This document shows positions 1-60,881 of a DNA stretch of 60,881 nucleotides, piece after piece. Source of the DNA: Maritimibacter sp. (GTDB lineage: Bacteria; Pseudomonadota; Alphaproteobacteria; Rhodobacterales; Rhodobacteraceae); contig NZNT01000008.1 of the NCBI GenBank assembly GCA_002695005.1, positions 1 to 60,881 of the forward strand, in the 5' to 3' direction. The translations under genes were made by a program, and so were the position numbers. Position 1 is the stretch's first letter, and each line of letters starts with the position of its first letter. The notes under the pieces were generated by a model. That model had not been told where the DNA came from and ran no database searches. It worked only from the letters and a program-made list of their open reading frames with translations.

Positions 1-87
1 AGCCTCCCCCCAAGCCCCCCTCCGAAGTATTTGCGGAACGAAGAAGGAGGAATTGACGCTGGTCCGGGGTTCGGGCAGTAGGCGGGC

Positions 88-1935
88 ATGTTGAGGATCG
101 ACGATATCTCCTATTCGGTCGAGGGCCGCCCCCTGATCGACCATGCCTCCGCGGTCATCCCGGAGGGGCACAAGGTCGGGCTCGTGGGACGAAACGGCAC
201 CGGCAAGACGACCCTGTTCCGGCTGATCCGGGGCGAGCTCACGCTCGAGACCGGGAGCGTGTCCGTGCCGAGGGGCGCGCGGATCGGGGGCGTGGCGCAG
301 GAAGCGCCGGCGAGCGACGTGTCGCTTCTCGACACCGTGCTGGCCGCGGATACCGAGCGCGCGGCCCTTATGGCCGAGTCCGACGGGGCCACAGATGGCG
401 CGCGGATCGCAGAGATACAGGCGCGGCTTACCGACATTGACGCCTGGAGCGCGGAGGCGCGGGCGGCCTCGATCCTCAAGGGCCTTGGCTTCGACGATCC
501 CGATCACGCGCGCCCCTGCTCGGATTTCTCGGGCGGCTGGCGGATGCGGGTGGCGCTGGCGGCGGTGCTGTTTTCTCAGCCGGAGCTGCTCCTGCTCGAC
601 GAACCGACCAACTACCTCGACCTCGAGGGGGCGCTGTGGCTGGAGAGCTACCTTGCGCGCTATCCCCACACGGTCATCGTGATTTCGCACGACCGGGGGC
701 TGTTGAACCGTGCAGTGGGGTCGATCCTGCATCTGGAGGCCAAGAAGCTCACGCTCTACAAGGGCGGCTACGACACCTTTGCCGAGACGCGGGCGGCCCG
801 GCTCGCCGTGGCGGAGGCCGAGAACCGCAAGAATGCGGCGCGGCGCGACCATCTTCAGAGTTTCGTGGACCGGTTCCGGGCCAAGGCCACCAAGGCGCGG
901 CAGGCGCAGAGCCGGCTCAAGATGATCGAGAAGCTGAAATTCACCTCGACCCCGCAGGAAGCGGCGCTCAAGAAATTCACCTTCCCGGAGCCGGAGGAGT
1001 TGTCGCCGCCCATCGTCGCCATCGAGAGCGGGTCGGTGGGTTATGACGGCAAGGCGGTGCTGTCGAAGCTGAACCTGCGGATCGATCAGGACGACCGGAT
1101 CGCGCTTCTGGGCAAGAACGGCGAAGGCAAGTCGACTTTGTCCAAGCTGATCTCGGGCCGTCTGCCCGAAATGGGCGGGCGCGTGACCACGGCCTCCAAG
1201 CTGCGCATCGGCTATTTCGCCCAGCACCAGATGGATGAGCTGTATCCGGACGAAACGCCCATCGAGCACCTGCGCCGATTGCGCCCGGACGAGACCCCTG
1301 CCCGCTTGCGCGCGCGCCTGTCGGGCTTCGGGCTGATGGCCGAGCAGGCCGAGACGGTGGTGGCACGGCTGTCGGGCGGGCAGAAGGCGCGGCTCACGCT
1401 CCTGATCGCCACCATCGACGCGCCGCACATGCTTATCCTCGACGAGCCGACCAACCACCTCGACATCGAGAGCCGCGAGGCGCTGGTGGAGGCGCTGACG
1501 GAATATACTGGCGCGGTCGTGCTGGTGAGCCATGACATGCACCTGCTGTCGCTGGTCGCGGACCGGCTCTGGCTGGTCAAGGGCGGCCGGGTGGAGCCGT
1601 TCGAAGAGGATCTGGAGGCCTATCGAAAGCTCCTGCTGTCCTCCGACAAACCCGCCAAGCCGGTAGAGGACAAGCCCAAGGCGAAGAAAGCCAGCCGGGA
1701 CGAGGTGCTTGCGCTGCGCTCCGAGGTGCGCAAATGCGAGGCGCGGGTCGGGAAGCTCGAGGACATGCGCGGCAAGCTGGCCAAGAAACTCGCCGACCCG
1801 GACCTTTATGAGAAGTCAAAGGTGGGCGAGATGGAAGTCTGGCAGAAGAAATACGCCGAGGTGATGGAGGGGCTGGACCGGGCCGAGGCGCTGTGGCTCG
1901 CCGCTCAGGAAAAGCTCGACAAGGCGCAGGCGTGA
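88..1935 (+). CDS. ABC-F family ATP-binding protein
   Basis: A 615-residue soluble protein with two ABC ATPase cassettes and no membrane segments, which is the ABC-F layout. These proteins act on ribosomes or in DNA/translation maintenance and do not transport. Cassette 1 has Walker A GRNGTGKTT (about 34-42), signature SGGW (about 147) and Walker B LLLLDEPTNYLD (about 167-178). Cassette 2 has GKNGEGKST (about 341-349), LSGGQ (about 428) and MLILDEPTNHLD (about 449-460). The linker is Arg/Lys-rich (about 245-285), and a charged coiled coil closes the C-terminus (about 530-615), as in Uup/YheS types. The ATG at 88 is the only sensible start, although the AAGGAGG at 45-51 is far from it. The exact subfamily is not resolved. 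marC follows after 16 bases and may be co-transcribed. Confidence 0.93.
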   Translation: MLRIDDISYSVEGRPLIDHASAVIPEGHKVGLVGRNGTGKTTLFRLIRGELTLETGSVSVPRGARIGGVAQEAPASDVSLLDTVLAADTERAALMAESDGATDGARIAEIQARLTDIDAWSAEARAASILKGLGFDDPDHARPCSDFSGGWRMRVALAAVLFSQPELLLLDEPTNYLDLEGALWLESYLARYPHTVIVISHDRGLLNRAVGSILHLEAKKLTLYKGGYDTFAETRAARLAVAEAENRKNAARRDHLQSFVDRFRAKATKARQAQSRLKMIEKLKFTSTPQEAALKKFTFPEPEELSPPIVAIESGSVGYDGKAVLSKLNLRIDQDDRIALLGKNGEGKSTLSKLISGRLPEMGGRVTTASKLRIGYFAQHQMDELYPDETPIEHLRRLRPDETPARLRARLSGFGLMAEQAETVVARLSGGQKARLTLLIATIDAPHMLILDEPTNHLDIESREALVEALTEYTGAVVLVSHDMHLLSLVADRLWLVKGGRVEPFEEDLEAYRKLLLSSDKPAKPVEDKPKAKKASRDEVLALRSEVRKCEARVGKLEDMRGKLAKKLADPDLYEKSKVGEMEVWQKKYAEVMEGLDRAEALWLAAQEKLDKAQA

Positions 1936-1951
1936 GCGTCAGGGTTCTTCC

Positions 1952-2575
1952 ATGATGGACGCGCTTCTGCCGGCATTCGTCACGTTATTCGTGATCATCG
2001 ACCCCATCGGGCTCGCCCCGGTGTTTCTTGCGCTGACCAAGGACATGACGGGCGGGCATCGCCGGGCCGTGGCGCTGCGCGCGGTGTTGGTGGCGGCGGT
2101 GATCCTGACGGTCTTCGGGCTGGCGGGACAGGCCGTGCTCGACCTCTTCGGGATTTCGATGGCCGCATTTCGCATCGCAGGCGGGGCGCTGTTGTTCCTG
2201 ACCGCGCTCGACATGCTGTTCGAGCGGCGCAAGCAGCGGCGTGAGAGCCAGTCGGAGGCCTCCGTGCTCGACCCTGCCGACGATCCGAGTGTCTTCCCCC
2301 TTGCCATGCCGCTCATCTCCGGTCCCGGCGCGATGGCGACGATGATCCTGCTCATGGGCGAGACGGACGAGGTGATGGGCAAGCTGACGATCATCGGTGT
2401 GATGGTGGCCGTGCTGGTCTGCGTCTTCGCCTTCTTCGTCGCCGCGGGCGCTTTGGGCCGCCACCTGAAGGAAACCGGGATCAGCGTGGTGACGCGGCTT
2501 CTGGGGATGTTGCTGGCCGCGCTTGCGATCCAGTTCATGATCGACGGGCTGGCGCAGACCGGGCTGTTCGGCTGA
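1952..2575 (+). CDS. MarC family integral membrane protein
   Basis: A 207-residue inner-membrane protein with about six hydrophobic helices. The family hallmark is visible: an N-terminal helix with IIDPIGLAPVF (about 13-23) and, in the second half, PLAMPLISGPGAMATMI (about 116-132). A charged Arg/Glu-rich cytoplasmic loop lies between the halves. MarC/UPF0056 proteins have no settled function; the early link to multiple antibiotic resistance has not held up. It starts 16 bases after the ABC-F stop, so it is probably in the same transcript. ATG at 1952 and at 1955 are both possible starts. Confidence 0.9.
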   Translation: MMDALLPAFVTLFVIIDPIGLAPVFLALTKDMTGGHRRAVALRAVLVAAVILTVFGLAGQAVLDLFGISMAAFRIAGGALLFLTALDMLFERRKQRRESQSEASVLDPADDPSVFPLAMPLISGPGAMATMILLMGETDEVMGKLTIIGVMVAVLVCVFAFFVAAGALGRHLKETGISVVTRLLGMLLAALAIQFMIDGLAQTGLFG

Positions 2576-2620
2576 TCCGGCGCATGGAAACCGGCGCGCG
2601 CCGTTCCTATCTTGAGAGTC

Positions 2621-3199
2621 ATGGATAGTTACGATCTTGGCCGCCTCACCTACCTCGTCCTGCTCGCCGCCGCCGTGGGTGGGTCGTTCTTCATGATGAA
2701 CAAGGCAAGCTGGGGCAAGAGCCTGCAACAACTCGCGATCTGGGCGCTGATCTTCGTAGGCGCCATCGGGGCCTATGGGCTTTGGAACGACATCAGCCGC
2801 GATGTGCTGCCACGCCAGTCGGTCGTGAGCCAAGGGGTCGTGGAGGTGCCGCGCCGACCGGACGGGCATTTCTATCTCACCCTCGACGTGGGCGGCACGC
2901 CGGTCGATTTCGTCGTGGACACGGGCGCGAGTCAGGTGGTTCTGACGATGGAGGATGCTGCTCGGATCGGGATCGACCCAGAGGACCTCGATTTCATCGG
3001 AACCGCGATGACGGCCAACGGCGAAGTCCGCACGGCCCCCGTCACGGTGGACGAGATGGTTCTGGGCGATGTGACCGAGCGTAACGTGCGCGTCTATGTG
3101 AACGAGGGCATGATGGACATGTCGCTTCTCGGCATGACCTATCTCAGCCGGTTCGAGCGGATCGAGATCGCGGACGACATGCTGATCCTGACCCGCTGA
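2621..3199 (+). CDS. Retropepsin-like aspartic protease, TIGR02281 type, membrane anchored
   Basis: A 192-residue protein with two hydrophobic segments near the N-terminus (about 8-25 and 33-50), then a retropepsin-like domain. The active-site Asp lies in FVVDTGASQVVL (about 97-108), and the second beta-hairpin GMTYLSRFERIEI is near the end. This single-domain clan AA family is common in alphaproteobacteria; its substrate is unknown, and a dimer is expected because each chain carries one DTG. The topology would put the protease domain in the periplasm. The frame can be extended to a TTG at 2612, but the ATG at 2621 is preferred. A shared hairpin terminator follows. Confidence 0.88.
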   Translation: MDSYDLGRLTYLVLLAAAVGGSFFMMNKASWGKSLQQLAIWALIFVGAIGAYGLWNDISRDVLPRQSVVSQGVVEVPRRPDGHFYLTLDVGGTPVDFVVDTGASQVVLTMEDAARIGIDPEDLDFIGTAMTANGEVRTAPVTVDEMVLGDVTERNVRVYVNEGMMDMSLLGMTYLSRFERIEIADDMLILTR

Positions 3200-3203
3200 C
3201 GAA

Positions 3204-3227
3204 AAAGGCCGCCCAGAGGCGGCCTTT
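3204..3227. terminator. Bidirectional hairpin terminator between convergent genes
   Basis: A perfect 10-bp inverted repeat (AAAGGCCGCC / GGCGGCCTTT) with a 4-base loop lies between the stop of the protease gene at 3199 and the end of the opposing SDR gene at 3249. A/T-rich edges on both sides suit termination from either direction. Confidence 0.8.
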
Positions 3228-3248
3228 CGGTCTGTTGTGTCGCGGCGC

Positions 3249-4016
3249 TTATTTCGGTGCCATGCGGATCGCGCCGTCGAGCCGGATCACTTCGCCGTTC
3301 AGCATCGAGTTCTCGGCAATATGCTTGGCGAGTGCCGCGTATTCGGCGGGCTGGCCGAGGCGCGAGGGGAACGGGACCTGCTGGCCGAGGCTGTCCTGCG
3401 CTTCCTGCGGGAGCCCTTCCATCATCGGAGTGATGAAGAGACCAGGCGCGATGGTGCAGACGCGGATGCCGTCCTTGGCGAGTTCGCGCGCCATTGGCAG
3501 GGTCAGGCCGACCACCGCACCTTTCGAGGCGGAATAGGCCACCTGCCCGATCTGCCCGTCGAACGCCGCGACCGAGGCGGTGTTGATGATGACCCCGCGC
3601 TCGCCGTCATCGGTCAGCGGGTCGGCGGCCATCATGCCGAGCGCGGATTGCGACGCGCAGTAGAAGGTGCCGGCGGTGTTGACCATCAGCGTCTTGGCGA
3701 AAGCATTGGGGTCGTGAACGACGCCGCGCGACACGGCCTTGCCGATGGTGCCGATGCCCGCGCAGTTCACCATCATTCGCTCTTGACCGTTCTTGGCGCG
3801 CACCGTTTCGAAACCGGCGGTGACGCTGTCGGGGTCGGACACGTCGACCCTGGCGAAGGCACCGCCGAGCTCTTCGGCGAGCTTGGTGCCGGCCTCTTCG
3901 TTCAGGTCGAAAAGCCCGACCGGCGCACCGGCTTCGGCCATGGCGCGTGCGACAGCGGCCCCGAGGCCCGAGGCACCGCCGGTGATGACGACAGGTGTGT
4001 CCTTGGAAATCTGCAT
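3249..4016 (-). CDS. SDR family dehydrogenase, type-II 3-hydroxyacyl-CoA dehydrogenase-like
   Basis: A 255-residue classical short-chain dehydrogenase, normal length for the family. It has the glycine-rich nucleotide motif GGASGLG (13-19), an acidic residue after beta-2 (LFDLNEE, about 35-41) that favours NAD(H), NCAG at about 84-87, catalytic Ser148, and Tyr161/Lys165 in YSASK. The overall pattern, including a tail ending LNGEVIRLDGAIRM, resembles human HSD17B10 and bacterial 3-hydroxyacyl-CoA dehydrogenase type II, which oxidise (S)-3-hydroxyacyl-CoA in fatty-acid or branched-chain catabolism. The acyl-CoA substrate is inferred. It is monocistronic and convergent with the protease gene. Confidence 0.87.
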   Translation of the reverse strand: MQISKDTPVVITGGASGLGAAVARAMAEAGAPVGLFDLNEEAGTKLAEELGGAFARVDVSDPDSVTAGFETVRAKNGQERMMVNCAGIGTIGKAVSRGVVHDPNAFAKTLMVNTAGTFYCASQSALGMMAADPLTDDGERGVIINTASVAAFDGQIGQVAYSASKGAVVGLTLPMARELAKDGIRVCTIAPGLFITPMMEGLPQEAQDSLGQQVPFPSRLGQPAEYAALAKHIAENSMLNGEVIRLDGAIRMAPK

Positions 4017-4122
4017 GTGATCCTCCCGTTGGAATTTGTCGATTGGGTATCAGCGCGGTCCGGGGGGCGCAACGGAAAGGGTATGCGGTATCACCATCAC
4101 ACCAAAGTTACGCAACGTCGGC

Positions 4123-4938
4123 TCAGGCGACGGTCAGGCCCCGGCGCATCTCGAAGGGCAGGATTTCCTCGGACGGCCAGAGACCGGTTTCGAGCGCGCG
4201 GTCATAGCCTTGCGTGAGCCCGGCCCGGCGCATGGCCGCCACCGTGGAAGTGGGGTCGTAGGACAGGCGCAGGATATGGGCGCCGGTCGCGTCGAGGCGC
4301 ACATATTGCCCGCCCGGCACGCCGTTGTTGGGCGGCATCCCGATGGCGCCCGCATTAACCCAGTGACGCCCGGCCACCACACGCTGAAAGGCCAAACCGC
4401 AGTGACCGGCGATGATGCCATCGACGGGGCCGACATGGCCCTCGATCGCGGCGACCTCCTCGGCAAATTCGGGCTGGCGCGACACGGGCCAGAGAAAGCG
4501 CGCGATGTCGGTCGCGCCGCCGTGGATCACCGCGTAGCGCCGCGCGCCGTGGATGAAGACAGCCAAGTCCGGCAGCGCGTCCATCCAGTTTCGGGTGCCC
4601 GGCGACAGGGTGGCGCGTGCGTGATCCCACCAGGGTCTGGCCATCCGGTCGCAGGCCGAACCCGTCGCGAAGCCGCAGCCGCACGCGTCGGCTTCGGCCG
4701 CGAGCTGGCGCTCGACGTTGCCCGCCACCACGGACCAGCCCAGACGCCGCACGGCATCCGCGCAGGCTTCGCCTTCGGCACAATACCCGGCGAGGTCACC
4801 CGTGGCGATCACGTTGCCCGCAGAAATGCCCGCCGCATCGACCGCGTCGCGCAGCGCGCGCAGGGCCGAAAGGTTCCCCAACGCGCCGCCCCACAGGACC
4901 ACGGGGCCGTCGAGACGGCCCAGATCGGCGATATTCAT
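4123..4938 (-). CDS. Metallophosphoesterase-family protein with an altered first metal motif
   Basis: A 271-residue calcineurin-like phosphoesterase. Visible family features are TGDLAGYC (about 46-53), AGNVERQL (about 73-80, in place of the usual GNHD/GNHE), a Cys-containing DACGCGF segment, FIHGGATD (about 145-152) and GHCGLAF (about 177-183). The usual N-terminal DxHGN motif reads WGGALGNLSAL here, so the first Asp and His are absent; proteins of this subgroup share that change as far as I recall. Activity and substrate are unknown. It is divergent from the corC-like gene, and their promoters must share 4939-5018. Confidence 0.82.
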   Translation of the reverse strand: MNIADLGRLDGPVVLWGGALGNLSALRALRDAVDAAGISAGNVIATGDLAGYCAEGEACADAVRRLGWSVVAGNVERQLAAEADACGCGFATGSACDRMARPWWDHARATLSPGTRNWMDALPDLAVFIHGARRYAVIHGGATDIARFLWPVSRQPEFAEEVAAIEGHVGPVDGIIAGHCGLAFQRVVAGRHWVNAGAIGMPPNNGVPGGQYVRLDATGAHILRLSYDPTSTVAAMRRAGLTQGYDRALETGLWPSEEILPFEMRRGLTVA

Positions 4939-5018
4939 GCAGTCCTCCCTGACACGCCCACTTGAAACAGGCGCTTGGCGTGATCATAACACGTTCATTC
5001 CAAAGAGATGCAAACACA

Positions 5019-6338
5019 ATGACCCCTGCCGACACGGGCACCATGCTCGACACCGCTTTCTGGACGAGTGCCGGCGCGATCCTGCTCCTCCTCGTTCTCT
5101 CCGGCTTTTTCTCCGGTTCCGAGACGGCGCTCACCGCCGCCTCCCGGGGGAAGCTGCGCGCCAAGGCCGACAAGGGCGACAAGTCAGCCGAACGTGCGCT
5201 CAACATCACCGAGGATAACGAGCGACTGATCGGGTCGGTCCTGCTCGGCAACAACTTCGTCAACATCCTCGCCTCGGCGCTGGCGACGGCCCTGTTCACC
5301 CGGCTTCTGGGCGACAGTGGCGTGGCCTATGCCACCATCGTGATGACGCTCCTCGTCCTGATCTTCGCCGAGGTGCTGCCCAAGACCTATGCCATCACCC
5401 GGCCCGAAGAGGCGGCGAGCTTCGTCTCGGCGCCGATCCGGCTCGTCATCCTCGTCCTCGCGCCCATCGTGAGTCTTGTGCGGGGTCTCGTGCGGCTGAT
5501 CCTGCGCGCCTTCGGGGTGCAGACAGATCCGGACGGTCAGATCCTCGCCGTGCGCGAAGAGATCGCGGGCGCCATTTCGCTGGGCCACCATGAGGGGGCC
5601 GTGGAGAAGGAGGACCGCGACCGGCTGTTGGGCGCGCTCGACCTGGGCGACCGGACGGTGGAAGAGATCATGCTTCACCGCAGCCAGATCGAGATGATCG
5701 ACGCGGCCCGGCCCGCGACCGAAATCCTCGAACAAGCGCTGTCCTCACCCCACACGCGGCTCCCGATCTTTCGCGACGAGCAGGAAAACATCGTGGGTGT
5801 CATCCACGCCAAGGACCTGAGCCGCGCCATGTATGCCGCCGGTCAGGCGGCGGGTGAGACCGGGCGCACCGAAGCGTTCGAGACCTTCGACATCCTGAGC
5901 GTGGCGATGAAGCCCTACTTCATCCCCGAGACTACGACGCTCGACGACCAGATGCGCGAGTTCCTGAAACGCCAGACGCACTTTGCGCTGGTGGTGGACG
6001 AGTATGGCGCTTTGCAGGGTCTCATCACGCTCGAGGACATCCTCGAAGAGATCGTGGGCGAGATCACGGACGAATTCGACACGTCCGATCCCGGCGACCT
6101 GCGGCTTCTGTCCGACGGGGCCTATTCGGTCGATGGCGGCATGACCATCCGTGACCTCAACCGTGCGAATGACTGGCAGTTGCCGGATGATGAGGCCAAT
6201 ACGGTCGCGGGTCTCGTCATCCATGAAGCACAGACGATCCCCGCCGAGGGGCAGGTGTTTTCCTTTCACGGCTTCCGCTTCGAGGTGACGAAACGGATCG
6301 ACAACCGGATCGCACGGCTGAAAATCCGGAGGCTGTAG
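5019..6338 (+). CDS. HlyC/CorC-type CNNM transporter-associated protein
   Basis: About 439 residues. An N-terminal DUF21/CNNM membrane domain has LLVLSGFFSGSETALTAASR (about 23-42) and three further hydrophobic stretches up to about 160. Two CBS domains follow (about 190-330; HTRLPIFRDE and HFALVVDEYG), then a CorC_HlyC domain (about 350-439; DGAYSVDGGMTIRDLN). Family members are tied to Mg2+/Co2+ efflux or homeostasis; the old hemolysin name is misleading. The frame opens at a TTG (4962), but the ATG at 5019, or the one at 5043, fits the family N-terminus better. Confidence 0.9.
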   Translation: MTPADTGTMLDTAFWTSAGAILLLLVLSGFFSGSETALTAASRGKLRAKADKGDKSAERALNITEDNERLIGSVLLGNNFVNILASALATALFTRLLGDSGVAYATIVMTLLVLIFAEVLPKTYAITRPEEAASFVSAPIRLVILVLAPIVSLVRGLVRLILRAFGVQTDPDGQILAVREEIAGAISLGHHEGAVEKEDRDRLLGALDLGDRTVEEIMLHRSQIEMIDAARPATEILEQALSSPHTRLPIFRDEQENIVGVIHAKDLSRAMYAAGQAAGETGRTEAFETFDILSVAMKPYFIPETTTLDDQMREFLKRQTHFALVVDEYGALQGLITLEDILEEIVGEITDEFDTSDPGDLRLLSDGAYSVDGGMTIRDLNRANDWQLPDDEANTVAGLVIHEAQTIPAEGQVFSFHGFRFEVTKRIDNRIARLKIRRL

Positions 6339-6410
6339 CGACCGGTTTACGCAGGGTCGGCCCTTTCATGTGCGCGTGTCGCCCCTAACTCTGTGCAAAC
6401 GGAGGACGAC

Positions 6411-7181
6411 ATGCGCGAACGGATCATCGACTGTGGAAATGGCTTCTGGAACATCCGGGGGTCGTTCAAGATCGGCGGGCTGATACAGATCGGCACGCAG
6501 GCCTCGCTGGTGCGGCTGGGCGACGGGCGTTTCGTCATGCTCGACAGCTACACCCTCTCGCCCGACCTTCTGGCGGAGGTCGACGCGATCACTGGCGGGC
6601 GGGAGAAGATCACGGCGGTCCTGAACCTCCATCCGTTCCACACGCTTCACAGCGAGGCGATGCATCGCGACTTTCCCGACGCGGCGCATTTTGGCACGCC
6701 GCGCCATCTGCGGCTGTTTCCAAAGCTGACATGGGGCGCGCTCACGACCGACGACCCGATCCTGTGGGAGCGGTTCGCGCCCGACCTCGAGTTCAGCACG
6801 CCTGAGGGGGTCGAGCTGATCCCCGATAATGAGCGCATCCACTGCGGCTCGATCCTCGCCTATCACCGGCCCAGCCGGACGATCCATGTGGACGACACGT
6901 TCAACTACCGCCCGCCGAAATCTGAGGGCAAATCGGGCAAGCTCGGGGTGCATCCGACGCTCTCGATGGCTCTGGAGAAACGTGCAGGCGCGGCTCAGGC
7001 CTTTCGAGACTGGGGTGCCGGGCTCGTCGCGCGCTGGGAGGATGCCGAACGGCTGTGCGCGGCGCATTCTGGTGTGCTGTCGCCCGAGCGACTGGGGGCG
7101 GATTCCATGCGCGGTGCACTGGTCTCGGCGCTGGCAGGGGCCGAGAAGAAGCTCGACCGGCACGCGCGCAAACACGGCTGA
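6411..7181 (+). CDS. Metallo-beta-lactamase-fold-like protein of unknown function
   Basis: A 256-residue soluble protein. The segment NLHPFHTLHSEAMHRDFPDA (about 71-90) resembles a reduced HxHxxDH metal motif and is followed by FGTPRHLRLFPKL; IHVDDTFNY (about 156-164) could supply a further ligand. The closest pattern I recognise is DUF4336-like or reduced MBL hydrolases, but no reaction can be assigned. The ATG at 6411 is chosen over the GTG at 6393 because GGAGGA sits at 6401-6406. No partner gene is evident; an M23 lipoprotein follows after 63 bases. Confidence 0.7.
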   Translation: MRERIIDCGNGFWNIRGSFKIGGLIQIGTQASLVRLGDGRFVMLDSYTLSPDLLAEVDAITGGREKITAVLNLHPFHTLHSEAMHRDFPDAAHFGTPRHLRLFPKLTWGALTTDDPILWERFAPDLEFSTPEGVELIPDNERIHCGSILAYHRPSRTIHVDDTFNYRPPKSEGKSGKLGVHPTLSMALEKRAGAAQAFRDWGAGLVARWEDAERLCAAHSGVLSPERLGADSMRGALVSALAGAEKKLDRHARKHG

Positions 7182-7244
7182 GCCCTATGCGTGGAGTGCC
7201 GTTCATGCTATGTTAACCATGTGGTTCATTCACTTGGGGATGGT

Positions 7245-7877
7245 ATGCGGCGCCTGTGCTCCGCTTTCGGAATCGCCGTAACGCTATCGGGCTGTATGGG
7301 CGGCGGCTATGGCACCGCTGTGGCCTACTTGCCCCATGTCACGCCGAAGATATCGGTCACGATGCCTTCGAACGCCCCGCCGATCTCGCAACAATTCATG
7401 CCGCTTACGCGGAACGGCGGGCCCGGCCACATGGGCCTCGACGTTGCTGCCGCGACCGGCACGCCCGTGCTCGCCGCCGCGCCGGGGCGCGTGTCGAGCA
7501 GCCGGTTCGAGCCGGTTTATGGCAATCGGATCGTCGTTGAGCATGGTCTCGACGCCACCGGGCGGAAGGTTCAGACGCTGTATTTCCACCTCGACAGCCG
7601 TGCCGTTGCGGTCGGGGCAAGGGTGGCGCGTGGCCAACAGATCGGCACACTGGGCGAGACCGGCCTTCTGTCGTCCTTTCCGCATCTTCACTTCGAATAC
7701 CACCGCGAAGAGTCCCCCGGAGCGCGGGTGCAGGCTGGCGACAATTGGTGGCAGGGAATGGTTCAAGAGGACCCCAACCGGAATTGGGTGGGCGGACCGG
7801 GCCGGGTCGCCTGCTACACCGGGCAGCGGGCCGCGCGGGACAAGATCACCTATCCCGTCGCCTGCGCCCGGCGCTAG
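7245..7877 (+). CDS. M23 family metallopeptidase lipoprotein
   Basis: A 210-residue envelope protein. A short signal sequence ends in the lipobox LSGC (Cys17), so it is probably lipidated. The LytM/M23 domain carries the zinc motif HMGLDVAAATGTPV (HxxxD form, about 65-78) and the catalytic HLHFEY (about 147-152). Such enzymes cut peptidoglycan peptide bridges or serve as degenerate activators; both zinc motifs look intact here. The C-terminus has two Cys that could pair (ACYTG and VACARR). The frame extends upstream to 7191, but the ATG at 7245 gives the signal peptide. It is convergent with the HerA-like gene, with 22 bases between stops. Confidence 0.88.
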   Translation: MRRLCSAFGIAVTLSGCMGGGYGTAVAYLPHVTPKISVTMPSNAPPISQQFMPLTRNGGPGHMGLDVAAATGTPVLAAAPGRVSSSRFEPVYGNRIVVEHGLDATGRKVQTLYFHLDSRAVAVGARVARGQQIGTLGETGLLSSFPHLHFEYHREESPGARVQAGDNWWQGMVQEDPNRNWVGGPGRVACYTGQRAARDKITYPVACARR

Positions 7878-7899
7878 CCGCGCCTCGCGCAGAACGCGT

Positions 7900-9456
7900 T
7901 CAGCGCCCCTTGAACACGGTCCCGAAGATACCGCGCACGATACGTCGGCCCGTGGTGCCCTTGAGCTCCTTGATGACGACCTTCGCCACCTCTTCTCCAA
8001 ATGTCCCGCCGCGCGACTTGCTTGCCGGGCTTGATCCGCCAGAGGACCGGCCCCCGTCGTAGCGGCGGGCATTGGCGAACTCGCGCTCCGGCTCCGGGGC
8101 TTGCGTTTCGCGTGCTTCGGCGGCCTCAGCTTCTTTCGCCGCCGCTTCGGCCCGCGCAGCAAGCATTTCCGCCGCCGACTCCCGATCAATCTCGGTCTCG
8201 TACTTGCCCGCGACCGGGGAGGCGTCGATGACCGCCTTGCGCGTGGCAGGGTCGATGGCCCCGAGGAACGAGGACGGCGGGCGGATGAGCGTGCGTTCCA
8301 CCACGCCCGGCGCGCCCTTTGATTCCAGGGTCGAGGTCACCGCCTCGCCGACACCCACGTCGCGGATCGCGTCCTCGGTCGAGAAGCGCGGGTTTTCGCG
8401 GTAGGTTTCGGCCGCGTGGCGCAGGTTCTTTCGGTCGCGCGCGGTAAAGGCGCGCAGGGCGTGCTGAACGCGGTTGCCCAATTGGCCCAGCACGTCCTCG
8501 GGCACGTCTGCCGGGTTCTGGGTGACGAAGTAGACGCCAACGCCCTTGGAGCGGATGAGCCGCGCCACCTGCTCCACCTTGTCAATCAGCGCCTTGGGCG
8601 CGTCGTCGAACAGAAGGTGCGCTTCGTCGAAGAAGAAGACGAGCCGCGGTTTGTCCGGGTCGCCCACCTCGGGCAATTCTTCGAACAATTCCGACAGGAG
8701 CCACAGCAGGAAGGTGGCGTAGAGCTTGGGCGAGGCCATGAGCTTGTCGGCCGCGAGGATCGAGATGCGCCCCTGCCCGTTCGGGTCCGTGCGCATGATG
8801 TCGGCAAGCTCCAGCGCCGGTTCCCCGAAAAGACGCTCACCGCCCTGGTTTTCGAGCACGAGCAGCGCGCGCTGGATAGCGCCGACCGAGGACGTAGCCA
8901 CGTTACCATAGCGCAGGCTCAGGTCCTCGGAGTTCTGGCCGACCCAGACGAGGAGCGCTTGAAGGTCCTCGAGATCGAGGAGCGGCATCCCCTGTTCATC
9001 TGCCACACGGAAGGCGATGTTGAGCACACCCTCCTGCACATCCGTCAGGTCGAGTAGGCGCGAGAGCAGGAGCGGACCCATCTCGCTCACCGTCGTGCGG
9101 ATCGGATGCCCCTGTTCGCCATAAAGATCCCAGAACGTGACCGGAAACGCCTCGTAAGTGTAATCGTCGAAGCCGATCAGCCCCGCGCGTTTCTGGAATG
9201 CCTCATGGAGCTTGTGGCCCTCGGTCATGGTCGCGGCAAGGCCCGACAGGTCACCCTTCACGTCCGAGACGAAGACCGGCACGCCCGCCTTGGAAAAGCC
9301 CTCCGAAAGGATTTGCAGCGTCACCGTCTTCCCGGTCCCGGTCGCGCCCGCGACGAGACCGTGGCGGTTCGCATATTTCAGGAGCAACCCCTGCTTGACG
9401 GCGTAATCCTCACCCCCGCCACCGAGAAACACCGCGCCGTCCAGACCACCTACCAT
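7900..9456 (-). CDS. HerA-like ATPase, DUF853 family
   Basis: A 518-residue P-loop ATPase of the HerA/FtsK group. It has Walker A GATGTGKT (37-44), Walker [13 protein letters not shown] (about 270-281), and the sensor-like region [20 protein letters not shown] (about 309-328) typical of DUF853. A long Ala/Glu-rich, probably coiled-coil segment (about 428-465) and a Gly/Ser linker lead to a basic C-terminus ([19 protein letters not shown]). HerA proteins are DNA translocases; DUF853 members are common in proteobacteria, with poorly defined roles. It reads divergently from the small-RNA region at 9.5 kb. Confidence 0.88.
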
Positions 9457-9532
9457 GCCCGCATCCCGTCCTCATCCATGCAACGTCCGCGCCGACAATA
9501 CATTCTTAACCGTTTCCTGCCAGAGTGAATGG

Positions 9533-9612
9533 CATCCGGGGGCATGTCCAAACGTCTCCCGGATGACTTCCTCCCTGTCAGACTGCCGCGCTCTTCGGAG
9601 CGCGGTTTTTTT
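9533..9612 (+). ncRNA. Candidate small RNA with CU-rich loop and strong terminator
   Basis: No protein gene reads into the strong terminator at 9586-9612, yet directly upstream lies another stem: CATCCGGG (9533-9540) pairs with CCCGGATG (9558-9565). The stretch between the stems (9566-9585) is predicted unpaired and holds CTTCCTCCCT, complementary to a Shine-Dalgarno sequence. Stem, unpaired anti-SD-like segment and Rho-independent terminator is the layout of trans-acting sRNAs in alphaproteobacteria. The 5' end is a guess and no clear promoter was found in 9457-9532. I could not assign an Rfam family. Confidence 0.5.
9586..9612 (+). terminator. Strong Rho-independent terminator without an upstream protein gene
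   Basis: An 8-bp GC-rich stem (CCGCGCTC / GAGCGCGG) is closed by a TTCG tetraloop and followed by seven T residues (9606-9612). It is oriented to stop plus-strand transcription. The HerA-like gene upstream runs the other way, so the terminator must end a non-coding transcript. Confidence 0.85.
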
Positions 9613-9743
9613 CTGGCGACCCGGAGCCGCCCGGCGCCCGCAGATATCGCGCGCTCGCAGCGTGATTCATCAGCATTCGTTGAGCTTCGGGCGCGATGCA
9701 TCACGTCTTGTTTTGTCACCGATCACCAATCACGATTGGCCTG

Positions 9744-9772
9744 TTGACGGGTCTCACTTTTCGACGTAGCGT
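9744..9772 (+). promoter_or_regulatory. Predicted sigma-70 promoter for a short leader or sRNA
   Basis: TTGACG (9744-9749), a 17-base spacer, and TAGCGT (9767-9772). The -10 element resembles the TAGCGA inferred for the marR gene at 31207. Transcription would begin near 9779, just before a hairpin-containing segment. Confidence 0.45.
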
Positions 9773-9778
9773 CCCCTC

Positions 9779-9848
9779 CATAAGTCGGCCAGTCCGACAG
9801 GGAGAATAAACAAAACGGAAAGGGGTTCGCTCACGCGGGCCCTTTTTC
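9779..9848 (+). ncRNA. Candidate 70-nt sRNA or attenuated leader upstream of ialB
   Basis: Between the predicted start and the T-run there is a small hairpin (GTCGG 9784-9788 / CCGAC 9794-9798), an A-rich single-stranded stretch (9800-9820), and a second hairpin GGGTTCGC (9823-9830) / GCGGGCCC (9835-9842) with G-U pairs, followed by five Ts. It could be a free-standing sRNA or a leader that ends transcription early before ialB, which starts 137 bases further on. Confidence 0.4.
9823..9847 (+). terminator. Rho-independent terminator inside the ialB upstream region
   Basis: An 8-bp stem with two G-U pairs and a 4-base loop, followed by TTTTT (9843-9847). It lies 138 bases before the ialB start, so it cannot be the end of a protein gene. 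Confidence 0.6.
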
Positions 9849-9985
9849 TATTGGGTTTGACCCTGTCGCGCCCGCTCCCGCGGATGGGCGGAAACCCGCG
9901 CCTTGAGAAAATGGGGCTGACCTTGCCTGCGGCTCATGTTAGTGGGTCCTTCGAAAACTCCGCACGGAAAGACAGGGAAACCAAC

Positions 9986-10684
9986 ATGGCAGAGATCCTG
10001 AAACCCCTTGGCCTCGCAGCGCTGATCGCCTTCGGCGGCGCGGCCTTTGCGCAGGACAGCGACACGACCACCGAAGCGCCGGCCGAAGAGGCCCCGGCGG
10101 CTGAGGAGGCCCCGGCGACCGGGGACGCTCCCGCAGCCTCCCCCGATCTCGACATGGGCGAAACGGTGGGCGAAGACGCCGCGCCGCAGGTCGAGACCTA
10201 TGTGGATGGCGTGTTCGACGATTGGCAACGCGAATGCCTGCGCATTCCCGGCAACGAGGGCCCGGCCCCGTGCCAGATCACCCAGTTCCTGCGTGAAGAG
10301 CCTGAGGGCGCCCCGGTCGGCAAGGTGTCGATCGGAAAACTGCCCGAGGGCAGCGAGGCGAACGCAGGCTCCATGATCATCGTGCCGCTGGGCGTTCTGC
10401 TGACGCAGCAGATGACCGTCGGCGTCGACAGCGCTGCGCCCAAGCGGTATCCGTTCCGCTTCTGCGACCCGAACGGTTGCGTGGCCCAGATCGGCTATAC
10501 CGCCGATGAGATCGCCGCGTTCAAGGCCGGTGTCGAAGCGACACTGACCGTCGTACCGGTGGCTGCGCCGGACCAGAAGGTCGAGCTTCCCGTTTCGCTC
10601 GCGGGCTTCACCGCAGCCTGGGACTCGCTGGAACGCCCGGTCGCACCGCAGAACACCTCGCCGGCTGCCGACGCCGCGCAGTAA
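9986..10684 (+). CDS. Invasion-associated locus B (IalB) family periplasmic protein
   Basis: A 232-residue secreted protein. A signal peptide (about 1-22, cleavage after AAFA) is followed by an Ala/Glu/Pro-rich low-complexity linker (about 23-60) and an IalB domain. Domain hallmarks are DDWQRECLR (about 74-82), GPAPCQITQFLREE (about 89-102) and a later Cys pair around FCDPNGCVAQIGY (about 157-169). The family was named in Bartonella for erythrocyte invasion, but it is widespread in free-living alphaproteobacteria, where its role is unknown. The ATG at 9986 is chosen because the frame upstream encodes no plausible N-terminus. A strong terminator follows. Confidence 0.88.
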   Translation: MAEILKPLGLAALIAFGGAAFAQDSDTTTEAPAEEAPAAEEAPATGDAPAASPDLDMGETVGEDAAPQVETYVDGVFDDWQRECLRIPGNEGPAPCQITQFLREEPEGAPVGKVSIGKLPEGSEANAGSMIIVPLGVLLTQQMTVGVDSAAPKRYPFRFCDPNGCVAQIGYTADEIAAFKAGVEATLTVVPVAAPDQKVELPVSLAGFTAAWDSLERPVAPQNTSPAADAAQ

Positions 10685-10707
10685 GCGACACGGCAGAGAC
10701 ATTTGGA

Positions 10708-10739
10708 CCGCCGCGCCCCACCAGGCGCGGCGGTTTTTT
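10708..10739 (+). terminator. Rho-independent terminator of ialB
   Basis: A 10-bp stem (CCGCCGCGCC / GGCGCGGCGG) with a 6-base loop, followed by six T residues (10734-10739), starting 23 bases after the ialB stop. Confidence 0.88.
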
Positions 10740-10744
10740 CTTTG

Positions 10745-11953
10745 TCAGGGGGTCGTGAGTGCGAGGACCGCGTTCATGCCCCCGAACGCGAAAGCGTTGG
10801 AGAGGGCGGCGGCGACCCGCGCTGGACGGGCAGCGCCCGAGACGATGTCGAGGTCGCAGGCGGGATCGGCTTCGCGCAGTCCGGCCGTGGGCGCGATGAC
10901 GCCTTCGCGCAGCGCGAGCAGGCAGGCAAGCAGTTCCACGGCGCCAGCCCCCCCGATCAGGTGACCATGCAGCGACTTGGTCGATGACACAGCAACGCCA
11001 TCCGCCGCAGCGCCGAACGCCTGACGGATCGCGGCACATTCCGTCCGGTCGTTCGCCGCCGTCCCGGTCCCGTGTGCGTTGATATAGCCGATGTCGCCGG
11101 GCGCGAGCCCTGCATCACGCAGCGCGCCGGTCATGGCCGCCGCCGCCCCATCGCGGTCCGGCATGACGATGTCCCGCGCGTCCGAGGTCATCGCGCTTCC
11201 CGCCAAGTTGGCGAGGACCTGCGCGCCGCGCGCCCGCGCGTGCTCCTCGGCCTCGAGCACGAAGACCGCCGCGCCCTCGCCCTGCACCATGCCGTCGCGG
11301 GTGGCGCAGAACGGGCGGCAGCCTGTGGGAGACATGACGCGAAGCCCCTCCCACGCCTTCAGGCCGCCAAAGGTCAGCATCGCTTCCGTCCCGCCGGTGA
11401 GCATGACATCCGCCTGCCCGGCCCGGATCATCGCAGCCGCCTGTCCGATAGCGTGGTTCGACGATGCGCAGGCGGAGGAGACGGTGAAGGACGGGCCGGT
11501 AAAGCCGAATTCCATCGTGAGATGCGCGCTCGGGGCGTTGCCCATGAGGCGGGGAACGGTGAAGGGGTGGACGCGGTTGCGCCCGCCCTCATACACCGCG
11601 CGGAAACCGTCGTCCTGCGTGGTCATGCCGCCGCCGGAATTGCCCAGGATCACACCGGCGCGGGGGGACAAGGCCGGGTCACGCCCAAGACCCGCCTGCC
11701 CCGTCGCCTCACGCCCGGCGACGAGCGCGAACTGGCTGAACCGGTCGAGCAGGCCCAACCGCTGCGGATCGAAATGCGCCGACGGGTCGAAGCCCGCCAC
11801 GGCGGCCCCGATTGGATGGGCGAGCCTGTGGACGTCGGGAATGTCGAGCGGTCCGATGGCCACGCGCCCGGCGCGCATAGCGTCCCACGTTCCGGCGACG
11901 GTCGCGCCCAGCGGGTTGATCGTCCCCGCGCCCGTGATGACGACCCGGCGCAT
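10745..11953 (-). CDS. Beta-ketoacyl-ACP synthase (FabF-like)
   Basis: A 402-residue thiolase-fold condensing enzyme. The active site is complete: Cys162 (SSACASS), His294 (NAHGTGTAANDRTE), Lys326 and His331 (STKSLHGHLIGGAGAVE). It should decarboxylate malonyl-ACP and extend an acyl chain. It is encoded 9 bases after a dedicated acyl carrier protein on the same strand, with no other fatty-acid-synthesis genes nearby. That suggests a specialised chain, for example a modified lipid or a small polyketide-like product, rather than bulk FAS II. The product is unknown. Confidence 0.9.
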   Translation of the reverse strand: MRRVVITGAGTINPLGATVAGTWDAMRAGRVAIGPLDIPDVHRLAHPIGAAVAGFDPSAHFDPQRLGLLDRFSQFALVAGREATGQAGLGRDPALSPRAGVILGNSGGGMTTQDDGFRAVYEGGRNRVHPFTVPRLMGNAPSAHLTMEFGFTGPSFTVSSACASSNHAIGQAAAMIRAGQADVMLTGGTEAMLTFGGLKAWEGLRVMSPTGCRPFCATRDGMVQGEGAAVFVLEAEEHARARGAQVLANLAGSAMTSDARDIVMPDRDGAAAAMTGALRDAGLAPGDIGYINAHGTGTAANDRTECAAIRQAFGAAADGVAVSSTKSLHGHLIGGAGAVELLACLLALREGVIAPTAGLREADPACDLDIVSGAARPARVAAALSNAFAFGGMNAVLALTTP

Positions 11954-11962
11954 GGTGCGGCG

Positions 11963-12238
11963 TCAGGCGGCTTTGCTGGACACCAGCCCCCGCACCGCCT
12001 CGACGACGGAGCCGACGGTGGTGAGATCCATCCCGCCCGCCTCGGGCGCGTTCGCGTTGAATGGCACGGAGACGTCGAACGTCTCCTCGACCGCGAAGAT
12101 CGTCTCGACGAGTCCCATGCTGTCGATCCCCAGCGCCTCGAGCTGGTCCTCTGGCACAAGGTCGGCAGCGTCGCGCACAGCCTGACGCGCGAGGATCGCG
12201 ATCACGGTGCGCTCGATATCGTCTGTGCGGTCGGTCAT
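11963..12238 (-). CDS. Acyl carrier protein paired with the ketosynthase
   Basis: A 91-residue acidic four-helix protein. The phosphopantetheine site is Ser40 in EALGIDSMGLVE. The remainder (VEETFDVSVPF, then TVGSVVEAV) fits the ACP fold. The ATG at 12238 is used; an upstream in-frame GTG (12277) would add 13 residues that do not look like ACP. It is more diverged than a housekeeping ACP, and its position directly before the ketosynthase marks the two as a functional pair. Confidence 0.88.
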   Translation of the reverse strand: MTDRTDDIERTVIAILARQAVRDAADLVPEDQLEALGIDSMGLVETIFAVEETFDVSVPFNANAPEAGGMDLTTVGSVVEAVRGLVSSKAA

Positions 12239-12305
12239 GGTCGCCCCATCCTGTCTCAATTCCCACGACCGTGCCACCGAAATGAAACGCTTGCACGTCC
12301 GCGCA

Positions 12306-12340
12306 AGAAAAAACCGGCGCGGAGGTATCCACGCCGGTTC
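12306..12340 (-). terminator. Terminator of the L,D-transpeptidase gene
   Basis: Read on the minus strand, an 8-bp stem (AACCGGCG / CGCCGGTT, plus-strand arms 12312-12319 and 12332-12339) is followed by a run of six or more Ts, about 20 bases after the stop codon at 12361. Confidence 0.8.
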
Positions 12341-12360
12341 GAGCTGTCGTCAGGACAGGA

Positions 12361-13977
12361 TCAGCTGTCGAGCATCCGCAGGTTCACACCCGTCGATTGC
12401 AGCGCCGCCCAGATGCGGGCGTCCCGACCATACATGTCGCGGCGGAAGTTCATCTCGCCCCGCGTGTCGGTGAAGGCCGTGCGGTAGACGAGGTGCACCG
12501 GCACCGGTTCTTCAAGCTTCACTTCTGTTTCCTGCCCGGTGTTGAGCACCGAATGGAAGAGCTCCTTGGGGTCGTCCGACTGCGGCGCGAGCATCGTGTA
12601 GGCGAACTCGAACGGCTGTTGGAGCCGGATGCAGCCATGGCTGAACATCCGCGTCTCGCGGTTAAACAGGCTCTTGGACGGTGTGTCATGCAGGTAGATG
12701 TTGTAGCGGTTCGGGAACATGAACTTCACGAGCCCGAGCGCATTGCCCCGCCCCGGCGGCTGGCGCATGTTGAACGGGAAGTTGCGCGCCGAGTACTGCG
12801 AGAAGTCGGTGGCCCGGCTGACGGTCCGCCCCCGCGCATCGGTGATGAGAAGGTGCCCGGCCGCGCCCGAATTGCGCTGCAACGCCGGGAGGTATTCGCT
12901 CACGATGATCGACCGCGGGATATACCATGACGGGTTGATGACCATGTGCTCCATCACGTCCGAGAACTCGGGCGTGCGGTGGGTGGAGAGGTCCTGCCCC
13001 ACCACGGAGCGGGTTTCGAAGGTCACCTTGCCGCCGTCCACGACGCGAGCCGTGTAGGTCGTCAGGTTCACCCAGATGTAGCGGTCACCCCGGTCGATGT
13101 TCATCCAGCGCTCGCGCTCCATCGCGACGATGATGGATTGAAGACGGTCTTCGACAGGTGCGTTGATCGCCGAAATGGTGTCGCCACCGGCCACGCCGTC
13201 GGCCGTCAGCCCGTGGTTGGTCTGGAAGTTCTGGACCGCGCGCTGAATGTTCTCGTCGTAGGCCTGGGTCGCGGAGCGATCCATGTAACCCATGGCGACA
13301 AGCCGGTTGCGCAGGTCGATGACCGCCTGCCCCTGATCACCGGGCTTGAGCGAGCCGGCCTGAACCGTCGTGCCCCAGCCGCCTTCGGCGCGCACACGCT
13401 CCAGCCGGAGTTTCTCACGCATCAGACGGGCGTATTCGGCCGATTTCGGCGGCAGCGTGCGCAGGAAGGGCGCGGGCTCGGCTTCGGAGAAAGACTTGAG
13501 GAGTTCCGTGCGGTCGCGCAGCGGCACCTCGCGCTTGATCCCGTCGTCGACATTGGCCGGCGTGAGGATGCCGGTCTGGATCTGGCGGGCGTAGGTGAGG
13601 AACAGGCGCGACAGCTCCACTTCGACGCGGCCCAGGTCGCGCGGGCTGTCGATGCCCCGCATCTGACGCTCGAGCGCGGCGGTGTCATAGGCTTCGGCCG
13701 GGAGGCCGTGGTCGTCGGCGTGCTGGATCGCCTGGAACAGCGCGGTGATCCGCGCCTGATGTTCGTCCGAGCCGGAGGTCCAGATCGGTTCGTAGTCATT
13801 GTCGCGATAGAACGCCGCAATGTCCTCGTCGTTGGAGGCCGCCTCGGCGATCGCCTGCGCGAAGGTCGAAATCTGGATTTGCGCCTGAACCGGCGCGACG
13901 GTCGTCAGTGTCGCGGGCGCGGCCAGCGCGACGGACAGAAGGAGTGGGCGGAATAGCCGTGGCAGCATGCGTGTCAT
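12361..13977 (-). CDS. L,D-transpeptidase, YcbB/LdtD-like
   Basis: A 538-residue periplasmic enzyme. A signal peptide ends near APVQA (about 1-33). An N-terminal scaffold domain precedes a PG_binding_1 segment (about 210-270; AVQNFQTNHGLTADGV). The YkuD catalytic domain has the nucleophile Cys in FSHGCIRLQQPFEF (near residue 448). These enzymes form 3-3 mDap-mDap peptidoglycan crosslinks, or link lipoproteins. The domain order and length match the large YcbB class. The ATG at 13977 is preferred over the upstream TTG at 13995. It is divergent from a YcbK/MepK-like gene, the same pairing as ycbB-ycbK in E. coli. Confidence 0.9.
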   Translation of the reverse strand: MTRMLPRLFRPLLLSVALAAPATLTTVAPVQAQIQISTFAQAIAEAASNDEDIAAFYRDNDYEPIWTSGSDEHQARITALFQAIQHADDHGLPAEAYDTAALERQMRGIDSPRDLGRVEVELSRLFLTYARQIQTGILTPANVDDGIKREVPLRDRTELLKSFSEAEPAPFLRTLPPKSAEYARLMREKLRLERVRAEGGWGTTVQAGSLKPGDQGQAVIDLRNRLVAMGYMDRSATQAYDENIQRAVQNFQTNHGLTADGVAGGDTISAINAPVEDRLQSIIVAMERERWMNIDRGDRYIWVNLTTYTARVVDGGKVTFETRSVVGQDLSTHRTPEFSDVMEHMVINPSWYIPRSIIVSEYLPALQRNSGAAGHLLITDARGRTVSRATDFSQYSARNFPFNMRQPPGRGNALGLVKFMFPNRYNIYLHDTPSKSLFNRETRMFSHGCIRLQQPFEFAYTMLAPQSDDPKELFHSVLNTGQETEVKLEEPVPVHLVYRTAFTDTRGEMNFRRDMYGRDARIWAALQSTGVNLRMLDS

Positions 13978-14296
13978 CAAGGTCCCCGAAGTCAAAGCGT
14001 TACTTCCCTAACTCAGGACTTTGCCACAGGGTCCATTACAGGGAAATCACAAAGCCGACAGGTGATGTCCTGGTCGCCATCTTCCTTGGGGGGTGCGACA
14101 TCTTGGGCACGCTTTAACGGCCTGTTTGGGGTTTTCAGCAAAAATCTGCCCAAACCCCTTGATTCGTTCCCGGTGGCAACAAACCGGGCTTGGCCCACGA
14201 ATCGAGTTGTGTCATATTCCCCTCATCGCCTGGGGACGAATGGCGAATTTCCCGCTGAACGAAGCGGGTTGGCAAGAAACTGGGACGTTTGGGACA
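13978..14296. other. Divergent upstream region of the ldtD-like and mepK-like genes
   Basis: No protein gene is seen. On the mepK side there is a nested inverted repeat: outer arms GATTCGT (14161-14167) and ACGAATC (14197-14203), inner arms CCCGGT (14169-14174) and ACCGGG (14183-14188). It may be a leader hairpin or operator. No clear -35/-10 pair was recognised for either gene. Confidence 0.4.
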
Positions 14297-14866
14297 ATGA
14301 CTATGTCGAGCTCCAATGGCATGAGCCGCCGTGCTCTGCTGGGTATTTTCGCGGCGACCGCAGTGACCGCGGCACCGACTTTCTCCAAGGCTGCAGGCTT
14401 TCTTCGCGGGTCCGGCGACGTCCGGCGACTTGCGATGTATGCGGGCCGCACCGGCGAAAGCATCAACACGATCTACTGGATCGAAGGCGAGTACATCAAG
14501 GAAGCGCTGGCCGAGATAAACTACTTCATGCGTGACGCGCGCGTCGATCAGCAAAAGGCGATCGACACCCGCACGCTGGACATCATGGCCGCCTCGCATT
14601 CGCTTCTGGATGCGCAGGAACCTTACATGATGCTGTCGGGCTACCGCTCGCCGCAGACCAACGCGATGTTGCGCTCACGCTCACGCGGGGTCGCCAAGAA
14701 CTCGCTCCACCTCAAGGGTCAGGCTGCTGACCTGCGGCTGAACTCGCGTTCGGTTCACCAGATCTACAAGGCGGCCTCGGCCTGCAAGGCGGGTGGCGTC
14801 GGCAAATATTCCGGGTCGAACTTCGTGCATATGGATTGCGGTCAGGTCCGCTCCTGGGGCAGCTGA
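14297..14866 (+). CDS. DUF882 / YcbK (MepK-like) peptidoglycan endopeptidase
   Basis: A 189-residue exported protein. The N-terminus has a twin-arginine-like SRRALLG followed by a hydrophobic stretch. The M15-type zinc site is visible as SLHLKGQAADLRL (His and Asp ligands) and FVHMDCG (His). MepK in E. coli cuts the mDap-mDap crosslinks made by L,D-transpeptidases, so the divergent ldtD-like gene makes a maker/cutter pair. The frame stays open upstream to 14093, but those residues look non-coding; the start at 14297 (or 14303, 14321) is chosen for the signal. A terminator follows. Confidence 0.86.
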   Translation: MTMSSSNGMSRRALLGIFAATAVTAAPTFSKAAGFLRGSGDVRRLAMYAGRTGESINTIYWIEGEYIKEALAEINYFMRDARVDQQKAIDTRTLDIMAASHSLLDAQEPYMMLSGYRSPQTNAMLRSRSRGVAKNSLHLKGQAADLRLNSRSVHQIYKAASACKAGGVGKYSGSNFVHMDCGQVRSWGS

Positions 14867-14893
14867 GCGACCCCGAAACGCGAACAAGGAAAC

Positions 14894-14923
14894 GCCCCGG
14901 CCCATGCGCCGGGGCTTCTTTTT
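14894..14923 (+). terminator. Rho-independent terminator of the mepK-like gene
   Basis: An 8-bp stem (GCCCCGGC 14894-14901 / GCCGGGGC 14908-14915) with a 6-base loop, followed by TTCTTTTT, 27 bases after the stop. Confidence 0.82.
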
Positions 14924-14993
14924 GGGCCGGAAGCCGGGGGCGCGACGCATTGCACGATGGACGCGAGGCGCGGCGCGGGCTAATCGGCGCCCC

Positions 14994-15737
14994 ATGAAAC
15001 CGTTCCTCATCCTGCAACTCCGGCCCGAAGCACCGGCGGCGGACGACGAATTCGCCGCGATTTGCGCCAAGGGCAGGCTTCCGGCCGAGGCCACCCACCG
15101 CGTACGGCTCGATTGCGAGTCCCTTCCCGCCGATCTGGACCTTGACGACTATTCCGGCGTGATCGTCGGCGGGGGGCCGGGCTGCGTCTCGGACACGCCC
15201 GAGACAAAGGACCCGGTGGAAAAGCGGATTGAGGACGCGGTGATGTCCCTCATGCCAGAGATCACGACGCGCGACATTCCCTACCTCGGGTGCTGCTATG
15301 GTATTGGTGTTTTGGGCCATCACCTCGCCCCCGGATCGGTGTCCAAGGCGCGCTTCGGTGAGCCGGTGGGCGCGACGACCTGCACTCTTACGGAGGCCGG
15401 ACGCGCGGACCCGCTGCTCGACGGCGTGCCTGACAGCTTCCGCGCCTTCGTCGGACATAAGGAGGCGCTGCAACACCTGCCCGACGGGGTGATCCACCTC
15501 GCCGCGTCCGACCCGTGCCCGTTCCAGATGGTGCGCTATGGCGCGAATGTCTACGCGACACAGTTCCACCCGGAGCTGGACGCCGACGGCCTTGAAACAC
15601 GGATCGGCATCTACCGTCACCGGGGCTATTTCGCACCGGAGGAAGCCGACGACCTGATCGCGGCGGGCCATGCCGAAAGCGTTACCGCGCCGGCGAAGGT
15701 TCTGGAGAATTTCGTGGACCGGTTTCGGTCTGAGTGA
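14994..15737 (+). CDS. Class I glutamine amidotransferase-like protein
   Basis: A 247-residue stand-alone GATase1 domain related to the GuaA glutaminase. It has an oxyanion-type GGGPGCVSD (about 59-67), a nucleophile elbow LGCCYGIGVLG (Cys101) and a catalytic His in ATQFHPELD (about 182-190). No synthetase partner is encoded next to it, so the acceptor is unknown; stand-alone members of this family can hydrolyse gamma-glutamyl compounds. The start at 14994 is supported by the family N-terminus (MKPFLILQLRPE). The frame upstream runs through the terminator and is not coding. Confidence 0.83.
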   Translation: MKPFLILQLRPEAPAADDEFAAICAKGRLPAEATHRVRLDCESLPADLDLDDYSGVIVGGGPGCVSDTPETKDPVEKRIEDAVMSLMPEITTRDIPYLGCCYGIGVLGHHLAPGSVSKARFGEPVGATTCTLTEAGRADPLLDGVPDSFRAFVGHKEALQHLPDGVIHLAASDPCPFQMVRYGANVYATQFHPELDADGLETRIGIYRHRGYFAPEEADDLIAAGHAESVTAPAKVLENFVDRFRSE

Positions 15738-15847
15738 ACTTCCTCATGCCCTGCAATGGGTTGCCAGATTACCTTCAGGCAATACATCAGGCCCGGGACT
15801 TCCGTAGCCCTCACGTCGCCTCACCCGGAATTGCCTGATTATTGAGC

Positions 15848-15890
15848 ATACGGCGCGCATTTGACAAGAATCTCCACCCCCGCGCCGTAT
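15848..15890. promoter_or_regulatory. 10-bp inverted repeat framing a TTGACA box upstream of the transglutaminase operon
   Basis: Perfect arms ATACGGCGCG (15848-15857) and CGCGCCGTAT (15881-15890) are 23 bases apart, with TTGACA at 15861-15866 between them. CCGTAT in the right arm would be a weak -10 at 18-base spacing. The geometry suits a dimeric regulator over the promoter of the gene starting at 15956, but no regulator gene is adjacent. Confidence 0.4.
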
Positions 15891-15955
15891 CGGGGTTTCG
15901 TCGCCCGCCTCATCGCCTATCCTGATCCTCGCAGGACAAAGGAGCAGGCCCCCGC

Positions 15956-18900
15956 ATGGCGATCCACGCAAGCATCTATCACCTGACGCATTACACTTAT
16001 GACCGCCCGGTCACACTGGGCCCGCAGATCATCCGCCTGCGACCGGCGCCGCATTCGCGCACCCGGGTCATTTCGCATTCGCTGAAGGTGTCGCCCGGCG
16101 GGCATTTCGTGAACCACCAGCAAGACCCGTACGGCAACTGGCTGGCGCGGTTCGTCTTTCCGGAACCGGTGCGCGAATTCAAGATCGAGGTCGACCTTGT
16201 GGCCGACATGTCGGTCTACAACCCGTTCGACTTCTTCGTCGAGGAGGACGCGACCCAGTGGCCGTTCGATTATCCGGCGGACCTGACCGAAGACCTCGTG
16301 ATCTACCGCACGCCGGAGCCGGAGGGGCCGCGGCTGGCCAAGTTCATCGGCGGGCTGAACCTTGACGAGAAACGCACGGTCGATTTCCTAGTCGGGTTGA
16401 ACGCGACGATTGCGAACCATGTCGAGTACACGATCCGAATGGAGCCGGGCGTGCAGACCCCGGACGAGACATTGGAGAAAGGCTACGGGTCCTGCCGCGA
16501 TTCAAGCTGGCTTCTGGTGCAGGTGCTTCGCCATCTCGGCTTCGCGGCGCGGTTCGTCTCGGGCTACCTGATTCAGCTGGAGCCGGACCTGAAGTCGCTG
16601 GATGGGCCGTCGGGGACCGATCATGACTTCACCGACCTGCACGCCTGGTGCGAGGTCTTCCTGCCCGGCGCGGGCTGGGTTGGACTGGACCCGACGTCCG
16701 GTTTGCTGACGGGCGAGAGCCACATACCGCTGGCGGCCACGCCGCATTACCGTAACGCGGCGCCGATCTCGGGCGGCTACTCGTCGGCGGGCGCGCCGGA
16801 GGTGACCTTCGATTTCGACATGCAGATCAAGCGCGTGTCGGAGCATCCGCGTATCACCAAGCCCTTCTCGGACGAGGCCTGGGATCGGCTGAACACCCTC
16901 GGACGCAAAGTCGACGCGAGCCTGGAGGCGAATGACGTGCGGCTCACGATGGGGGGTGAGCCAACCTTCGTCTCGATCGACGATTTCGAAAGCGAGGAAT
17001 GGAACACGGCAGCCGTGGGGCCACAGAAGCGGGAACTGGCCGACCAGTTGATCCGCCGCCTGCGCGGCCGTTTCGCGCCCGGGGGATTCCTCCACTATGG
17101 ACAAGGCAAGTGGTATCCGGGCGAAAGCCTGCCGCGCTGGACCTTCTCGCTCTATTGGCGACGCGATGAGAAACCGATCTGGCGCGACGAGAGCCTGATC
17201 GCTGCCGAGGGCGACGATACCGGCGCAGGCCCGGACGAGGCGGGCAGGCTTTTGACCGGGATCGCGCAGCGGCTGGGTCTGGGCGAAGAGTTCACCCACC
17301 CGGTGTATGAAGACCCGGCGGAATGGATGCTGAAAGAGGGCAGTCTGCCCCCCAACGTCACGCCGGAAGACAACAAGCTCAAGGACCCCGAGGCGCGCAA
17401 CCGCTTCGTGCGGGTCTTCGACCGGGGGCTCGAGACGGCAGTGGGCTACGTCATGCCGATCCAGCGCTGGCAGTCGAAAGCGACCGGGTCGAAGTGGCTG
17501 TCCGAGGTTTGGAAGACACGGCGCGGCAAGCTCTACCTCGTGCCCGGCGACAGTCCGGCGGGCTTCCGTCTGCCACTGGGCGCCCTGCCCCATGTGCCGC
17601 CGTCTCAGTATCCTTATCACTATGTGACGGATACGTCGGTGGACCGCGAAGACCTTCCGGATTTTCACGATGTGGTGTCGCGGCGCGTGCCGGAGACGAG
17701 CGCGGAGCACACGCAGCCTGTATCTGAGGCGCAGAGCTCCGAGCCGGGACAGGCGATCGTGGAGCAGGACCTCAATTCCGTGGACGGCGTGGTGCGCACC
17801 GCCATCTCGGTCGAGCCGCGTGACGGGCGCCTGTGTGTCTTCATGCCGCCGACCGAGGGAGTCGACGACTACCTCGAACTCGTGGCGGCGGCGGAGGAAT
17901 CCGCGCGTGAGCTGGGCCTTCCGATCCATATCGAGGGCTACCAGCCGCCGCATGATCCGCGCCTGAATGTCATCCGCGTCGCCCCGGACCCGGGCGTGAT
18001 CGAGGTGAACATCCACCCGGCCCACAGCTGGGACGATTGCGTGGCCACGACCGAAGCGATCTATGAAGAGGCGCGCCAGTGCCGGCTCGGCGCGGACAAG
18101 TTCATGATCGACGGGCGACACACCGGCACCGGCGGGGGCAATCACGTCGTCGTTGGGGGCGAGTCGCTCAACAACAGCCCGTTCCTGCGCCGCCCCGACC
18201 TGCTCAAGTCCCTGATCCTGATCTGGCAGCGCCATCCGAGCCTGAGCTACCTGTTCTCGGGCCTGTTCATCGGCCCGACGTCGCAGGCCCCACGGATCGA
18301 CGAGGCGCGACACGACACGCTTTATGAGCTGGAGATCGCGCTGAGCCAGATCCCCGCGCCGGGCAAGGGCGCGATGCCGCCGCCGTGGCTTGTGGACCGG
18401 CTCCTGCGCAACATGATGACGGATGTGACGGGCAATACGCACCGGGCGGAAATCTGTATCGACAAGCTGTTCTCGCCGGATGGCCCCACCGGGCGGCTGG
18501 GCCTCGTGGAATTCCGGGGATTCGAGATGCCGCCGCACCCGCGCATGTCGCTGGCGCAACAACTCCTCCTGCGCGCCATCATCGCGCGCTGCTGGGATGC
18601 GCCGGTGGAGGGCAAGCCGGTGCGCTGGGGCACGGTGCTCCACGACCGGTTCATGATGCCGCATTTCCTGTGGGAAGATTTCCTCGACCTGCTGGCCGAC
18701 CTGTCGCGCCACGGCTTCGACCTGGACCCCGTGTGGTTCGAGGCACAGGCGGAGTTCCGGTTCCCGTTCTGCGGCGAGGTCGAGGCCGAGGGCGTGAAGC
18801 TGGAGATCCGCCAGGCGCTCGAGCCCTGGCACGTTCTTGGCGAGACCGGCGCGATCGGGGGCACCGTGCGCTACACCGACAGCTCGGTCGAGCGGCTACA

Positions 18901-19312
18901 GGTCAAGCTGACCTCGCTGCATCAGGACCGGTACCGCGTGATGTGTAATCGTCGCCCCGTGCCGCTCACCCGTTCGGGCACGTCGGGCGCATCTGTCGGC
19001 GCGGTGCGCTACAAGGCCTGGCAACCGGCCGAGGCGCTGCACCCGACCCTGCCCGTCAACGCGCCGCTGGTGTTCGACATCTACGACGACTGGACCGGCC
19101 ACGCGCTCGCCGGATGCAGGTATCACGTCGCACATCCGGGCGGGCGCAATTACGATACGTTCCCTGTGAACGGCAACGAGGCGGAGGCGCGCAGGCTCGC
19201 GCGGTTCGAGCCGCATGGTCACACCCCATCGGCCTATCGCCCGGAACCGGAGAGCCCCCACCCGGAGTTTCCGAATACGCTTGACCTGCGCCGCCCCGTG
19301 GGGCTCGTGTAG
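15956..19312 (+). CDS. Transglutaminase-like protein with DUF2126 domain
   Basis: A 1118-residue protein without a signal peptide. An N-terminal Bact_transglu_N beta domain (about 1-90; [17 protein letters not shown]) is followed by a transglutaminase core with Cys in GSCRDSS (near 179), His in DLHAWCEV (near 228) and Asp in LDPTSG (near 243). From about 300 on is the large DUF2126 region, found only fused to this domain. The catalytic triad is intact. With the ATP-grasp/alpha-E protein and second transglutaminase downstream, it belongs to a conserved operon predicted in comparative genomics to make or trim an unknown peptide. The start has AAGGAG upstream at 15939-15944. Confidence 0.92.
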
Positions 19313-19338
19313 GCACCCAAGGTAACGCGGGACGGAAG

Positions 19339-21753
19339 ATGGAGCACAAGGCCGAGACCCGTGAGGGTCTCCCGTATCTTGACGGCTACGCGCCTCAGTC
19401 GGGCGTGTCGGACGAACTGTTCGACGCGACAGGCCGGATGCGTCCCGTGTGGCAGCCCTTCGTCGATGCCTTCACCGGGCTCTCGCGGGCCGAGATCGCG
19501 GGCCGGTTCGAGCGCGGCAATCAGTATCTGCGCGATGCAGGCGTCTACTTCCGGCAGTATTCCAACGAGCCGTTGCAGGAGCGGGAATGGCCGTTGAGCC
19601 ATGTCCCGGTCGTGCTGCATGAGACCGAGTGGGAGACGATCTGCGCGGGCCTCGCCCAACGGGCGGACCTGCTGGAAGCGGTCATGGCCGACCTTTACGG
19701 CCCCGGACGACTGGTGGCGGAGGGGCACCTGCCCGTCGACCTCGTGGCTGAAAGCGACCATTGGCTTCTGCCGATGGTTGGCGTGCCACCCGCGGGCGGG
19801 CATTACCTCCATGTCCTCGCCTTCGAAATCGGGCGCTCGCCGGACGGGTCGTGGTTCGTGCTGGGCGACCGCACGCAGGCACCGTCGGGCGCGGGATTTG
19901 CGCTGGAAAACCGGATGGCGACGAGCCGGATGTTTCCCGAGAGCTTCTCGAATGACCGGATCCACCGGCTCGCGGGGTTTTTCAACGACTTTCGCGGTGC
20001 GCTGGACCGGCTCGCAACCGGGCCGGACGGCCAGCCCCGTCGCACGGGTATCCTGACGCCGGGACCGGCGAATGACGCTTATTTCGAGCACACCTACATC
20101 GCGCGGTATCTGGGCCTCATGCTGCTGGAGGGCGAGGACCTGACGGTGCAGAACGGTCAGGCGATGGTGCGCACCATCGAGGGGCCAGAGCCTGTGGGCG
20201 CGTTGTGGCGGCGGATCGACGGTCAGTTCGCGGACCCGCTGGAGTTTGACCCCGATAGCCGCATCGGCACGCCGGGTCTTATGGAATCGGTCGCAACCGG
20301 CAACCTCGCGCTCGCCAATGCGTTGGGCTCCGGCGTGCTTGAGGCGCGCGCCATGATGGCGTTCCTGCCGCGCATCTCCCGCGTGCTGACGGGCAAGCCG
20401 CTCTCCATTCCCAATATCGCAACGTGGTGGTGCGGGGCTGCGAAGGAACGCGATTATGTGCGCGCCAATGCAGGACGGATGGTGATCGGCCCCGCCGGCG
20501 CGGTCGACCTGCCGTTCGACTGGTCCTCGGCCTCGGTCGTGGCGGGCACGCTGCGCGACACGGCGCGCGGGTCGCTCGACGAACTGCTGGCGACGGAAGG
20601 CGCGACGCTCGTGGGGCAGGAGGCGGTGAATCTGTCGACTACGCCGGCCTGGGTTGGCGACGGCGACACGGGCGCGCTTCGGCCCAGCCCCATGACGGTC
20701 CGGGTCTTCGCCACGCGCACACCTGAGGGCTGGCGCTTCATGAAGGGCGGCTATGCCCGGATCGGGCCAGAGGGCGATGCGGCCGCACTGGCCATGCAAC
20801 GCGGCGGCACGGTCGCAGATGTCTGGATTGCCGCCGATGCGCCGGTGCCGCAACCGACGCTCGACGCGGCCCCTGCCACGTTCCGGCGCCAACGCTCGGG
20901 CACCCTGCCCTCACGCGCGGCCGACAACCTGTTCTGGCTCGGCCGTTACATGGAACGGTGCGAAGACCTCATCCGCCTCGTGCGCGCCTATCACCTGCGC
21001 CTCGCCACGATGGAAGGACCGGACGATCCGCGCTTGAAGCTGATCCTGAATTACACGGCCCCCTTCGGTGCGGATGCAACACAGGCGATGCCCGATGCAC
21101 TGCTCGCGCGACTGTCGGCAGCGCAGGATTGCGCCTCCAAGATCCGCGACAGGTTCTCGATGGACGGCTGGCACGCGCTCCGGGATTTGTCGCAGACCAT
21201 GCGCGAAATGCAGGGCACGACCCGGCCCGGCGACGACGCCGCCCGCGCGATGAGTGTACTCTTGCGCAAGATCACCGGATTCAACGGGCTCGTGCATGAA
21301 AACATGTATCGCTTCGCCGGATGGCGGTTCCTGTCGCTGGGTCGGGCCATCGAACGGGCGGACGGGCTGGTGGCCATGCTCGCCACCTTCACCGACGAGG
21401 CCGCGCCTGCCGGGGCTCTCGACGTGGCCGTCGAGGTGGCCGACAGCGTCATGACCCATCAGCGCCGTTACCGGGTCAACACGAACCGCGAAACCGTGGT
21501 CGATCTTCTGGCGCTCGACGCCGACAACCCGCGCGCGGTCCTGTTCCAGATCGCCGAGTTGGAGCGGCTGGCGGCCGGATTGCCCAAGGCGACCGAGGTG
21601 GGCCGTCCCGGCCCGCTTTTGCGCCAGATCCTGCCGCTGAAGGCGCGGCTGGAAGTGGCCGACCCCGCCGATATCACGCCCGAGGTCTTTGCCGGCCTGC
21701 GGGCCGAGTTCGCCGCGATCTCGGGCCAGATCGCCCTGACTTACCTGCGCTGA
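19339..21753 (+). CDS. Circularly permuted ATP-grasp protein fused to an alpha-E domain
   Basis: An 804-residue fusion. The N-terminal part (about 1-480) matches the circularly permuted type-2 ATP-grasp family (VYFRQYSNEPLQEREWPL, then HYLHVLAFEIGRSPDGSW, and TWWCGAAKERDYV). The C-terminal part (about 515-804) is the all-helical alpha-E domain (SRAADNLFWLGRYMERCEDL). In many bacteria these are two genes; here they are one. ATP-grasp members ligate peptide-like carboxylates and amines using ATP; the substrate here is unknown. It is 26 bases after the DUF2126 gene and 3 bases before the second transglutaminase. Confidence 0.92.
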   Translation: MEHKAETREGLPYLDGYAPQSGVSDELFDATGRMRPVWQPFVDAFTGLSRAEIAGRFERGNQYLRDAGVYFRQYSNEPLQEREWPLSHVPVVLHETEWETICAGLAQRADLLEAVMADLYGPGRLVAEGHLPVDLVAESDHWLLPMVGVPPAGGHYLHVLAFEIGRSPDGSWFVLGDRTQAPSGAGFALENRMATSRMFPESFSNDRIHRLAGFFNDFRGALDRLATGPDGQPRRTGILTPGPANDAYFEHTYIARYLGLMLLEGEDLTVQNGQAMVRTIEGPEPVGALWRRIDGQFADPLEFDPDSRIGTPGLMESVATGNLALANALGSGVLEARAMMAFLPRISRVLTGKPLSIPNIATWWCGAAKERDYVRANAGRMVIGPAGAVDLPFDWSSASVVAGTLRDTARGSLDELLATEGATLVGQEAVNLSTTPAWVGDGDTGALRPSPMTVRVFATRTPEGWRFMKGGYARIGPEGDAAALAMQRGGTVADVWIAADAPVPQPTLDAAPATFRRQRSGTLPSRAADNLFWLGRYMERCEDLIRLVRAYHLRLATMEGPDDPRLKLILNYTAPFGADATQAMPDALLARLSAAQDCASKIRDRFSMDGWHALRDLSQTMREMQGTTRPGDDAARAMSVLLRKITGFNGLVHENMYRFAGWRFLSLGRAIERADGLVAMLATFTDEAAPAGALDVAVEVADSVMTHQRRYRVNTNRETVVDLLALDADNPRAVLFQIAELERLAAGLPKATEVGRPGPLLRQILPLKARLEVADPADITPEVFAGLRAEFAAISGQIALTYLR

Positions 21754-21756
21754 CCC

Positions 21757-22638
21757 ATGCTCTACGACGTCAAGCTCCGCATCGCCTACGCCTATACGAG
21801 CCCGTCGGACAAGACGCGGCTGGTGGTGCGCCTGCTGCCCAACACCATACCCGGTACGCAGGATGTGCTGTCGCGGCTCCTGACCTTCGACCCGGTTCCC
21901 GCTGAGAGACGTGAGCGCGTGGATTTCTTTGGAAACACGATGACGACGGCGGTGTGGCATCATCCGATGCAGGCGCTCACGATTGACCTCGCCGCCCGGT
22001 TCGACCGCAAGCCGCAGCCGAAACTGCTGGATTTCTCGCCCCCTGTCGGGGCCATCGGGGCCGAGATCGCCAGTCGCCGCAGCCTCGCCTCCTACGCACC
22101 GCAGCATTTCACCGCCGCTTCGCGCCGGGCCGGGCCCGATCCGTCGATGACCGCCTTCGCGCGCGACCATATCGGCCCTGAGATGACGACCTTTCAGGCC
22201 ATCGAGGCCATCGGGCGGGCGCTTTACACAGAAATGCGGTTCGATGCGTCGGCCACCGACGTCGGCACGCCCGCGCAGGAGGCTTTCGCAAACCGTCACG
22301 GCGTGTGCCAGGACTTCAGCCACGTCATGATCTCATGCCTGCGCGGCGTGGGCATTCCGGCAGGCTATGTCTCGGGCTTTCTGCGCACGTTGCCGCCACC
22401 GGGCCAGCCCCGGCTCGAAGGGGCCGACGCGATGCACGCCTGGGTTCGGGCCTGGGCGGGGAATGAGCTGGGCTGGATCGAGTACGACCCCACGAACGCG
22501 CAATTTGCAGGCGGAGATTACGTCACTGTGGCCTGGGGCCGCGACTACGACGATGTTTCCCCCGTTCGCGGGGCGGTGCGGGCGGCCGGAGGTCAGACGA
22601 GCACGCAGGCCGTGGACGTCATTCCAATCGGGGCGTGA
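21757..22638 (+). CDS. Transglutaminase-like cysteine protease family protein
   Basis: A 293-residue protein with an N-terminal Bact_transglu_N domain (about 1-85) and a transglutaminase core: Cys in HGVCQDFSH (near 183), His in DAMHAWVRA (near 227) and Asp in IEYDPTN (near 243). No signal peptide is seen, so it is cytoplasmic. It is the third gene of the DUF2126/ATP-grasp/alpha-E operon, 3 bases after the fusion gene. It likely acts on the same peptide product as protease, amidase or crosslinker. It is convergent with the TRAP operon, with 9 bases between stops. Confidence 0.91.
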   Translation: MLYDVKLRIAYAYTSPSDKTRLVVRLLPNTIPGTQDVLSRLLTFDPVPAERRERVDFFGNTMTTAVWHHPMQALTIDLAARFDRKPQPKLLDFSPPVGAIGAEIASRRSLASYAPQHFTAASRRAGPDPSMTAFARDHIGPEMTTFQAIEAIGRALYTEMRFDASATDVGTPAQEAFANRHGVCQDFSHVMISCLRGVGIPAGYVSGFLRTLPPPGQPRLEGADAMHAWVRAWAGNELGWIEYDPTNAQFAGGDYVTVAWGRDYDDVSPVRGAVRAAGGQTSTQAVDVIPIGA

Positions 22639-22647
22639 TCCCGCCCG

Positions 22648-23943
22648 CTAGAGCGACGGAAGCCACAGGACCAGCGCCGGGACCGCCAGGAGCAGCGCGA
22701 CGTGGAACAGGTCGGCGATGACGAAGGGGGTCGTGCCCCGGAACATCGTCATCAGCGGTATGTCACGGGCCACACCGCTCAGGACATAGACGTTCATTCC
22801 CACTGGCGGCGTAATCAGCGCGATCTCGGTCATGCGCACGACGAGCACGCCGAACAGCACGGCGTCGAACCCCAGCCCGGTCACCAGTGGGAAGAATAGC
22901 GGCACGGTCAGGGTCATCATCGCCGATGCGTCAAGGATCATGCCAAGAAACAGGTAGAGCGCGAGGATGATGAGCAGCACGGCCAAGGGCGGCAGATCGA
23001 CGGCGCTGACCCAGTTGACGAGATTCAGGGGAATTGTCGTGACGGTGATGAAGGCGTTGAACACCAGCGCGCCGAAGAGGATGCCGAAGATCATGCCGGT
23101 GGTGCGCAGCGTGTCGTAAACGGCGGTTCTGAGGCCCGGAAGGGTGAGCTTGCCCCGCGCACCTGCGATAACCAGAGCGCCGAACGCGCCCATCGCGCCG
23201 GCCTCGGTCGGCGTGAACCACCCCCAGATGATGCCGCCCATGACAAAGGTGAAAAGCGCGATGACGTCGCCGGTGCGCCGGAACCCCTCCCACCGCTCAC
23301 GCCAGCTATAGCGCGGGCCGGCCGGTCCGGCCTTGGGGTTCACACGGCAGCGGATGCCAATGACGGCCATGTAGAACACAGCCAGCAGGATGCCGGGGAT
23401 AATACCAGCGGCGAACATGTCGCCGATCGAGGTCTCGGTCAGGATGCCATAAATGATGAACATACCCGAGGGCGGAATGAGGCTGCCGATGGTGCCGCCG
23501 GCGGCGACCGAGCCGGAAGCGAGCGACAGGGAATACCCGTGTCGGCGCATTTCCGGCAGGGCGACGAGGCCCATTGTCGCGGTCGTGGCCAGCGAGGAGG
23601 CATTCACCGACGCGAACCCTGCCGACGCCCCGATGGTGGCCATGGCCAACCCGCCACGGCGATGGCCCAACATGCGGGCCGCGAATTCGTAAAGGTCCTT
23701 GCCGATCCCGCTGGCGAACAGCACATGGGCCATGAACAGGAACAACGGCACGGTCCCGATCGCGTAGTTGGTCGCGAGATCGAACGCGATGACGCCGACC
23801 TTGATGACTGCCGCGTGGAAGGTGATGAGCAGGCCGAAGCCCACGGCACCGACGAGGCCCATCGCGAACCCGATGGGCATGCCGAAGGCGATGAAGGCGA
23901 ACATCGAGACGATGCCGACGAGTCCTGCCATGACGGGCGTCAT
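22648..23943 (-). CDS. dctM: TRAP transporter large permease (DctM)
   Basis: A 431-residue inner-membrane protein with about 12 helices, the DctM/IT superfamily. Recognised segments are FGMPIGFAMGLVGAVGFGLL (about 20-39), ASSLATTATMGLVALPEMRR (about 115-134), GTIGSLIPPSGMFIIYGIL (about 146-164) and LITPPVGMNVYVLSGVA near the C-terminus. It couples Na+ or H+ flow to solute import with DctQ and DctP. The start ATG (23943) overlaps the dctQ stop as ATGA. It is the last gene of the operon that starts with the dehydratase-like gene at 31106. Confidence 0.94.
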   Translation of the reverse strand: MTPVMAGLVGIVSMFAFIAFGMPIGFAMGLVGAVGFGLLITFHAAVIKVGVIAFDLATNYAIGTVPLFLFMAHVLFASGIGKDLYEFAARMLGHRRGGLAMATIGASAGFASVNASSLATTATMGLVALPEMRRHGYSLSLASGSVAAGGTIGSLIPPSGMFIIYGILTETSIGDMFAAGIIPGILLAVFYMAVIGIRCRVNPKAGPAGPRYSWRERWEGFRRTGDVIALFTFVMGGIIWGWFTPTEAGAMGAFGALVIAGARGKLTLPGLRTAVYDTLRTTGMIFGILFGALVFNAFITVTTIPLNLVNWVSAVDLPPLAVLLIILALYLFLGMILDASAMMTLTVPLFFPLVTGLGFDAVLFGVLVVRMTEIALITPPVGMNVYVLSGVARDIPLMTMFRGTTPFVIADLFHVALLLAVPALVLWLPSL

Positions 23944-24428
23944 TTGCGCGGCTCCTGTTGAAGAATGCTTTGAAGGCCGCGCAACAGGCAGACCGCGATG
24001 GTCAGGCAGATCGCGGCCACCATGAGCCAGCGGAACGGCGCGACGGAGATATCGAGTATGGGCGTGACCTCGCCCTGCTTGCCGCGCCTGAGCGCCTCTT
24101 CGATGCCGGCGTAGGCGACGAAGATCCAGAACCCGGTGCCGGCGAGAAGCATCAGCCCTTGCGACCAGCCCGCGCCACGGGCGCTGAAGTTCTGGATGAG
24201 AAGATCGACTTTCGTATGCGTCCCCTCCCACGCGGCAAAGGCCAGCGCGCAGGAGACGGCAGGGATCAGCAACAACTCGGCCAGGACGTAGGTCCCGGGG
24301 AACGCGATGCCGATGCCCCGGAACACGACCGTCACGACGGTCAGGGTTGTCAGCGCGAGGAGCGCCACGACACCCAGCGCTGCGGTCGCGCGGATCGCCC
24401 AGCCAAGAACCTTCTCGACCTGCCTCAT
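23940..24428 (-). CDS. dctQ: TRAP transporter small permease (DctQ)
   Basis: A 162-residue protein with four hydrophobic helices. The third region carries AFAAWEGTHTKVDLLIQNFS (about 83-102), a typical DctQ signature with a charged KVD after helix 2. It forms the membrane unit with DctM and overlaps it by four bases. A GC-rich hairpin separates it from dctP. Confidence 0.92.
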   Translation of the reverse strand: MRQVEKVLGWAIRATAALGVVALLALTTLTVVTVVFRGIGIAFPGTYVLAELLLIPAVSCALAFAAWEGTHTKVDLLIQNFSARGAGWSQGLMLLAGTGFWIFVAYAGIEEALRRGKQGEVTPILDISVAPFRWLMVAAICLTIAVCLLRGLQSILQQEPRK

Positions 24429-24450
24429 CGGTTTCCCTTTCGTGACATGC

Positions 24451-24473
24451 GGGGGCGCCGCGCGGGCGCCCCC
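24451..24473 (-). other. Intercistronic hairpin between dctP and dctQ
   Basis: An 8-bp arm pair (GGGGGCGC / GCGCCCCC) with a 7-base loop in the 54-base gap between dctP and dctQM. It has no T-run, so it is not a full terminator. Such stems may stabilise the dctP message so that more binding protein than permease is made. Confidence 0.6.
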
Positions 24474-24482
24474 GGACGGGTC

Positions 24483-25478
24483 CTACTCTTCGTGCGCGGC
24501 GCGGATCCGGTCGAGCACTTCCGTCCCCGGTTTGCCCATCGCGTCGAGCTCCTCGGCGACCTCGGCGATGGCGGGCGCGAATTCCTTGGAATACTCCGCC
24601 ACGACCTCGGGCGAGACCGTGTTGAACGTCACACCCTGCTCTTCGCCATAGGCGCGCCCCTCGGCTTCGGCTTCCTGCGCGAGTTCGAGCGTCCGCAGGC
24701 TCAGCCACTCGGTGTTTTCGTCGAAGATCTGCTGGATGTCCTCAGGCAGATCCGCCCAGACGCTGCCGTTGACCGCGCGCGACGGATAGGCGCCGCGTGA
24801 ATGGGGCAGTTCGGAGTAGTAGCTCACGACCTCGGCGAAACTCAGCGATTTGAGGGCTTCATACGGGGCAATGACGCCGTCCAGCACGCCCTTTTCGAGC
24901 GAAGGATAGGTCTCGGTCATCGGCATGGTCACGCCTTCGGCACCGTAGGCGGCAAGCGGGCCGATGAAGTCCACGGCCGAGCGGATGCGAAGCCCGCCCA
25001 GATCGTCCAGCGTCTCGACGGGCCCGTCGCGCAACAGCAGGTGCATCGGCGTGCCCACGTTGTAGCCCACGACATGCACGCCGTTCAGTTCCTCGTCGAA
25101 AACCGGATATTCCTCGACCAGGTCCATGTAGACGTCGAGCACCTTTTCCGGGTCGGTGAAGCCATAGAACATGCCCGGCACGAGCCGGTTCATGTCATAG
25201 CCCGACCGGGCATAGATGGGTGCGATATAGCCCATGTCGGCGACCCCGGCGGACAATTCATCGACCCCTTCGCGCGAGGTGATGAGGGACCGGCCCCAAT
25301 AAGGCGTTATCTCGACACGACCGCCGGATTGTTCTTCGATGCGCGCGATCCACTCGGCATCGGCGGCGCCGTAGGGATGTTCCTCGGTATAGGGCGAGGC
25401 GTAGGTCAGGTCGAAGTCAGCGGCCCATGCGGGCAGCGCCGTCAGGCAAAGCGAAACGATTGCGGTTGTTCTGAGCAT
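24483..25478 (-). CDS. dctP: TRAP transporter substrate-binding protein (DctP)
   Basis: A 331-residue periplasmic protein with a signal peptide cleaved near PAWAA (about 1-19). DctP features are YTEEHPYGAADAEWIARIEE (about 31-50), a solute-carboxylate region LDDLGGLRIRSAVDFIGPLA with the conserved Arg (about 158-177), and EKGVLDGVIAPYEALKSLSF. The ligand should be an organic acid. Context (acyl-CoA enzymes in the same operon) suggests a carboxylate that is then activated to its CoA ester, but the identity is unknown. Confidence 0.93.
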   Translation of the reverse strand: MLRTTAIVSLCLTALPAWAADFDLTYASPYTEEHPYGAADAEWIARIEEQSGGRVEITPYWGRSLITSREGVDELSAGVADMGYIAPIYARSGYDMNRLVPGMFYGFTDPEKVLDVYMDLVEEYPVFDEELNGVHVVGYNVGTPMHLLLRDGPVETLDDLGGLRIRSAVDFIGPLAAYGAEGVTMPMTETYPSLEKGVLDGVIAPYEALKSLSFAEVVSYYSELPHSRGAYPSRAVNGSVWADLPEDIQQIFDENTEWLSLRTLELAQEAEAEGRAYGEEQGVTFNTVSPEVVAEYSKEFAPAIAEVAEELDAMGKPGTEVLDRIRAAHEE

Positions 25479-25503
25479 TGTTGTTTCCTCCCAATGAGTT
25501 GCG

Positions 25504-26697
25504 TCAGTGCGGTGCCGGGGTTGTGTGCCCGGTCTGTTGCGCGGGCGTTCGGGCCAGCGCGTTTATCTGTGTCTCGGTCAGGTCGAGGCCGCGCAGGACC
25601 TCGGCGGTGTGGGTTCCGGGCAGAACGGCCGGCGCAGGCGCGGTGAAGGCACCCAGACGCACCGGCGGCCCGGCCTGCGTGAGCGCGCCACCGGGCGCGT
25701 CGAGGGCGATCACCATGCCGCGTGCGCGGAAATGCGGTTCGGCCAGCGCCTCGGCCAGACTGTTGACCGGCGCGAATTGCGTCCCCGCCGCTTCGAGATG
25801 GGCAAGCCAGTGGTCGCGCGGACGTGTCGCAAAGACGGCCTGAAGCCCCTCACGGATCTCGGCGCGACGCTCTGCGTCCAGTTGCCAGCCGGCGTAGTCC
25901 GGTTTTCCCATCGCCTCGCAGAAGGCCACCCAGTAGCGCGGCTCCATGTCGGTGGTGACCAGCCATTCGCCATCCGCACAGCGCCACAGCCCCATGTCGG
26001 CGCGCCGGGTTCCGCGCGACGGTATGTCGGCGGGGTCTTCGTGCCTTGCGATCAGGTTGGCGAGCAGGACCAGCGAACAGTCCGACATCGCCACGTCGAC
26101 ATGACGCCCTGCGCCCGTCGCGCGTGCCTCCATGACAGCCGCGAGCGTGGCGAACCCGGCATGTGCCCCGGTGACGACGTCCGCCGCCGCAAATCCCGGC
26201 AAACCCGGTGCATCCGGGTCCTCGCCCGTGCGGCTCAGGACGCCCGCCAGCGCCAGAGCCACGGGATCGTGCCCCGGCTTGTCGCGCAGGGGGCCGGTCT
26301 GGCCGCAGAGTGTGAGGGAGGTGTAGACGAGCTTTGGGTTGATCTCGGACAAGGCCGCATAGCCCAGCCCGAGACTGCCCAGAACGCCCGGTCGGTAGTC
26401 CTCGACCACCACATCCACCGTGGCGGCGAGTTTGCGCAACGTGGCCTGCGCCTCGGGGTCGCCCAAATCGAGACAGATCGACTTCTTGCCGCGTGCCAGC
26501 ATGTCGCGCGCGCGCTGCCGGGCGCGGCCTGTGTCATCCAGCTTGTCCCACCCGAACACCTTGGCCTGCTTGGCGAGTTCGCGCGGATGCTCGACCCGGA
26601 TCACCTCGGCCCCCTGATCTGCGAGAAGCCAGGTGGCGTAGGGTCCCGGCAGCAGACGGGAGAAGTCCAGAACGCGAAGGCCGGCGAGAGCACTCAT
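25504..26697 (-). CDS. CaiB/BaiF family CoA-transferase (A)
   Basis: A 397-residue class III CoA-transferase. It has LPGPYATWLLADQGAEVIRV (about 16-35), KKSICLDLGDPE and a catalytic-Asp segment AAADVVTGAHAG (near 172-183), followed by ATGAGRHVDVAMSD. These enzymes move CoA between carboxylic acids through aspartyl-CoA anhydrides. The start ATG at 26697 overlaps the stop of the preceding gene (ATGA); the open frame upstream of it is read-through. It lies between a second CaiB-like gene and dctP, in the same transcript. Confidence 0.9.
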   Translation of the reverse strand: MSALAGLRVLDFSRLLPGPYATWLLADQGAEVIRVEHPRELAKQAKVFGWDKLDDTGRARQRARDMLARGKKSICLDLGDPEAQATLRKLAATVDVVVEDYRPGVLGSLGLGYAALSEINPKLVYTSLTLCGQTGPLRDKPGHDPVALALAGVLSRTGEDPDAPGLPGFAAADVVTGAHAGFATLAAVMEARATGAGRHVDVAMSDCSLVLLANLIARHEDPADIPSRGTRRADMGLWRCADGEWLVTTDMEPRYWVAFCEAMGKPDYAGWQLDAERRAEIREGLQAVFATRPRDHWLAHLEAAGTQFAPVNSLAEALAEPHFRARGMVIALDAPGGALTQAGPPVRLGAFTAPAPAVLPGTHTAEVLRGLDLTETQINALARTPAQQTGHTTPAPH

Positions 26698-27680
26698 GTA
26701 GCGCCCCCCGGGTGCACGGCAAAGAGCGGTCCGGGCACGCCATCCGCATCGAACACGCCCCGCGCTTTCATCTGCGGTGTCTCGGGCACTTCCGACAGGC
26801 GGATGATCGGAGACAGGCCCCAGCCGTGCTCCAGCGACCAGTCGGCCAGCGTCTTGCGGTCGTGGCGGGCGAAGAACGTCTCGACGATCCCCTGCCAGCG
26901 GTCGATCACCTCCTGATCCGTGTCGGCCACGAGTATGTCGTCCCAGTCGATATTGGCGAGCTCGCCAGCGACGCCCTCCTCCTCCATTACCCGCACGATC
27001 GCGCGCATCATGCCGGGGTTGTCGATCATCGACCACGTCACATAGCCGTCGGCACAGGGCCAGATCTGGCGCACGCCGGACTTGCCGCGCACGAGCATGT
27101 TGCCGCGCCGCGTTCCAATTCGCCCGGTCTGGTCGTACATTACCGCCTCGCGGTAATTCGCCAGTGCTGCGGACTGCACCGCGGAGAGCGTGATGCGCTG
27201 CCCCTTGCCGGTCAGCCGTCGCGCGCGCAGGCCCATGAGCGCTGCGGTCGCTGTCTGGATGCCGGTCAGAGCGTAGCCCTGTTCGCCGGGCAGACGGAGC
27301 GGCGGGCGGTCGGGCTGGCCGGTCACATGCATCAGCCCGGATTGCGCCATGAGGGTCAGGTCGGTGACCGGACGCATGTCGTTCGGAAAGCCCGTGACGA
27401 CGACATGGATCAGAGCCTCGTGCCGGGCGGCGAGGTCATCGACACCCTCACGCGGGTCCGTGCGCCGGTCGTCGATCAGGATGTCGGCACCTTCGAGCAA
27501 CGTCTCAAGCGGCGCGTCGGAGCGAGTCATGCTCTTGTGCCACGCCTTCGCGCGCGGCGCGGTCAGCGGGGCCGCGTCGGCCAGCACAACCTCGGCCCCG
27601 AGCCGGGCCAACATGCTGCCCCCGAAATCGGCCAGATGATCGGCAAGCACCACAACACGGATACCATCGAGCAGGGTCAT
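26694..27680 (-). CDS. Short CaiB/BaiF family protein (B), probable non-catalytic partner
   Basis: A 328-residue CaiB/BaiF member, about 60-70 residues shorter than usual. The N-terminal GIRVVVLADHLADFGGSMLA and LGAEVVL fit the fold, but the expected catalytic-Asp position reads GEQGYALTGIQTA (about 146-158), with no Asp. It may be an inactive subunit pairing with CoA-transferase A or C, as heteromeric class III CoA-transferases such as BbsEF are known. Its start overlaps the stop of gene C by ATGA and its stop overlaps the start of gene A. Confidence 0.82.
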   Translation of the reverse strand: MTLLDGIRVVVLADHLADFGGSMLARLGAEVVLADAAPLTAPRAKAWHKSMTRSDAPLETLLEGADILIDDRRTDPREGVDDLAARHEALIHVVVTGFPNDMRPVTDLTLMAQSGLMHVTGQPDRPPLRLPGEQGYALTGIQTATAALMGLRARRLTGKGQRITLSAVQSAALANYREAVMYDQTGRIGTRRGNMLVRGKSGVRQIWPCADGYVTWSMIDNPGMMRAIVRVMEEEGVAGELANIDWDDILVADTDQEVIDRWQGIVETFFARHDRKTLADWSLEHGWGLSPIIRLSEVPETPQMKARGVFDADGVPGPLFAVHPGGAT

Positions 27681-28792
27681 GCCAGCGCCCCCTCTGCGAT
27701 GAGGTCCGCGATCTCGTCCTCGGACAGGCCGATCTCGGCGAACACCGCGTCATTATCCGCCCCCAGACAGGGCGACGGCCCGACGTGGGACGGCGTATCG
27801 GCAAAGGCATAGGGCGGCGCGGGCATCTTGGCGACACCGATCACGGGATGGTCCACCGGCACGAAATGACCGGCAGCGTTGAGCGCCGGATGTTCGGACA
27901 ACCCCTTGCCGTCGAGCACGAGTGCTGCTGGAATACCCTTGGCCACGAGGGCCGCTTCAAGCTCATCTGCCTCCCAGGCAGGGGTGCGCTCCTCGGGAGA
28001 GCCGTCCAGAACCGCGTCCAAGGCTGCGCGGTTCGCATCGGTTTCACAGGCGATGGCGATCCAGCGGTCGTCTTTGCAGGAAAACACGCCGTGCGGGTCC
28101 ATTTCGGGGTCGCTGTTGGCGGGCTTTTCGTCGGGCATTTCGGCGAACAGGTCGCCTGCCACCTGCACCATCGCTTCGATCTGGCTCACGTCGACATGCA
28201 CGCCCTGCCCTGTCCGGTCGCGATGTTCGAGCGCTGACAGGATCGCCACGGTCAGCATCATCGGCGCGACGACATCGCCATAGGCCAAGGGCGGCATGTG
28301 CGGATCGCTGTCGGGCCAGCCGGTCATGTCGCAATGGCCCGACCACGCGGCCGCGGAATTGCCGTAGCCGCGAAAGCCCGCCATCGGCCCGGTGCGTCCG
28401 GCCACGGATACGCTGGCGAGGATGACGCCCGGCCGGACCCTTTGCAGGTCGTCCCAGCCCAGCCCGATCCGGTCCATGTATCCGGGGCCGAAGTTTTCGA
28501 CCACCACATCGGCCCATGCGACGAGCTTGCGCGCGACCTCCTGCCCGCGCGGGTCGGACAGGTTGATCGTCACGCTTTTCTTCGAGGTGTTCGTCTGCGC
28601 GAAAAACACCGAAGCATCGTGGTTGCGCCGGTCACCGCCCGCGAAAGGCGGTGACCGGCGACCGAGGTCGAGGCGGCGGGAGGATTCCACCTTGACGACC
28701 GTGGCCCCGTTGTCGGCGAGGTCCTTGGTGGCGCGCGGCCCGGCGCCGACCCATGAGAAATCCGCCACTTTCAATCCGTCGAGCGCGCCCAT
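27677..28792 (-). CDS. CaiB/BaiF family CoA-transferase (C)
   Basis: A 371-residue class III CoA-transferase. The N-terminus is MGALDGLKVADFSWVGAGPR; the CoA-binding region has TNTSKKSVTINLSDPRGQE; the catalytic Asp is in LAYGDVVAPMML (near 181-192), followed by GQGVHVDVSQIEAM. The start at 28792 overlaps the preceding stop as TGATG. It is translationally coupled to the dehydratase-like gene upstream, which suggests that it makes or exchanges the CoA ester that the dehydratase-like proteins act on. Confidence 0.9.
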   Translation of the reverse strand: MGALDGLKVADFSWVGAGPRATKDLADNGATVVKVESSRRLDLGRRSPPFAGGDRRNHDASVFFAQTNTSKKSVTINLSDPRGQEVARKLVAWADVVVENFGPGYMDRIGLGWDDLQRVRPGVILASVSVAGRTGPMAGFRGYGNSAAAWSGHCDMTGWPDSDPHMPPLAYGDVVAPMMLTVAILSALEHRDRTGQGVHVDVSQIEAMVQVAGDLFAEMPDEKPANSDPEMDPHGVFSCKDDRWIAIACETDANRAALDAVLDGSPEERTPAWEADELEAALVAKGIPAALVLDGKGLSEHPALNAAGHFVPVDHPVIGVAKMPAPPYAFADTPSHVGPSPCLGADNDAVFAEIGLSEDEIADLIAEGALA

Positions 28793-30039
28793 CACGCAGC
28801 CTCCAGTTCGTCGAGGGCGGCGCGGACCCGCGCCTCCATCTTTTCGCGGTCCCACTCGCGCGGATCGACCATGTCCGAGTGAATCTCGATCACCGTCACG
28901 CCGGCCTCGCGCAGCGCGTTGCGCGCGAAATAGGATCCGTAGCCCGAAAAGCGGTCGTGTTCGGGCACCAGCATGACCGCCACGTCGATGCGCCAGCGCT
29001 TTGCCTCCTTCACCAGCCATTCGTTGACCCACGGAGGTTGGTGAAGCTGTTCGTTCATCGCCGAAACCCGCGCGGCAAGGGCCCGCAGCGGGTCCCCGTG
29101 ATCCGTGCGGATGTAGCCGTCCGCGGCGAAAGGCACATACATCGACCAAGCGAACACGGCGCCATGTGACTCTTCGAACGCGCTGTAGAAGGACGTGTCG
29201 AACCAGAGCCCGGCCCCGATCCACATCATGCGGATACGCTCGTTCTCGCAGACCGCCGCGCCCTGAGCGATGCGGTCGCCCACCTCGGCGCGGAAGGCGC
29301 GGACGTGGGACAGCGCCCAGTCCGAACCGCGGTGCCATTGCGGGATCATGACATTCGGCATCTGCTCGGAAATGCTCATGGGGGACTTGTCGGCCGCCGC
29401 CAGCATGTCCGCGACCTCGTCCACCACCCGCTCCTGCGCGTCGATGCGCGCCATGTAGTCGGCGAAACCGTCGCGGTCGAAGGCGCGCCCGGTCATCCGC
29501 TCGAGCGCCTCGATCAGCCCCTCCATCTCGTCGACCATGAGGTCGAGCCGCGCGGTGCCATACAAATCCTCCCAGTCCGAGCGGGCCTGCACCCACCAGT
29601 CCGGGGCCGGATCGGGGGTGGCAGGTGCCGAAAGGATATGCAGCTCCGCCCCCGTCAGCTCCGCCCAACGCTGAAAAAGGCGCGGATGCTCGTCGGAACT
29701 GGCTCGCGCGCACAAAAGCGCGGGCGACGGAAGCCCGCCCCAGGGCTGGAGGTCGAAGTCGCCCTCCATCTGTGCGATCAGCGGCAGGCTCGAGTAGCGC
29801 GGCAGATGCGCGTGAAAGCCCATCTCCTCCATCCGGTCGAAATAGCGCGGCGCGAGTTGCTTGGCCGCGATCACCGCGGACCACCACTGGTTCGTCACCA
29901 TCGGCACGTCCATGAAGTGAAACAGCTCATGCGGCGTGTCCGCGTTGACAAAGGCATAGTCGGCCCCGTCGGTGATCTGACCACGCAGGCCCTTGAGCCA
30001 GTCGCGCTGGTATCCGGCGGCGGTCGCGGCACAGGTCAT
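28792..30039 (-). CDS. 2-hydroxyacyl-CoA dehydratase / benzoyl-CoA reductase-like subunit
   Basis: A 415-residue member of the HgdB/BcrB superfamily by overall pattern: NADTPHELFHFMDVPMVTNQ (about 32-51), a helical middle, CENERIRMMWIGAG (about 272-285), and a C-terminal VPEHDRFSGYGSYFARNALR followed by GVTVIEIHSDMVD. Characterised members hold a [4Fe-4S] cluster with three Cys. In my alignment the positions corresponding to the CSY, TCD and later Cys motifs read RYSS, SSDE and no Cys, so a classical cluster seems unlikely. No activator ATPase (HgdC/BadF type) is in the window. Reaction unknown. Confidence 0.78.
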   Translation of the reverse strand: MTCAATAAGYQRDWLKGLRGQITDGADYAFVNADTPHELFHFMDVPMVTNQWWSAVIAAKQLAPRYFDRMEEMGFHAHLPRYSSLPLIAQMEGDFDLQPWGGLPSPALLCARASSDEHPRLFQRWAELTGAELHILSAPATPDPAPDWWVQARSDWEDLYGTARLDLMVDEMEGLIEALERMTGRAFDRDGFADYMARIDAQERVVDEVADMLAAADKSPMSISEQMPNVMIPQWHRGSDWALSHVRAFRAEVGDRIAQGAAVCENERIRMMWIGAGLWFDTSFYSAFEESHGAVFAWSMYVPFAADGYIRTDHGDPLRALAARVSAMNEQLHQPPWVNEWLVKEAKRWRIDVAVMLVPEHDRFSGYGSYFARNALREAGVTVIEIHSDMVDPREWDREKMEARVRAALDELEAA

Positions 30040-31106
30040 GTCAGCGCCTCCTCGATTTTCGTTCGGGCCATGTCCTGCCAGGCCGCATCCGGCCGGAACG
30101 GGCGGAAGCCGAGGTTCAGGAAACGCGCCCCGCGCGATTCGACCGTGCGCCGCAGGACGGGCAGTTCCCAGCCGAACGAGTCGTCGTTGGCATCCACGCT
30201 GGCAATCACGAGGTCAGCACCCTCGGTGCCCTCCTGAAGCGCACGGGTGTAGCGAACCGGAGGTGACGCGCGCGTGGCGAGGGGATCGTGCGCGATGTGG
30301 CGCAACAGATCGGCGGAGTTTCGCGCCGTCGGAGCGATGCGACCGTAATCCTGAAGATCCGCCGTGATCTGCCCGAGGCCTGCGCAAAGGCTGTGGAGCA
30401 CCGGAATGTCGCAGGCGCTTCCGACGAGGACGATGCTCGGACCCGTTGCGCCTGCATCCGGTGCATGTGCGCCCAACAAGTCCGCGTGGACATCAGGTGG
30501 CAGCCAGCGGCCCGCATTGCGCGCGACGAACGCGTCGGGCCCGCCCGGAGGCAAAGCGTGAAGGGCTTGCGCGCACCGCGCTTCTGCCGCGACAGCATCT
30601 GCCAGGCGGTCCGGGTCGAGAGTTGCACCGAGCGTGTCTTCCAGATGTGCGGTCAGACGCTCGAGTTCCCGGCGATTGAACCGTTCTGCCGGGGCGCTGT
30701 CGGTGTGCAGGAGATTCCACAGATACAGACGCGGCCCGGCCGCAGGCAGGATGCCCTGCCGGCGCAATTCGGTCGCGTATTGATATGCAGCCAGCCCCGC
30801 CACATCGTCGCGCGCGAACACGATCGTGGCGAACGTGTCGAAAGACCCCGCTGCAAAACGATGCAGAAAGCGCGCCGTGAAAGAATCCAGAAATGGTTCC
30901 GCGACCGATGCGACGCTCGGCATGTCCGGCCCGTCCAGCGCATCGGACAGCGGAGGCGCTTTGACGTCGACGCTTACTCCGCCGAGCGCCGTGACCAACG
31001 GACCCGGCACGCCTTCGCCGAAGACACCAACGGGCACCCCGAAGCCCGCGTCGATGCCATCCGCGCGGCGGTCAAAAGCCAGCTGCATGTCAGATTGGAC
31101 CGGCAC
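30036..31106 (-). CDS. 2-hydroxyacyl-CoA dehydratase-like partner subunit
   Basis: About 356 residues and distantly related to the same superfamily. It has GVPVGVFGEGVPGPLVTALG (about 21-40), FARDDVAGLAAYQYATELRR, and a C-terminal SVDANDDSFGWELPVLRRTV. The expected cluster Cys before the Asp reads ARDD. The GTG at 31106 is chosen as start: it has GGGGAG just upstream, and the longer frame from 31190 would begin upstream of the predicted -35 box at 31169-31174. It is the first gene of an eight-gene operon with ATGA/TGATG junctions, and overlaps the next gene by four bases. Confidence 0.68.
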   Translation of the reverse strand: MPVQSDMQLAFDRRADGIDAGFGVPVGVFGEGVPGPLVTALGGVSVDVKAPPLSDALDGPDMPSVASVAEPFLDSFTARFLHRFAAGSFDTFATIVFARDDVAGLAAYQYATELRRQGILPAAGPRLYLWNLLHTDSAPAERFNRRELERLTAHLEDTLGATLDPDRLADAVAAEARCAQALHALPPGGPDAFVARNAGRWLPPDVHADLLGAHAPDAGATGPSIVLVGSACDIPVLHSLCAGLGQITADLQDYGRIAPTARNSADLLRHIAHDPLATRASPPVRYTRALQEGTEGADLVIASVDANDDSFGWELPVLRRTVESRGARFLNLGFRPFRPDAAWQDMARTKIEEALT

Positions 31107-31140
31107 CTCGCCCTCCCCTGCGTTGGTTGCCTCTGATTTG

Positions 31141-31155
31141 GTTCCAGTTGGAAAC
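31141..31155 (-). promoter_or_regulatory. Putative MarR operator, site 1 (dehydratase operon)
   Basis: Minus-strand GTTTCCAACTGGAAC is a 15-bp pseudo-palindrome. It matches site 2 (31750-31764) at 12 of 15 positions in the same orientation relative to the regulated gene. It lies 13 bases after a TTGACA box, so it overlaps the expected -10 of the dehydratase operon. Confidence 0.6.
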
Positions 31156-31174
31156 CTTTTTCCGATTCTGTCAA
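31146..31174 (-). promoter_or_regulatory. Predicted promoter of the dehydratase/CoA-transferase/TRAP operon
   Basis: TTGACA on the minus strand (31174 to 31169), with the region at 17-base spacing (31151-31146, CCAACT) as a weak -10 lying within operator site 1. A poor -10 under an operator suggests tight control. Confidence 0.4.
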
Positions 31175-31183
31175 CTGTGGAGT

Positions 31184-31212
31184 TTGACAACTGGTAGCGG
31201 AGCGCCTAGCGA
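31184..31212 (+). promoter_or_regulatory. Predicted promoter of the marR gene
   Basis: TTGACA (31184-31189), a 17-base spacer and TAGCGA (31207-31212), 28 bases before the marR start. Its -35 faces away from the dehydratase operon -35 across about 10 bases, so the two promoters are back to back. Confidence 0.5.
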
Positions 31213-31240
31213 AGATCAGGTCTGAGGAAAGGCGGTCAGG

Positions 31241-31723
31241 ATGAACACAACGCGCGAAACTCCAGCCGGCTTCTCGTTCGGGCGCCTGTCCGAAGACATC
31301 GCCTTTCTGACCCGCATCCTGCGCACCAGGATACAGGAGCGAAACCGGGGTTTCTTCTCTGCGCACGATGTCGCAGGGGGCGAGGTCGCGGTGCTGAACC
31401 TTATCCACTCGAACCCGGGCCTCACGCAAAGGGACCTGTCCCGCATGGTTGTCCTGCGGAAATCCGCTTTGACCAAGCTGATCAATGAAATTGAGCGATC
31501 GGGCTGGATCGAACGCCGCAAGGAAGGCTCTGACAAAAGGCTGAACGCGCTCTACCTGACGCCGGAAGGCACAACGCGCCTCGCACGGATGCAACAAGAC
31601 ATGACGGCCTTGCAGGACGAACTTCTGGCCCCTCTGACCCCGGCCGAGCGTGCGATCCTGTTCGAATTGCTCTGGAAACTGATCGACGACCCGTCGGTCG
31701 GCAGTGTGGCGGAGCCTGAGTGA
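31241..31723 (+). CDS. MarR family transcriptional regulator
   Basis: A 160-residue winged-helix protein. Helix-turn-helix region: VLNLIHSNPGLTQRDLSRMV (about 51-70), then VLRKSALTKLINEIERSGWI as recognition helix; wing: RRKEGSDKRLNALYLTPEG. The terminal helices form the dimer. MarR proteins usually repress a divergent operon and release DNA on binding an aromatic or acyl-CoA ligand. It sits between two arms that both carry the same palindrome over their promoters, so it probably controls both. The ligand may be a CoA ester made by the locus. Confidence 0.9.
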   Translation: MNTTRETPAGFSFGRLSEDIAFLTRILRTRIQERNRGFFSAHDVAGGEVAVLNLIHSNPGLTQRDLSRMVVLRKSALTKLINEIERSGWIERRKEGSDKRLNALYLTPEGTTRLARMQQDMTALQDELLAPLTPAERAILFELLWKLIDDPSVGSVAEPE

Positions 31724-31728
31724 AACGC

Positions 31729-31764
31729 TTGACACGATCGCACCATTAGGTTTCCATTTGAAAC
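31729..31764 (+). promoter_or_regulatory. Promoter with putative MarR operator, site 2 (CoA-transferase D)
   Basis: TTGACA (31729-31734) begins five bases after the marR stop. The palindrome GTTTCCATTTGAAAC (31750-31764; perfect GTTTC/GAAAC arms) covers the expected -10 position (TTCCAT at 17-base spacing). It lies 66 bases before the CoA-transferase D start. Confidence 0.55.
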
Positions 31765-31830
31765 TAGTTTGGCGAAGGTCAAAGCGCGTGCGTGAAGACA
31801 TATCGTCGCCATGTTGAGGGGGAGAACGAA

Positions 31831-32979
31831 ATGGCGAAGCCGCTCGAAGGCATACGGGTCGCGGATTTCAGTCATGTGATTGCGGGTCCGCTCGCGACGC
31901 AATTCCTCAATTTGCTCGGGGCTGAGGTCATCAAGGTCGAACCCCCGGCAGGCGACCCGATGCGCAACTACACCCGCAACCCGGAACGACGCGGGATGGC
32001 GGAACCGTTTGTCGGGGCGAATGCCGGGAAAAAGTCCGTCGTGCTCGACCTGAAGACCGACGAAGGTCGCGCTGCGGCCCGGAAGCTGGTCGCTACGGCG
32101 GACGTTGTTGTCGAGAATTTCCGGCCCGGCGTTGCAGAGCGCCTTGGATTGGGACCGCAGGCCCTGACCACCGCGCACCCCGAACTGATCTATTGCTCGG
32201 TCTCCGGCTTCGGCCAGGACGGGCCGATGCGAGATTTTCCGGCCATTGATCAAGTGATCCAGAGCGTTTCCGGTTTGATGCTCCTGTCAGGGCACGAGGG
32301 TGAGCCGGCTGAGCGGATCGGCTTTCCCATTGTCGACACCTATTCGGCTTTGCTCTCCGCTTTTGCGATCCTGTCGGCTGTTGTTCAACGTGAGCGCGAC
32401 CCGCAACGGCGCGGCCAGGTGGTCGATGTGTCGATGTTGGACGCGACAATGGTGATGATGAGTTCGGTGGTGGTGCCGATGATGCTGGCAGGCGAGTCAC
32501 CGCGGCGCGCGGGAAACCGGGGTTTCTCAGGCGCACCGACCGCCGACACGTTTGCGACGGCGGACGGGGAGATCACCATCGGTGCCGTTCAGCAGATACA
32601 GGTCGAACGGCTCTTCCGCACGCTCGGATGCGAAGACTTGCTCGACGACGCGCGTTTCTCGACGCCGGATGCACGGATGGCAAACGATGCGGCGCTTCAG
32701 GCCGTACTGAAAGATCGCTTTGCCACCCGGACGGCGCTGGATTGGGAGGCCGATCTGGCCGCCGCTGGCGTCCCGGCGGGCAAGGTCAGGCCCTTGGACG
32801 AAACGATGACTCTGGAACAGTTGCAGGGGCGTGACCTTTTCCTCGACCTTGGCGACGGGTCGCAAATCCTGAATGCCGGTTTCAAATTCGGACGAGACGG
32901 TCCGGGTGTAGCCTCGCCAGCGCCCGGCCTCGGTGCAGACACCGAAGCGGTGCTTGCGCAGTTGAAGGCCGAAGACTGA
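31831..32979 (+). CDS. CaiB/BaiF family CoA-transferase (D)
   Basis: A 382-residue class III CoA-transferase with all usual features: MAKPLEGIRVADFSHVIAGP, LGAEVIKVEPPAGDPMR, KKSVVLDLKTDEGR, VVENFRPGVAERLGL, the catalytic Asp in IGFPIVDTYSALL (near 169), and PAGKVRPLDE near the end. The ATG at 31831 follows GAGGGGGAG. It has its own operator-bearing promoter downstream of marR, so it is co-regulated with the divergent operon but separately transcribed. Confidence 0.91.
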   Translation: MAKPLEGIRVADFSHVIAGPLATQFLNLLGAEVIKVEPPAGDPMRNYTRNPERRGMAEPFVGANAGKKSVVLDLKTDEGRAAARKLVATADVVVENFRPGVAERLGLGPQALTTAHPELIYCSVSGFGQDGPMRDFPAIDQVIQSVSGLMLLSGHEGEPAERIGFPIVDTYSALLSAFAILSAVVQRERDPQRRGQVVDVSMLDATMVMMSSVVVPMMLAGESPRRAGNRGFSGAPTADTFATADGEITIGAVQQIQVERLFRTLGCEDLLDDARFSTPDARMANDAALQAVLKDRFATRTALDWEADLAAAGVPAGKVRPLDETMTLEQLQGRDLFLDLGDGSQILNAGFKFGRDGPGVASPAPGLGADTEAVLAQLKAED

Positions 32980-33111
32980 CGCGCCGTTTGCGACCACAGC
33001 GCCCGAGTGGCGCACGCGCTGTGAAATGATCAGCCCACTTTTCGCCGTCTCGACCGGCCTTGATATCATGGACGATGCTACGCGCCGTTGGCGGAAGGAC
33101 GTGCGAGGCAG

Positions 33112-33504
33112 CTAGCCGTGATGGACCAGGAATGCGAGCACGTCCGAGCGATGGAGCATCCCGGCCACCGTCAGGCCATCGAGGACAGGAAACACGCGGT
33201 GGGTGTGGGCGAGGAACATCTGCGCGGCAGCGATCACCTCAGCGTCAATCATGATCGTGCGCACATCGTCCGTCATGTGATCGGCGACAGTTCCTGACCA
33301 TTCGCGGTGATAGCTGGCCTGAAGGACGGCGGGAAAGCAATCCTTCTGCGACAACAGCCCGCCGAGGTGTCCGTCGTCATCGATCACGGGCGCTGCCGCG
33401 GCGCGGGAATTGACGAGAAAGGCCGCCGCCCGCCGGATGGGCATGTCGGGGAACAGGACGGGCGCGTCGATGCGAATGATCTCGCGGATGCCGTATGCCG
33501 TCAT
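33112..33504 (-). CDS. Small two-CBS-domain protein at the end of the nqr operon
   Basis: A 130-residue protein made of two CBS motifs (about 5-60, APVIDDDGHLGGLLSQKD; about 70-128, VFPVLDGLTVAGMLHRSDVL). CBS pairs bind adenine nucleotides and often sense energy state. Its start overlaps the nqrM stop (ATGA), and GAGGAGA precedes it, so it is translationally coupled to the nqr cluster. A role in sensing or gating the complex is inference. Confidence 0.86.
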   Translation of the reverse strand: MTAYGIREIIRIDAPVLFPDMPIRRAAAFLVNSRAAAAPVIDDDGHLGGLLSQKDCFPAVLQASYHREWSGTVADHMTDDVRTIMIDAEVIAAAQMFLAHTHRVFPVLDGLTVAGMLHRSDVLAFLVHHG

Positions 33505-33680
33505 GGCGTCTCCTCGGCGGTCCGTTTCCGTCTCAACGGACAATCCGCGCAGCGCGTTTTCGCGATTCCGTCGGCCGCGCCGCAGCTCGTCTTTGCCGGT
33601 GCGCGCCCCATGAGCAGGCCGGCGCCGAGCCCTGCGGCGGCCAGCCCGATGATCCCGATCGAGAACAGTACTTCCGTCAT
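33501..33680 (-). CDS. nqrM: NqrM, Na+-NQR maturation protein
   Basis: A 59-residue protein with one N-terminal transmembrane helix (about 4-25), GRAPAKTSCG, and a Cys cluster: Cys33, Cys44, Cys47 (CADCPLRR). NqrM (DUF539) is needed to install the iron centre held between NqrD and NqrE. The start at 33680 is clear; the frame upstream runs into apbE on the same strand. It lies between apbE and the CBS gene. Confidence 0.85.
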   Translation of the reverse strand: MTEVLFSIGIIGLAAAGLGAGLLMGRAPAKTSCGAADGIAKTRCADCPLRRKRTAEETP

Positions 33681-33693
33681 CGCGGCGTTTCCC

Positions 33694-34653
33694 TCACAGC
33701 AAGAAATCCCGGATCGGGCCGGTTTCGATCTGGCGCAGACCCGACGGCGACTCGACCAGGAACAGGGCCGCCAGGTCCTCTGTCGCGGCAAGGTCCGGCC
33801 CGGCCTCTGCCCCGGCCGCACAAAGCGCGGTCGCCCAGCCGTCAGCGATTGTCGCCTCCGCCGCCACAACAGTCACGGATCTGAGAGCCCCGGACAACGG
33901 TTCGTCGGTTCGCGTGTCGATGATATGGCTGTAGAGGCGACCATTCAGATGATAGCTTTGCCGCCAGACGCCGGAGGTCGCTACCGCCGCCCCTCCGGGG
34001 AGGCGCAGCGCCGGGGCGGGCGCAGGTGCTTCCACACTCAAGCGCCAGTCGCGACCGGTGGGATGCTGTCCTTGCGCTATCAACTCCCCCCCGAGCTCAA
34101 AGAGAAAATCGGACAGCCCGAAGGCCGTGGCCAATGCACCGGCGCGATCCAGCGCCCAGCCCTTGGCGATGCCACAGAGATCGAGGGTCACGTCGTCGCG
34201 CGCCTTGGCGATCGCCCCGGCCCCGGTGGAGAGCCCATGCCAATCGGGCTGACCGCCCCCCGTGATCGGGCCGAACCCCCAGCGGGCCACGAGTGGTCCG
34301 ACCGTGGGGTCGAAGGCGCCCTCGCTCTTGCGCGCGAGGTTCAACGCTCTGGAACTGACCTCGGACAGAGCGGCGTGCTGCACGGACCCGGCCTTCTCTG
34401 CGTTGAAACGGGAAATGACACTGTCAGGGCGCCAGGGAGAAAAAACCGTGTCGACCTCTGCGAAGACGCGCTCGATTTCGCGGCCGAGGCGTTCGAGAGG
34501 CTGTCCCGTGTCCGCCAGCAGTCGCCAACTGGTCCCGAAAGCGTGGCCGGACAGGCTCGCCATCCCGCCTGCCAGGACTGACCGTGGGAACAGGGCCGCC
34601 CCGGCGAGAAGGCCGAGCGCGCCGCGACGGGAGAGGTGTGGGGTCGTCTGCAT
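33694..34653 (-). CDS. apbE: ApbE-type FAD:protein FMN transferase
   Basis: A 319-residue exported flavin transferase. The N-terminus has SRRGALGLLAGAALF, a twin-arginine-like or Sec signal. ApbE motifs: AFGTSWRLL (about 38-46), AFDPTVGPLVARWGFG (about 112-127), DLCGIAKGWALDRA (about 158-171), ELGGELIAQG and HIIDTRTDEPL (about 245-255). It attaches FMN through phosphoester bonds to Thr in NqrC and normally also in NqrB. Here only NqrC shows an acceptor motif. It is 3 bases after nqrF. Confidence 0.93.
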   Translation of the reverse strand: MQTTPHLSRRGALGLLAGAALFPRSVLAGGMASLSGHAFGTSWRLLADTGQPLERLGREIERVFAEVDTVFSPWRPDSVISRFNAEKAGSVQHAALSEVSSRALNLARKSEGAFDPTVGPLVARWGFGPITGGGQPDWHGLSTGAGAIAKARDDVTLDLCGIAKGWALDRAGALATAFGLSDFLFELGGELIAQGQHPTGRDWRLSVEAPAPAPALRLPGGAAVATSGVWRQSYHLNGRLYSHIIDTRTDEPLSGALRSVTVVAAEATIADGWATALCAAGAEAGPDLAATEDLAALFLVESPSGLRQIETGPIRDFLL

Positions 34654-34656
34654 CGA

Positions 34657-35880
34657 TCAGGCTCCGAAATCGTCGTAGAAGATTGAGGCGGGCTCCACGC
34701 CCAGGCGCTCCAGCGTGGCGAGCACTGCCGAGATCATCACCGGCGGGCCGCAAAGATAGTATTCGCATTCTTCGGGGGCGTCGTGCCGAGAGAGCGTCGC
34801 CTGCAGCGTCTCATGGATGAACCCGGTTGCGCCGGTCCAGCGGTCTCCCGGCGCGGGGTCCGACAACGCGGGGGTCCAGCTGAAATTCTCGTGCGCCGCG
34901 GCGAGCGCTTCGAACGCGTCGGCATAGAAGAGGTCGGCTCGGCTTCGCGACCCATAGAAATAGCGGAGTCTGCGGGTCGTGCCGCGCCCCAGTTGTTGGT
35001 GGATCATGGCCCGCAGGGGCGCCATGCCGACCCCGCCGCCCACGAACACCATCTCGCGCCCGGTATCCTGGACATGGAACTCGCCGAAGGGGCCCGACAG
35101 CGTGATCGGATCGCCCGGGGCGACGCTGAAGAGCCACGAGGAGACGACACCCGTCGGGATCGTTTCTTCCTCTCCCGCAGGCGGCACGGCCAGACGGATG
35201 TTGAAGACGGCGCGACCGGCATCCTCGGGTCGGTTGGCAAGGGAATAGGCGCGGGTGACCTCGGTGTCGGAGCGCGCGGTCAGGCCGCGCCAGCCCGAAG
35301 TCCGCCACGCCTCGGCGAAAGTCTCAGTCACGTCCACCGTGGTGAAGTCGAGGGCATAGGGCGGCGCCGTGATCTGCATGAAATCCCCCGCGCGAAACTC
35401 GGTCATCGCGCCCTCTGGAAGATCGACGACGATTTCGCGGATCAACGGAGCGAGCATACGGACCGACGCCACGGTGCAGGTGAACCCGCCCCCGGCCGTC
35501 AGAATATCGTCGGGCACGCCCACGTCGCAGTCGCCGCGCAGCCGGGTCTGGCAGGCAAGCCGCATGTGAGCGCGGCGCTCTCCCGGCGACAGGACGCCGC
35601 GTTCGGTCGCCTGCGGCTCTCCCGCGCCCTCACCGGTGACGGTCACCCGGCAGAGCCCGCAGGTGCCTGACCCGCCACAGGCTGCCGGGATCATCACGCC
35701 GCCCTTGTGCAGCACGCCCAGAAGGGCGTCGCCGCGCTGCGCCTCCAGATGCATCGAGCCGTTGACGGCCACGTCCAGGGCAACGCTCGGCACCAGCATC
35801 CGCCTGAGCGCCACCAGACCGAACGCGAGGCCCACAACGAGCACCACGATGGTCAGGCTCCCCATAAGCACCTCGGTCAT
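34657..35880 (-). CDS. nqrF: Na+-NQR-type NADH:quinone reductase subunit F
   Basis: A 407-residue subunit, full length. One N-terminal helix (about 5-25) is followed by a 2Fe-2S domain with CGGSGTCGLC (about 69-78) and a later Cys in RLACQTRL (about 110). The FAD domain has RAYSLANRP (about 210-218) and the NADH domain GGGVGMAPLRAMI and YLCGPPVMISAVL. It accepts hydride from NADH and passes electrons onward. Its start overlaps the nqrE stop (ATGA). Confidence 0.95.
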   Translation of the reverse strand: MTEVLMGSLTIVVLVVGLAFGLVALRRMLVPSVALDVAVNGSMHLEAQRGDALLGVLHKGGVMIPAACGGSGTCGLCRVTVTGEGAGEPQATERGVLSPGERRAHMRLACQTRLRGDCDVGVPDDILTAGGGFTCTVASVRMLAPLIREIVVDLPEGAMTEFRAGDFMQITAPPYALDFTTVDVTETFAEAWRTSGWRGLTARSDTEVTRAYSLANRPEDAGRAVFNIRLAVPPAGEEETIPTGVVSSWLFSVAPGDPITLSGPFGEFHVQDTGREMVFVGGGVGMAPLRAMIHQQLGRGTTRRLRYFYGSRSRADLFYADAFEALAAAHENFSWTPALSDPAPGDRWTGATGFIHETLQATLSRHDAPEECEYYLCGPPVMISAVLATLERLGVEPASIFYDDFGA

Positions 35881-36491
35881 GACGCGGCCGCCATCTGCGA
35901 AAACGCCGCGAAGCCGAGCGACATGAGACCTGCAAGGACGAAACCGATGCCGAGGCCGCGCATCCCTGAGGGCAGATTGGCGTAAGCCAGCCGCGACCGG
36001 ATCGCGCCCAGCATCACGACGGCCACGGCAAAGCCCACCCCGCTCCCAAGTCCGAAGACGGTCGATTCAACGAGCGAATAGCTGCGCTCGACCATGAACA
36101 GGCTGCCTGCGAGGATGGCGCATTGCACGGTCAGGAGGGGCAGGAACACCCCGAAGGCCGCATGGATCGCCGGGAAAAACCGGTCGAGCACCATTTCAAG
36201 CACCTGAACGGCTGCGGCGATCACGCCGATGAAGGCGATGAGGGCGAGATAGGACAGGTCGAGTTCCGGCATCCCCGCCCAGCCCCAGGCACCGGGTGCC
36301 AGGACGTGGGAGTAGATCAACTGATTGAGCGGCACCGTTACTCCCAGCACCGCCGTCATCGCCACGCCAAGGCCAAGCGCCGCGTCGGGCCGTTTGGACA
36401 GGGCGAGGAACGTGCACAGCCCAAGGAACAGGATCAGCGGCATGTTGTCGACGAAGGCCGCGGTCAGGAAAAGCGTCCAGAGCTCGGTCAT
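35877..36491 (-). CDS. nqrE: Na+-NQR-type subunit E
   Basis: A 204-residue protein with six helices. The intramembrane iron-centre cysteines are present: Cys26 in LFLGLCTFLAL and Cys123 in LLTVQCAILAG. Six-helix RnfA/NqrE pattern throughout (EMVLDRFFPAIHAAFGVFLP). It forms an inverted pair with NqrD. The start at 36491 overlaps the nqrD stop by ATGA. Confidence 0.94.
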   Translation of the reverse strand: MTELWTLFLTAAFVDNMPLILFLGLCTFLALSKRPDAALGLGVAMTAVLGVTVPLNQLIYSHVLAPGAWGWAGMPELDLSYLALIAFIGVIAAAVQVLEMVLDRFFPAIHAAFGVFLPLLTVQCAILAGSLFMVERSYSLVESTVFGLGSGVGFAVAVVMLGAIRSRLAYANLPSGMRGLGIGFVLAGLMSLGFAAFSQMAAAS

Positions 36492-37153
36492 TCCGCCGCC
36501 TCCGCCCGGCCTGGGGGCACATGTTCCGGCGCTTCCGCCTGCTCGGGCCACCAACTGCGGATCGCCCAGACGAGCAGCCCGAGAATGAAGAAGGCGGACG
36601 GTGCCAGCAGCATCAGGCTCAGCGGTGTGAACCAGCCGCCGGCATCCGCGAGCGGCAGAACAACGACCCCGAAGAGCTCTCCTTTCCCGAACAGCTCCCG
36701 CAGCCCCCCGACGATCAGGAGCACCAGCGAATAGCCAAGTCCGTTGCCGAAAGCATCGACCATCGCAGGAAGCGGCGGGTGGTGGCGCGCATAGGCTTCG
36801 GTCCGGCCAAGAACGAGGCAGTTCGTGGTGATCAGCCCGACGTAGACCGAAAGCGCCCGGCTGATCTCGGCCAAGTAGGCCTGGAGCACCTGGTCGATGA
36901 CGATTACGAGCGAGGCCACGATCACGATCTGGACGATCAGACGGATACTGTCCGGGATGTGGCGCCGGATCGAACTGATGATTCCGGCGGCAAGCGTGAG
37001 GACGACCGTGAGCGACACCGCCATGGTCAGCGCCGTCGCCATCGTCGTAGTGACGGCGAGGGCCGAGCAGATGCCGAGGATCTGAAGGGTGACCGGATTC
37101 TGCCGGATCAGCGGCTCGGTCAGCACGCGCCAGACGTCGGGTCGCCGCGCCAC
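36488..37153 (-). CDS. nqrD: Na+-NQR-type subunit D
   Basis: A 221-residue, six-helix partner of NqrE. Cysteines for the shared iron centre are Cys29 (LGICSALAV) and Cys112 (LITTNCLVLGRTEA), the same positions as in Vibrio. A hydrophilic Pro/Glu-rich tail (about 203-221) is extra. nqrC ends 2 bases before its start. Confidence 0.94.
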   Translation of the reverse strand: MARRPDVWRVLTEPLIRQNPVTLQILGICSALAVTTTMATALTMAVSLTVVLTLAAGIISSIRRHIPDSIRLIVQIVIVASLVIVIDQVLQAYLAEISRALSVYVGLITTNCLVLGRTEAYARHHPPLPAMVDAFGNGLGYSLVLLIVGGLRELFGKGELFGVVVLPLADAGGWFTPLSLMLLAPSAFFILGLLVWAIRSWWPEQAEAPEHVPPGRAEAAE

Positions 37154-37155
37154 GA

Positions 37156-37950
37156 TCAGAACCCTCCGCGCCGGATGGCGTCGAGGAACGGCCCATACCC
37201 GTCAGGCCCGAGCCAGAATCGCACCATGTTGGTGACACCGCGCCCGGTGCGCGTCGCCCCGGTGATTCCATCGACCTCGTGCACGCCCGAAGCTGGTCCG
37301 CGGGCGACGCGAAACCGCATCTCTCCGGCTTCATCGCGCAGAAGCGTGCCGGGAAAACTGGCTTGCCAGGCTCCCTCATCGATCCGGCCACCAAGGCCCG
37401 GTGTCTCGGCATGTCGGGTCACGGCAAGGCCCGCGATGGTGTTCGTATCGCCGCGCAACGCCATGATCGCGTCGATCCGTCCGCCGTAGCCCTGCCCCGA
37501 GAGCGGCAACAGGATGAGCGAGACGTCGTCCCCCTCGCGCAGCAGGAAAACCTGCGCGAAATCCGGACGTTGCCCGAGTCCTGCGAGGTCGGCGGCGGGA
37601 TCGAGGCCGGTCCAGTTGTCCGGGTCGGAAAGCGCGGTTTCCAGCGTTGCTGGGGTGACGTTCTCGGCCGCCCGGCCGGTTTCGAGGTCGATGACGACCG
37701 TCGAAAGCTGGCCGCCCGAACGTGTGAGCAGATCGGCCATGCCAGGGATGCCGCGCACCAGCGCTTCGATCCGGGCCTGTTCTTCGGCTGCACGATTTGC
37801 AGTCTGGATCGGTCGCAACACCACGGTCGCGCCGCTCACCAGAGCCGCGCAGGCGGCCGAAACGAGGAAGGCGACGAGGATCGTCTTGGCGCGGCTTTCG
37901 TTCGGCAATGCCAGAAGGCGGCGCCAGATTGTCGTATCAGGCTCGGCCAT
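37156..37950 (-). CDS. nqrC: Na+-NQR-type subunit C, FMN-carrying
   Basis: A 264-residue protein: one N-terminal membrane helix (about 20-45) and a periplasmic FMN-binding domain. The acceptor Thr lies in DGITGATRTGRGV (near residues 227-239), the S/T-G-A-T-x-T motif that ApbE modifies. Also LGGRIDEGAWQASF. The start overlaps the end of nqrB by 14 bases. Confidence 0.93.
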   Translation of the reverse strand: MAEPDTTIWRRLLALPNESRAKTILVAFLVSAACAALVSGATVVLRPIQTANRAAEEQARIEALVRGIPGMADLLTRSGGQLSTVVIDLETGRAAENVTPATLETALSDPDNWTGLDPAADLAGLGQRPDFAQVFLLREGDDVSLILLPLSGQGYGGRIDAIMALRGDTNTIAGLAVTRHAETPGLGGRIDEGAWQASFPGTLLRDEAGEMRFRVARGPASGVHEVDGITGATRTGRGVTNMVRFWLGPDGYGPFLDAIRRGGF

Positions 37951-38719
37951 GACGTCTCCTTCTGCGGGACACCCAGACTTGGATCGCGATATCGTCGAGA
38001 AGCGGGGCCGCGAGCGAGGCGAGGAGCGCGCTCGCGACTGTGATCTGGACGGGGGCCGCGCCGCTCCAGCCAGCGGCGAAGAAAACGACGAACAGCGTGT
38101 AAAGCGCGCCGTTGAGGACGCGGCCCAGGCCCGTGGCCGCGCTGGTCACCGGGTCGGCGACCAGGAGGACGAGCCCGATTCCGGCGGCAAAGAGCACCGG
38201 CTCCGTCAGAAGTCCCAGCATCAGCGCTGCCGCCGCCACCGACGCCGCAGCGACGATCAGGGCGAAGGGCATGATCCCCAGCGCCGCGCCGAGCACCGCC
38301 GCCGGGATCGCCGCCCAGGCGATGGGTGCATCAAAGGCTGGCCAGGGCGCAGACGGAAAACCGAACCCGAGGAACGCCAGAGCCACGGTCGCGGGGTTCA
38401 CCACATTCCGGCCCCAGCCGCCAAAGACCAGCTCGCCCATGACCACGCCGAAACTGACGCCAAGGGCCAGACGAAAGACACCCAGTTCTTCGGGGGCAAG
38501 CATGGCGATGGCGAGCGCGGTGATCAGGGCCGAGAGTGAGGGCGGTTGCGCCCGGACCAGCATGAACACAAGATGCCAGACGCCGATGATGACAATGGCG
38601 AAGGTCAGGCCCATCGCCCCAGCAAGCCCGCTTGTCCAGAGCCAGAAGAGCGCCAGCGGCATCAGGGCAGCCAGCATCAGGGCCGCGACCGTCTCGCGAG
38701 TCCAAAGCCCACGGGTCAC
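37937..38719 (-). CDS. nqrB: Shortened NqrB/RnfD-family subunit without the FMN loop
   Basis: A 260-residue protein against about 400-415 in Vibrio NqrB. Conserved parts are LGVSFGVVMGELVFGGWGRN with VNPA (about 83-106) and ADPVTSAATGLGRVLNGALY (about 194-213). Between them the segment that should carry DGFSGAT, the covalent FMN site, is missing; the chain goes from LGFGFPS directly to the next helix. The N-terminal extension is also short. It starts at GTG 38719, overlapping the nqrA stop as GTGA. The family assignment is firm; electron flow through this subunit must differ from the textbook scheme. Confidence 0.86.
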   Translation of the reverse strand: MTRGLWTRETVAALMLAALMPLALFWLWTSGLAGAMGLTFAIVIIGVWHLVFMLVRAQPPSLSALITALAIAMLAPEELGVFRLALGVSFGVVMGELVFGGWGRNVVNPATVALAFLGFGFPSAPWPAFDAPIAWAAIPAAVLGAALGIMPFALIVAAASVAAAALMLGLLTEPVLFAAGIGLVLLVADPVTSAATGLGRVLNGALYTLFVVFFAAGWSGAAPVQITVASALLASLAAPLLDDIAIQVWVSRRRRRHGRA

Positions 38720-39996
38720 GGGGCGTTCTCCGTCTCGATCCGGTCCAGCAGGGCGCGCAGCTGCCGTTGCAGGTCGCCGCCCGTGCCCAGCACATAGTCG
38801 GCGAGCGCGATGTCTTCTTCGAGCAGGGACAACAGGCCGAGGCGCATCGCGGCCTCTTCGTCCCCTGCCCCGAGTGCACGCAGAAACGGCACCGCCGGCA
38901 GCGCGGACGCGAACGCCTGAGTGAGGGCCGCGGTCGGGATGACGGGCCGGGGAAAGGCGCTCGAGGTGAGGGCCCTGATCAGCCAATGCGGTTCCGGGCG
39001 CGGGTCGGTGCGTGGGGTCACGGTGACTTGCCGGTCGCGTGGACCGAGCCAGCGCGCGGACCTGCCGTCGAGCGGGCCGCCGGCCATCGTCTTGTGCGGT
39101 CCCGGGGTGACGAGACCTTGTACCAGTTGGCGCAGATCGGCCCCCGTGGTCGTGCGCACCATTCGCGCTTCAGCAAGGGCGCTTCCGGCGATATGGACAT
39201 GTCGTGTCATCGAAAGCCGGCCGGTCTTCATGAAGTCCCCGATGTGGGCCACATCTTCCGCGTGCAGATCCCAGACCGGCGCGTCGAGGGCCGCTGGCGC
39301 TGCCCGGTGAAGGCAAATTCCCGGGCTGGCTTGCGGATGGCGCGGGCCGGTCAGAAGCCACGAGATTCGGTCGCCACCCCGGGCGATCCGGGGCGTGGGC
39401 AAGCCGTGGGGCCATGTTACGAAGACGGTCCCGTCGGTCAGCCGCGTCAGCGCATCGAGCCCGCGGGCAAAGGCCTCGTGCCGCCCTTCGAGCACCAGCT
39501 GCGGGTCAGGCGCGAAAGGGCGCGTGTCGCTACCCATGACAAGGATTGAGGCCGGCACCTCGTCCACGCCGGGCATACCGCCGAAGGGACGACGCCCGAT
39601 CCACGGCCAGACCCCCGCACCCTGAAGGAGTCGGCGCAACGCGGGCAGAGACCCGGCAGCAGACACGTCATGCTGCTCGACCTCCGTTCCACCCTCTGTC
39701 TCACTGTCGCGAAAGAGGACGATTTCGTTCAGGATTCGACCGGGCATCAGGTCGATCCGCGCAACCTGCCCCTGCATGGGTGCGACGAGGCAAACAGCGG
39801 GGGCATGACGAAGGCAGGCGACCGGTGCGCCCGCGCGAACGCGTTCGCCCTCCTGAACCAGTGGCGTGATGTGAAGCTTCGCTCCGGGCGGCGGCAGGAC
39901 CACCGCCTCCTCGGTCACGACCTCGCCCAGGCCCGGCGCCAGTGGCGGCGAGGCGAACCCCGGGTTCAGACCCGCGCGCAGTCGCAAAGTGTTCAT
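38716..39996 (-). CDS. nqrA: Na+-NQR-type subunit A
   Basis: A 426-residue cytoplasmic subunit with an NqrA-like start (barrel-sandwich motif KLHITPLVQEGERVRAGAPV, about 39-58) and SLLEEDIALADYVLGTGGDL near the C-terminus. The usual CTFVCPGK-type Cys motif at that place is absent. No Fe-S motif is present, so it is NqrA rather than RnfC. It is the first gene of the nine-gene operon nqrABCDEF-apbE-nqrM-CBS. The divergent gene is a pentaheme cytochrome. Confidence 0.88.
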   Translation of the reverse strand: MNTLRLRAGLNPGFASPPLAPGLGEVVTEEAVVLPPPGAKLHITPLVQEGERVRAGAPVACLRHAPAVCLVAPMQGQVARIDLMPGRILNEIVLFRDSETEGGTEVEQHDVSAAGSLPALRRLLQGAGVWPWIGRRPFGGMPGVDEVPASILVMGSDTRPFAPDPQLVLEGRHEAFARGLDALTRLTDGTVFVTWPHGLPTPRIARGGDRISWLLTGPRHPQASPGICLHRAAPAALDAPVWDLHAEDVAHIGDFMKTGRLSMTRHVHIAGSALAEARMVRTTTGADLRQLVQGLVTPGPHKTMAGGPLDGRSARWLGPRDRQVTVTPRTDPRPEPHWLIRALTSSAFPRPVIPTAALTQAFASALPAVPFLRALGAGDEEAAMRLGLLSLLEEDIALADYVLGTGGDLQRQLRALLDRIETENAP

Positions 39997-40176
39997 GCCG
40001 TTATCGACCCTCTTGGCCAGCTGAATGCGCTTTCACGCGACGAGGCCTCGAGGCTGAAGCGTAGCAAGGGGATCCAATGCCTAATATGAGCCAGATCAAA
40101 GTATGGCAGCCGTAGCGCCGTCATACTCGGCGCATTGACCTTGCTTCATCGACCCGTTCTCGAGAGGAGACCGATC

Positions 40177-41349
40177 GTGCCAATTCTTCTTCGTCCTGTT
40201 GCCCGCCCCCTGTTTGCCGGAGTGTTCCTCGCCCTGATGACCGTTGGTCTCGCGGCCTTCGCCCAGAACGCCGAGTCCGATACCGAGGAGGTGGTGCCCT
40301 TCGCCCTGCCCCAGGCCGGACCGTTCAAGCCCGCGGACATCGACATCGAGAACAATGAGGCGATCACGAACTGGTTCCGCTCGGCCCATGCCAATGCCGC
40401 GGCAGAGGCGTTCCGCCATTGGGACGACGAAGGCGAAGTCCAGCCCGCCTGCGCAACCTGCCACTCCGGCGAGGGATTCCGGGATTTCCACGGGCTCGAC
40501 GGCACCCCGGCGGGCGTGGTGGATGGCCCGATTAACACCGGTGGCGTGGTCGATTGCGGCACCTGTCACAATGCCGGCCTTGCCCAGATCGAGGACGTTA
40601 CGCTCCCGAGCGGTGTTGTGCATCCGGTCACAGGGGTCGAGGCTTCGTGCCTGACCTGTCACCAGGGCCGCGCCGCGGGCGCCACGGTCGCGGGCGCAAC
40701 CACCGGGATGGCCGACGACGAGCCGAATGGCGAGCTCAAGTTCATCAACCCGCATTACGCCACCGCGGCCGCGACTTGGCTCGGAGGCTATGGCGCCGCG
40801 GGCTACCACTACGACGGCAAGGAGTACTCGGGGCGTTTCTTCCACGCGCGCCCGGTCGCCAGCTGTAATTCCTGCCATGAACCGCACACGCTCGAGGTCG
40901 AGTTCGAACCCTGCCTGACCTGCCACGAGGCCAACGCGCCAGAGGACATCCGGATCGCGCGCCAAAGCTATGATGGCAGCGGAAATACCGGCGTGGGGAT
41001 CGTCTCGGACATCACCGCCAACGCCCAGTTGCTGTTGGAGTTGCTGCGGGACTACACCGACGAGGTTGTCGGAGCGCCGGTGATCTACGATGGCAACCGG
41101 TATCCGTATTTCTTCGCCGATGCCAACGGTGACGGCGAGATCGATATGAACGCCGAAGGCCGGCCGATACCCTACGATTCCTGGACCCCGCGCAGCCTGC
41201 GCACGGCGTTCAACTGGAAATTGGTGACAGCCGATCCGGGCAACTTCGCCCACAACCCGGCCTACTCGCTCGAACTGCTCTACGATTCCATCGAGGACCT
41301 GGGAGAGCCTCTTGGCATCGACATGGATGAGCTGAACCTGTTGCGCTAG
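40177..41349 (+). CDS. Secreted pentaheme cytochrome c
   Basis: A 390-residue periplasmic protein. A signal peptide (about 1-29, LAAFAQ) is followed by five CXXCH heme sites at Cys92, 127, 158, 230 and 246 (CATCH, CGTCH, CLTCH, CNSCH, CLTCH). Distal-His candidates include INPHYATAA and FFHARPV, as in multiheme cytochromes. Near the C-terminus DANGDGEIDMN resembles a calcium-binding EF-hand loop. The GTG at 40177 has GAGAGGAGA just upstream and is preferred to the TTG at 40135. It is divergent from nqrA and 10 bases before an antiporter gene. Confidence 0.88.
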   Translation: MPILLRPVARPLFAGVFLALMTVGLAAFAQNAESDTEEVVPFALPQAGPFKPADIDIENNEAITNWFRSAHANAAAEAFRHWDDEGEVQPACATCHSGEGFRDFHGLDGTPAGVVDGPINTGGVVDCGTCHNAGLAQIEDVTLPSGVVHPVTGVEASCLTCHQGRAAGATVAGATTGMADDEPNGELKFINPHYATAAATWLGGYGAAGYHYDGKEYSGRFFHARPVASCNSCHEPHTLEVEFEPCLTCHEANAPEDIRIARQSYDGSGNTGVGIVSDITANAQLLLELLRDYTDEVVGAPVIYDGNRYPYFFADANGDGEIDMNAEGRPIPYDSWTPRSLRTAFNWKLVTADPGNFAHNPAYSLELLYDSIEDLGEPLGIDMDELNLLR

Positions 41350-41359
41350 GGACAGGGCA

Positions 41360-42538
41360 TTGGATCAGGCGATCCTCTTCATCACGTTCGGTGCATTGTT
41401 CATGGGCGGGCTGGCGGCCGAACACATCGGTCGCCTGACCCGTTTGCCGCGTGTCACCATTCTGCTCCTGTTCGGGATTCTGGTGGGCCGGTCCGGCCTC
41501 GACCTCGTGCCGCCCGAAGCCCGCGCTTGGTTCGAGCCGATGACCGTCGTGTCACTGTCCATGGTGGCGTTCCTTCTCGGCGCCGACCTCACGCGGAAGA
41601 AACTCGCGCAGCATGGGCGTGCGATCCTCGCCATCTCACTCGCGATCGTCCTCGGCACCACGCTGATCGTCTGGGGTGGGCTTCTCGCGTTGGGACTGGA
41701 CCCCGGCGCGGCGCTGCTGCTCGGCGCCATCGCGACCGCGACCGCCCCGCCGGCCGTCGCGGACGTGATCCGTCAGTTAAAGATCCAGAACGGCTTCACC
41801 GAGACCCTCACCGGTATCGTTGCGATCGACGATGTCTGGGGGGTGATGGTCTTCAGCCTCTGTCTTGCGCTCGTCGCGCCATCAGGGGATTGGGCGGGCC
41901 CGGCGACGACCGTCTTCCATGATATTGGTGGTGCGGTTCTCCTGGGGCTCCTCATCGGGGCGCCATCCGCCTATCTCACCGGGCGGCTGAAGCCCGGAGA
42001 GCCGCAGATGATCGAAGCCCTTGGCGTCGTCTTTCTGACGGCTGGCCTCGCCCTTTGGCTTGAAGTCTCGTTCCTGATCGCCGGCATGACGGCGGGCGCG
42101 GTGATCGCAAACTTCGCGCGTCACCATGACTATGCCTTCAATGAGACGGAGCGGGTCGAATTGCCGTTCCTTCTCCTGTTCTTCCTGCTCGCGGGCGCCA
42201 CCCTCGACCTGCGCGAACTCGTTTCGGTCGCCGGATGGGCAGCGGCATATGTCACCCTGAGAATCCTCGCTCGTATCGTCAGCGGTTGGCTTGGTGCGTA
42301 TTTCGGCGGCGTGCCGGCAAAGGAACGCCCGCTCTACGGGCCCGCACTCCTGCCCCAGGCCGGGGTGGCGGTCGGAATGGCGCTCGTCGCGGCCGAAGTC
42401 ATGCCCGAGAGCGAGGCTCTGATCGTCCCCATCATCATCGCCTCCAGCGTCATTTTCGACGTCTTCGGGCCAGCGGTTACCGCCTTTGCAGTCCGGCGAA
42501 CCGAACGGAGCGCGCAGCAAATCCGGCCCCCCGATTGA
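41360..42538 (+). CDS. Cation:proton antiporter (CPA family)
   Basis: A 392-residue membrane protein with about 12 helices. Typical features: LLLFGILVGRSGLDLVP (about 35-51), GAIATATAPPAVADVIRQLK (about 122-141) with GIVAIDDVWGVMVFSL, which holds the paired acidic residues of ion exchange, and ALLPQAGVAVGMALVAAE (about 330-347). The start is TTG at 41360, preceded by AGGGACAGGG; no upstream ATG exists. It is 10 bases after the cytochrome gene and so probably co-transcribed. Na+/H+ or K+/H+ specificity cannot be told. Confidence 0.88.
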   Translation: MDQAILFITFGALFMGGLAAEHIGRLTRLPRVTILLLFGILVGRSGLDLVPPEARAWFEPMTVVSLSMVAFLLGADLTRKKLAQHGRAILAISLAIVLGTTLIVWGGLLALGLDPGAALLLGAIATATAPPAVADVIRQLKIQNGFTETLTGIVAIDDVWGVMVFSLCLALVAPSGDWAGPATTVFHDIGGAVLLGLLIGAPSAYLTGRLKPGEPQMIEALGVVFLTAGLALWLEVSFLIAGMTAGAVIANFARHHDYAFNETERVELPFLLLFFLLAGATLDLRELVSVAGWAAAYVTLRILARIVSGWLGAYFGGVPAKERPLYGPALLPQAGVAVGMALVAAEVMPESEALIVPIIIASSVIFDVFGPAVTAFAVRRTERSAQQIRPPD

Positions 42539-42895
42539 ACTGTTGGACCAGCCGCAGACTACGGCTCCGCCACCCGCGGTGGGCACAAGCCCCAAATACA
42601 TTGGGGTCTTGAATGATTGGAACATGATCCACCAAGACCGCGGCGAGCGATACGATGGGTGACTTGGGATATTCAGTCGCAATTCCTGTGAGACGGCTGG
42701 CCCTCTAAACATCTGACCCACCAAGAGAAAATGGCGCGACTGACCCTGACCAACTGGCTCCGGGGTTCAAATCTGAACCTGAACCTGGAGCTTCGCTCCG
42801 CGGTGTGAAGGCTGCCGATTTGGCCCCGGCATGGTCTAAGCCTCCTGCGCTCCAGTGTTGAAACTGAAGGATAACAGTGGCTTACCTGTGGAAGC
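42539..42895. other. Gene-free stretch downstream of the antiporter
   Basis: 357 bases up to the tRNA gene. No convincing open reading frame, repeat or T-run terminator was seen. A small hairpin (GGAGC TTC GCTCC) lies near 42790. Base composition is lower in GC than the flanks, as often seen beside tRNA genes. Confidence 0.5.
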
Positions 42896-42972
<77 letters not shown>

Positions 42973-43029
42973 GTTGCCCGCGCGGTATAGGGCAAGGTGG
43001 CGGGCCTCGCAACAAGGATTTGCGGGATG

Positions 43030-43701
43030 TCAGACAGGTTGGCGGTAGCCGAAATGTGCGATCTCGGTCGCGCAGGTCTCGGAGATAATGGCGGCGGCAT
43101 GTGGGTGGCGGGAATAGAGCGCCGCGGCGGTCGCTTCGGGCGGGCGCACTCCTGCTTTGGCCGCAATAGATTGCATCGCGTCGTATACATCTGAAAGGCC
43201 GACGGCGGCCGCGTCAAAGGCAAGGCGGTCATAGCGCAGAAAGTGATCGACGCTGTCGGGTCCCTCAAAGGGCGCGATGCGGGCATTTGCGGCAAGGCGG
43301 TTTCGGTGACTGTCGACGAATTCGCCGAAATCCTCGGTCTCTGCGCCCCGGGCGCGGCGCCAGAAGTAGCGCGAAACCGCGACCTCGAACGGGTCGCGCG
43401 AGATCGCGATCTTGCGGTAACGCGACCAGAGCCAGTCCGGCACCTGGGCACGAACCCGGGCGGCCGGGCTGTGGTTGCGGAACGCCACCGATCGGGCGCG
43501 CCACTGCCCCGGCCATCGCACCCGAGCGTAGTTCTGGGCCCCTCGCCCGCCGAGACGCACCCGCAGAGCTTCATCTGCCTCCGTCAGGGGCGTGATGACG
43601 TCCCCCGGCCCGCATGACAGCGACAGGGCAATCTCGAAAGACGTGCCCCCGACCTTGCGCCCCTTCAGAAAGATCAGTTCGCGTGCATGGCAGATTATCA
43701 T
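43030..43701 (-). CDS. Sulfotransferase family 2-like protein
   Basis: A 223-residue protein. A PAPS 5'-phosphosulfate loop is visible near the N-terminus (FLKGRKVGGTSFEIALS, about 11-27), and a 3'-phosphate motif ISRDPFEVAVSRYFW (about 98-112). Both match sulfotransferase family 2 / HNK-1-like enzymes, which sulfate carbohydrates. The ATG at 43701 places the loop correctly; the longer frame to 43758 is not needed. No glycan genes lie next to it, so the acceptor is unknown. Confidence 0.8.
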   Translation of the reverse strand: MIICHARELIFLKGRKVGGTSFEIALSLSCGPGDVITPLTEADEALRVRLGGRGAQNYARVRWPGQWRARSVAFRNHSPAARVRAQVPDWLWSRYRKIAISRDPFEVAVSRYFWRRARGAETEDFGEFVDSHRNRLAANARIAPFEGPDSVDHFLRYDRLAFDAAAVGLSDVYDAMQSIAAKAGVRPPEATAAALYSRHPHAAAIISETCATEIAHFGYRQPV

Positions 43702-44091
43702 GTGCGCACCCCGCCTGTGACCGCGGTTCGCGGGCCCAGCACGCTGATTGTTGAGCATTCTGGCGTCACTGGCAGGTGAAATGGCAATGCCACGCGTTTT
43801 CCCGTGCGCAGACCGCGCCGCGCTATCACAACGGCGGCACCGCTGGCACTCATGATAGCTCTGCGAATTGGATTGGCTCCGGGGACCTCATCACCTCACG
43901 GTATGGTTTTGGGCTTGCGCATTTCCGAACGCTAATCGCCACTCTGCGGAGGCTCAAGTCGCATCATGGTGTCTCATTGGGACCGGGCCCAGGAACGGTA
44001 GATTCGCTGTCCTTTTCTCTGCGCAGAGACTGCGTCATTCGCTCGGATCGTGGGTTTGTAAAATCTACAATCGCCATTTGAAAAACCTCTA
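43702..44091. other. Gene-free stretch
   Basis: 390 bases between the sulfotransferase start and the end of the 642-residue hydrolase gene. No coding frame, tRNA or strong hairpin was recognised; it should contain the sulfotransferase promoter. Confidence 0.45.
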
Positions 44092-46020
44092 CTACCTCCC
44101 CGAAGCCATTGGGACATAGAAGGTGGGCCGCAACCCTTGGATACAGGCGTCGTTCACGGGCTCGCCGGGGCTCTCCAGGAATCCCGCCGCAATATCCCGG
44201 GCGCATTGGGAAAACTGAATCACCGTGTGGCCTGCCTCCGGAAACAGAAGCGCTTGAGCGTTGGGCAAGGTACGGGACACCATCTTGGCAGCGTCCGGGT
44301 TGGTCGCGGTGTCCTTCATCCCTGACATCGCCAGAACCGGCAGGTCGCTCTCCACTGGTTCGTGGTATCCCTCGCGCGGGTGATGTTCGAACAGGTCGCA
44401 AAAGCCGTAGAGCGGCCCGACATCCTCGCGTTCGTAGGCGTCGACCAACGGAAACCGGTAGTCTGCTGCGACCGCGTCGTAGCCTTCCCGCGAGTTGAAC
44501 GGAAAGTCTTCCTGGCAGGCGATGAAGCCCAGCGTCAGCATCATCCGCGCGCCCGAGGTCAGCCGCGCGGAATCGTGTCGCGCCCTCTGGAAGAAGGCCG
44601 TGACATCGTCGTCGTCCATCGCCGCGACAAGGCCCAGCAGTCGGGCGCGCGCTACGTCAGGCACATGGGTCCGCACGAAGGTCTCGATGTCGGTGCGGGA
44701 CGGGTCACGGGCGATGAAGCCGACGTAGTCGCGCATCATCGCCATCAAGTCGTCGGCCTCCATTGTCCGGGAAACTTCGGTGAGCGCACCGTCAAGCATC
44801 TGCTCGGTCCCCGCCGCGCCGGCGGGAGAAAGATCTTCGGCGAGCGCCGACAACAGATTACCGGTCGTGGTCTCGAGACCGCGCAGCTGTTCGGCTTGCT
44901 GCAGGATGGCAGCAGCCAGCGTCGCGTCAATCCGGTCGAGACCGTCGCCATATTGCGCCACGATCGCGGCGGGCGAGGAGGCGCTCATGAAGCCACCCGA
45001 GGTCAGGCGCTCCAGCGTCGCAGTCTCCCCTCGACTCAGCTCCGTCAGTATCTGAGGCATGTAAGCGGTATAAGCCGCATTGGTGTGGTTGCTCTGCTCC
45101 AGCAGCTGCGAGATGAGCCTCGGGCCGATCTTGCCTCCGCCGAGAGAGACCGGTGTTTCGGCCAGCCGGTCGCCCGCATCGTTCACTGTCGCCTCCAGGT
45201 CGGGATAGGCCGCCGCGCAGCCCGCGTCCTCGGCGCAGAGGTCGACAATCCACCCCAGGGCCTGGTCGATCGGCACTCCGTTGGTGTCGTAAGCGGGATT
45301 GTCCACCCGGCTTATGCTGTCGATCACCACGCTGCGAAGACCTTCCGGCGCCGTGCGCATCAATTCCTGCGCCAGCTTGGTGCCGTAGGACACGCCAAAG
45401 GCGTTGTAGATCGGGTAGCCCAGCGTCTGCATGATGGCGCGCACGTCCTTGGCGCTCTGGGTCGTGTTGTACAGGCTGACGTCGACACCGGACTCCATGG
45501 TTTCTGCCATGCATGTCGCGAGAGGCCCCCCGGGCGAAAACATCTCGGCGGGGTTCGGCCGCGCGAAGTCCATGAAGTCGTCCGCGAACTCGTTGTAGCA
45601 GGCGACCGTTCGGTCCGAGAGACCCGAGGCGCGCTGGTCGAAGAACACAAGGTCACGCCGGTCGCGCAGGAAATCGAAAATCCCCGCGTTGAACTGGATG
45701 TCCTGAACGGCATTGCCGCCCGGGCCCCCATGCAGGTAGACGACCGGATCCTCCGCCGGCGCTTTGGATCGCGCCTTGAGCACCGCAAAGGCGATCGGAA
45801 CCGTGTTGCCGTCCTCGACATCATGATCCTCCGGTACATCGATACGACCGCAGATCACCGTGTGTCCCTCGACTTCCAGCGGGCCCAGCGGACGCGTGCA
45901 GTTCTCGATGGAGACCGGATACCGGTTGTCGTGCCCACCCTCCCGCAATGTGTCGAATTCGGGGTTCGGCTCTGCCGACAGCAAGGAGATAACGGTAGCG
46001 ATGATCTGGTCGGGCGTCAT
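44092..46020 (-). CDS. Alpha/beta hydrolase, proline iminopeptidase / TAP-like
   Basis: A 642-residue hydrolase of the tripeptidyl aminopeptidase-like group. Oxyanion motif VVYLHGGPGG (about 92-101), FFDQRASGLS (about 125-134), nucleophile Ser in FGVSYGTKLA (about 211-220), an extended helical lid, acid residue in LAMSGMKDTATNP and His in FPEAGHTVIQFS, with a TAP C-terminal domain. It should release N-terminal residues from peptides. No signal peptide is visible, although relatives are often exported. It follows a shorter paralogue on the same strand after 87 bases. Confidence 0.87.
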   Translation of the reverse strand: MTPDQIIATVISLLSAEPNPEFDTLREGGHDNRYPVSIENCTRPLGPLEVEGHTVICGRIDVPEDHDVEDGNTVPIAFAVLKARSKAPAEDPVVYLHGGPGGNAVQDIQFNAGIFDFLRDRRDLVFFDQRASGLSDRTVACYNEFADDFMDFARPNPAEMFSPGGPLATCMAETMESGVDVSLYNTTQSAKDVRAIMQTLGYPIYNAFGVSYGTKLAQELMRTAPEGLRSVVIDSISRVDNPAYDTNGVPIDQALGWIVDLCAEDAGCAAAYPDLEATVNDAGDRLAETPVSLGGGKIGPRLISQLLEQSNHTNAAYTAYMPQILTELSRGETATLERLTSGGFMSASSPAAIVAQYGDGLDRIDATLAAAILQQAEQLRGLETTTGNLLSALAEDLSPAGAAGTEQMLDGALTEVSRTMEADDLMAMMRDYVGFIARDPSRTDIETFVRTHVPDVARARLLGLVAAMDDDDVTAFFQRARHDSARLTSGARMMLTLGFIACQEDFPFNSREGYDAVAADYRFPLVDAYEREDVGPLYGFCDLFEHHPREGYHEPVESDLPVLAMSGMKDTATNPDAAKMVSRTLPNAQALLFPEAGHTVIQFSQCARDIAAGFLESPGEPVNDACIQGLRPTFYVPMASGR

Positions 46021-46107
46021 TGAGGCCTCCTCGTCGGATCGGTTGATATGGGGGGACGCGGTCTACTGTTGTCGCGGTCTCGGCAGAGACAGATGTCCAA
46101 GTGCTTC

Positions 46108-47241
46108 TTACTGCGCGACATAGCCACTCCACGACTCGATCGCTGACTGAAACGGCAGCGTGTCGTAATCCGCCTGCGAACAGCCGATATCCGGCTCGCG
46201 CGAAGGGTCGTCCAGAAATGTTGCCGCGATTGCTCCGTCGCAGCCGTTGACACTACGCGCCGCCATGACGTGCCCTTCGCTCGGCCATGTCACGTTATGA
46301 CTGTTCGGCAGAGTTCGTGCCGCGACAAGGCCGAAGGGATAGGCTGTGTGCGTGTCGAGCCCTTCCAGGAAGAGAAGCGCCGGCGTGTCGCTGTCCACCG
46401 GGCTCATCATCTCGTCTTTGGTGAACGGCGCGGGAAAGAACCGGCAGAAGAGAGTTATGTTCTCGTAGTCCTGAATCCCGAATGTCAGAGGACCGGGATA
46501 GGGCGAAGCGTCGAAATAGGCCTGCGCCTCGTCGACGGGCGTGAAGCCAATGTCCTCGGCGCAGTTGATGTTGTAGAGAACGGCGAGTGAAACGGTAGTC
46601 CGTTCGGAGCCACCCGACATCGACCTGGCCAAGTCATGGATCGCCCACATCGTTTCGCGCACCTGAGACAGGTCGAATCCCGCACCCTGATAACTGGCGG
46701 CGCAAGTCAAGAGAGTCAGAACGTCTGCGCGCGCGCCCTCGGCGATGTCTTCGAGCTGCTCTATGCCGACGCTTGTCCGGTCATAATAGAGTTCCCCAAC
46801 AACGCCGACGGCCGCGTTGAAAGGCCCGCAGGCCAGTAACGTGGAATACCCGGTGCCGCGCTGATCGTAGAAGATCACGTCACGACGCTTCCGGGTTGCG
46901 GTCATGTTCAAGCTGACGATCGCATTTCTGGAAATTTTGTGCAGAGCCGAGCCGCCCGGCCCGCCTGACAGGTAGACCATCGGGTCCGGCGCTGGAGACA
47001 AAGGCGTCGACCGCAGCCCGAGATAGACCAGTTCGATCACACGCCTGGCCGGATCGGCGTGATTGAGCGGAACCAGGATGACGCCGCAACCATAGGTCTC
47101 TCCTTCGGCCTCGCCCTCGTAGGTGAGCGCCACGGGACAGGGAGCCGGTTCGACAGATCCCACGCCCTGAGCTGAAGCCGAGGCGGAAAACAACGCGAAA
47201 CCGACAATGCAGACGATTGCTGAAAGGGGAGAATAAGACAT
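46108..47241 (-). CDS. Alpha/beta hydrolase paralogue lacking the nucleophile segment
   Basis: A 377-residue exported protein (signal peptide about 1-24, ending SASAQ). It shares with its neighbour MVYLSGGPGGSALH, FYDQRGTGYS, the acid motif FLEGLDTHTAYP and the catalytic His in WPSEGHVMAA. The part that should hold GxSYG is gone: the chain passes from YQGAGFDLSQVRETMWAIHD to the lid region NINCAEDIGF. The deletion is in frame. With no Ser it cannot be a classical hydrolase, so it is either a pseudoenzyme or a decaying gene. GGAGGT lies six bases before the ATG. Confidence 0.82.
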   Translation of the reverse strand: MSYSPLSAIVCIVGFALFSASASAQGVGSVEPAPCPVALTYEGEAEGETYGCGVILVPLNHADPARRVIELVYLGLRSTPLSPAPDPMVYLSGGPGGSALHKISRNAIVSLNMTATRKRRDVIFYDQRGTGYSTLLACGPFNAAVGVVGELYYDRTSVGIEQLEDIAEGARADVLTLLTCAASYQGAGFDLSQVRETMWAIHDLARSMSGGSERTTVSLAVLYNINCAEDIGFTPVDEAQAYFDASPYPGPLTFGIQDYENITLFCRFFPAPFTKDEMMSPVDSDTPALLFLEGLDTHTAYPFGLVAARTLPNSHNVTWPSEGHVMAARSVNGCDGAIAATFLDDPSREPDIGCSQADYDTLPFQSAIESWSGYVAQ

Positions 47242-47488
47242 GATGGGACCTCCGGATCGGAGATGAGACCAAAATCCTGACAGCCCGTCAGACACGATTA
47301 GAAAAGCATACATTGTAACGGGGAGTTGGCGCTATCCTCTTTCCGAATTCTTGACCCTTCTCGGGAAAACCTGCCCGCCTGTTCGTTGGTCAGTCGAACA
47401 AGGTAACTCACGTCACCGCTGGGTTCTGGAGCCATGAATCCCGCCGCTCGTGGAGATCAATCCACCCAAAGCCGAGCTTCTGAAAAAT

Positions 47489-48211
47489 TCAGGCAACCGG
47501 CATTTCGGGTGTTGGGGCAGCGCTTTCCATATGGTCATCCTTCCAAGTCGACAAGACTTCTGCGCTGTCCAAGACGACACCGAGATGGAGCGAAACCATC
47601 TTTAGAGCTGCATCTTCCATCTCTGAATTGGAGCCCGCGACAAGGTCTTTTGCGACACAAACCCGGTAGCCCAGGTTGGAGGCGTCGAACGCTGCGTTCA
47701 GGACGCAACAATCCGTCATACCTCCGTTCAAGACCACTCGCTTGATCCCCATGGACCGTAAAAGGAAGTCGAGGTCCGTTGCAAAGAAAGGCGAAAGGCG
47801 ACGTTTGGTGAGCACTTTCAGATCGTCGTTCAAGACTTCGGTACAGAATTCCGTCCACCGGGACCCTTCAATCGCGTGCTCTGAAATGCCCGGAAGCGGG
47901 TCGGCGTAGTACTGGACCAGGGTGCGCCAGGCTGCGGGATGCTTTCCCTTGAGATCGTCCTCGCCCGTCGGCCTCAGGGTCGAGCGGACGTGAATGATCG
48001 GGACTCCCATCGCGCGTGCCGCACGGTGGAAGACATTGACGGGCTCGATGATGGCGCGACCGCGGGGTGCGGGGCATGGGCACATCGGATCTTCGGACAA
48101 GTGTCCCTCGTGCATGTCGATGGAAATCACCGCGGTATCTGGGCGGTCGACCCATTCGCAGAAGACGTCGTCCGGGAGGTCCGTTTCGGCCCCGTTCACA
48201 TATGCTTTCAT
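47489..48211 (-). CDS. Isochorismatase-family cysteine hydrolase
   Basis: A 240-residue hydrolase with the full triad: Asp in VISIDMHEGH (about 28-37), Lys in LTKRRLSPF (near 137-145) and Cys in GGMTDCCVLNAAF (about 163-175). The family includes isochorismatase, N-carbamoylsarcosine amidase and the RutB ureidoacrylate amidohydrolase. The start at 48211 follows GAGGGAA. It is the last gene of the operon that begins with the BMP transporter, so an amide or ureide from an imported nucleobase-like compound is a plausible substrate (inference). Confidence 0.86.
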   Translation of the reverse strand: MKAYVNGAETDLPDDVFCEWVDRPDTAVISIDMHEGHLSEDPMCPCPAPRGRAIIEPVNVFHRAARAMGVPIIHVRSTLRPTGEDDLKGKHPAAWRTLVQYYADPLPGISEHAIEGSRWTEFCTEVLNDDLKVLTKRRLSPFFATDLDFLLRSMGIKRVVLNGGMTDCCVLNAAFDASNLGYRVCVAKDLVAGSNSEMEDAALKMVSLHLGVVLDSAEVLSTWKDDHMESAAPTPEMPVA

Positions 48212-48274
48212 GGCGTTCCCTCGCTGAGGTTCCGCGCGGCGCGTCACCGCGCGGAACCGGTTTTCAAGTGGGAT

Positions 48275-48664
48275 TTACGGCGTGGTGCAGGCAAGCCGGA
48301 TCGCGTTGCCGTCCGGGTCGCGCAGGACGGCCATGTACCAGTTGTAGTAGGTCATGAACTGCTCCTGCACGATGGTCCCGCCGCGTGCGAGAGCCTTTTC
48401 CAGACAGCTGTCCAGCGCATCCTTCGTTTCGCATTTGAATGTGAAGGCCGTCTGGTCGTGTTCGCCCGGCATCCGCTGGTCGAGCCCTAGCATCTCATAG
48501 GCGGCGATGGCCGAGAAACCGACCATCACCTCACCCGCCATGTAGCCTCGGAACACGTCGGAGCGGAGGTCTACGACCTCCGGCAGTTCGAAGACGTCGC
48601 GATAGAACTCGGACAGCGCGATGAACTCTTCCGAGAACAGGCTGACCTGCATCAATAGGTTCAT
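48275..48664 (-). CDS. VOC (glyoxalase-fold) family protein
   Basis: A 129-residue single VOC module: LMQVSLFSEEFIALSEFYRD at the N-terminus and AVLRDPDGNAIRLA at the C-terminus are typical. Members are metal-dependent lyases, isomerases, dioxygenases or ligand binders. It lies between the dioxygenase and the cysteine hydrolase, 7 bases after the former. The ATG at 48664 is preferred over the longer frame from 48724. Confidence 0.84.
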   Translation of the reverse strand: MNLLMQVSLFSEEFIALSEFYRDVFELPEVVDLRSDVFRGYMAGEVMVGFSAIAAYEMLGLDQRMPGEHDQTAFTFKCETKDALDSCLEKALARGGTIVQEQFMTYYNWYMAVLRDPDGNAIRLACTTP

Positions 48665-48671
48665 GCCACCC

Positions 48672-49661
48672 TCACGCCGCTGCCACGCCGAAGGACTTTT
48701 CGAACTGCGCGCGCAGATGCTCACCGGCCGTCATGGGCGGGTATTTCGCCTCGCCGTCATGCTCAAGGATCGTTGGCGCGATCTCGACCTTGTAGAAGTA
48801 TTCCGGGTCCACGAAAGTCGGGCAGGAATAGCGCGTCTTGTCCGAGTGGTTGTTCAGCACGCGGTGCATCGTCGCTTTGTAACGATCGTTTGTGATGACG
48901 GGGAACATCTCACCAAGGTTCACGACATAGGTGCCCGGAATCGGCGGTGCGGCGATCCAGTCTCCATTGGCATTGCGCACCTCCAGTCCACCGATGTTAT
49001 CCTGAAGCAAGAGCGTGAGCAGGCCCCAGTCCGAATGCGCGCCGGCGCCCAGCTGGTTCTCAGCCGCGTCTTTCGGCATCGGCGGGTACTTGAGGATACG
49101 GCAATAATGCAGCGGCTCTTCGAGACCGGCGGCGAAGTAATCTTCCGGCAGCTCGAGCGACAACGCGACGATCCCCGCAAGATGGCGACCCAGTTCGATC
49201 ACGCGTTGCGCGTAGGCCTCGTATTTCACTTCGAATTCCGGAAACACCTCGGTCGGCCACTGGTTCAGACCGGTGCCGGGCACGTTCAGCTTGGTGTAGC
49301 GGTGGTTTTCATCCGCATTGACCGAGGACATGAACCCCTCTTTCAGGTCGGGCGGCGACCCTTCGTCGAGGGTCTGGGCCGCCATTGGCTCGTACCCACG
49401 GGTGCTGGCCTCGTGAACGGAGTCGAGCTTCATCTTCTCTTCAAGCGGCAGGTCGAAGAACTGCGCGGCGAGGTCGAGCTGGGCGTCCATCACCTCCTGT
49501 GCGATCCCGTGGTTCTTGATGTAGAAGAAGCCGGGGTCGATGCAGGCCTTCTGGATTTCCCAGGCCACTTTCTTGCGCTTGTCGAGGTCGTCCGAAAAGC
49601 TGTCGGTCAGATCAATGACGGGAACTTCCGTCGCGGCTTTGGGTGGTTCGTACAGGATCAT
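48672..49661 (-). CDS. 2-oxoglutarate/Fe(II) oxygenase, isopenicillin N synthase family
   Basis: A 329-residue enzyme. The N-terminal DIOX_N region (EVPVIDLTDSF; GFFYIKNHGI) is followed by the double-stranded beta-helix with iron ligands HSD (GAHSDWGLLTLL, about 188-199) and the distal His in ATMHRVLNNHS (about 251-261), plus the RYS 2-oxoglutarate motif in KTRYSCPTF. The family includes plant and fungal enzymes such as thymine-7-hydroxylase. Encoded 36 bases after the last permease gene, so it likely oxidises the imported compound. Confidence 0.88.
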   Translation of the reverse strand: MILYEPPKAATEVPVIDLTDSFSDDLDKRKKVAWEIQKACIDPGFFYIKNHGIAQEVMDAQLDLAAQFFDLPLEEKMKLDSVHEASTRGYEPMAAQTLDEGSPPDLKEGFMSSVNADENHRYTKLNVPGTGLNQWPTEVFPEFEVKYEAYAQRVIELGRHLAGIVALSLELPEDYFAAGLEEPLHYCRILKYPPMPKDAAENQLGAGAHSDWGLLTLLLQDNIGGLEVRNANGDWIAAPPIPGTYVVNLGEMFPVITNDRYKATMHRVLNNHSDKTRYSCPTFVDPEYFYKVEIAPTILEHDGEAKYPPMTAGEHLRAQFEKSFGVAAA

Positions 49662-49697
49662 ATCGAGGTCCCTTTCAGGTTGGTTTGGCTTGGGCGC

Positions 49698-50585
49698 TTA
49701 GTCGCGCTCTTCTCGTATGTGATGACGGCCGAGGGCCGCCGGTTGAGACCAGATGTCGGAGCCGCGTTTCGCCGACCAAGCCATGACGGCGAGGGTCGCG
49801 AGGTAAGGAGACATCTGGAGAAAGTATTGCGGCACGGCGAAACCGGCGGCGTTGACGCGGGGGATGAGCGCCTCGATGCAGCCGAAGAGGACGGCCCCTG
49901 CCAGTGCGCGCCACGGGTGCCAACGGGCAAAGATGACGAGCGCAATGGCGATCCAGCCCCGGCCGCCGACCACACCGTCGACCCAGACCTTTGACACCGC
50001 GACGGTCAGATACCCGCCAGCGAGCCCCATCAGGGCTGCGCCGATCACAACGGCGGCCAGACGCGTCGCGGTCACGTCGATCCCGGCGGCATCGGCAGCC
50101 CCGGGGTTTTCACCCACCGACCGAAGCGACAGGCCGAAGCGGGTCGCGCCAAGCACCCAGACCGTGCCGAGGCACAGGACCGGCGTCACGAAAACGAGGA
50201 GGTCCTGCCGGAGCGCGATGGGACCGAGGCCCGCGAAGCTGCGGTTTGTCCAACCCTGTTGCGTCGCGATATAGCTGGTGAGGGCCTGCGCGAAGAACAC
50301 GATCGCGAGGCCCGAGATCACATGGTTCACCCGCAGGCTGACGGCGAGAGCTGCGAACAGGAGTCCCATCGCCGCCCCCGATACCGTGGCGCCTGCGAGG
50401 GCGACCAGCGGCTCCGCCCCGGTCAGGCTGAGGCCAGCACCGGCCAGCGCCCCGGCGAGCATGAACCCTTCCGCCCCGAGGTTGAGCACCCCGGCGCGTT
50501 CGGAAAAGATCAGGCCCAAGGCCGCCAGCGCAAAGGGCACGGCGAAACCCGGAATGTTGATGATCCAGTTGGCAAGGAACTCCAT
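49698..50585 (-). CDS. BMP-type ABC transporter permease 2
   Basis: A 295-residue membrane protein of the BPD_transp_2 family with about nine helices. ERAGVLNLGAEGFMLAGALA (about 29-48) is the family signature; the coupling-loop region is VGENPGAADAAGIDVTATRL. Its start overlaps the stop of permease 1 (TGATG). It forms the channel for a nucleoside-type importer. Confidence 0.92.
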   Translation of the reverse strand: MEFLANWIINIPGFAVPFALAALGLIFSERAGVLNLGAEGFMLAGALAGAGLSLTGAEPLVALAGATVSGAAMGLLFAALAVSLRVNHVISGLAIVFFAQALTSYIATQQGWTNRSFAGLGPIALRQDLLVFVTPVLCLGTVWVLGATRFGLSLRSVGENPGAADAAGIDVTATRLAAVVIGAALMGLAGGYLTVAVSKVWVDGVVGGRGWIAIALVIFARWHPWRALAGAVLFGCIEALIPRVNAAGFAVPQYFLQMSPYLATLAVMAWSAKRGSDIWSQPAALGRHHIREERD

Positions 50586-51685
50586 CAGGCCGCGCTCCTC
50601 CAGTGCATTTTGTAGGTGAGGAAAAACTCGGACCCTGCGACGCAGATGATGAACAGCGCCTGCGTGAGCCGGACGACCGAGAACGGTGTGCCGAAGAAGA
50701 CCTGAAGGCTCTGACCGAGTTGTACGAGCACGGCCATGAAGAAGGCGGTGATGACCACCCCCACCGGATGGTTGCGCCCGATGAAGGCGATGAGCACACC
50801 GTTGAAAAGGTAGCCGACGTGAAAATCCTGCGTCATGCGCCCCTCGATCCCCGCCGAGATGACGAAGCCGGTCAGCCCGCCGATGGCGCCCGATCCAAGG
50901 ATCGCGGCGAGGGACAGGCCCACGACCGGCAGCCCCATCGCGCGCGCCATGTCGCGGTTGTTAGACAGGAAATCGAGGAAGTAGCCGAACCGGCTGGCCG
51001 AATAGACCCACCACAGGACGAGCGACAGAAAGCCCACGATGGGCAGCGCCCAGGTCAGGTTCTGCCAGCCCAGCGGAGGCAGGCGTTCGAAGTCCTGGTA
51101 TTGCTCGGAATGCGGGAATGAACTGACCGGATCCTTCCATCCGCCGTAGAGCAGATGCAGGAGCAGGTTGAAGGCCACGTAGTTCAAGAGCAGCGTTGTG
51201 ATTACCTCGTTCACCCCGAGGCGGCTCTTGAGCATCGCGGGACCGGCGATCCAGGCCATGCCACCGAGGGCAGCCGCCATCGCCATGAGCGGCAGGCGTA
51301 GGGCCTCGGGCCCGATGTCGAAGATCGCGACGGCGGTGGCGAAGATCGCGCCGAGGATCATCTGACCCTCAAGCCCGATGTTCCAGAAGTTCGCCCTGAA
51401 GGCGATGGCGGTGGCAAGACCTGCCACGACGAGCGGGGCCATCTGGGCCAGCACCGAGCCGAGCGCGCGGGGCGAGGAAAAGACGGTCGTCGCGATTTCG
51501 CGAAACAGGTCAGAGGGCGGGACGCCCGACAGCGCGAGCAACGCCACGGACAGAAGCGCGGCAAGCAGCAGGCTGACGGCATAGACCCCGATCCTGAATC
51601 CGTCGCTCACGTCCCGGCGCGGCTCTAGGATGGGAACCAGCCTCAGGGACCGGCGCTTGGACTTTGCGGTCGCATCCTCGCTCAT
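50585..51685 (-). CDS. BMP-type ABC transporter permease 1
   Basis: About 366 residues. A short basic N-terminus is followed by about nine helices, the signature FRANFWNIGLEGQMILGAIF and the loop LSNNRDMARAMGLPVVGLSL. The ATG at 51685 lies 4 bases after the ATPase stop; an ATG at 51703 is also possible. The frame beyond that runs inside the ATPase gene and is not coding. Confidence 0.91.
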   Translation of the reverse strand: MSEDATAKSKRRSLRLVPILEPRRDVSDGFRIGVYAVSLLLAALLSVALLALSGVPPSDLFREIATTVFSSPRALGSVLAQMAPLVVAGLATAIAFRANFWNIGLEGQMILGAIFATAVAIFDIGPEALRLPLMAMAAALGGMAWIAGPAMLKSRLGVNEVITTLLLNYVAFNLLLHLLYGGWKDPVSSFPHSEQYQDFERLPPLGWQNLTWALPIVGFLSLVLWWVYSASRFGYFLDFLSNNRDMARAMGLPVVGLSLAAILGSGAIGGLTGFVISAGIEGRMTQDFHVGYLFNGVLIAFIGRNHPVGVVITAFFMAVLVQLGQSLQVFFGTPFSVVRLTQALFIICVAGSEFFLTYKMHWRSAA

Positions 51686-51689
51686 GCCT

Positions 51690-53183
51690 TCAGTGATCGC
51701 CATGTGACACCATCGCTTCGCCGATTTCCGCGCGGGTGACCGGCGCGGTGAACTCTCCCGCCAGCCGCCCGTCGCTGAGCACGCCGATCCGGTCGGAGAG
51801 GAGCAGGATTTCATCGAGGTCCTCAGAGATGAGGATGACCGCCGCGCCCGCGTCGCGTGCCTCGCGCAGCCGGTCGTGAACGGCGGCCCCCGCGCGCACA
51901 TCGAGCCCGCGCGACGGCGAATGGGCGAGAACGACGCGGGTCTCGCCCTGAAACTCGCGCGCGATGACCAGTTTCTGGGCATTACCGCCGGACAAGAGCC
52001 CCGCGCGTTGACCCATGCTGCGCACGCCCTGCACGTCGAAGTCACCGATCGCGGTTTTCGCGTCGGCCCGCGCCCGCGCCCGGTCCACGCGCAACCAGGA
52101 GCCGTAGCGCCCGGCGAGTACTCCGCTGACCGCGAAGTTGTCGGCAACGCCGATCCGGCTGGCCAGCCCGTAGCGGTAGCGATCCACCGGGATCACGGCG
52201 AAACCGTCGCGCCGCCGCTGCCGCGCGTCGTTGCGCGTGATGTTGTGGCCGTCGTACCAGACCGTCCCGCCCGTTGGAGCGGCGAGACCCGAGAGGACAT
52301 CGGCCAGTTCGGACTGCCCGTTCCCGGCGACTCCGGCGAAGCCGTAGATCTCGCCCGCCCGGACCTCGAAATCCAGACCGGTCAGACCCTTGCGCCCTGC
52401 CGTGCCGGGCAGTTCGACGTTGTTCATCCATAACAACCGCTCGCCGATGGTTTCGGACGGCTGAGGCTGTTCCACGATCTGTTCCCCGACGATGAGGGTC
52501 GTGAGGCGCGCAGGGTCCATCCGCTCTGGCGTGGTTTCGGCAATGACGCGCCCCTGCCGCAACACGGTGATCCGGTCGGAGTGGTTGAGAGCCTCGTGCA
52601 GCTTGTGGGTAACGAGGACCACGGCCGCCCCGTCGTCGGCGAGGCTGCGGATCAACTCCATCAACGCGAGCCCTTCCTGCGGGGCGAGGACGGCGGTGGG
52701 CTCATCCAGAATGACGATCTTGGCGCCCGCGACGAGCACCTTGAGAATTTCGAGCCGCTGCTGTTCGGCCACCGGCAAGGCCCCTGCGCGCGCGTTCAGG
52801 TCCAGTTCGAACCCCATCCGTGTCGCGAAGGTGCGGGCCTGTTCGGCGATCTCGGCCGTGGGGCGGCCCGGATTGAACAGCTTGATGTTGTCGAGCACGG
52901 AAAAGGCGGGGACCAGTTTGAAATGCTGGTGCACCATGCCGACGCCACGGTCGACCGCCTCGCGGGTGCCCGAGAGGGCCACCGGTGCGCCATCGAAGGC
53001 AAGCGTGCCCTCGTCCGGGGCATAGAGACCGCAGGCGACATTCATCAGCGTCGATTTCCCGGCCCCGTTCTCACCGAGGAGCGCGTGGACTTCGCCACGG
53101 CGTATCCGGAAATCGACGTCTTCGAGGGCTGCGAAGCCCCCGAAGCGTTTCGTTACCGCGTTGAGCGCAAGTGCTTCCGACAA
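51690..53183 (-). CDS. ABC transporter ATP-binding protein, BMP/nucleoside type
   Basis: A 497-residue tandem ATPase. Cassette 1: Walker A LLGENGAGKST (about 35-45), VAEQQRLEI in place of a standard signature, Walker B IVILDEPTAVL (about 155-165). Cassette 2 is degenerate, with GVAGNGQSELA for Walker A, LSGGNAQKLV (about 394-403) and RVVLAHSPSRGLD for Walker B, as is normal in the RbsA-like/BMP class. One base separates its start from the end of the BMP gene. Confidence 0.93.
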   Translation of the reverse strand: MSEALALNAVTKRFGGFAALEDVDFRIRRGEVHALLGENGAGKSTLMNVACGLYAPDEGTLAFDGAPVALSGTREAVDRGVGMVHQHFKLVPAFSVLDNIKLFNPGRPTAEIAEQARTFATRMGFELDLNARAGALPVAEQQRLEILKVLVAGAKIVILDEPTAVLAPQEGLALMELIRSLADDGAAVVLVTHKLHEALNHSDRITVLRQGRVIAETTPERMDPARLTTLIVGEQIVEQPQPSETIGERLLWMNNVELPGTAGRKGLTGLDFEVRAGEIYGFAGVAGNGQSELADVLSGLAAPTGGTVWYDGHNITRNDARQRRRDGFAVIPVDRYRYGLASRIGVADNFAVSGVLAGRYGSWLRVDRARARADAKTAIGDFDVQGVRSMGQRAGLLSGGNAQKLVIAREFQGETRVVLAHSPSRGLDVRAGAAVHDRLREARDAGAAVILISEDLDEILLLSDRIGVLSDGRLAGEFTAPVTRAEIGEAMVSHGDH

Positions 53184-53184
53184 G

Positions 53185-54276
53185 CTATTCGCCCCCGGTT
53201 ACGCCCTGCACGAACCAGTCCATCGCCCAGAGATCGGCGTCCGACAGGACCTCGCCGTCCGGGACGCGCATCTCGCCGGAGCGGTCGCTGAGCGGGCCTG
53301 CGAAAATCTGGAGCTCGCCCGACATGATCGCGTCGCGCGCTTCCATGACCTCGGCTTTCAGGTCCTCGCTCACGGCGTCGCCGGTGACCGAGACATCGGT
53401 GCCGCCCTCAGCGATGCCGAGAAACGCGCCGTAGGGGGCCGGTTCCCATTCGCCCGCGGAGGCCTTGGTGATTTCGGGCTCCAGGAATTTCTCCCACGTC
53501 CAGACCGACGAACACTGCGTCGCTTCGGAAAACTCGCTGAGATCGCGGTGGTGGCCGGTGCCGTAGATGCCTGCTTCGGCGGCGACGATCTGCGGCGTGG
53601 CGGTGTCGACATGTTGGCCGACCACTTCAACGCCCTGTTCAAGAAGCGCCTCGGTCGCGGCGCGTTCCTTGACCGGATCACCCCAGGTGCCGGTGAACAC
53701 GACGGTCAATTCCGCGTCCGGATTCACGGCGCGGGCGCCCATTAGATAGGCGTTGATCGTCCAGTTCACGAGCGGGAACGGGTTGGCGGCGACGAAGCCA
53801 AGCTTGCCGTTTTCCGCGAGACCGCCGGCGACCATGCCGCACAGGTACTGGCTTTCATAGGTACGCCCGTAGACGGATTTCAGGTTGTCGCTGTTGGTGA
53901 TGCCGGCGGGATTGATGAAGATCACGTCCGGATACTCTTCCGCGAGTTCCTTGAACGTGTCTGAATACCCGAATGCCGATCCGATCACGATGTTGGCGCC
54001 GCGGTCGATGAAGAGCTCGGCCGCAGGCCGGATCGCGGTCGCGCTTTCGGGGATTTCGGCGGCTTGCGGGATGCGCAGACCCAGGCCGCCCTCGAGCTTG
54101 ACGCGCGCCTCGTCGATCGATTGCGACCAGCCGCCGTCATTGGTTGGTCCGTAAAGGATCACGGCTGGTTTCGGATCGCCCACGGCGGCGAACTCGGCAA
54201 CCGCAGGCTGCGCGAGCGTGGACACAGCAACTGCCGAGAAGACGGCGCCGCTGAGAAATTGGCTGAGTGAGTTCAT
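53185..54276 (-). CDS. BMP family ABC transporter substrate-binding protein
   Basis: A 363-residue periplasmic protein: signal peptide (about 1-27, AQPAVAEF), then a BMP/Med fold with GPTNDGGWSQSIDEAR (about 41-56), INPAGITNSDNLKSVYGRTY and NPFPLVNWTINAYLMGARAV. Related proteins bind purine nucleosides. It is the first gene of a seven-gene operon reading into permeases, dioxygenase, VOC protein and cysteine hydrolase. The ATG at 54276 gives a proper signal peptide; the frame upstream is not coding. Confidence 0.92.
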   Translation of the reverse strand: MNSLSQFLSGAVFSAVAVSTLAQPAVAEFAAVGDPKPAVILYGPTNDGGWSQSIDEARVKLEGGLGLRIPQAAEIPESATAIRPAAELFIDRGANIVIGSAFGYSDTFKELAEEYPDVIFINPAGITNSDNLKSVYGRTYESQYLCGMVAGGLAENGKLGFVAANPFPLVNWTINAYLMGARAVNPDAELTVVFTGTWGDPVKERAATEALLEQGVEVVGQHVDTATPQIVAAEAGIYGTGHHRDLSEFSEATQCSSVWTWEKFLEPEITKASAGEWEPAPYGAFLGIAEGGTDVSVTGDAVSEDLKAEVMEARDAIMSGELQIFAGPLSDRSGEMRVPDGEVLSDADLWAMDWFVQGVTGGE

Positions 54277-55115
54277 GACAGAGTCCCTTTGACTTCCTCT
54301 TGGGCGGCGATCCCGACGACACACCACGACGAGCTTTCGAGGCGCATCGAAGACCAGTCCCACCCATGTTCCAAAGGGTCACTCCGGCCCCGGACTTTCG
54401 TCAAAGACAGGGCTGGGAATGAACGACGGAAAAGCCATTTTTTTTCAGATGGTCAAATTTCCGGCGTTTCTGGCTTTCAGTCTGCGTCAGTCGCAGCAGT
54501 TTCTGGACGAATGTTCATCGTGGACGTTTGATCGTTACAGCACATTCCCGCACCCAAAACCGCGACTGTACTGCCGTCCTCCGCGTCGATTTGCGAGCAT
54601 CTGATCCGCCCGGAAACCGAGCGAGACGGAACCATGCATTGAACGTAGGACCGTGTTCTCGGTGGTGGCCCAGAACGTGACCCGAATTTTCAAAGGGGTT
54701 TCCTAGCGCTGGCAGATTAAGGGCAACCAGTGTCATCCAGGGCAGTATCGGGGCCCTTTATTGCGCGCACAGACCGCGCCATTCGGTCAGAGCGCCGGAA
54801 TCGGAACATTGCCAATTCCGCAACTTGACGGTCATGATCGACTGTGGCCCGCCCACTTTGCGCATTGCCCTTATTAGGCTTGCAGGGCGGCCTTCCTCGA
54901 GCAGGTCTTCGACACTCCATTAGGAGAGCGGGATCCGAAGGTTCAGAAGCACCGCCAACCGATGATTTCATGAAGAATCGGAATGGAGTTGGATTGGGCA
55001 TGGTCGAACGCTGGCGAAGGCCCTGCCCCGCCCAAAGCCAAGTTCCTATGGCAAACCGCCGACGGTCAGTCTCGCCGGCACTCGCCGCCAAGGCTCTTGT
55101 GGCTGGCTCCTGAAG
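54277..55115. other. Gene-poor 0.84-kb stretch
   Basis: No convincing protein gene. Small open frames are present but show neither family features nor ribosome sites. It should contain the BMP operon promoter and the end of the giant-protein transcript. The composition is patchy, with an A/T-rich patch near 54430-54460, and may hold decayed remnants; none was identified. Confidence 0.5.
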
Positions 55116-58100
55116 TCAAAGCAGGACCGCATCAGGAAGCGCACCCGCGATTTCCAGAGACGTTTCGAGCGTCAGATCTGAGACGTTATCCTCGTCCGTA
55201 TCGAAATGCGCCTGCACGAGCAGTTCGTTCATGTCGCCATAGATGGAGTCGAGCCCACTCAAACCTGGCAGATCAAGTGTACGACCGAAGGGCGAGGTAC
55301 TGAAGCTCACGTCCGTGAAGGATTGCGCGCCGACTTGCGATCCGGCCGAGTTGAACACGAACACGTCCGCGCCGATCAGGGCAGCGTCTGGCTGCGCCCC
55401 TGCGAGAAGTGCGGCATCGAGATCAACGAAATTCGTGGTGAATACCCCGCCGCCAGTGTTGTCGACGGCGTCGAGCGCATCCTGCCGCAGCGCATTGGGG
55501 TTCGCGTTGATCCCCACCGCTGCCATCGTGACTCCGTCTGCGGTCAACTGGTCCGTCACTGCCCGGATCGGCGCGAACGGATCTGGCTCGGTATCCGAAA
55601 GCCTGTCCGCAGGGTCGCCGTCGGTGACGAAATATAGGTATTTCGACGAAGACACCGCCCCGTTGTCCACTTCGAGCTGGTCGAATGTCGCGCCGGCCTC
55701 TTCCAGCGCCGGAATGTAATTCGTGCCGCCGTTCCCATTGAGCATCGAAAGCGACTGCTTGAAGACCTCGGCATCGCTCGGCCCACCGCTCGGGTCGTCA
55801 CTCGCGTCCAATGTGACCGTGAGTGCTGTGGACGGGCTACTGCTGAATGGCAGCAGCGTGAGCGTGACAGTGCCATTGGAAAATCCCTCCGCCACGATCG
55901 CATCGACAAGGTTGCTGACGGCAAGGATTTCGGCGTCGAGGACGGTGTCTGCCACAAGGTCTCCGTTCTGATCCCCCACGCCGGCGATAAGGGAAGATCC
56001 GGTGAATTCCGTGGAACCCGACCGATCGATCACGAAGATCACGTCGATCAACCCATCGACAGGGTCACCGATGGATACGTCTACGGTCGCATCCGCGCTG
56101 CCGTCGTTCGTCCTTTCCGGCCCGGTAACCTGTAACGTCAGCGCCTGACCCACGAGGCCGGTGCCCGTATCGGTCGCGGTCTGAGTTCCGGGGTCGAACG
56201 CGACATCGCCGGTGACATCGAACGTGGCGGTCGCCGTTTCGGTAAACAGGCCGTCCGTCACCGAGTAATCGACGCTCACCTGCGCGGTCTGGCCGAGGTC
56301 CAGCCCCTCAAAGGGCGCGCCGGGAGTGAACAAGAGCTGATTGCCCGAGATCGACACGCTCCCCGCGCTGGGTTGGGTCACGCCGACGATGGTGAGCGGG
56401 TCGTTGTTCGCGTCACTGTCATTCGCCAAGACGTCGAAGGATTCTGGACCGGCCGTGTTCGTCAGGCTGAACAGGTCGTCCACCAGGATCGGGGCCTCTG
56501 CCGGTTCGAAGAATGGATCGGAGAAGGCCGGGTCGCGCCCGGTGATCTGGATCGTCGGCGTCGCGCTCGCCATTCCGCCGTCGGCATCCGTGACGGTATA
56601 GTTGAAGGTATCAAGCGCCGTCTCACCATCGCCCAAATGGTTGAACGCAGCCAGCGGGCTGTAGTCGAACGTGCCGTCCCCGTTGTTGACGACGCTCCCT
56701 TGCGTTGTGATGTCGTCCACCGTGAATGTCAGGTCGCCTGGCACATCTTCCACATCCGACGCGTTCGCGATCAGCGTGATCGGAGCCGGTGGCACTGTTG
56801 TGACCCGCTCCCCTTCGATCACCGCACGGGTTATGAGGCTGTCAGGCGCGTCCGAGCCGAGGTCGAGGCGGCGCGCATCGAGCTGGTAACTGACGCTCCG
56901 GTCGTTCGTCGCGGGCAGGTCGAGGATTTCGAACCTCAGGTCGAAGTTCGAATCCGCCCCGGTGCCGGTGAACACCGAGCCGCTGGTATCCACGGTCCCT
57001 GAATAGCCGCTTGCGCTCCAGTGCGTTGCATCGACCGCCGTCATCACCCCGCCCACGAGCGCAAAGGCCTGCGCCGTGAACTGGCTCTGACCGCCGGTGT
57101 CGACACCCGAGTCCATCAGGACGATGTAGCCGTCCTGGAATGTGCCGTAGGTCTGGTGAATCTCGGTCGCCGTTCCCGTCGTGCCGGGCGTACGCGCCCC
57201 GCCGATGAAGAGCCCGCCATCTTCAAGCAGGAAGTAGCTCGTCAGATCCGTCGTCACCGGCCCGGAAATCAGCGGCTGGGCCGACCCTGAGCTGACCTGC
57301 GACCCCTCGGTTATGCTGCCGGAAATGTCGTTTGCCGTGGGCAGGTCATTGACCGGCTCCACGTTCACATCGACAGTCTGTGTGACGGCCCCGCCCTCAC
57401 CATCGGTAATTGTGTAGGTGAAGCTGTCCGAGCCGAAGAAATCTGAATCCGGGGTATAAACGATCCGATCATTCGACGGATCCGCATCGCCCTGGTCGTC
57501 CAGATCGACAGTGCCATTCGCGCCCTGCGTGAAGCCGTCCAGGGCGACGGGATCTCCGTCCACGTCGCTTGCCGCACTCAGGACGTCCAGCGTCACCGGC
57601 GTATCCTCGGTCGTCGTGGCGCTGGTGACCCCTGGCTCCGGCGCGTCATTCACCGCGCCGATCCTGTAAGTCTCGGACGCCGAGGCGGACGCCGTATCGC
57701 CGTTGGTCGCTTCTTGCGACGTGGCGGTGGCGTTCAGGGTGAAGGTGCCGTTCCAATCGGCGGGCGGCGTCATGGCGAGGGTGGATAGATCCTCGTCTTC
57801 GGCATTTCCGATCAGCCATGTACCGCCGGGCCCGGCGGACCCTTTGTTGAACGTGGCCCCCGCCGGGAAACCGTCGAGGGTCAGCGTGAGCGTTTCCGAC
57901 CCGTCGAGATCGGAAAGCGCCGCCGTGACGTCTATTGCCAGTGGCGTATCCTCGTAGCCATTCACCGGCCGCAAAAGCTCGGTCCTGGTGTACTGGACGT
58001 CCGTCGCGCTTCCGAAATTCGCGCCCCATGTGGTGATAAGGGACCCATCTGCAAGCTGCGCCATTCCATCGCCGAGGAAAGCGAACTCATTTCCATTTGC

Positions 58101-60782
58101 GATGTTGTCGATGCGCACTTGCGGGCCGACCTTGGCGCCAGTCGCATCGAAGCGCTGACCATAGATGCCGTTGCTGGCGGAAGACCCGGCGACGAGGGAT
58201 GTCCAACTCACCATGAACCCACCATCGTCGAGACCGATTACCGTCGGCGAATACTGCTGGCCTGCCGTTACGGAATTGACCACCTGTGTCGCGCCAACCT
58301 GGGTGCCGGACGTGTCGAAACGAGCCGCGAGAATGTCGAGATCGCCACCGCTGCCGACCGCCTCCCACGTCAAGACGAAAGTACCGTCTTCAAGTCCCGC
58401 TACGTCGTTCCCTCGCGCGGTGGTTAGGCTGCCGCCCTGTGCGGTTGCAAAGCCGACCGTCGTGTCCGTGACGAGGTTACTTTCCCTCACAATGGCGTAG
58501 GTCGCGTAGCCGCTGGTGCCCGGCGTGTTGAAAGAAACGACATAACCGCCCTCTACAGCGTCGACATCCTGCGGAGTGATAATACTGGCTGTCGTGTAGA
58601 TCGCGGTCAGCCCGTTTTGCGCCACCCCGGCCTCGTCGAAGCGTTGGGCATAGAGCGCCCAGCCCGACGGCGCCAGCGGAGCCACGAAGGTGACGACGAA
58701 ACCGCCGTCGTCCAACTCGGCGATCTCGACGCCCGAGGCAGGCAGGGAACCCGAGGTGTAGAGCGTCTGGGTCGAAACCCCGCCGCCAGAGGTCTCCATG
58801 CGGACATGGATGCCGTCGGTCGAGGCGCTCGAGGACTCCGCCCAGCCAAACACCTTCGTCCCATTCGAAAGCTGGACGGTGTCGTGGCCCACTTGTAGCG
58901 GGCCATAGGACGGGTACGCGAATTGGGGTGGTATGAGCGTAAAGGGCGTCACGGCGACACCGTCGGCGCTGTATTCCTGCGTGTAGAGGTAGACCGGGGT
59001 CGAATTCGAAATCGTCGGCGTCGTGGTCCATGTCAGCATGAAGCCACCGTCCTTCAGTGCGGTCACGTCCGCACCAGACTGGAAACCCAAGAGCCCGATG
59101 TCAGCTGTCTTGTCCCCGAAGCCTGGCCATGCGCTCGGGGTCAGGTCGTTTAGGACGGGCGGCAGGCCAATACTGACGGTTGGCGTATCTGCGACCGCTT
59201 CCACATCGACCGAGACCGTGGCCGTGGACGTAAACTGCCCGTCAGAAATCGTGTAAGTGAAGCTGTCAGTCCCAGCGTAGTCCGCATCCGGCGTATAGAC
59301 GATCTCGTCATCCGCCGTGGTCGCAGTGCCCTTGTCGTCGATCACGACACTGCCGTTGCTCGCCGCGCCAACGCTGACCAACGAAATGGGATCGCCTTGA
59401 TCGTCTGAATCGTTACCGCGCGGGTCGAAGCTTACGCTTGCGTCTTCATTTACCGAGATCGCATCATCGACGGCATTGGGCGCCGTATCGTCACTGCTGC
59501 CCTGAATGTCGATGGTCAGGACGGCGGTATCGGTGCCGCCCAGGCCATCGGACACGGTGTAGGTGAACGTCTCGACGCCCACCTCGCCCGCGTCCAGCGC
59601 GTCCGTATCAGGGTCCAGATCGTCGAGGTCGTAGGTCCACGTTCCGTCCGCATCCATCAGGAGCGCGCCATAGCTGCCGAGGATCACCTGCGTCGCCCCC
59701 GACGAGACGGGCATGGCCGACCCTGGCGCCCCCGTGCCTGAATCCGCGAAGGTCACGACCAGCGGGCCGGTCGCGTCCACATCGCTGTCATTGGTCAGGA
59801 CATTGCCGGTGGCGATGTCGTCACCGGGCTCTGTGACTCCTGCTTCGATGACCGGATCGCCAGCGTTGGAATCGTCCGCTGCGACCGGCGCGTCGTTCTC
59901 GCCCACCACCTCGACCGTCACAGTCGCCGTATCTGTCGCCCCGGCACCATCAGCAATTGTGTAGGTAAAGCTGTCTTCGATCGTTTCGCCGTCCAGCAAC
60001 CCCTCAAAGGCCCCGTTGGGATCATAGCTGATCTGCCCGGTCGCGGCCGAGACGAGCGTGATGACTGCGCCAGACGCCAGAACCTGTGTCGTGCCCGTCG
60101 CACCGTTCAGGGCGACGACGTTGAAAGCGTCGCCGTCCGGGTCGCTGTCCGCATCGGGATCGCCCGGCCGGAATACATCCGCCACGAACCCCTCGGATTC
60201 CGCCGTTGTATAGGCATCGTCCACCGCATTGGGCGCATCGTTCTCGCCGAACACCTCGACCGAGATCGACCCGCTGTCGGTCCCGCCATTTCCGTCGGAA
60301 ATCGTGTAGGTCAGGATCGTGCCGGCAAAGCTCTCGCCCGCGCCGAGGCCGTCGAATTGCCCGTTGCCGTTCAGAACGAAGGTCCCGTCAGCCTCAAGCC
60401 GCACGGTTTGCCCGGACAGGATGATCAGCTCCTGCCCGACCTGCGATGCAAGCCCGTTGACGGCGACCACCTCAAGCGTATCCGAAGTGTCCGGGTCGCT
60501 ATCGGCGCCTGACCCGTTGTCGGCCAAGACGTTTCCACCAAGGCCTGCCTGGCCACCGGTGAACGCATCGTCCTGCGCGTCGGGCGCGTCGTTCGCACCG
60601 GTCACGGTGATTGACACGGTCGCTGTGTCCTGCCCCCCGTTGCCGTCCGTGATGGCATAGCTGAACGTATCAACAAGGCTCTCACCCAAGGCCAGGGCGT
60701 TCGCCGCCGCGTCGGGCGTATAGAATATGCCGCCCCCGTTCAGAACCACCGTGCCAGTCGTTCCCGTCGTGTCGAGCGACAG
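55116..60782 (-). CDS. Giant cadherin-like repeat / VWA surface protein, 5' end cut by an IS
   Basis: At least 1888 residues, very Asp-rich. From its present N-terminus: four Ig/VCBS-type repeats with NDAPxAxDD joints (up to about 560), a block of at least six DGGFxxTW-type repeats (about 565-910), further NDAP repeats (about 910-1520), and a VWA domain (about 1560-1790) with MIDAS motif DRSGS and a later YFVTDGDP. The chain ends about 90 residues later with no RTX nonapeptides. Such proteins are usually type I-secreted adhesins. There is no start codon at the upstream end: the frame is open until IS-like DNA begins near 60784 and an in-frame stop lies at 60843-60845. A GTG at 60749 is a formal start only. 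Confidence 0.82.
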   Translation of the reverse strand: MSLDTTGTTGTVVLNGGGIFYTPDAAANALALGESLVDTFSYAITDGNGGQDTATVSITVTGANDAPDAQDDAFTGGQAGLGGNVLADNGSGADSDPDTSDTLEVVAVNGLASQVGQELIILSGQTVRLEADGTFVLNGNGQFDGLGAGESFAGTILTYTISDGNGGTDSGSISVEVFGENDAPNAVDDAYTTAESEGFVADVFRPGDPDADSDPDGDAFNVVALNGATGTTQVLASGAVITLVSAATGQISYDPNGAFEGLLDGETIEDSFTYTIADGAGATDTATVTVEVVGENDAPVAADDSNAGDPVIEAGVTEPGDDIATGNVLTNDSDVDATGPLVVTFADSGTGAPGSAMPVSSGATQVILGSYGALLMDADGTWTYDLDDLDPDTDALDAGEVGVETFTYTVSDGLGGTDTAVLTIDIQGSSDDTAPNAVDDAISVNEDASVSFDPRGNDSDDQGDPISLVSVGAASNGSVVIDDKGTATTADDEIVYTPDADYAGTDSFTYTISDGQFTSTATVSVDVEAVADTPTVSIGLPPVLNDLTPSAWPGFGDKTADIGLLGFQSGADVTALKDGGFMLTWTTTPTISNSTPVYLYTQEYSADGVAVTPFTLIPPQFAYPSYGPLQVGHDTVQLSNGTKVFGWAESSSASTDGIHVRMETSGGGVSTQTLYTSGSLPASGVEIAELDDGGFVVTFVAPLAPSGWALYAQRFDEAGVAQNGLTAIYTTASIITPQDVDAVEGGYVVSFNTPGTSGYATYAIVRESNLVTDTTVGFATAQGGSLTTARGNDVAGLEDGTFVLTWEAVGSGGDLDILAARFDTSGTQVGATQVVNSVTAGQQYSPTVIGLDDGGFMVSWTSLVAGSSASNGIYGQRFDATGAKVGPQVRIDNIANGNEFAFLGDGMAQLADGSLITTWGANFGSATDVQYTRTELLRPVNGYEDTPLAIDVTAALSDLDGSETLTLTLDGFPAGATFNKGSAGPGGTWLIGNAEDEDLSTLAMTPPADWNGTFTLNATATSQEATNGDTASASASETYRIGAVNDAPEPGVTSATTTEDTPVTLDVLSAASDVDGDPVALDGFTQGANGTVDLDDQGDADPSNDRIVYTPDSDFFGSDSFTYTITDGEGGAVTQTVDVNVEPVNDLPTANDISGSITEGSQVSSGSAQPLISGPVTTDLTSYFLLEDGGLFIGGARTPGTTGTATEIHQTYGTFQDGYIVLMDSGVDTGGQSQFTAQAFALVGGVMTAVDATHWSASGYSGTVDTSGSVFTGTGADSNFDLRFEILDLPATNDRSVSYQLDARRLDLGSDAPDSLITRAVIEGERVTTVPPAPITLIANASDVEDVPGDLTFTVDDITTQGSVVNNGDGTFDYSPLAAFNHLGDGETALDTFNYTVTDADGGMASATPTIQITGRDPAFSDPFFEPAEAPILVDDLFSLTNTAGPESFDVLANDSDANNDPLTIVGVTQPSAGSVSISGNQLLFTPGAPFEGLDLGQTAQVSVDYSVTDGLFTETATATFDVTGDVAFDPGTQTATDTGTGLVGQALTLQVTGPERTNDGSADATVDVSIGDPVDGLIDVIFVIDRSGSTEFTGSSLIAGVGDQNGDLVADTVLDAEILAVSNLVDAIVAEGFSNGTVTLTLLPFSSSPSTALTVTLDASDDPSGGPSDAEVFKQSLSMLNGNGGTNYIPALEEAGATFDQLEVDNGAVSSSKYLYFVTDGDPADRLSDTEPDPFAPIRAVTDQLTADGVTMAAVGINANPNALRQDALDAVDNTGGGVFTTNFVDLDAALLAGAQPDAALIGADVFVFNSAGSQVGAQSFTDVSFSTSPFGRTLDLPGLSGLDSIYGDMNELLVQAHFDTDEDNVSDLTLETSLEIAGALPDAVLL

Positions 60783-60783
60783 G

Positions 60784-60881
60784 TGTCTGCCGTCAGCACC
60801 CTTGGGACATCTGAATTGATTTCGTAATGGAGGGTTTCTGGCTCATCGTAACCGCCAAGGAGTGGAGATGAGACAGAAACC
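60784..60881 (+). mobile_element. Left end of an IS3-family-like insertion sequence (continues past the window)
   Basis: The repeat-protein coding sequence stops making sense at about 60783, where TGTCTGCCGTCAGC begins; IS3-family elements start with TG. About 85 bases on, AAGGAG (60857-60862) precedes an ATG (60868) whose first codons give MRQKP, the start I recall for a widespread alphaproteobacterial IS3 OrfA. The right end is outside the window, so the target duplication cannot be checked. Confidence 0.6.
60868..60881 (+). CDS. Transposase OrfA, first codons only
   Basis: ATG AGA CAG AAA CC, preceded by AAGGAG six bases upstream. Only MRQK and part of a Pro codon are visible. The call rests on recall of the common IS3-family OrfA start MRQKPG and on its place just inside the presumed IS end. 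Confidence 0.5.

Follow-up and report, generated by a model that had tools for sequence, protein, structure and literature searches.

The superfamily of 2-hydroxyacyl-CoA dehydratases and benzoyl-CoA reductases (HAD/BCR) is known for oxygen-sensitive radical chemistry, and the catalytic residue of HadB is Glu55. The CoA-transferase BbsEF is defined by a catalytic Asp in only one of its subunits. According to PMC11971306, the benzoyl-CoA reductase BzdNO carries [4Fe-4S] and [8Fe-9S] clusters, with BzdPQ as the proposed ATP-dependent activator; the cluster ligands of BzdO are Cys95, Cys128 and Cys380, and its catalytic residue is Glu65. Benzylsuccinate CoA-transferase uses succinyl-CoA, as stated in PMC10818641. 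Here we describe a locus in a window of 60,881 nucleotides (the whole stretch of DNA analysed), in which relatives of these enzymes stand beside a TRAP importer and a MarR-family regulator (Table 1).

Eight genes follow one another on the minus strand in the order HGDb-HGDa-CaiB3-CaiB2-CaiB1-DctP-DctQ-DctM, and marR and CaiB4 were both found on the plus strand as the divergent arm that the earlier note had described. Its statement that the eight genes are joined by ATGA or TGATG overlaps or short gaps also agreed with the coordinates: four-base ATGA overlaps occur at DctQ/DctM, CaiB2/CaiB1, CaiB3/CaiB2 and HGDb/HGDa, the HGDa/CaiB3 junction reads TGATG, and DctP is flanked by gaps of 25 and 54 nt. 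The start codon of HGDb is GTG, preceded by GGGGAGGG, and the ATG of CaiB4 at 31831, preceded by GGGGGAGAA, is a likelier start than the GTG at 31792. Since four of the eight PF02515 genes of the 4.27-Mb genome (nine matches at E <= 0.001, one gene being in two pieces) and its only two PF06050 matches, HGDa and HGDb, fall here, this clustering is not due to chance.

Table 1. Features of the locus, with positions in the window.
Feature	Position	Strand	Evidence
DctM, TRAP large permease	22648..23943	-	PF06808 6.1e-89; TIGR00786 above cut-off
DctQ, TRAP small permease	23940..24428	-	PF04290 7.5e-14
DctP, TRAP solute-binding protein	24483..25478	-	PF03480 1.7e-34; nearest solved chains 4n6d, 4nap, 4pgn
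CaiB1, class III CoA-transferase, Asp in catalytic column	25504..26697	-	PF02515 2.4e-90; alignment of window proteins
CaiB2, class III CoA-transferase homologue without catalytic Asp, probable BbsE-like partner	26694..27680	-	PF02515 2.1e-36; 9fn0_A 3.5e-16; Tyr in Asp column
CaiB3, class III CoA-transferase, Asp in catalytic column, probable BbsF-like partner	27677..28792	-	PF02515 1.2e-83; 9fn0_B 5.2e-57; alignment of window proteins
HGDa, alpha subunit of cluster-free HAD/BCR-like pair	28792..30039	-	HGD-D (Pfam) 1.5e-40
HGDb, beta subunit of cluster-free HAD/BCR-like pair, no conserved Cys	30036..31106	-	BzdN profile 4.3e-32; HAD beta subunit profile 1.1e-23; model; alignment
Operator-like palindrome GGTTCCAGTTGGAAACC, HGDb/marR gap	31140..31156		palindrome scan
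marR, MarR-family regulator	31241..31723	+	PF12802 2.3e-12
Second operator-like palindrome GGTTTCCATTTGAAACT, marR/CaiB4 gap	31749..31765		comparison with relatives
CaiB4, class III CoA-transferase, Asp in catalytic column	31831..32979	+	PF02515 1.3e-111; alignment of window proteins

The three CoA-transferases in a row, which had been singled out as unusual, are present, and two of them probably make up a heteromeric pair of the BbsE/BbsF type, with one more beside it. CaiB2 and CaiB3 probably form a single heteromeric enzyme, because their best solved matches are two different chains of benzylsuccinate CoA-transferase (9fn0_A and 9fn0_B) and because they are fused in Croceicoccus (L046), an indirect sign of one complex. 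The fusion is one annotated CDS in L046 and L047 and one ORF in L127. Within the fused protein of Croceicoccus, it is the second half that holds the best 9fn0_A stretch, and the evidence that the first half resembles BbsE comes from CaiB2. The label CoAT700, carried by 36 of the 80 loci kept from our collection scan (the best 80 of 141 relatives), counts best hits, with fusion checked individually in few; in L089 and L090 its halves are not one ORF. No further bbs genes were identified in the window operon with Pfam, and all four CaiB proteins scored far below the cut-offs of the NCBIfam equivalogs tested (formyl-CoA, oxalate, glutarate, mesaconate, carnitine and 2-methylfumaryl-CoA isomerase). 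Additionally, the TRAP transporter set is complete by Pfam, with its three genes side by side, and DctM and DctP also scored above cut-off in NCBIfam subfamily models. The solved chains nearest to DctP point to no firm ligand.

HGDa and HGDb are two homologous subunits of the HGD-D fold, as in the HAD/BCR radical enzymes, and their models matched best to alpha and beta subunits of that family, respectively. The match of HGDb to Pfam HGD-D was sub-threshold (5e-5; 23.5 bits, cut-off 28.4), and its identity was settled by profile and fold, the model (pLDDT 94.9) matching 8s02_B and 3o3m. The best sequence relatives were 8s02 and 9g87 (BzdNO/MbdON) for HGDa and BzdN for HGDb. Public records automatically name these proteins "2-hydroxyacyl-CoA dehydratase family protein".

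The term dehydratase-like, used for the pair in the earlier note, holds for ancestry and fold and fails for the mechanism, as neither the cluster ligands nor the catalytic Glu are kept and no activator lies nearby. For HGDa, 98 proteins and that of the window were reduced to 92 rows: duplicates of the same sequence, proteins shorter than 390 aa and L088, whose frame is broken, were dropped. The three ligand Cys of BzdO align with P80, S115 and D362 of HGDa, as do those of HadB. None of the ligands is left in 49 of the 92 rows, while 41 have two, keeping the CxxC and one Cys, and the remaining two, from deltaproteobacterial relatives, have all three. The window clade has Pro or Ala at 80 and Ser or Ala at 115, and D362 occurs in 48 of the 92 rows. 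HGDb had no conserved Cys column among 31 proteins (the window and 30 of the 76 found). Q51 of HGDa aligns with HadB Glu55 and also with BzdO Glu65, two residues beyond the printed alignment; this position is Gln in 87 of 92 rows and Glu in all four outgroup rows. BzdO His131 aligns with H118, where only 39 of 92 rows have His, and no conserved base was identified in HGDa.

An activator of the PF01869 type was absent from all 96 fetched loci, compared with its presence in six of six canonical controls, and from the window's own genome. Outside the locus, PF01869 matches were present in 11 of 20 carrier genomes (nine over cut-off), so these may have a distant activator; this model is broad (in the bacterial family, 300 of 394 genomes match it, 192 over cut-off), and most of the matches are, judging by their scores, presumably kinase-like proteins.

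We propose a MarR-regulated catabolic module in which the TRAP importer would take up an organic acid, and CaiB4 and the heteromeric BbsEF-type CaiB2/CaiB3 would transfer CoA to it from a donor, for example succinyl-CoA. The HGDa/HGDb heterodimer, derived from the 2-hydroxyacyl-CoA dehydratase/benzoyl-CoA reductase family, would then bind the CoA ester in its inherited channel and act on it without need of a [4Fe-4S] cluster or an ATP-driven activator. Acid-base chemistry (water loss or addition, isomerisation or C-C cleavage) would be the likeliest means. Because the residues holding the iron-sulfur cluster are lost, HGDab probably carries out a reaction different from that of its radical Fe-S relatives. 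Import, CoA transfer and a reaction on the CoA ester, as the earlier note had it, fit the parts, which travel together; we infer the step order, CoA binding, complex formation and type of chemistry, and the proposal as a whole falls just on the probable side. The broader view, in which HGDab would be a branch of the superfamily that abandoned radical Fe-S chemistry for a new oxygen-tolerant, ATP-free acyl-CoA reaction in a catabolic pathway of its own, is held tentatively. The statement that no described pathway has this composition stands to the extent that the CoA-transferases suit none of the curated NCBIfam equivalogs and that searching an open-access collection of papers turned up no description of the module.

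Alternatively, HGDab might not be an enzyme at all: as a pseudoenzyme pair it might bind or shield the CoA ester, or it might partner the CoA-transferases in a regulatory or structural role. The loss of the ligands and the catalytic Glu is consistent with such a role, as are the fast evolution of HGDb (mean column identity of 37% in the alignment of 31) and the proximity of HGDa to a CaiB, seen at 78 of the 80 loci (best 80 of 141 relatives). We consider it unlikely, as 56 positions of HGDa, ten of them Trp, are kept in at least 98% of the 92 rows, which exceeds the apparent need of a scaffold. In favour of the proposed inherited channel, conservation values were 0.88 (50-60), 0.85 (222-241) and 0.80 (267-286) in the HGDa segments that visual comparison assigned to the CoA-channel helices and loop of BzdO, against a mean of 0.66, and lower (0.61-0.64) in the former ligand segments; against it, helix 1, likewise channel-forming, was below average (0.57).

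The cluster-free reaction that we prefer must also be weighed against redox chemistry retained through another cofactor, namely a mononuclear metal, a flavin or a cluster on other ligands. Some HGDa members may indeed hold a cluster or metal, because two keep three Cys and 41 of 92 keep two. However, at all three Cys positions the window clade has other residues, with no conserved substitute at two of them, and no activator lies nearby; we rate the idea as quite improbable. On the HGDa tree, for which four of six canonical rows served as the outgroup, the Cys states required 4 changes compared with 35.9 in shuffles. An order of loss from three to two to none is plausible but not proven, because the root of this tree, made by a quick method with a long outgroup branch, is open; the three-Cys pair groups beside the zero-Cys clade (SH-aLRT 87) and therefore speaks for separate losses.

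The Pfam HGD-D match, the fold and the CoA-transferase neighbours would also suit a conventional enzyme, either a 2-hydroxyacyl-CoA dehydratase of the HadAIBC type or a benzoyl-CoA reductase of the Bcr/Bzd type. However, the ligands, the catalytic Glu and the activator are all missing from the window and its genome, for which reason a canonical dehydratase was rejected, and most of the 80 carriers (best 80 of 141) belong to proteobacterial groups that are mostly aerobic; we regard this reading as very unlikely.

Neighbourhood clustering, which had been proposed as a check, showed that the set travels as a unit. By best tblastn label, all ten genes were found in 24 of 80 relatives (best 80 of 141) and in eight of eight own-order relatives (HGDa identity 71-84%), in two of which marR has moved and is only 31-33% identical. 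The HGDb ORF was found in 76 of 80 loci (best 80 of 141); among the other four, L056 and L091 had a partial tblastn match, L089 contains a run of N and L123 begins close to the end of its contig. A CaiB was present in 78 of these 80, and the TRAP large permease in 70 (best 80 of 141), counting for the permease any match, low-identity ones included. Reduced versions without CaiB1-3 nearby occur in ten of the 80 (best 80 of 141) and in L040/L041; CaiB4 is the CoA-transferase that they retain, and it adjoins HGDab in L040/L041, L076-L080, L082 and L084-L087. Counts for the 80, 8 and 96 loci overlap because some loci come from the same genomes (L059/L032, L062/L037, L063/L038, L064/L039 and L084/L040). 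A chance neighbourhood of unrelated genes, to which the CapA, CocE and P450 neighbours that differ between clades might point, was rejected as next to impossible in view of the ten-gene conservation over several families, the overlapping reading frames and the shared palindromes.

Genes for CapA/MslH-like proteins, cytochrome P450, CocE hydrolase, MmgE/PrpD, DUF3237 and FAD monooxygenases recur beside the module in some clades. None of these was found in the window stretch, and no substrate follows from such clade-specific neighbours. The only models matched by a glycyl radical enzyme beside L090 were general ones of the dehydratase type, and every score was below cut-off.

The operator-like palindromes occupy both promoter gaps, which supports a putative control of both arms by MarR, the regulon proposed in the earlier note. 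Among the window and 27 chosen relatives, some of them of one species or one genome twice, the palindrome recurred with up to two mismatches in both gaps of 15 of 15 nearer relatives and in none of 12 farther ones, such two-mismatch hits being common in shuffles (up to 0.2). A window-wide scan returned the first site only, counted on both strands, and 11 of 100 shuffles also reached two matches.

If the proposal is correct, a widespread branch that keeps the fold and pairing without cluster ligands, catalytic acid or neighbouring activator would illustrate how a radical enzyme can be remade to work in oxygen, and the automatic name of these proteins would need correcting. The module would mark an organic-acid pathway of marine and soil Proteobacteria that is still uncharted, and DctP and MarR offer handles on its substrate.

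Compared with described systems, HadBC is accompanied by the class III CoA-transferase HadA and the activator HadI, whereas the window has no neighbouring activator, and C84, C117, C346, E55 and S37 of HadB correspond to P80, S115, D362, Q51 and A33 of HGDa. The class I benzoyl-CoA reductase BzdNO and the 3-methylbenzoyl-CoA reductase MbdON are closest in sequence, but HGDab is without their ligands and activator. TRAP importers with the DctP proteins 4n6d, 4nap and 4pgn belong to the same DctP family and are the nearest solved relatives of the window DctP; the ligands of 4nap and 4pgn we take to be aromatic. Finally, succinyl-CoA:(R)-benzylsuccinate CoA-transferase (BbsEF) differs from the pair described here in that the window CaiB2 is shortened and CaiB2/CaiB3 are fused in Croceicoccus, whereas both have adjacent unlike subunits that each match their own chain, and Asp in CaiB3 with Tyr in CaiB2 fits an enzyme with one Asp-bearing subunit only.

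The module comprises, as the earlier note had described, eight minus-strand genes plus marR and a further, fourth CoA-transferase gene on a divergent arm; neighbours among the eight overlap by 1-4 nt or lie 25-54 nt apart. Four of the eight class III CoA-transferase genes found by a search of the genome fall in this module, as do the only two PF06050 (HGD-D) matches. It also travels as a unit: all ten genes were identified in each of the eight nearest relatives (71-84% identity; marR relocated and diverged, at 31-33%, in two) and in 24 of the best 80 among 141 relatives from a collection of named genomes. In these best 80 of 141, a CaiB gene was present at 78 loci, an HGDb ORF at 76, and some TRAP large permease, of any kind, at 70. 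Most of them belong to Rhodobacterales, Hyphomicrobiales, and Sphingomonadales; Steroidobacteraceae and other Gammaproteobacteria contribute a few, and Asticcacaulis, Burkholderiales, Terriglobia, and deltaproteobacterial bins two each. Within the order, HGDa was matched in 19 of 390 genomes (its own included), and the weak matches (25-26% identity) were six canonical-type controls and a seventh locus, L029.

A reduced module, HGDb-HGDa-CaiB4, was found in L040, L041, L076-L080, L082, and L084-L087, accompanied by a TRAP set and P450s in the named ones, L076-L080, L082, and L084-L087 (P450 matches after the module in 10/10). FAD monooxygenases lie close by in the two loci inspected, L084 (17739-20600) and L127 (18457-19698). 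Together, the P450s and FAD monooxygenases near the module suggest that its substrate undergoes oxygenation as well.

The Nqr-like set beside the module was rejected as part of it, because the ApbE query matched one and the NqrF query none of the best 80 of 141 loci.

Features of the window, with starts as assigned in this analysis
Feature	Position	Strand	Remark
Transglutaminase-like/DUF2126 amidoligase; circularly permuted ATP-grasp + Alpha-E; second transglutaminase-like gene	15956-22638	+	in a row
Ten-gene module	22648-32979	-/+	two arms
HGDb start	31106	-	GTG
Palindrome GGTTCCAGTTGGAAACC	31140-31156		gap HGDb/marR; operator-like
Palindrome GGTTTCCATTTGAAACT	31749-31765		gap marR/CaiB4; operator-like
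CaiB4 start	31831	+	ATG; likelier start
ApbE, NqrF-like, 511-aa Rnf-Nqr-domain protein, FMN_bind, NqrA-like	33694-39996	-	Nqr-like set
Multihaem cytochrome-like gene	40135-41349		with Nqr-like set
Na+/H+ exchanger	41360-42538		with Nqr-like set
Repeat protein, 1877 aa	55116-60749	-	Big_9 + cadherin-like domains; weak VWA match

The palindromes were scored against GTTTC-N(4-6)-GAAAC, with 200 shuffles of each gap as the null. In the window the marR/CaiB4 site has no mismatch, and the same holds for 9 of the 15 nearer relatives; none of the 200 shuffles of each of these gaps does as well. The HGDb/marR site is weaker, its copy in the window having one mismatch and being equalled by 0.005 of shuffles, and the same scan found the pair absent in 12 farther relatives. 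MarR likely controls both arms through these putative operators.

Canonical HGD-D genes occur in the same bacterial family (L023-L028); the four aligned all keep three Cys and the Glu, and an activator ATPase lies in the fetched 1.5-kb flank of all six (three also found by a family-wide PF01869 search). The 96 loci that resemble the window's, with lengths of about 5 to 31 kb, yielded no activator, and the module's own genome no PF01869 match at E <= 0.001; the search works in this bacterial family, since 300 of its 394 genomes gave some match.

Helices and a loop of the benzoyl-CoA reductase subunit BzdO line the CoA channel (PMC11971306). The HGDa segments matched to them by eye are well conserved, helix 1 excepted, and the former-ligand segments are less conserved than these. 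Given neighbours that would take up acids and pass CoA to them, HGDa/HGDb are most simply read as an enzyme that would act on a CoA ester, with electrons no longer used. Counting against this reading, the former His position, where a candidate acid-base residue would sit, is not conserved, and HGDa/HGDb may have a non-catalytic role.

On a tree of uncertain root, the numbers of ligand Cys kept in HGDa cluster (4 changes versus 35.9 in shuffles). The 3-Cys pair is placed next to the zero-Cys clade, and the rows with two Cys fall on other branches, so there was probably more than one loss of ligands. In a deltaproteobacterial bin (L090:13848-19590), the 3-Cys version adjoins CapA-like, PrpD-like, and unassigned glycyl radical enzyme genes. 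The metagenome contig L119 is titled Klebsiella pneumoniae, a label that is probably wrong; its module is of the 2-Cys kind and falls on the tree with the gammaproteobacterial bins L104 and L106 (SH-aLRT 94).

No NCBIfam equivalog fits CaiB1, CaiB2, CaiB3, or CaiB4. The catalytic-column Asp, whose role is established for the class III family, aligns in CaiB1, CaiB3, and CaiB4, with Tyr in CaiB2. Benzylsuccinate CoA-transferase supplies the best solved match of both CaiB2 and CaiB3: one of its two chains, 9fn0_A, for CaiB2 and the other, 9fn0_B, for CaiB3. A 700-residue Croceicoccus protein is nearest CaiB2 in its N-terminal half (26%) and CaiB3 in its second (36%); its best 9fn0_A stretch among solved chains lies in the second half, so the first is BbsE-like only indirectly. 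We read CaiB2 and CaiB3 as probably one heteromeric enzyme. The reported row of three CoA-transferase-like genes would thus be a pair plus CaiB1.

In searches of an open-access library we found no published account of the module. HGDa/HGDb are not a new fold; they vary a superfamily that is already known, and the pathway they belong to is uncharacterised.
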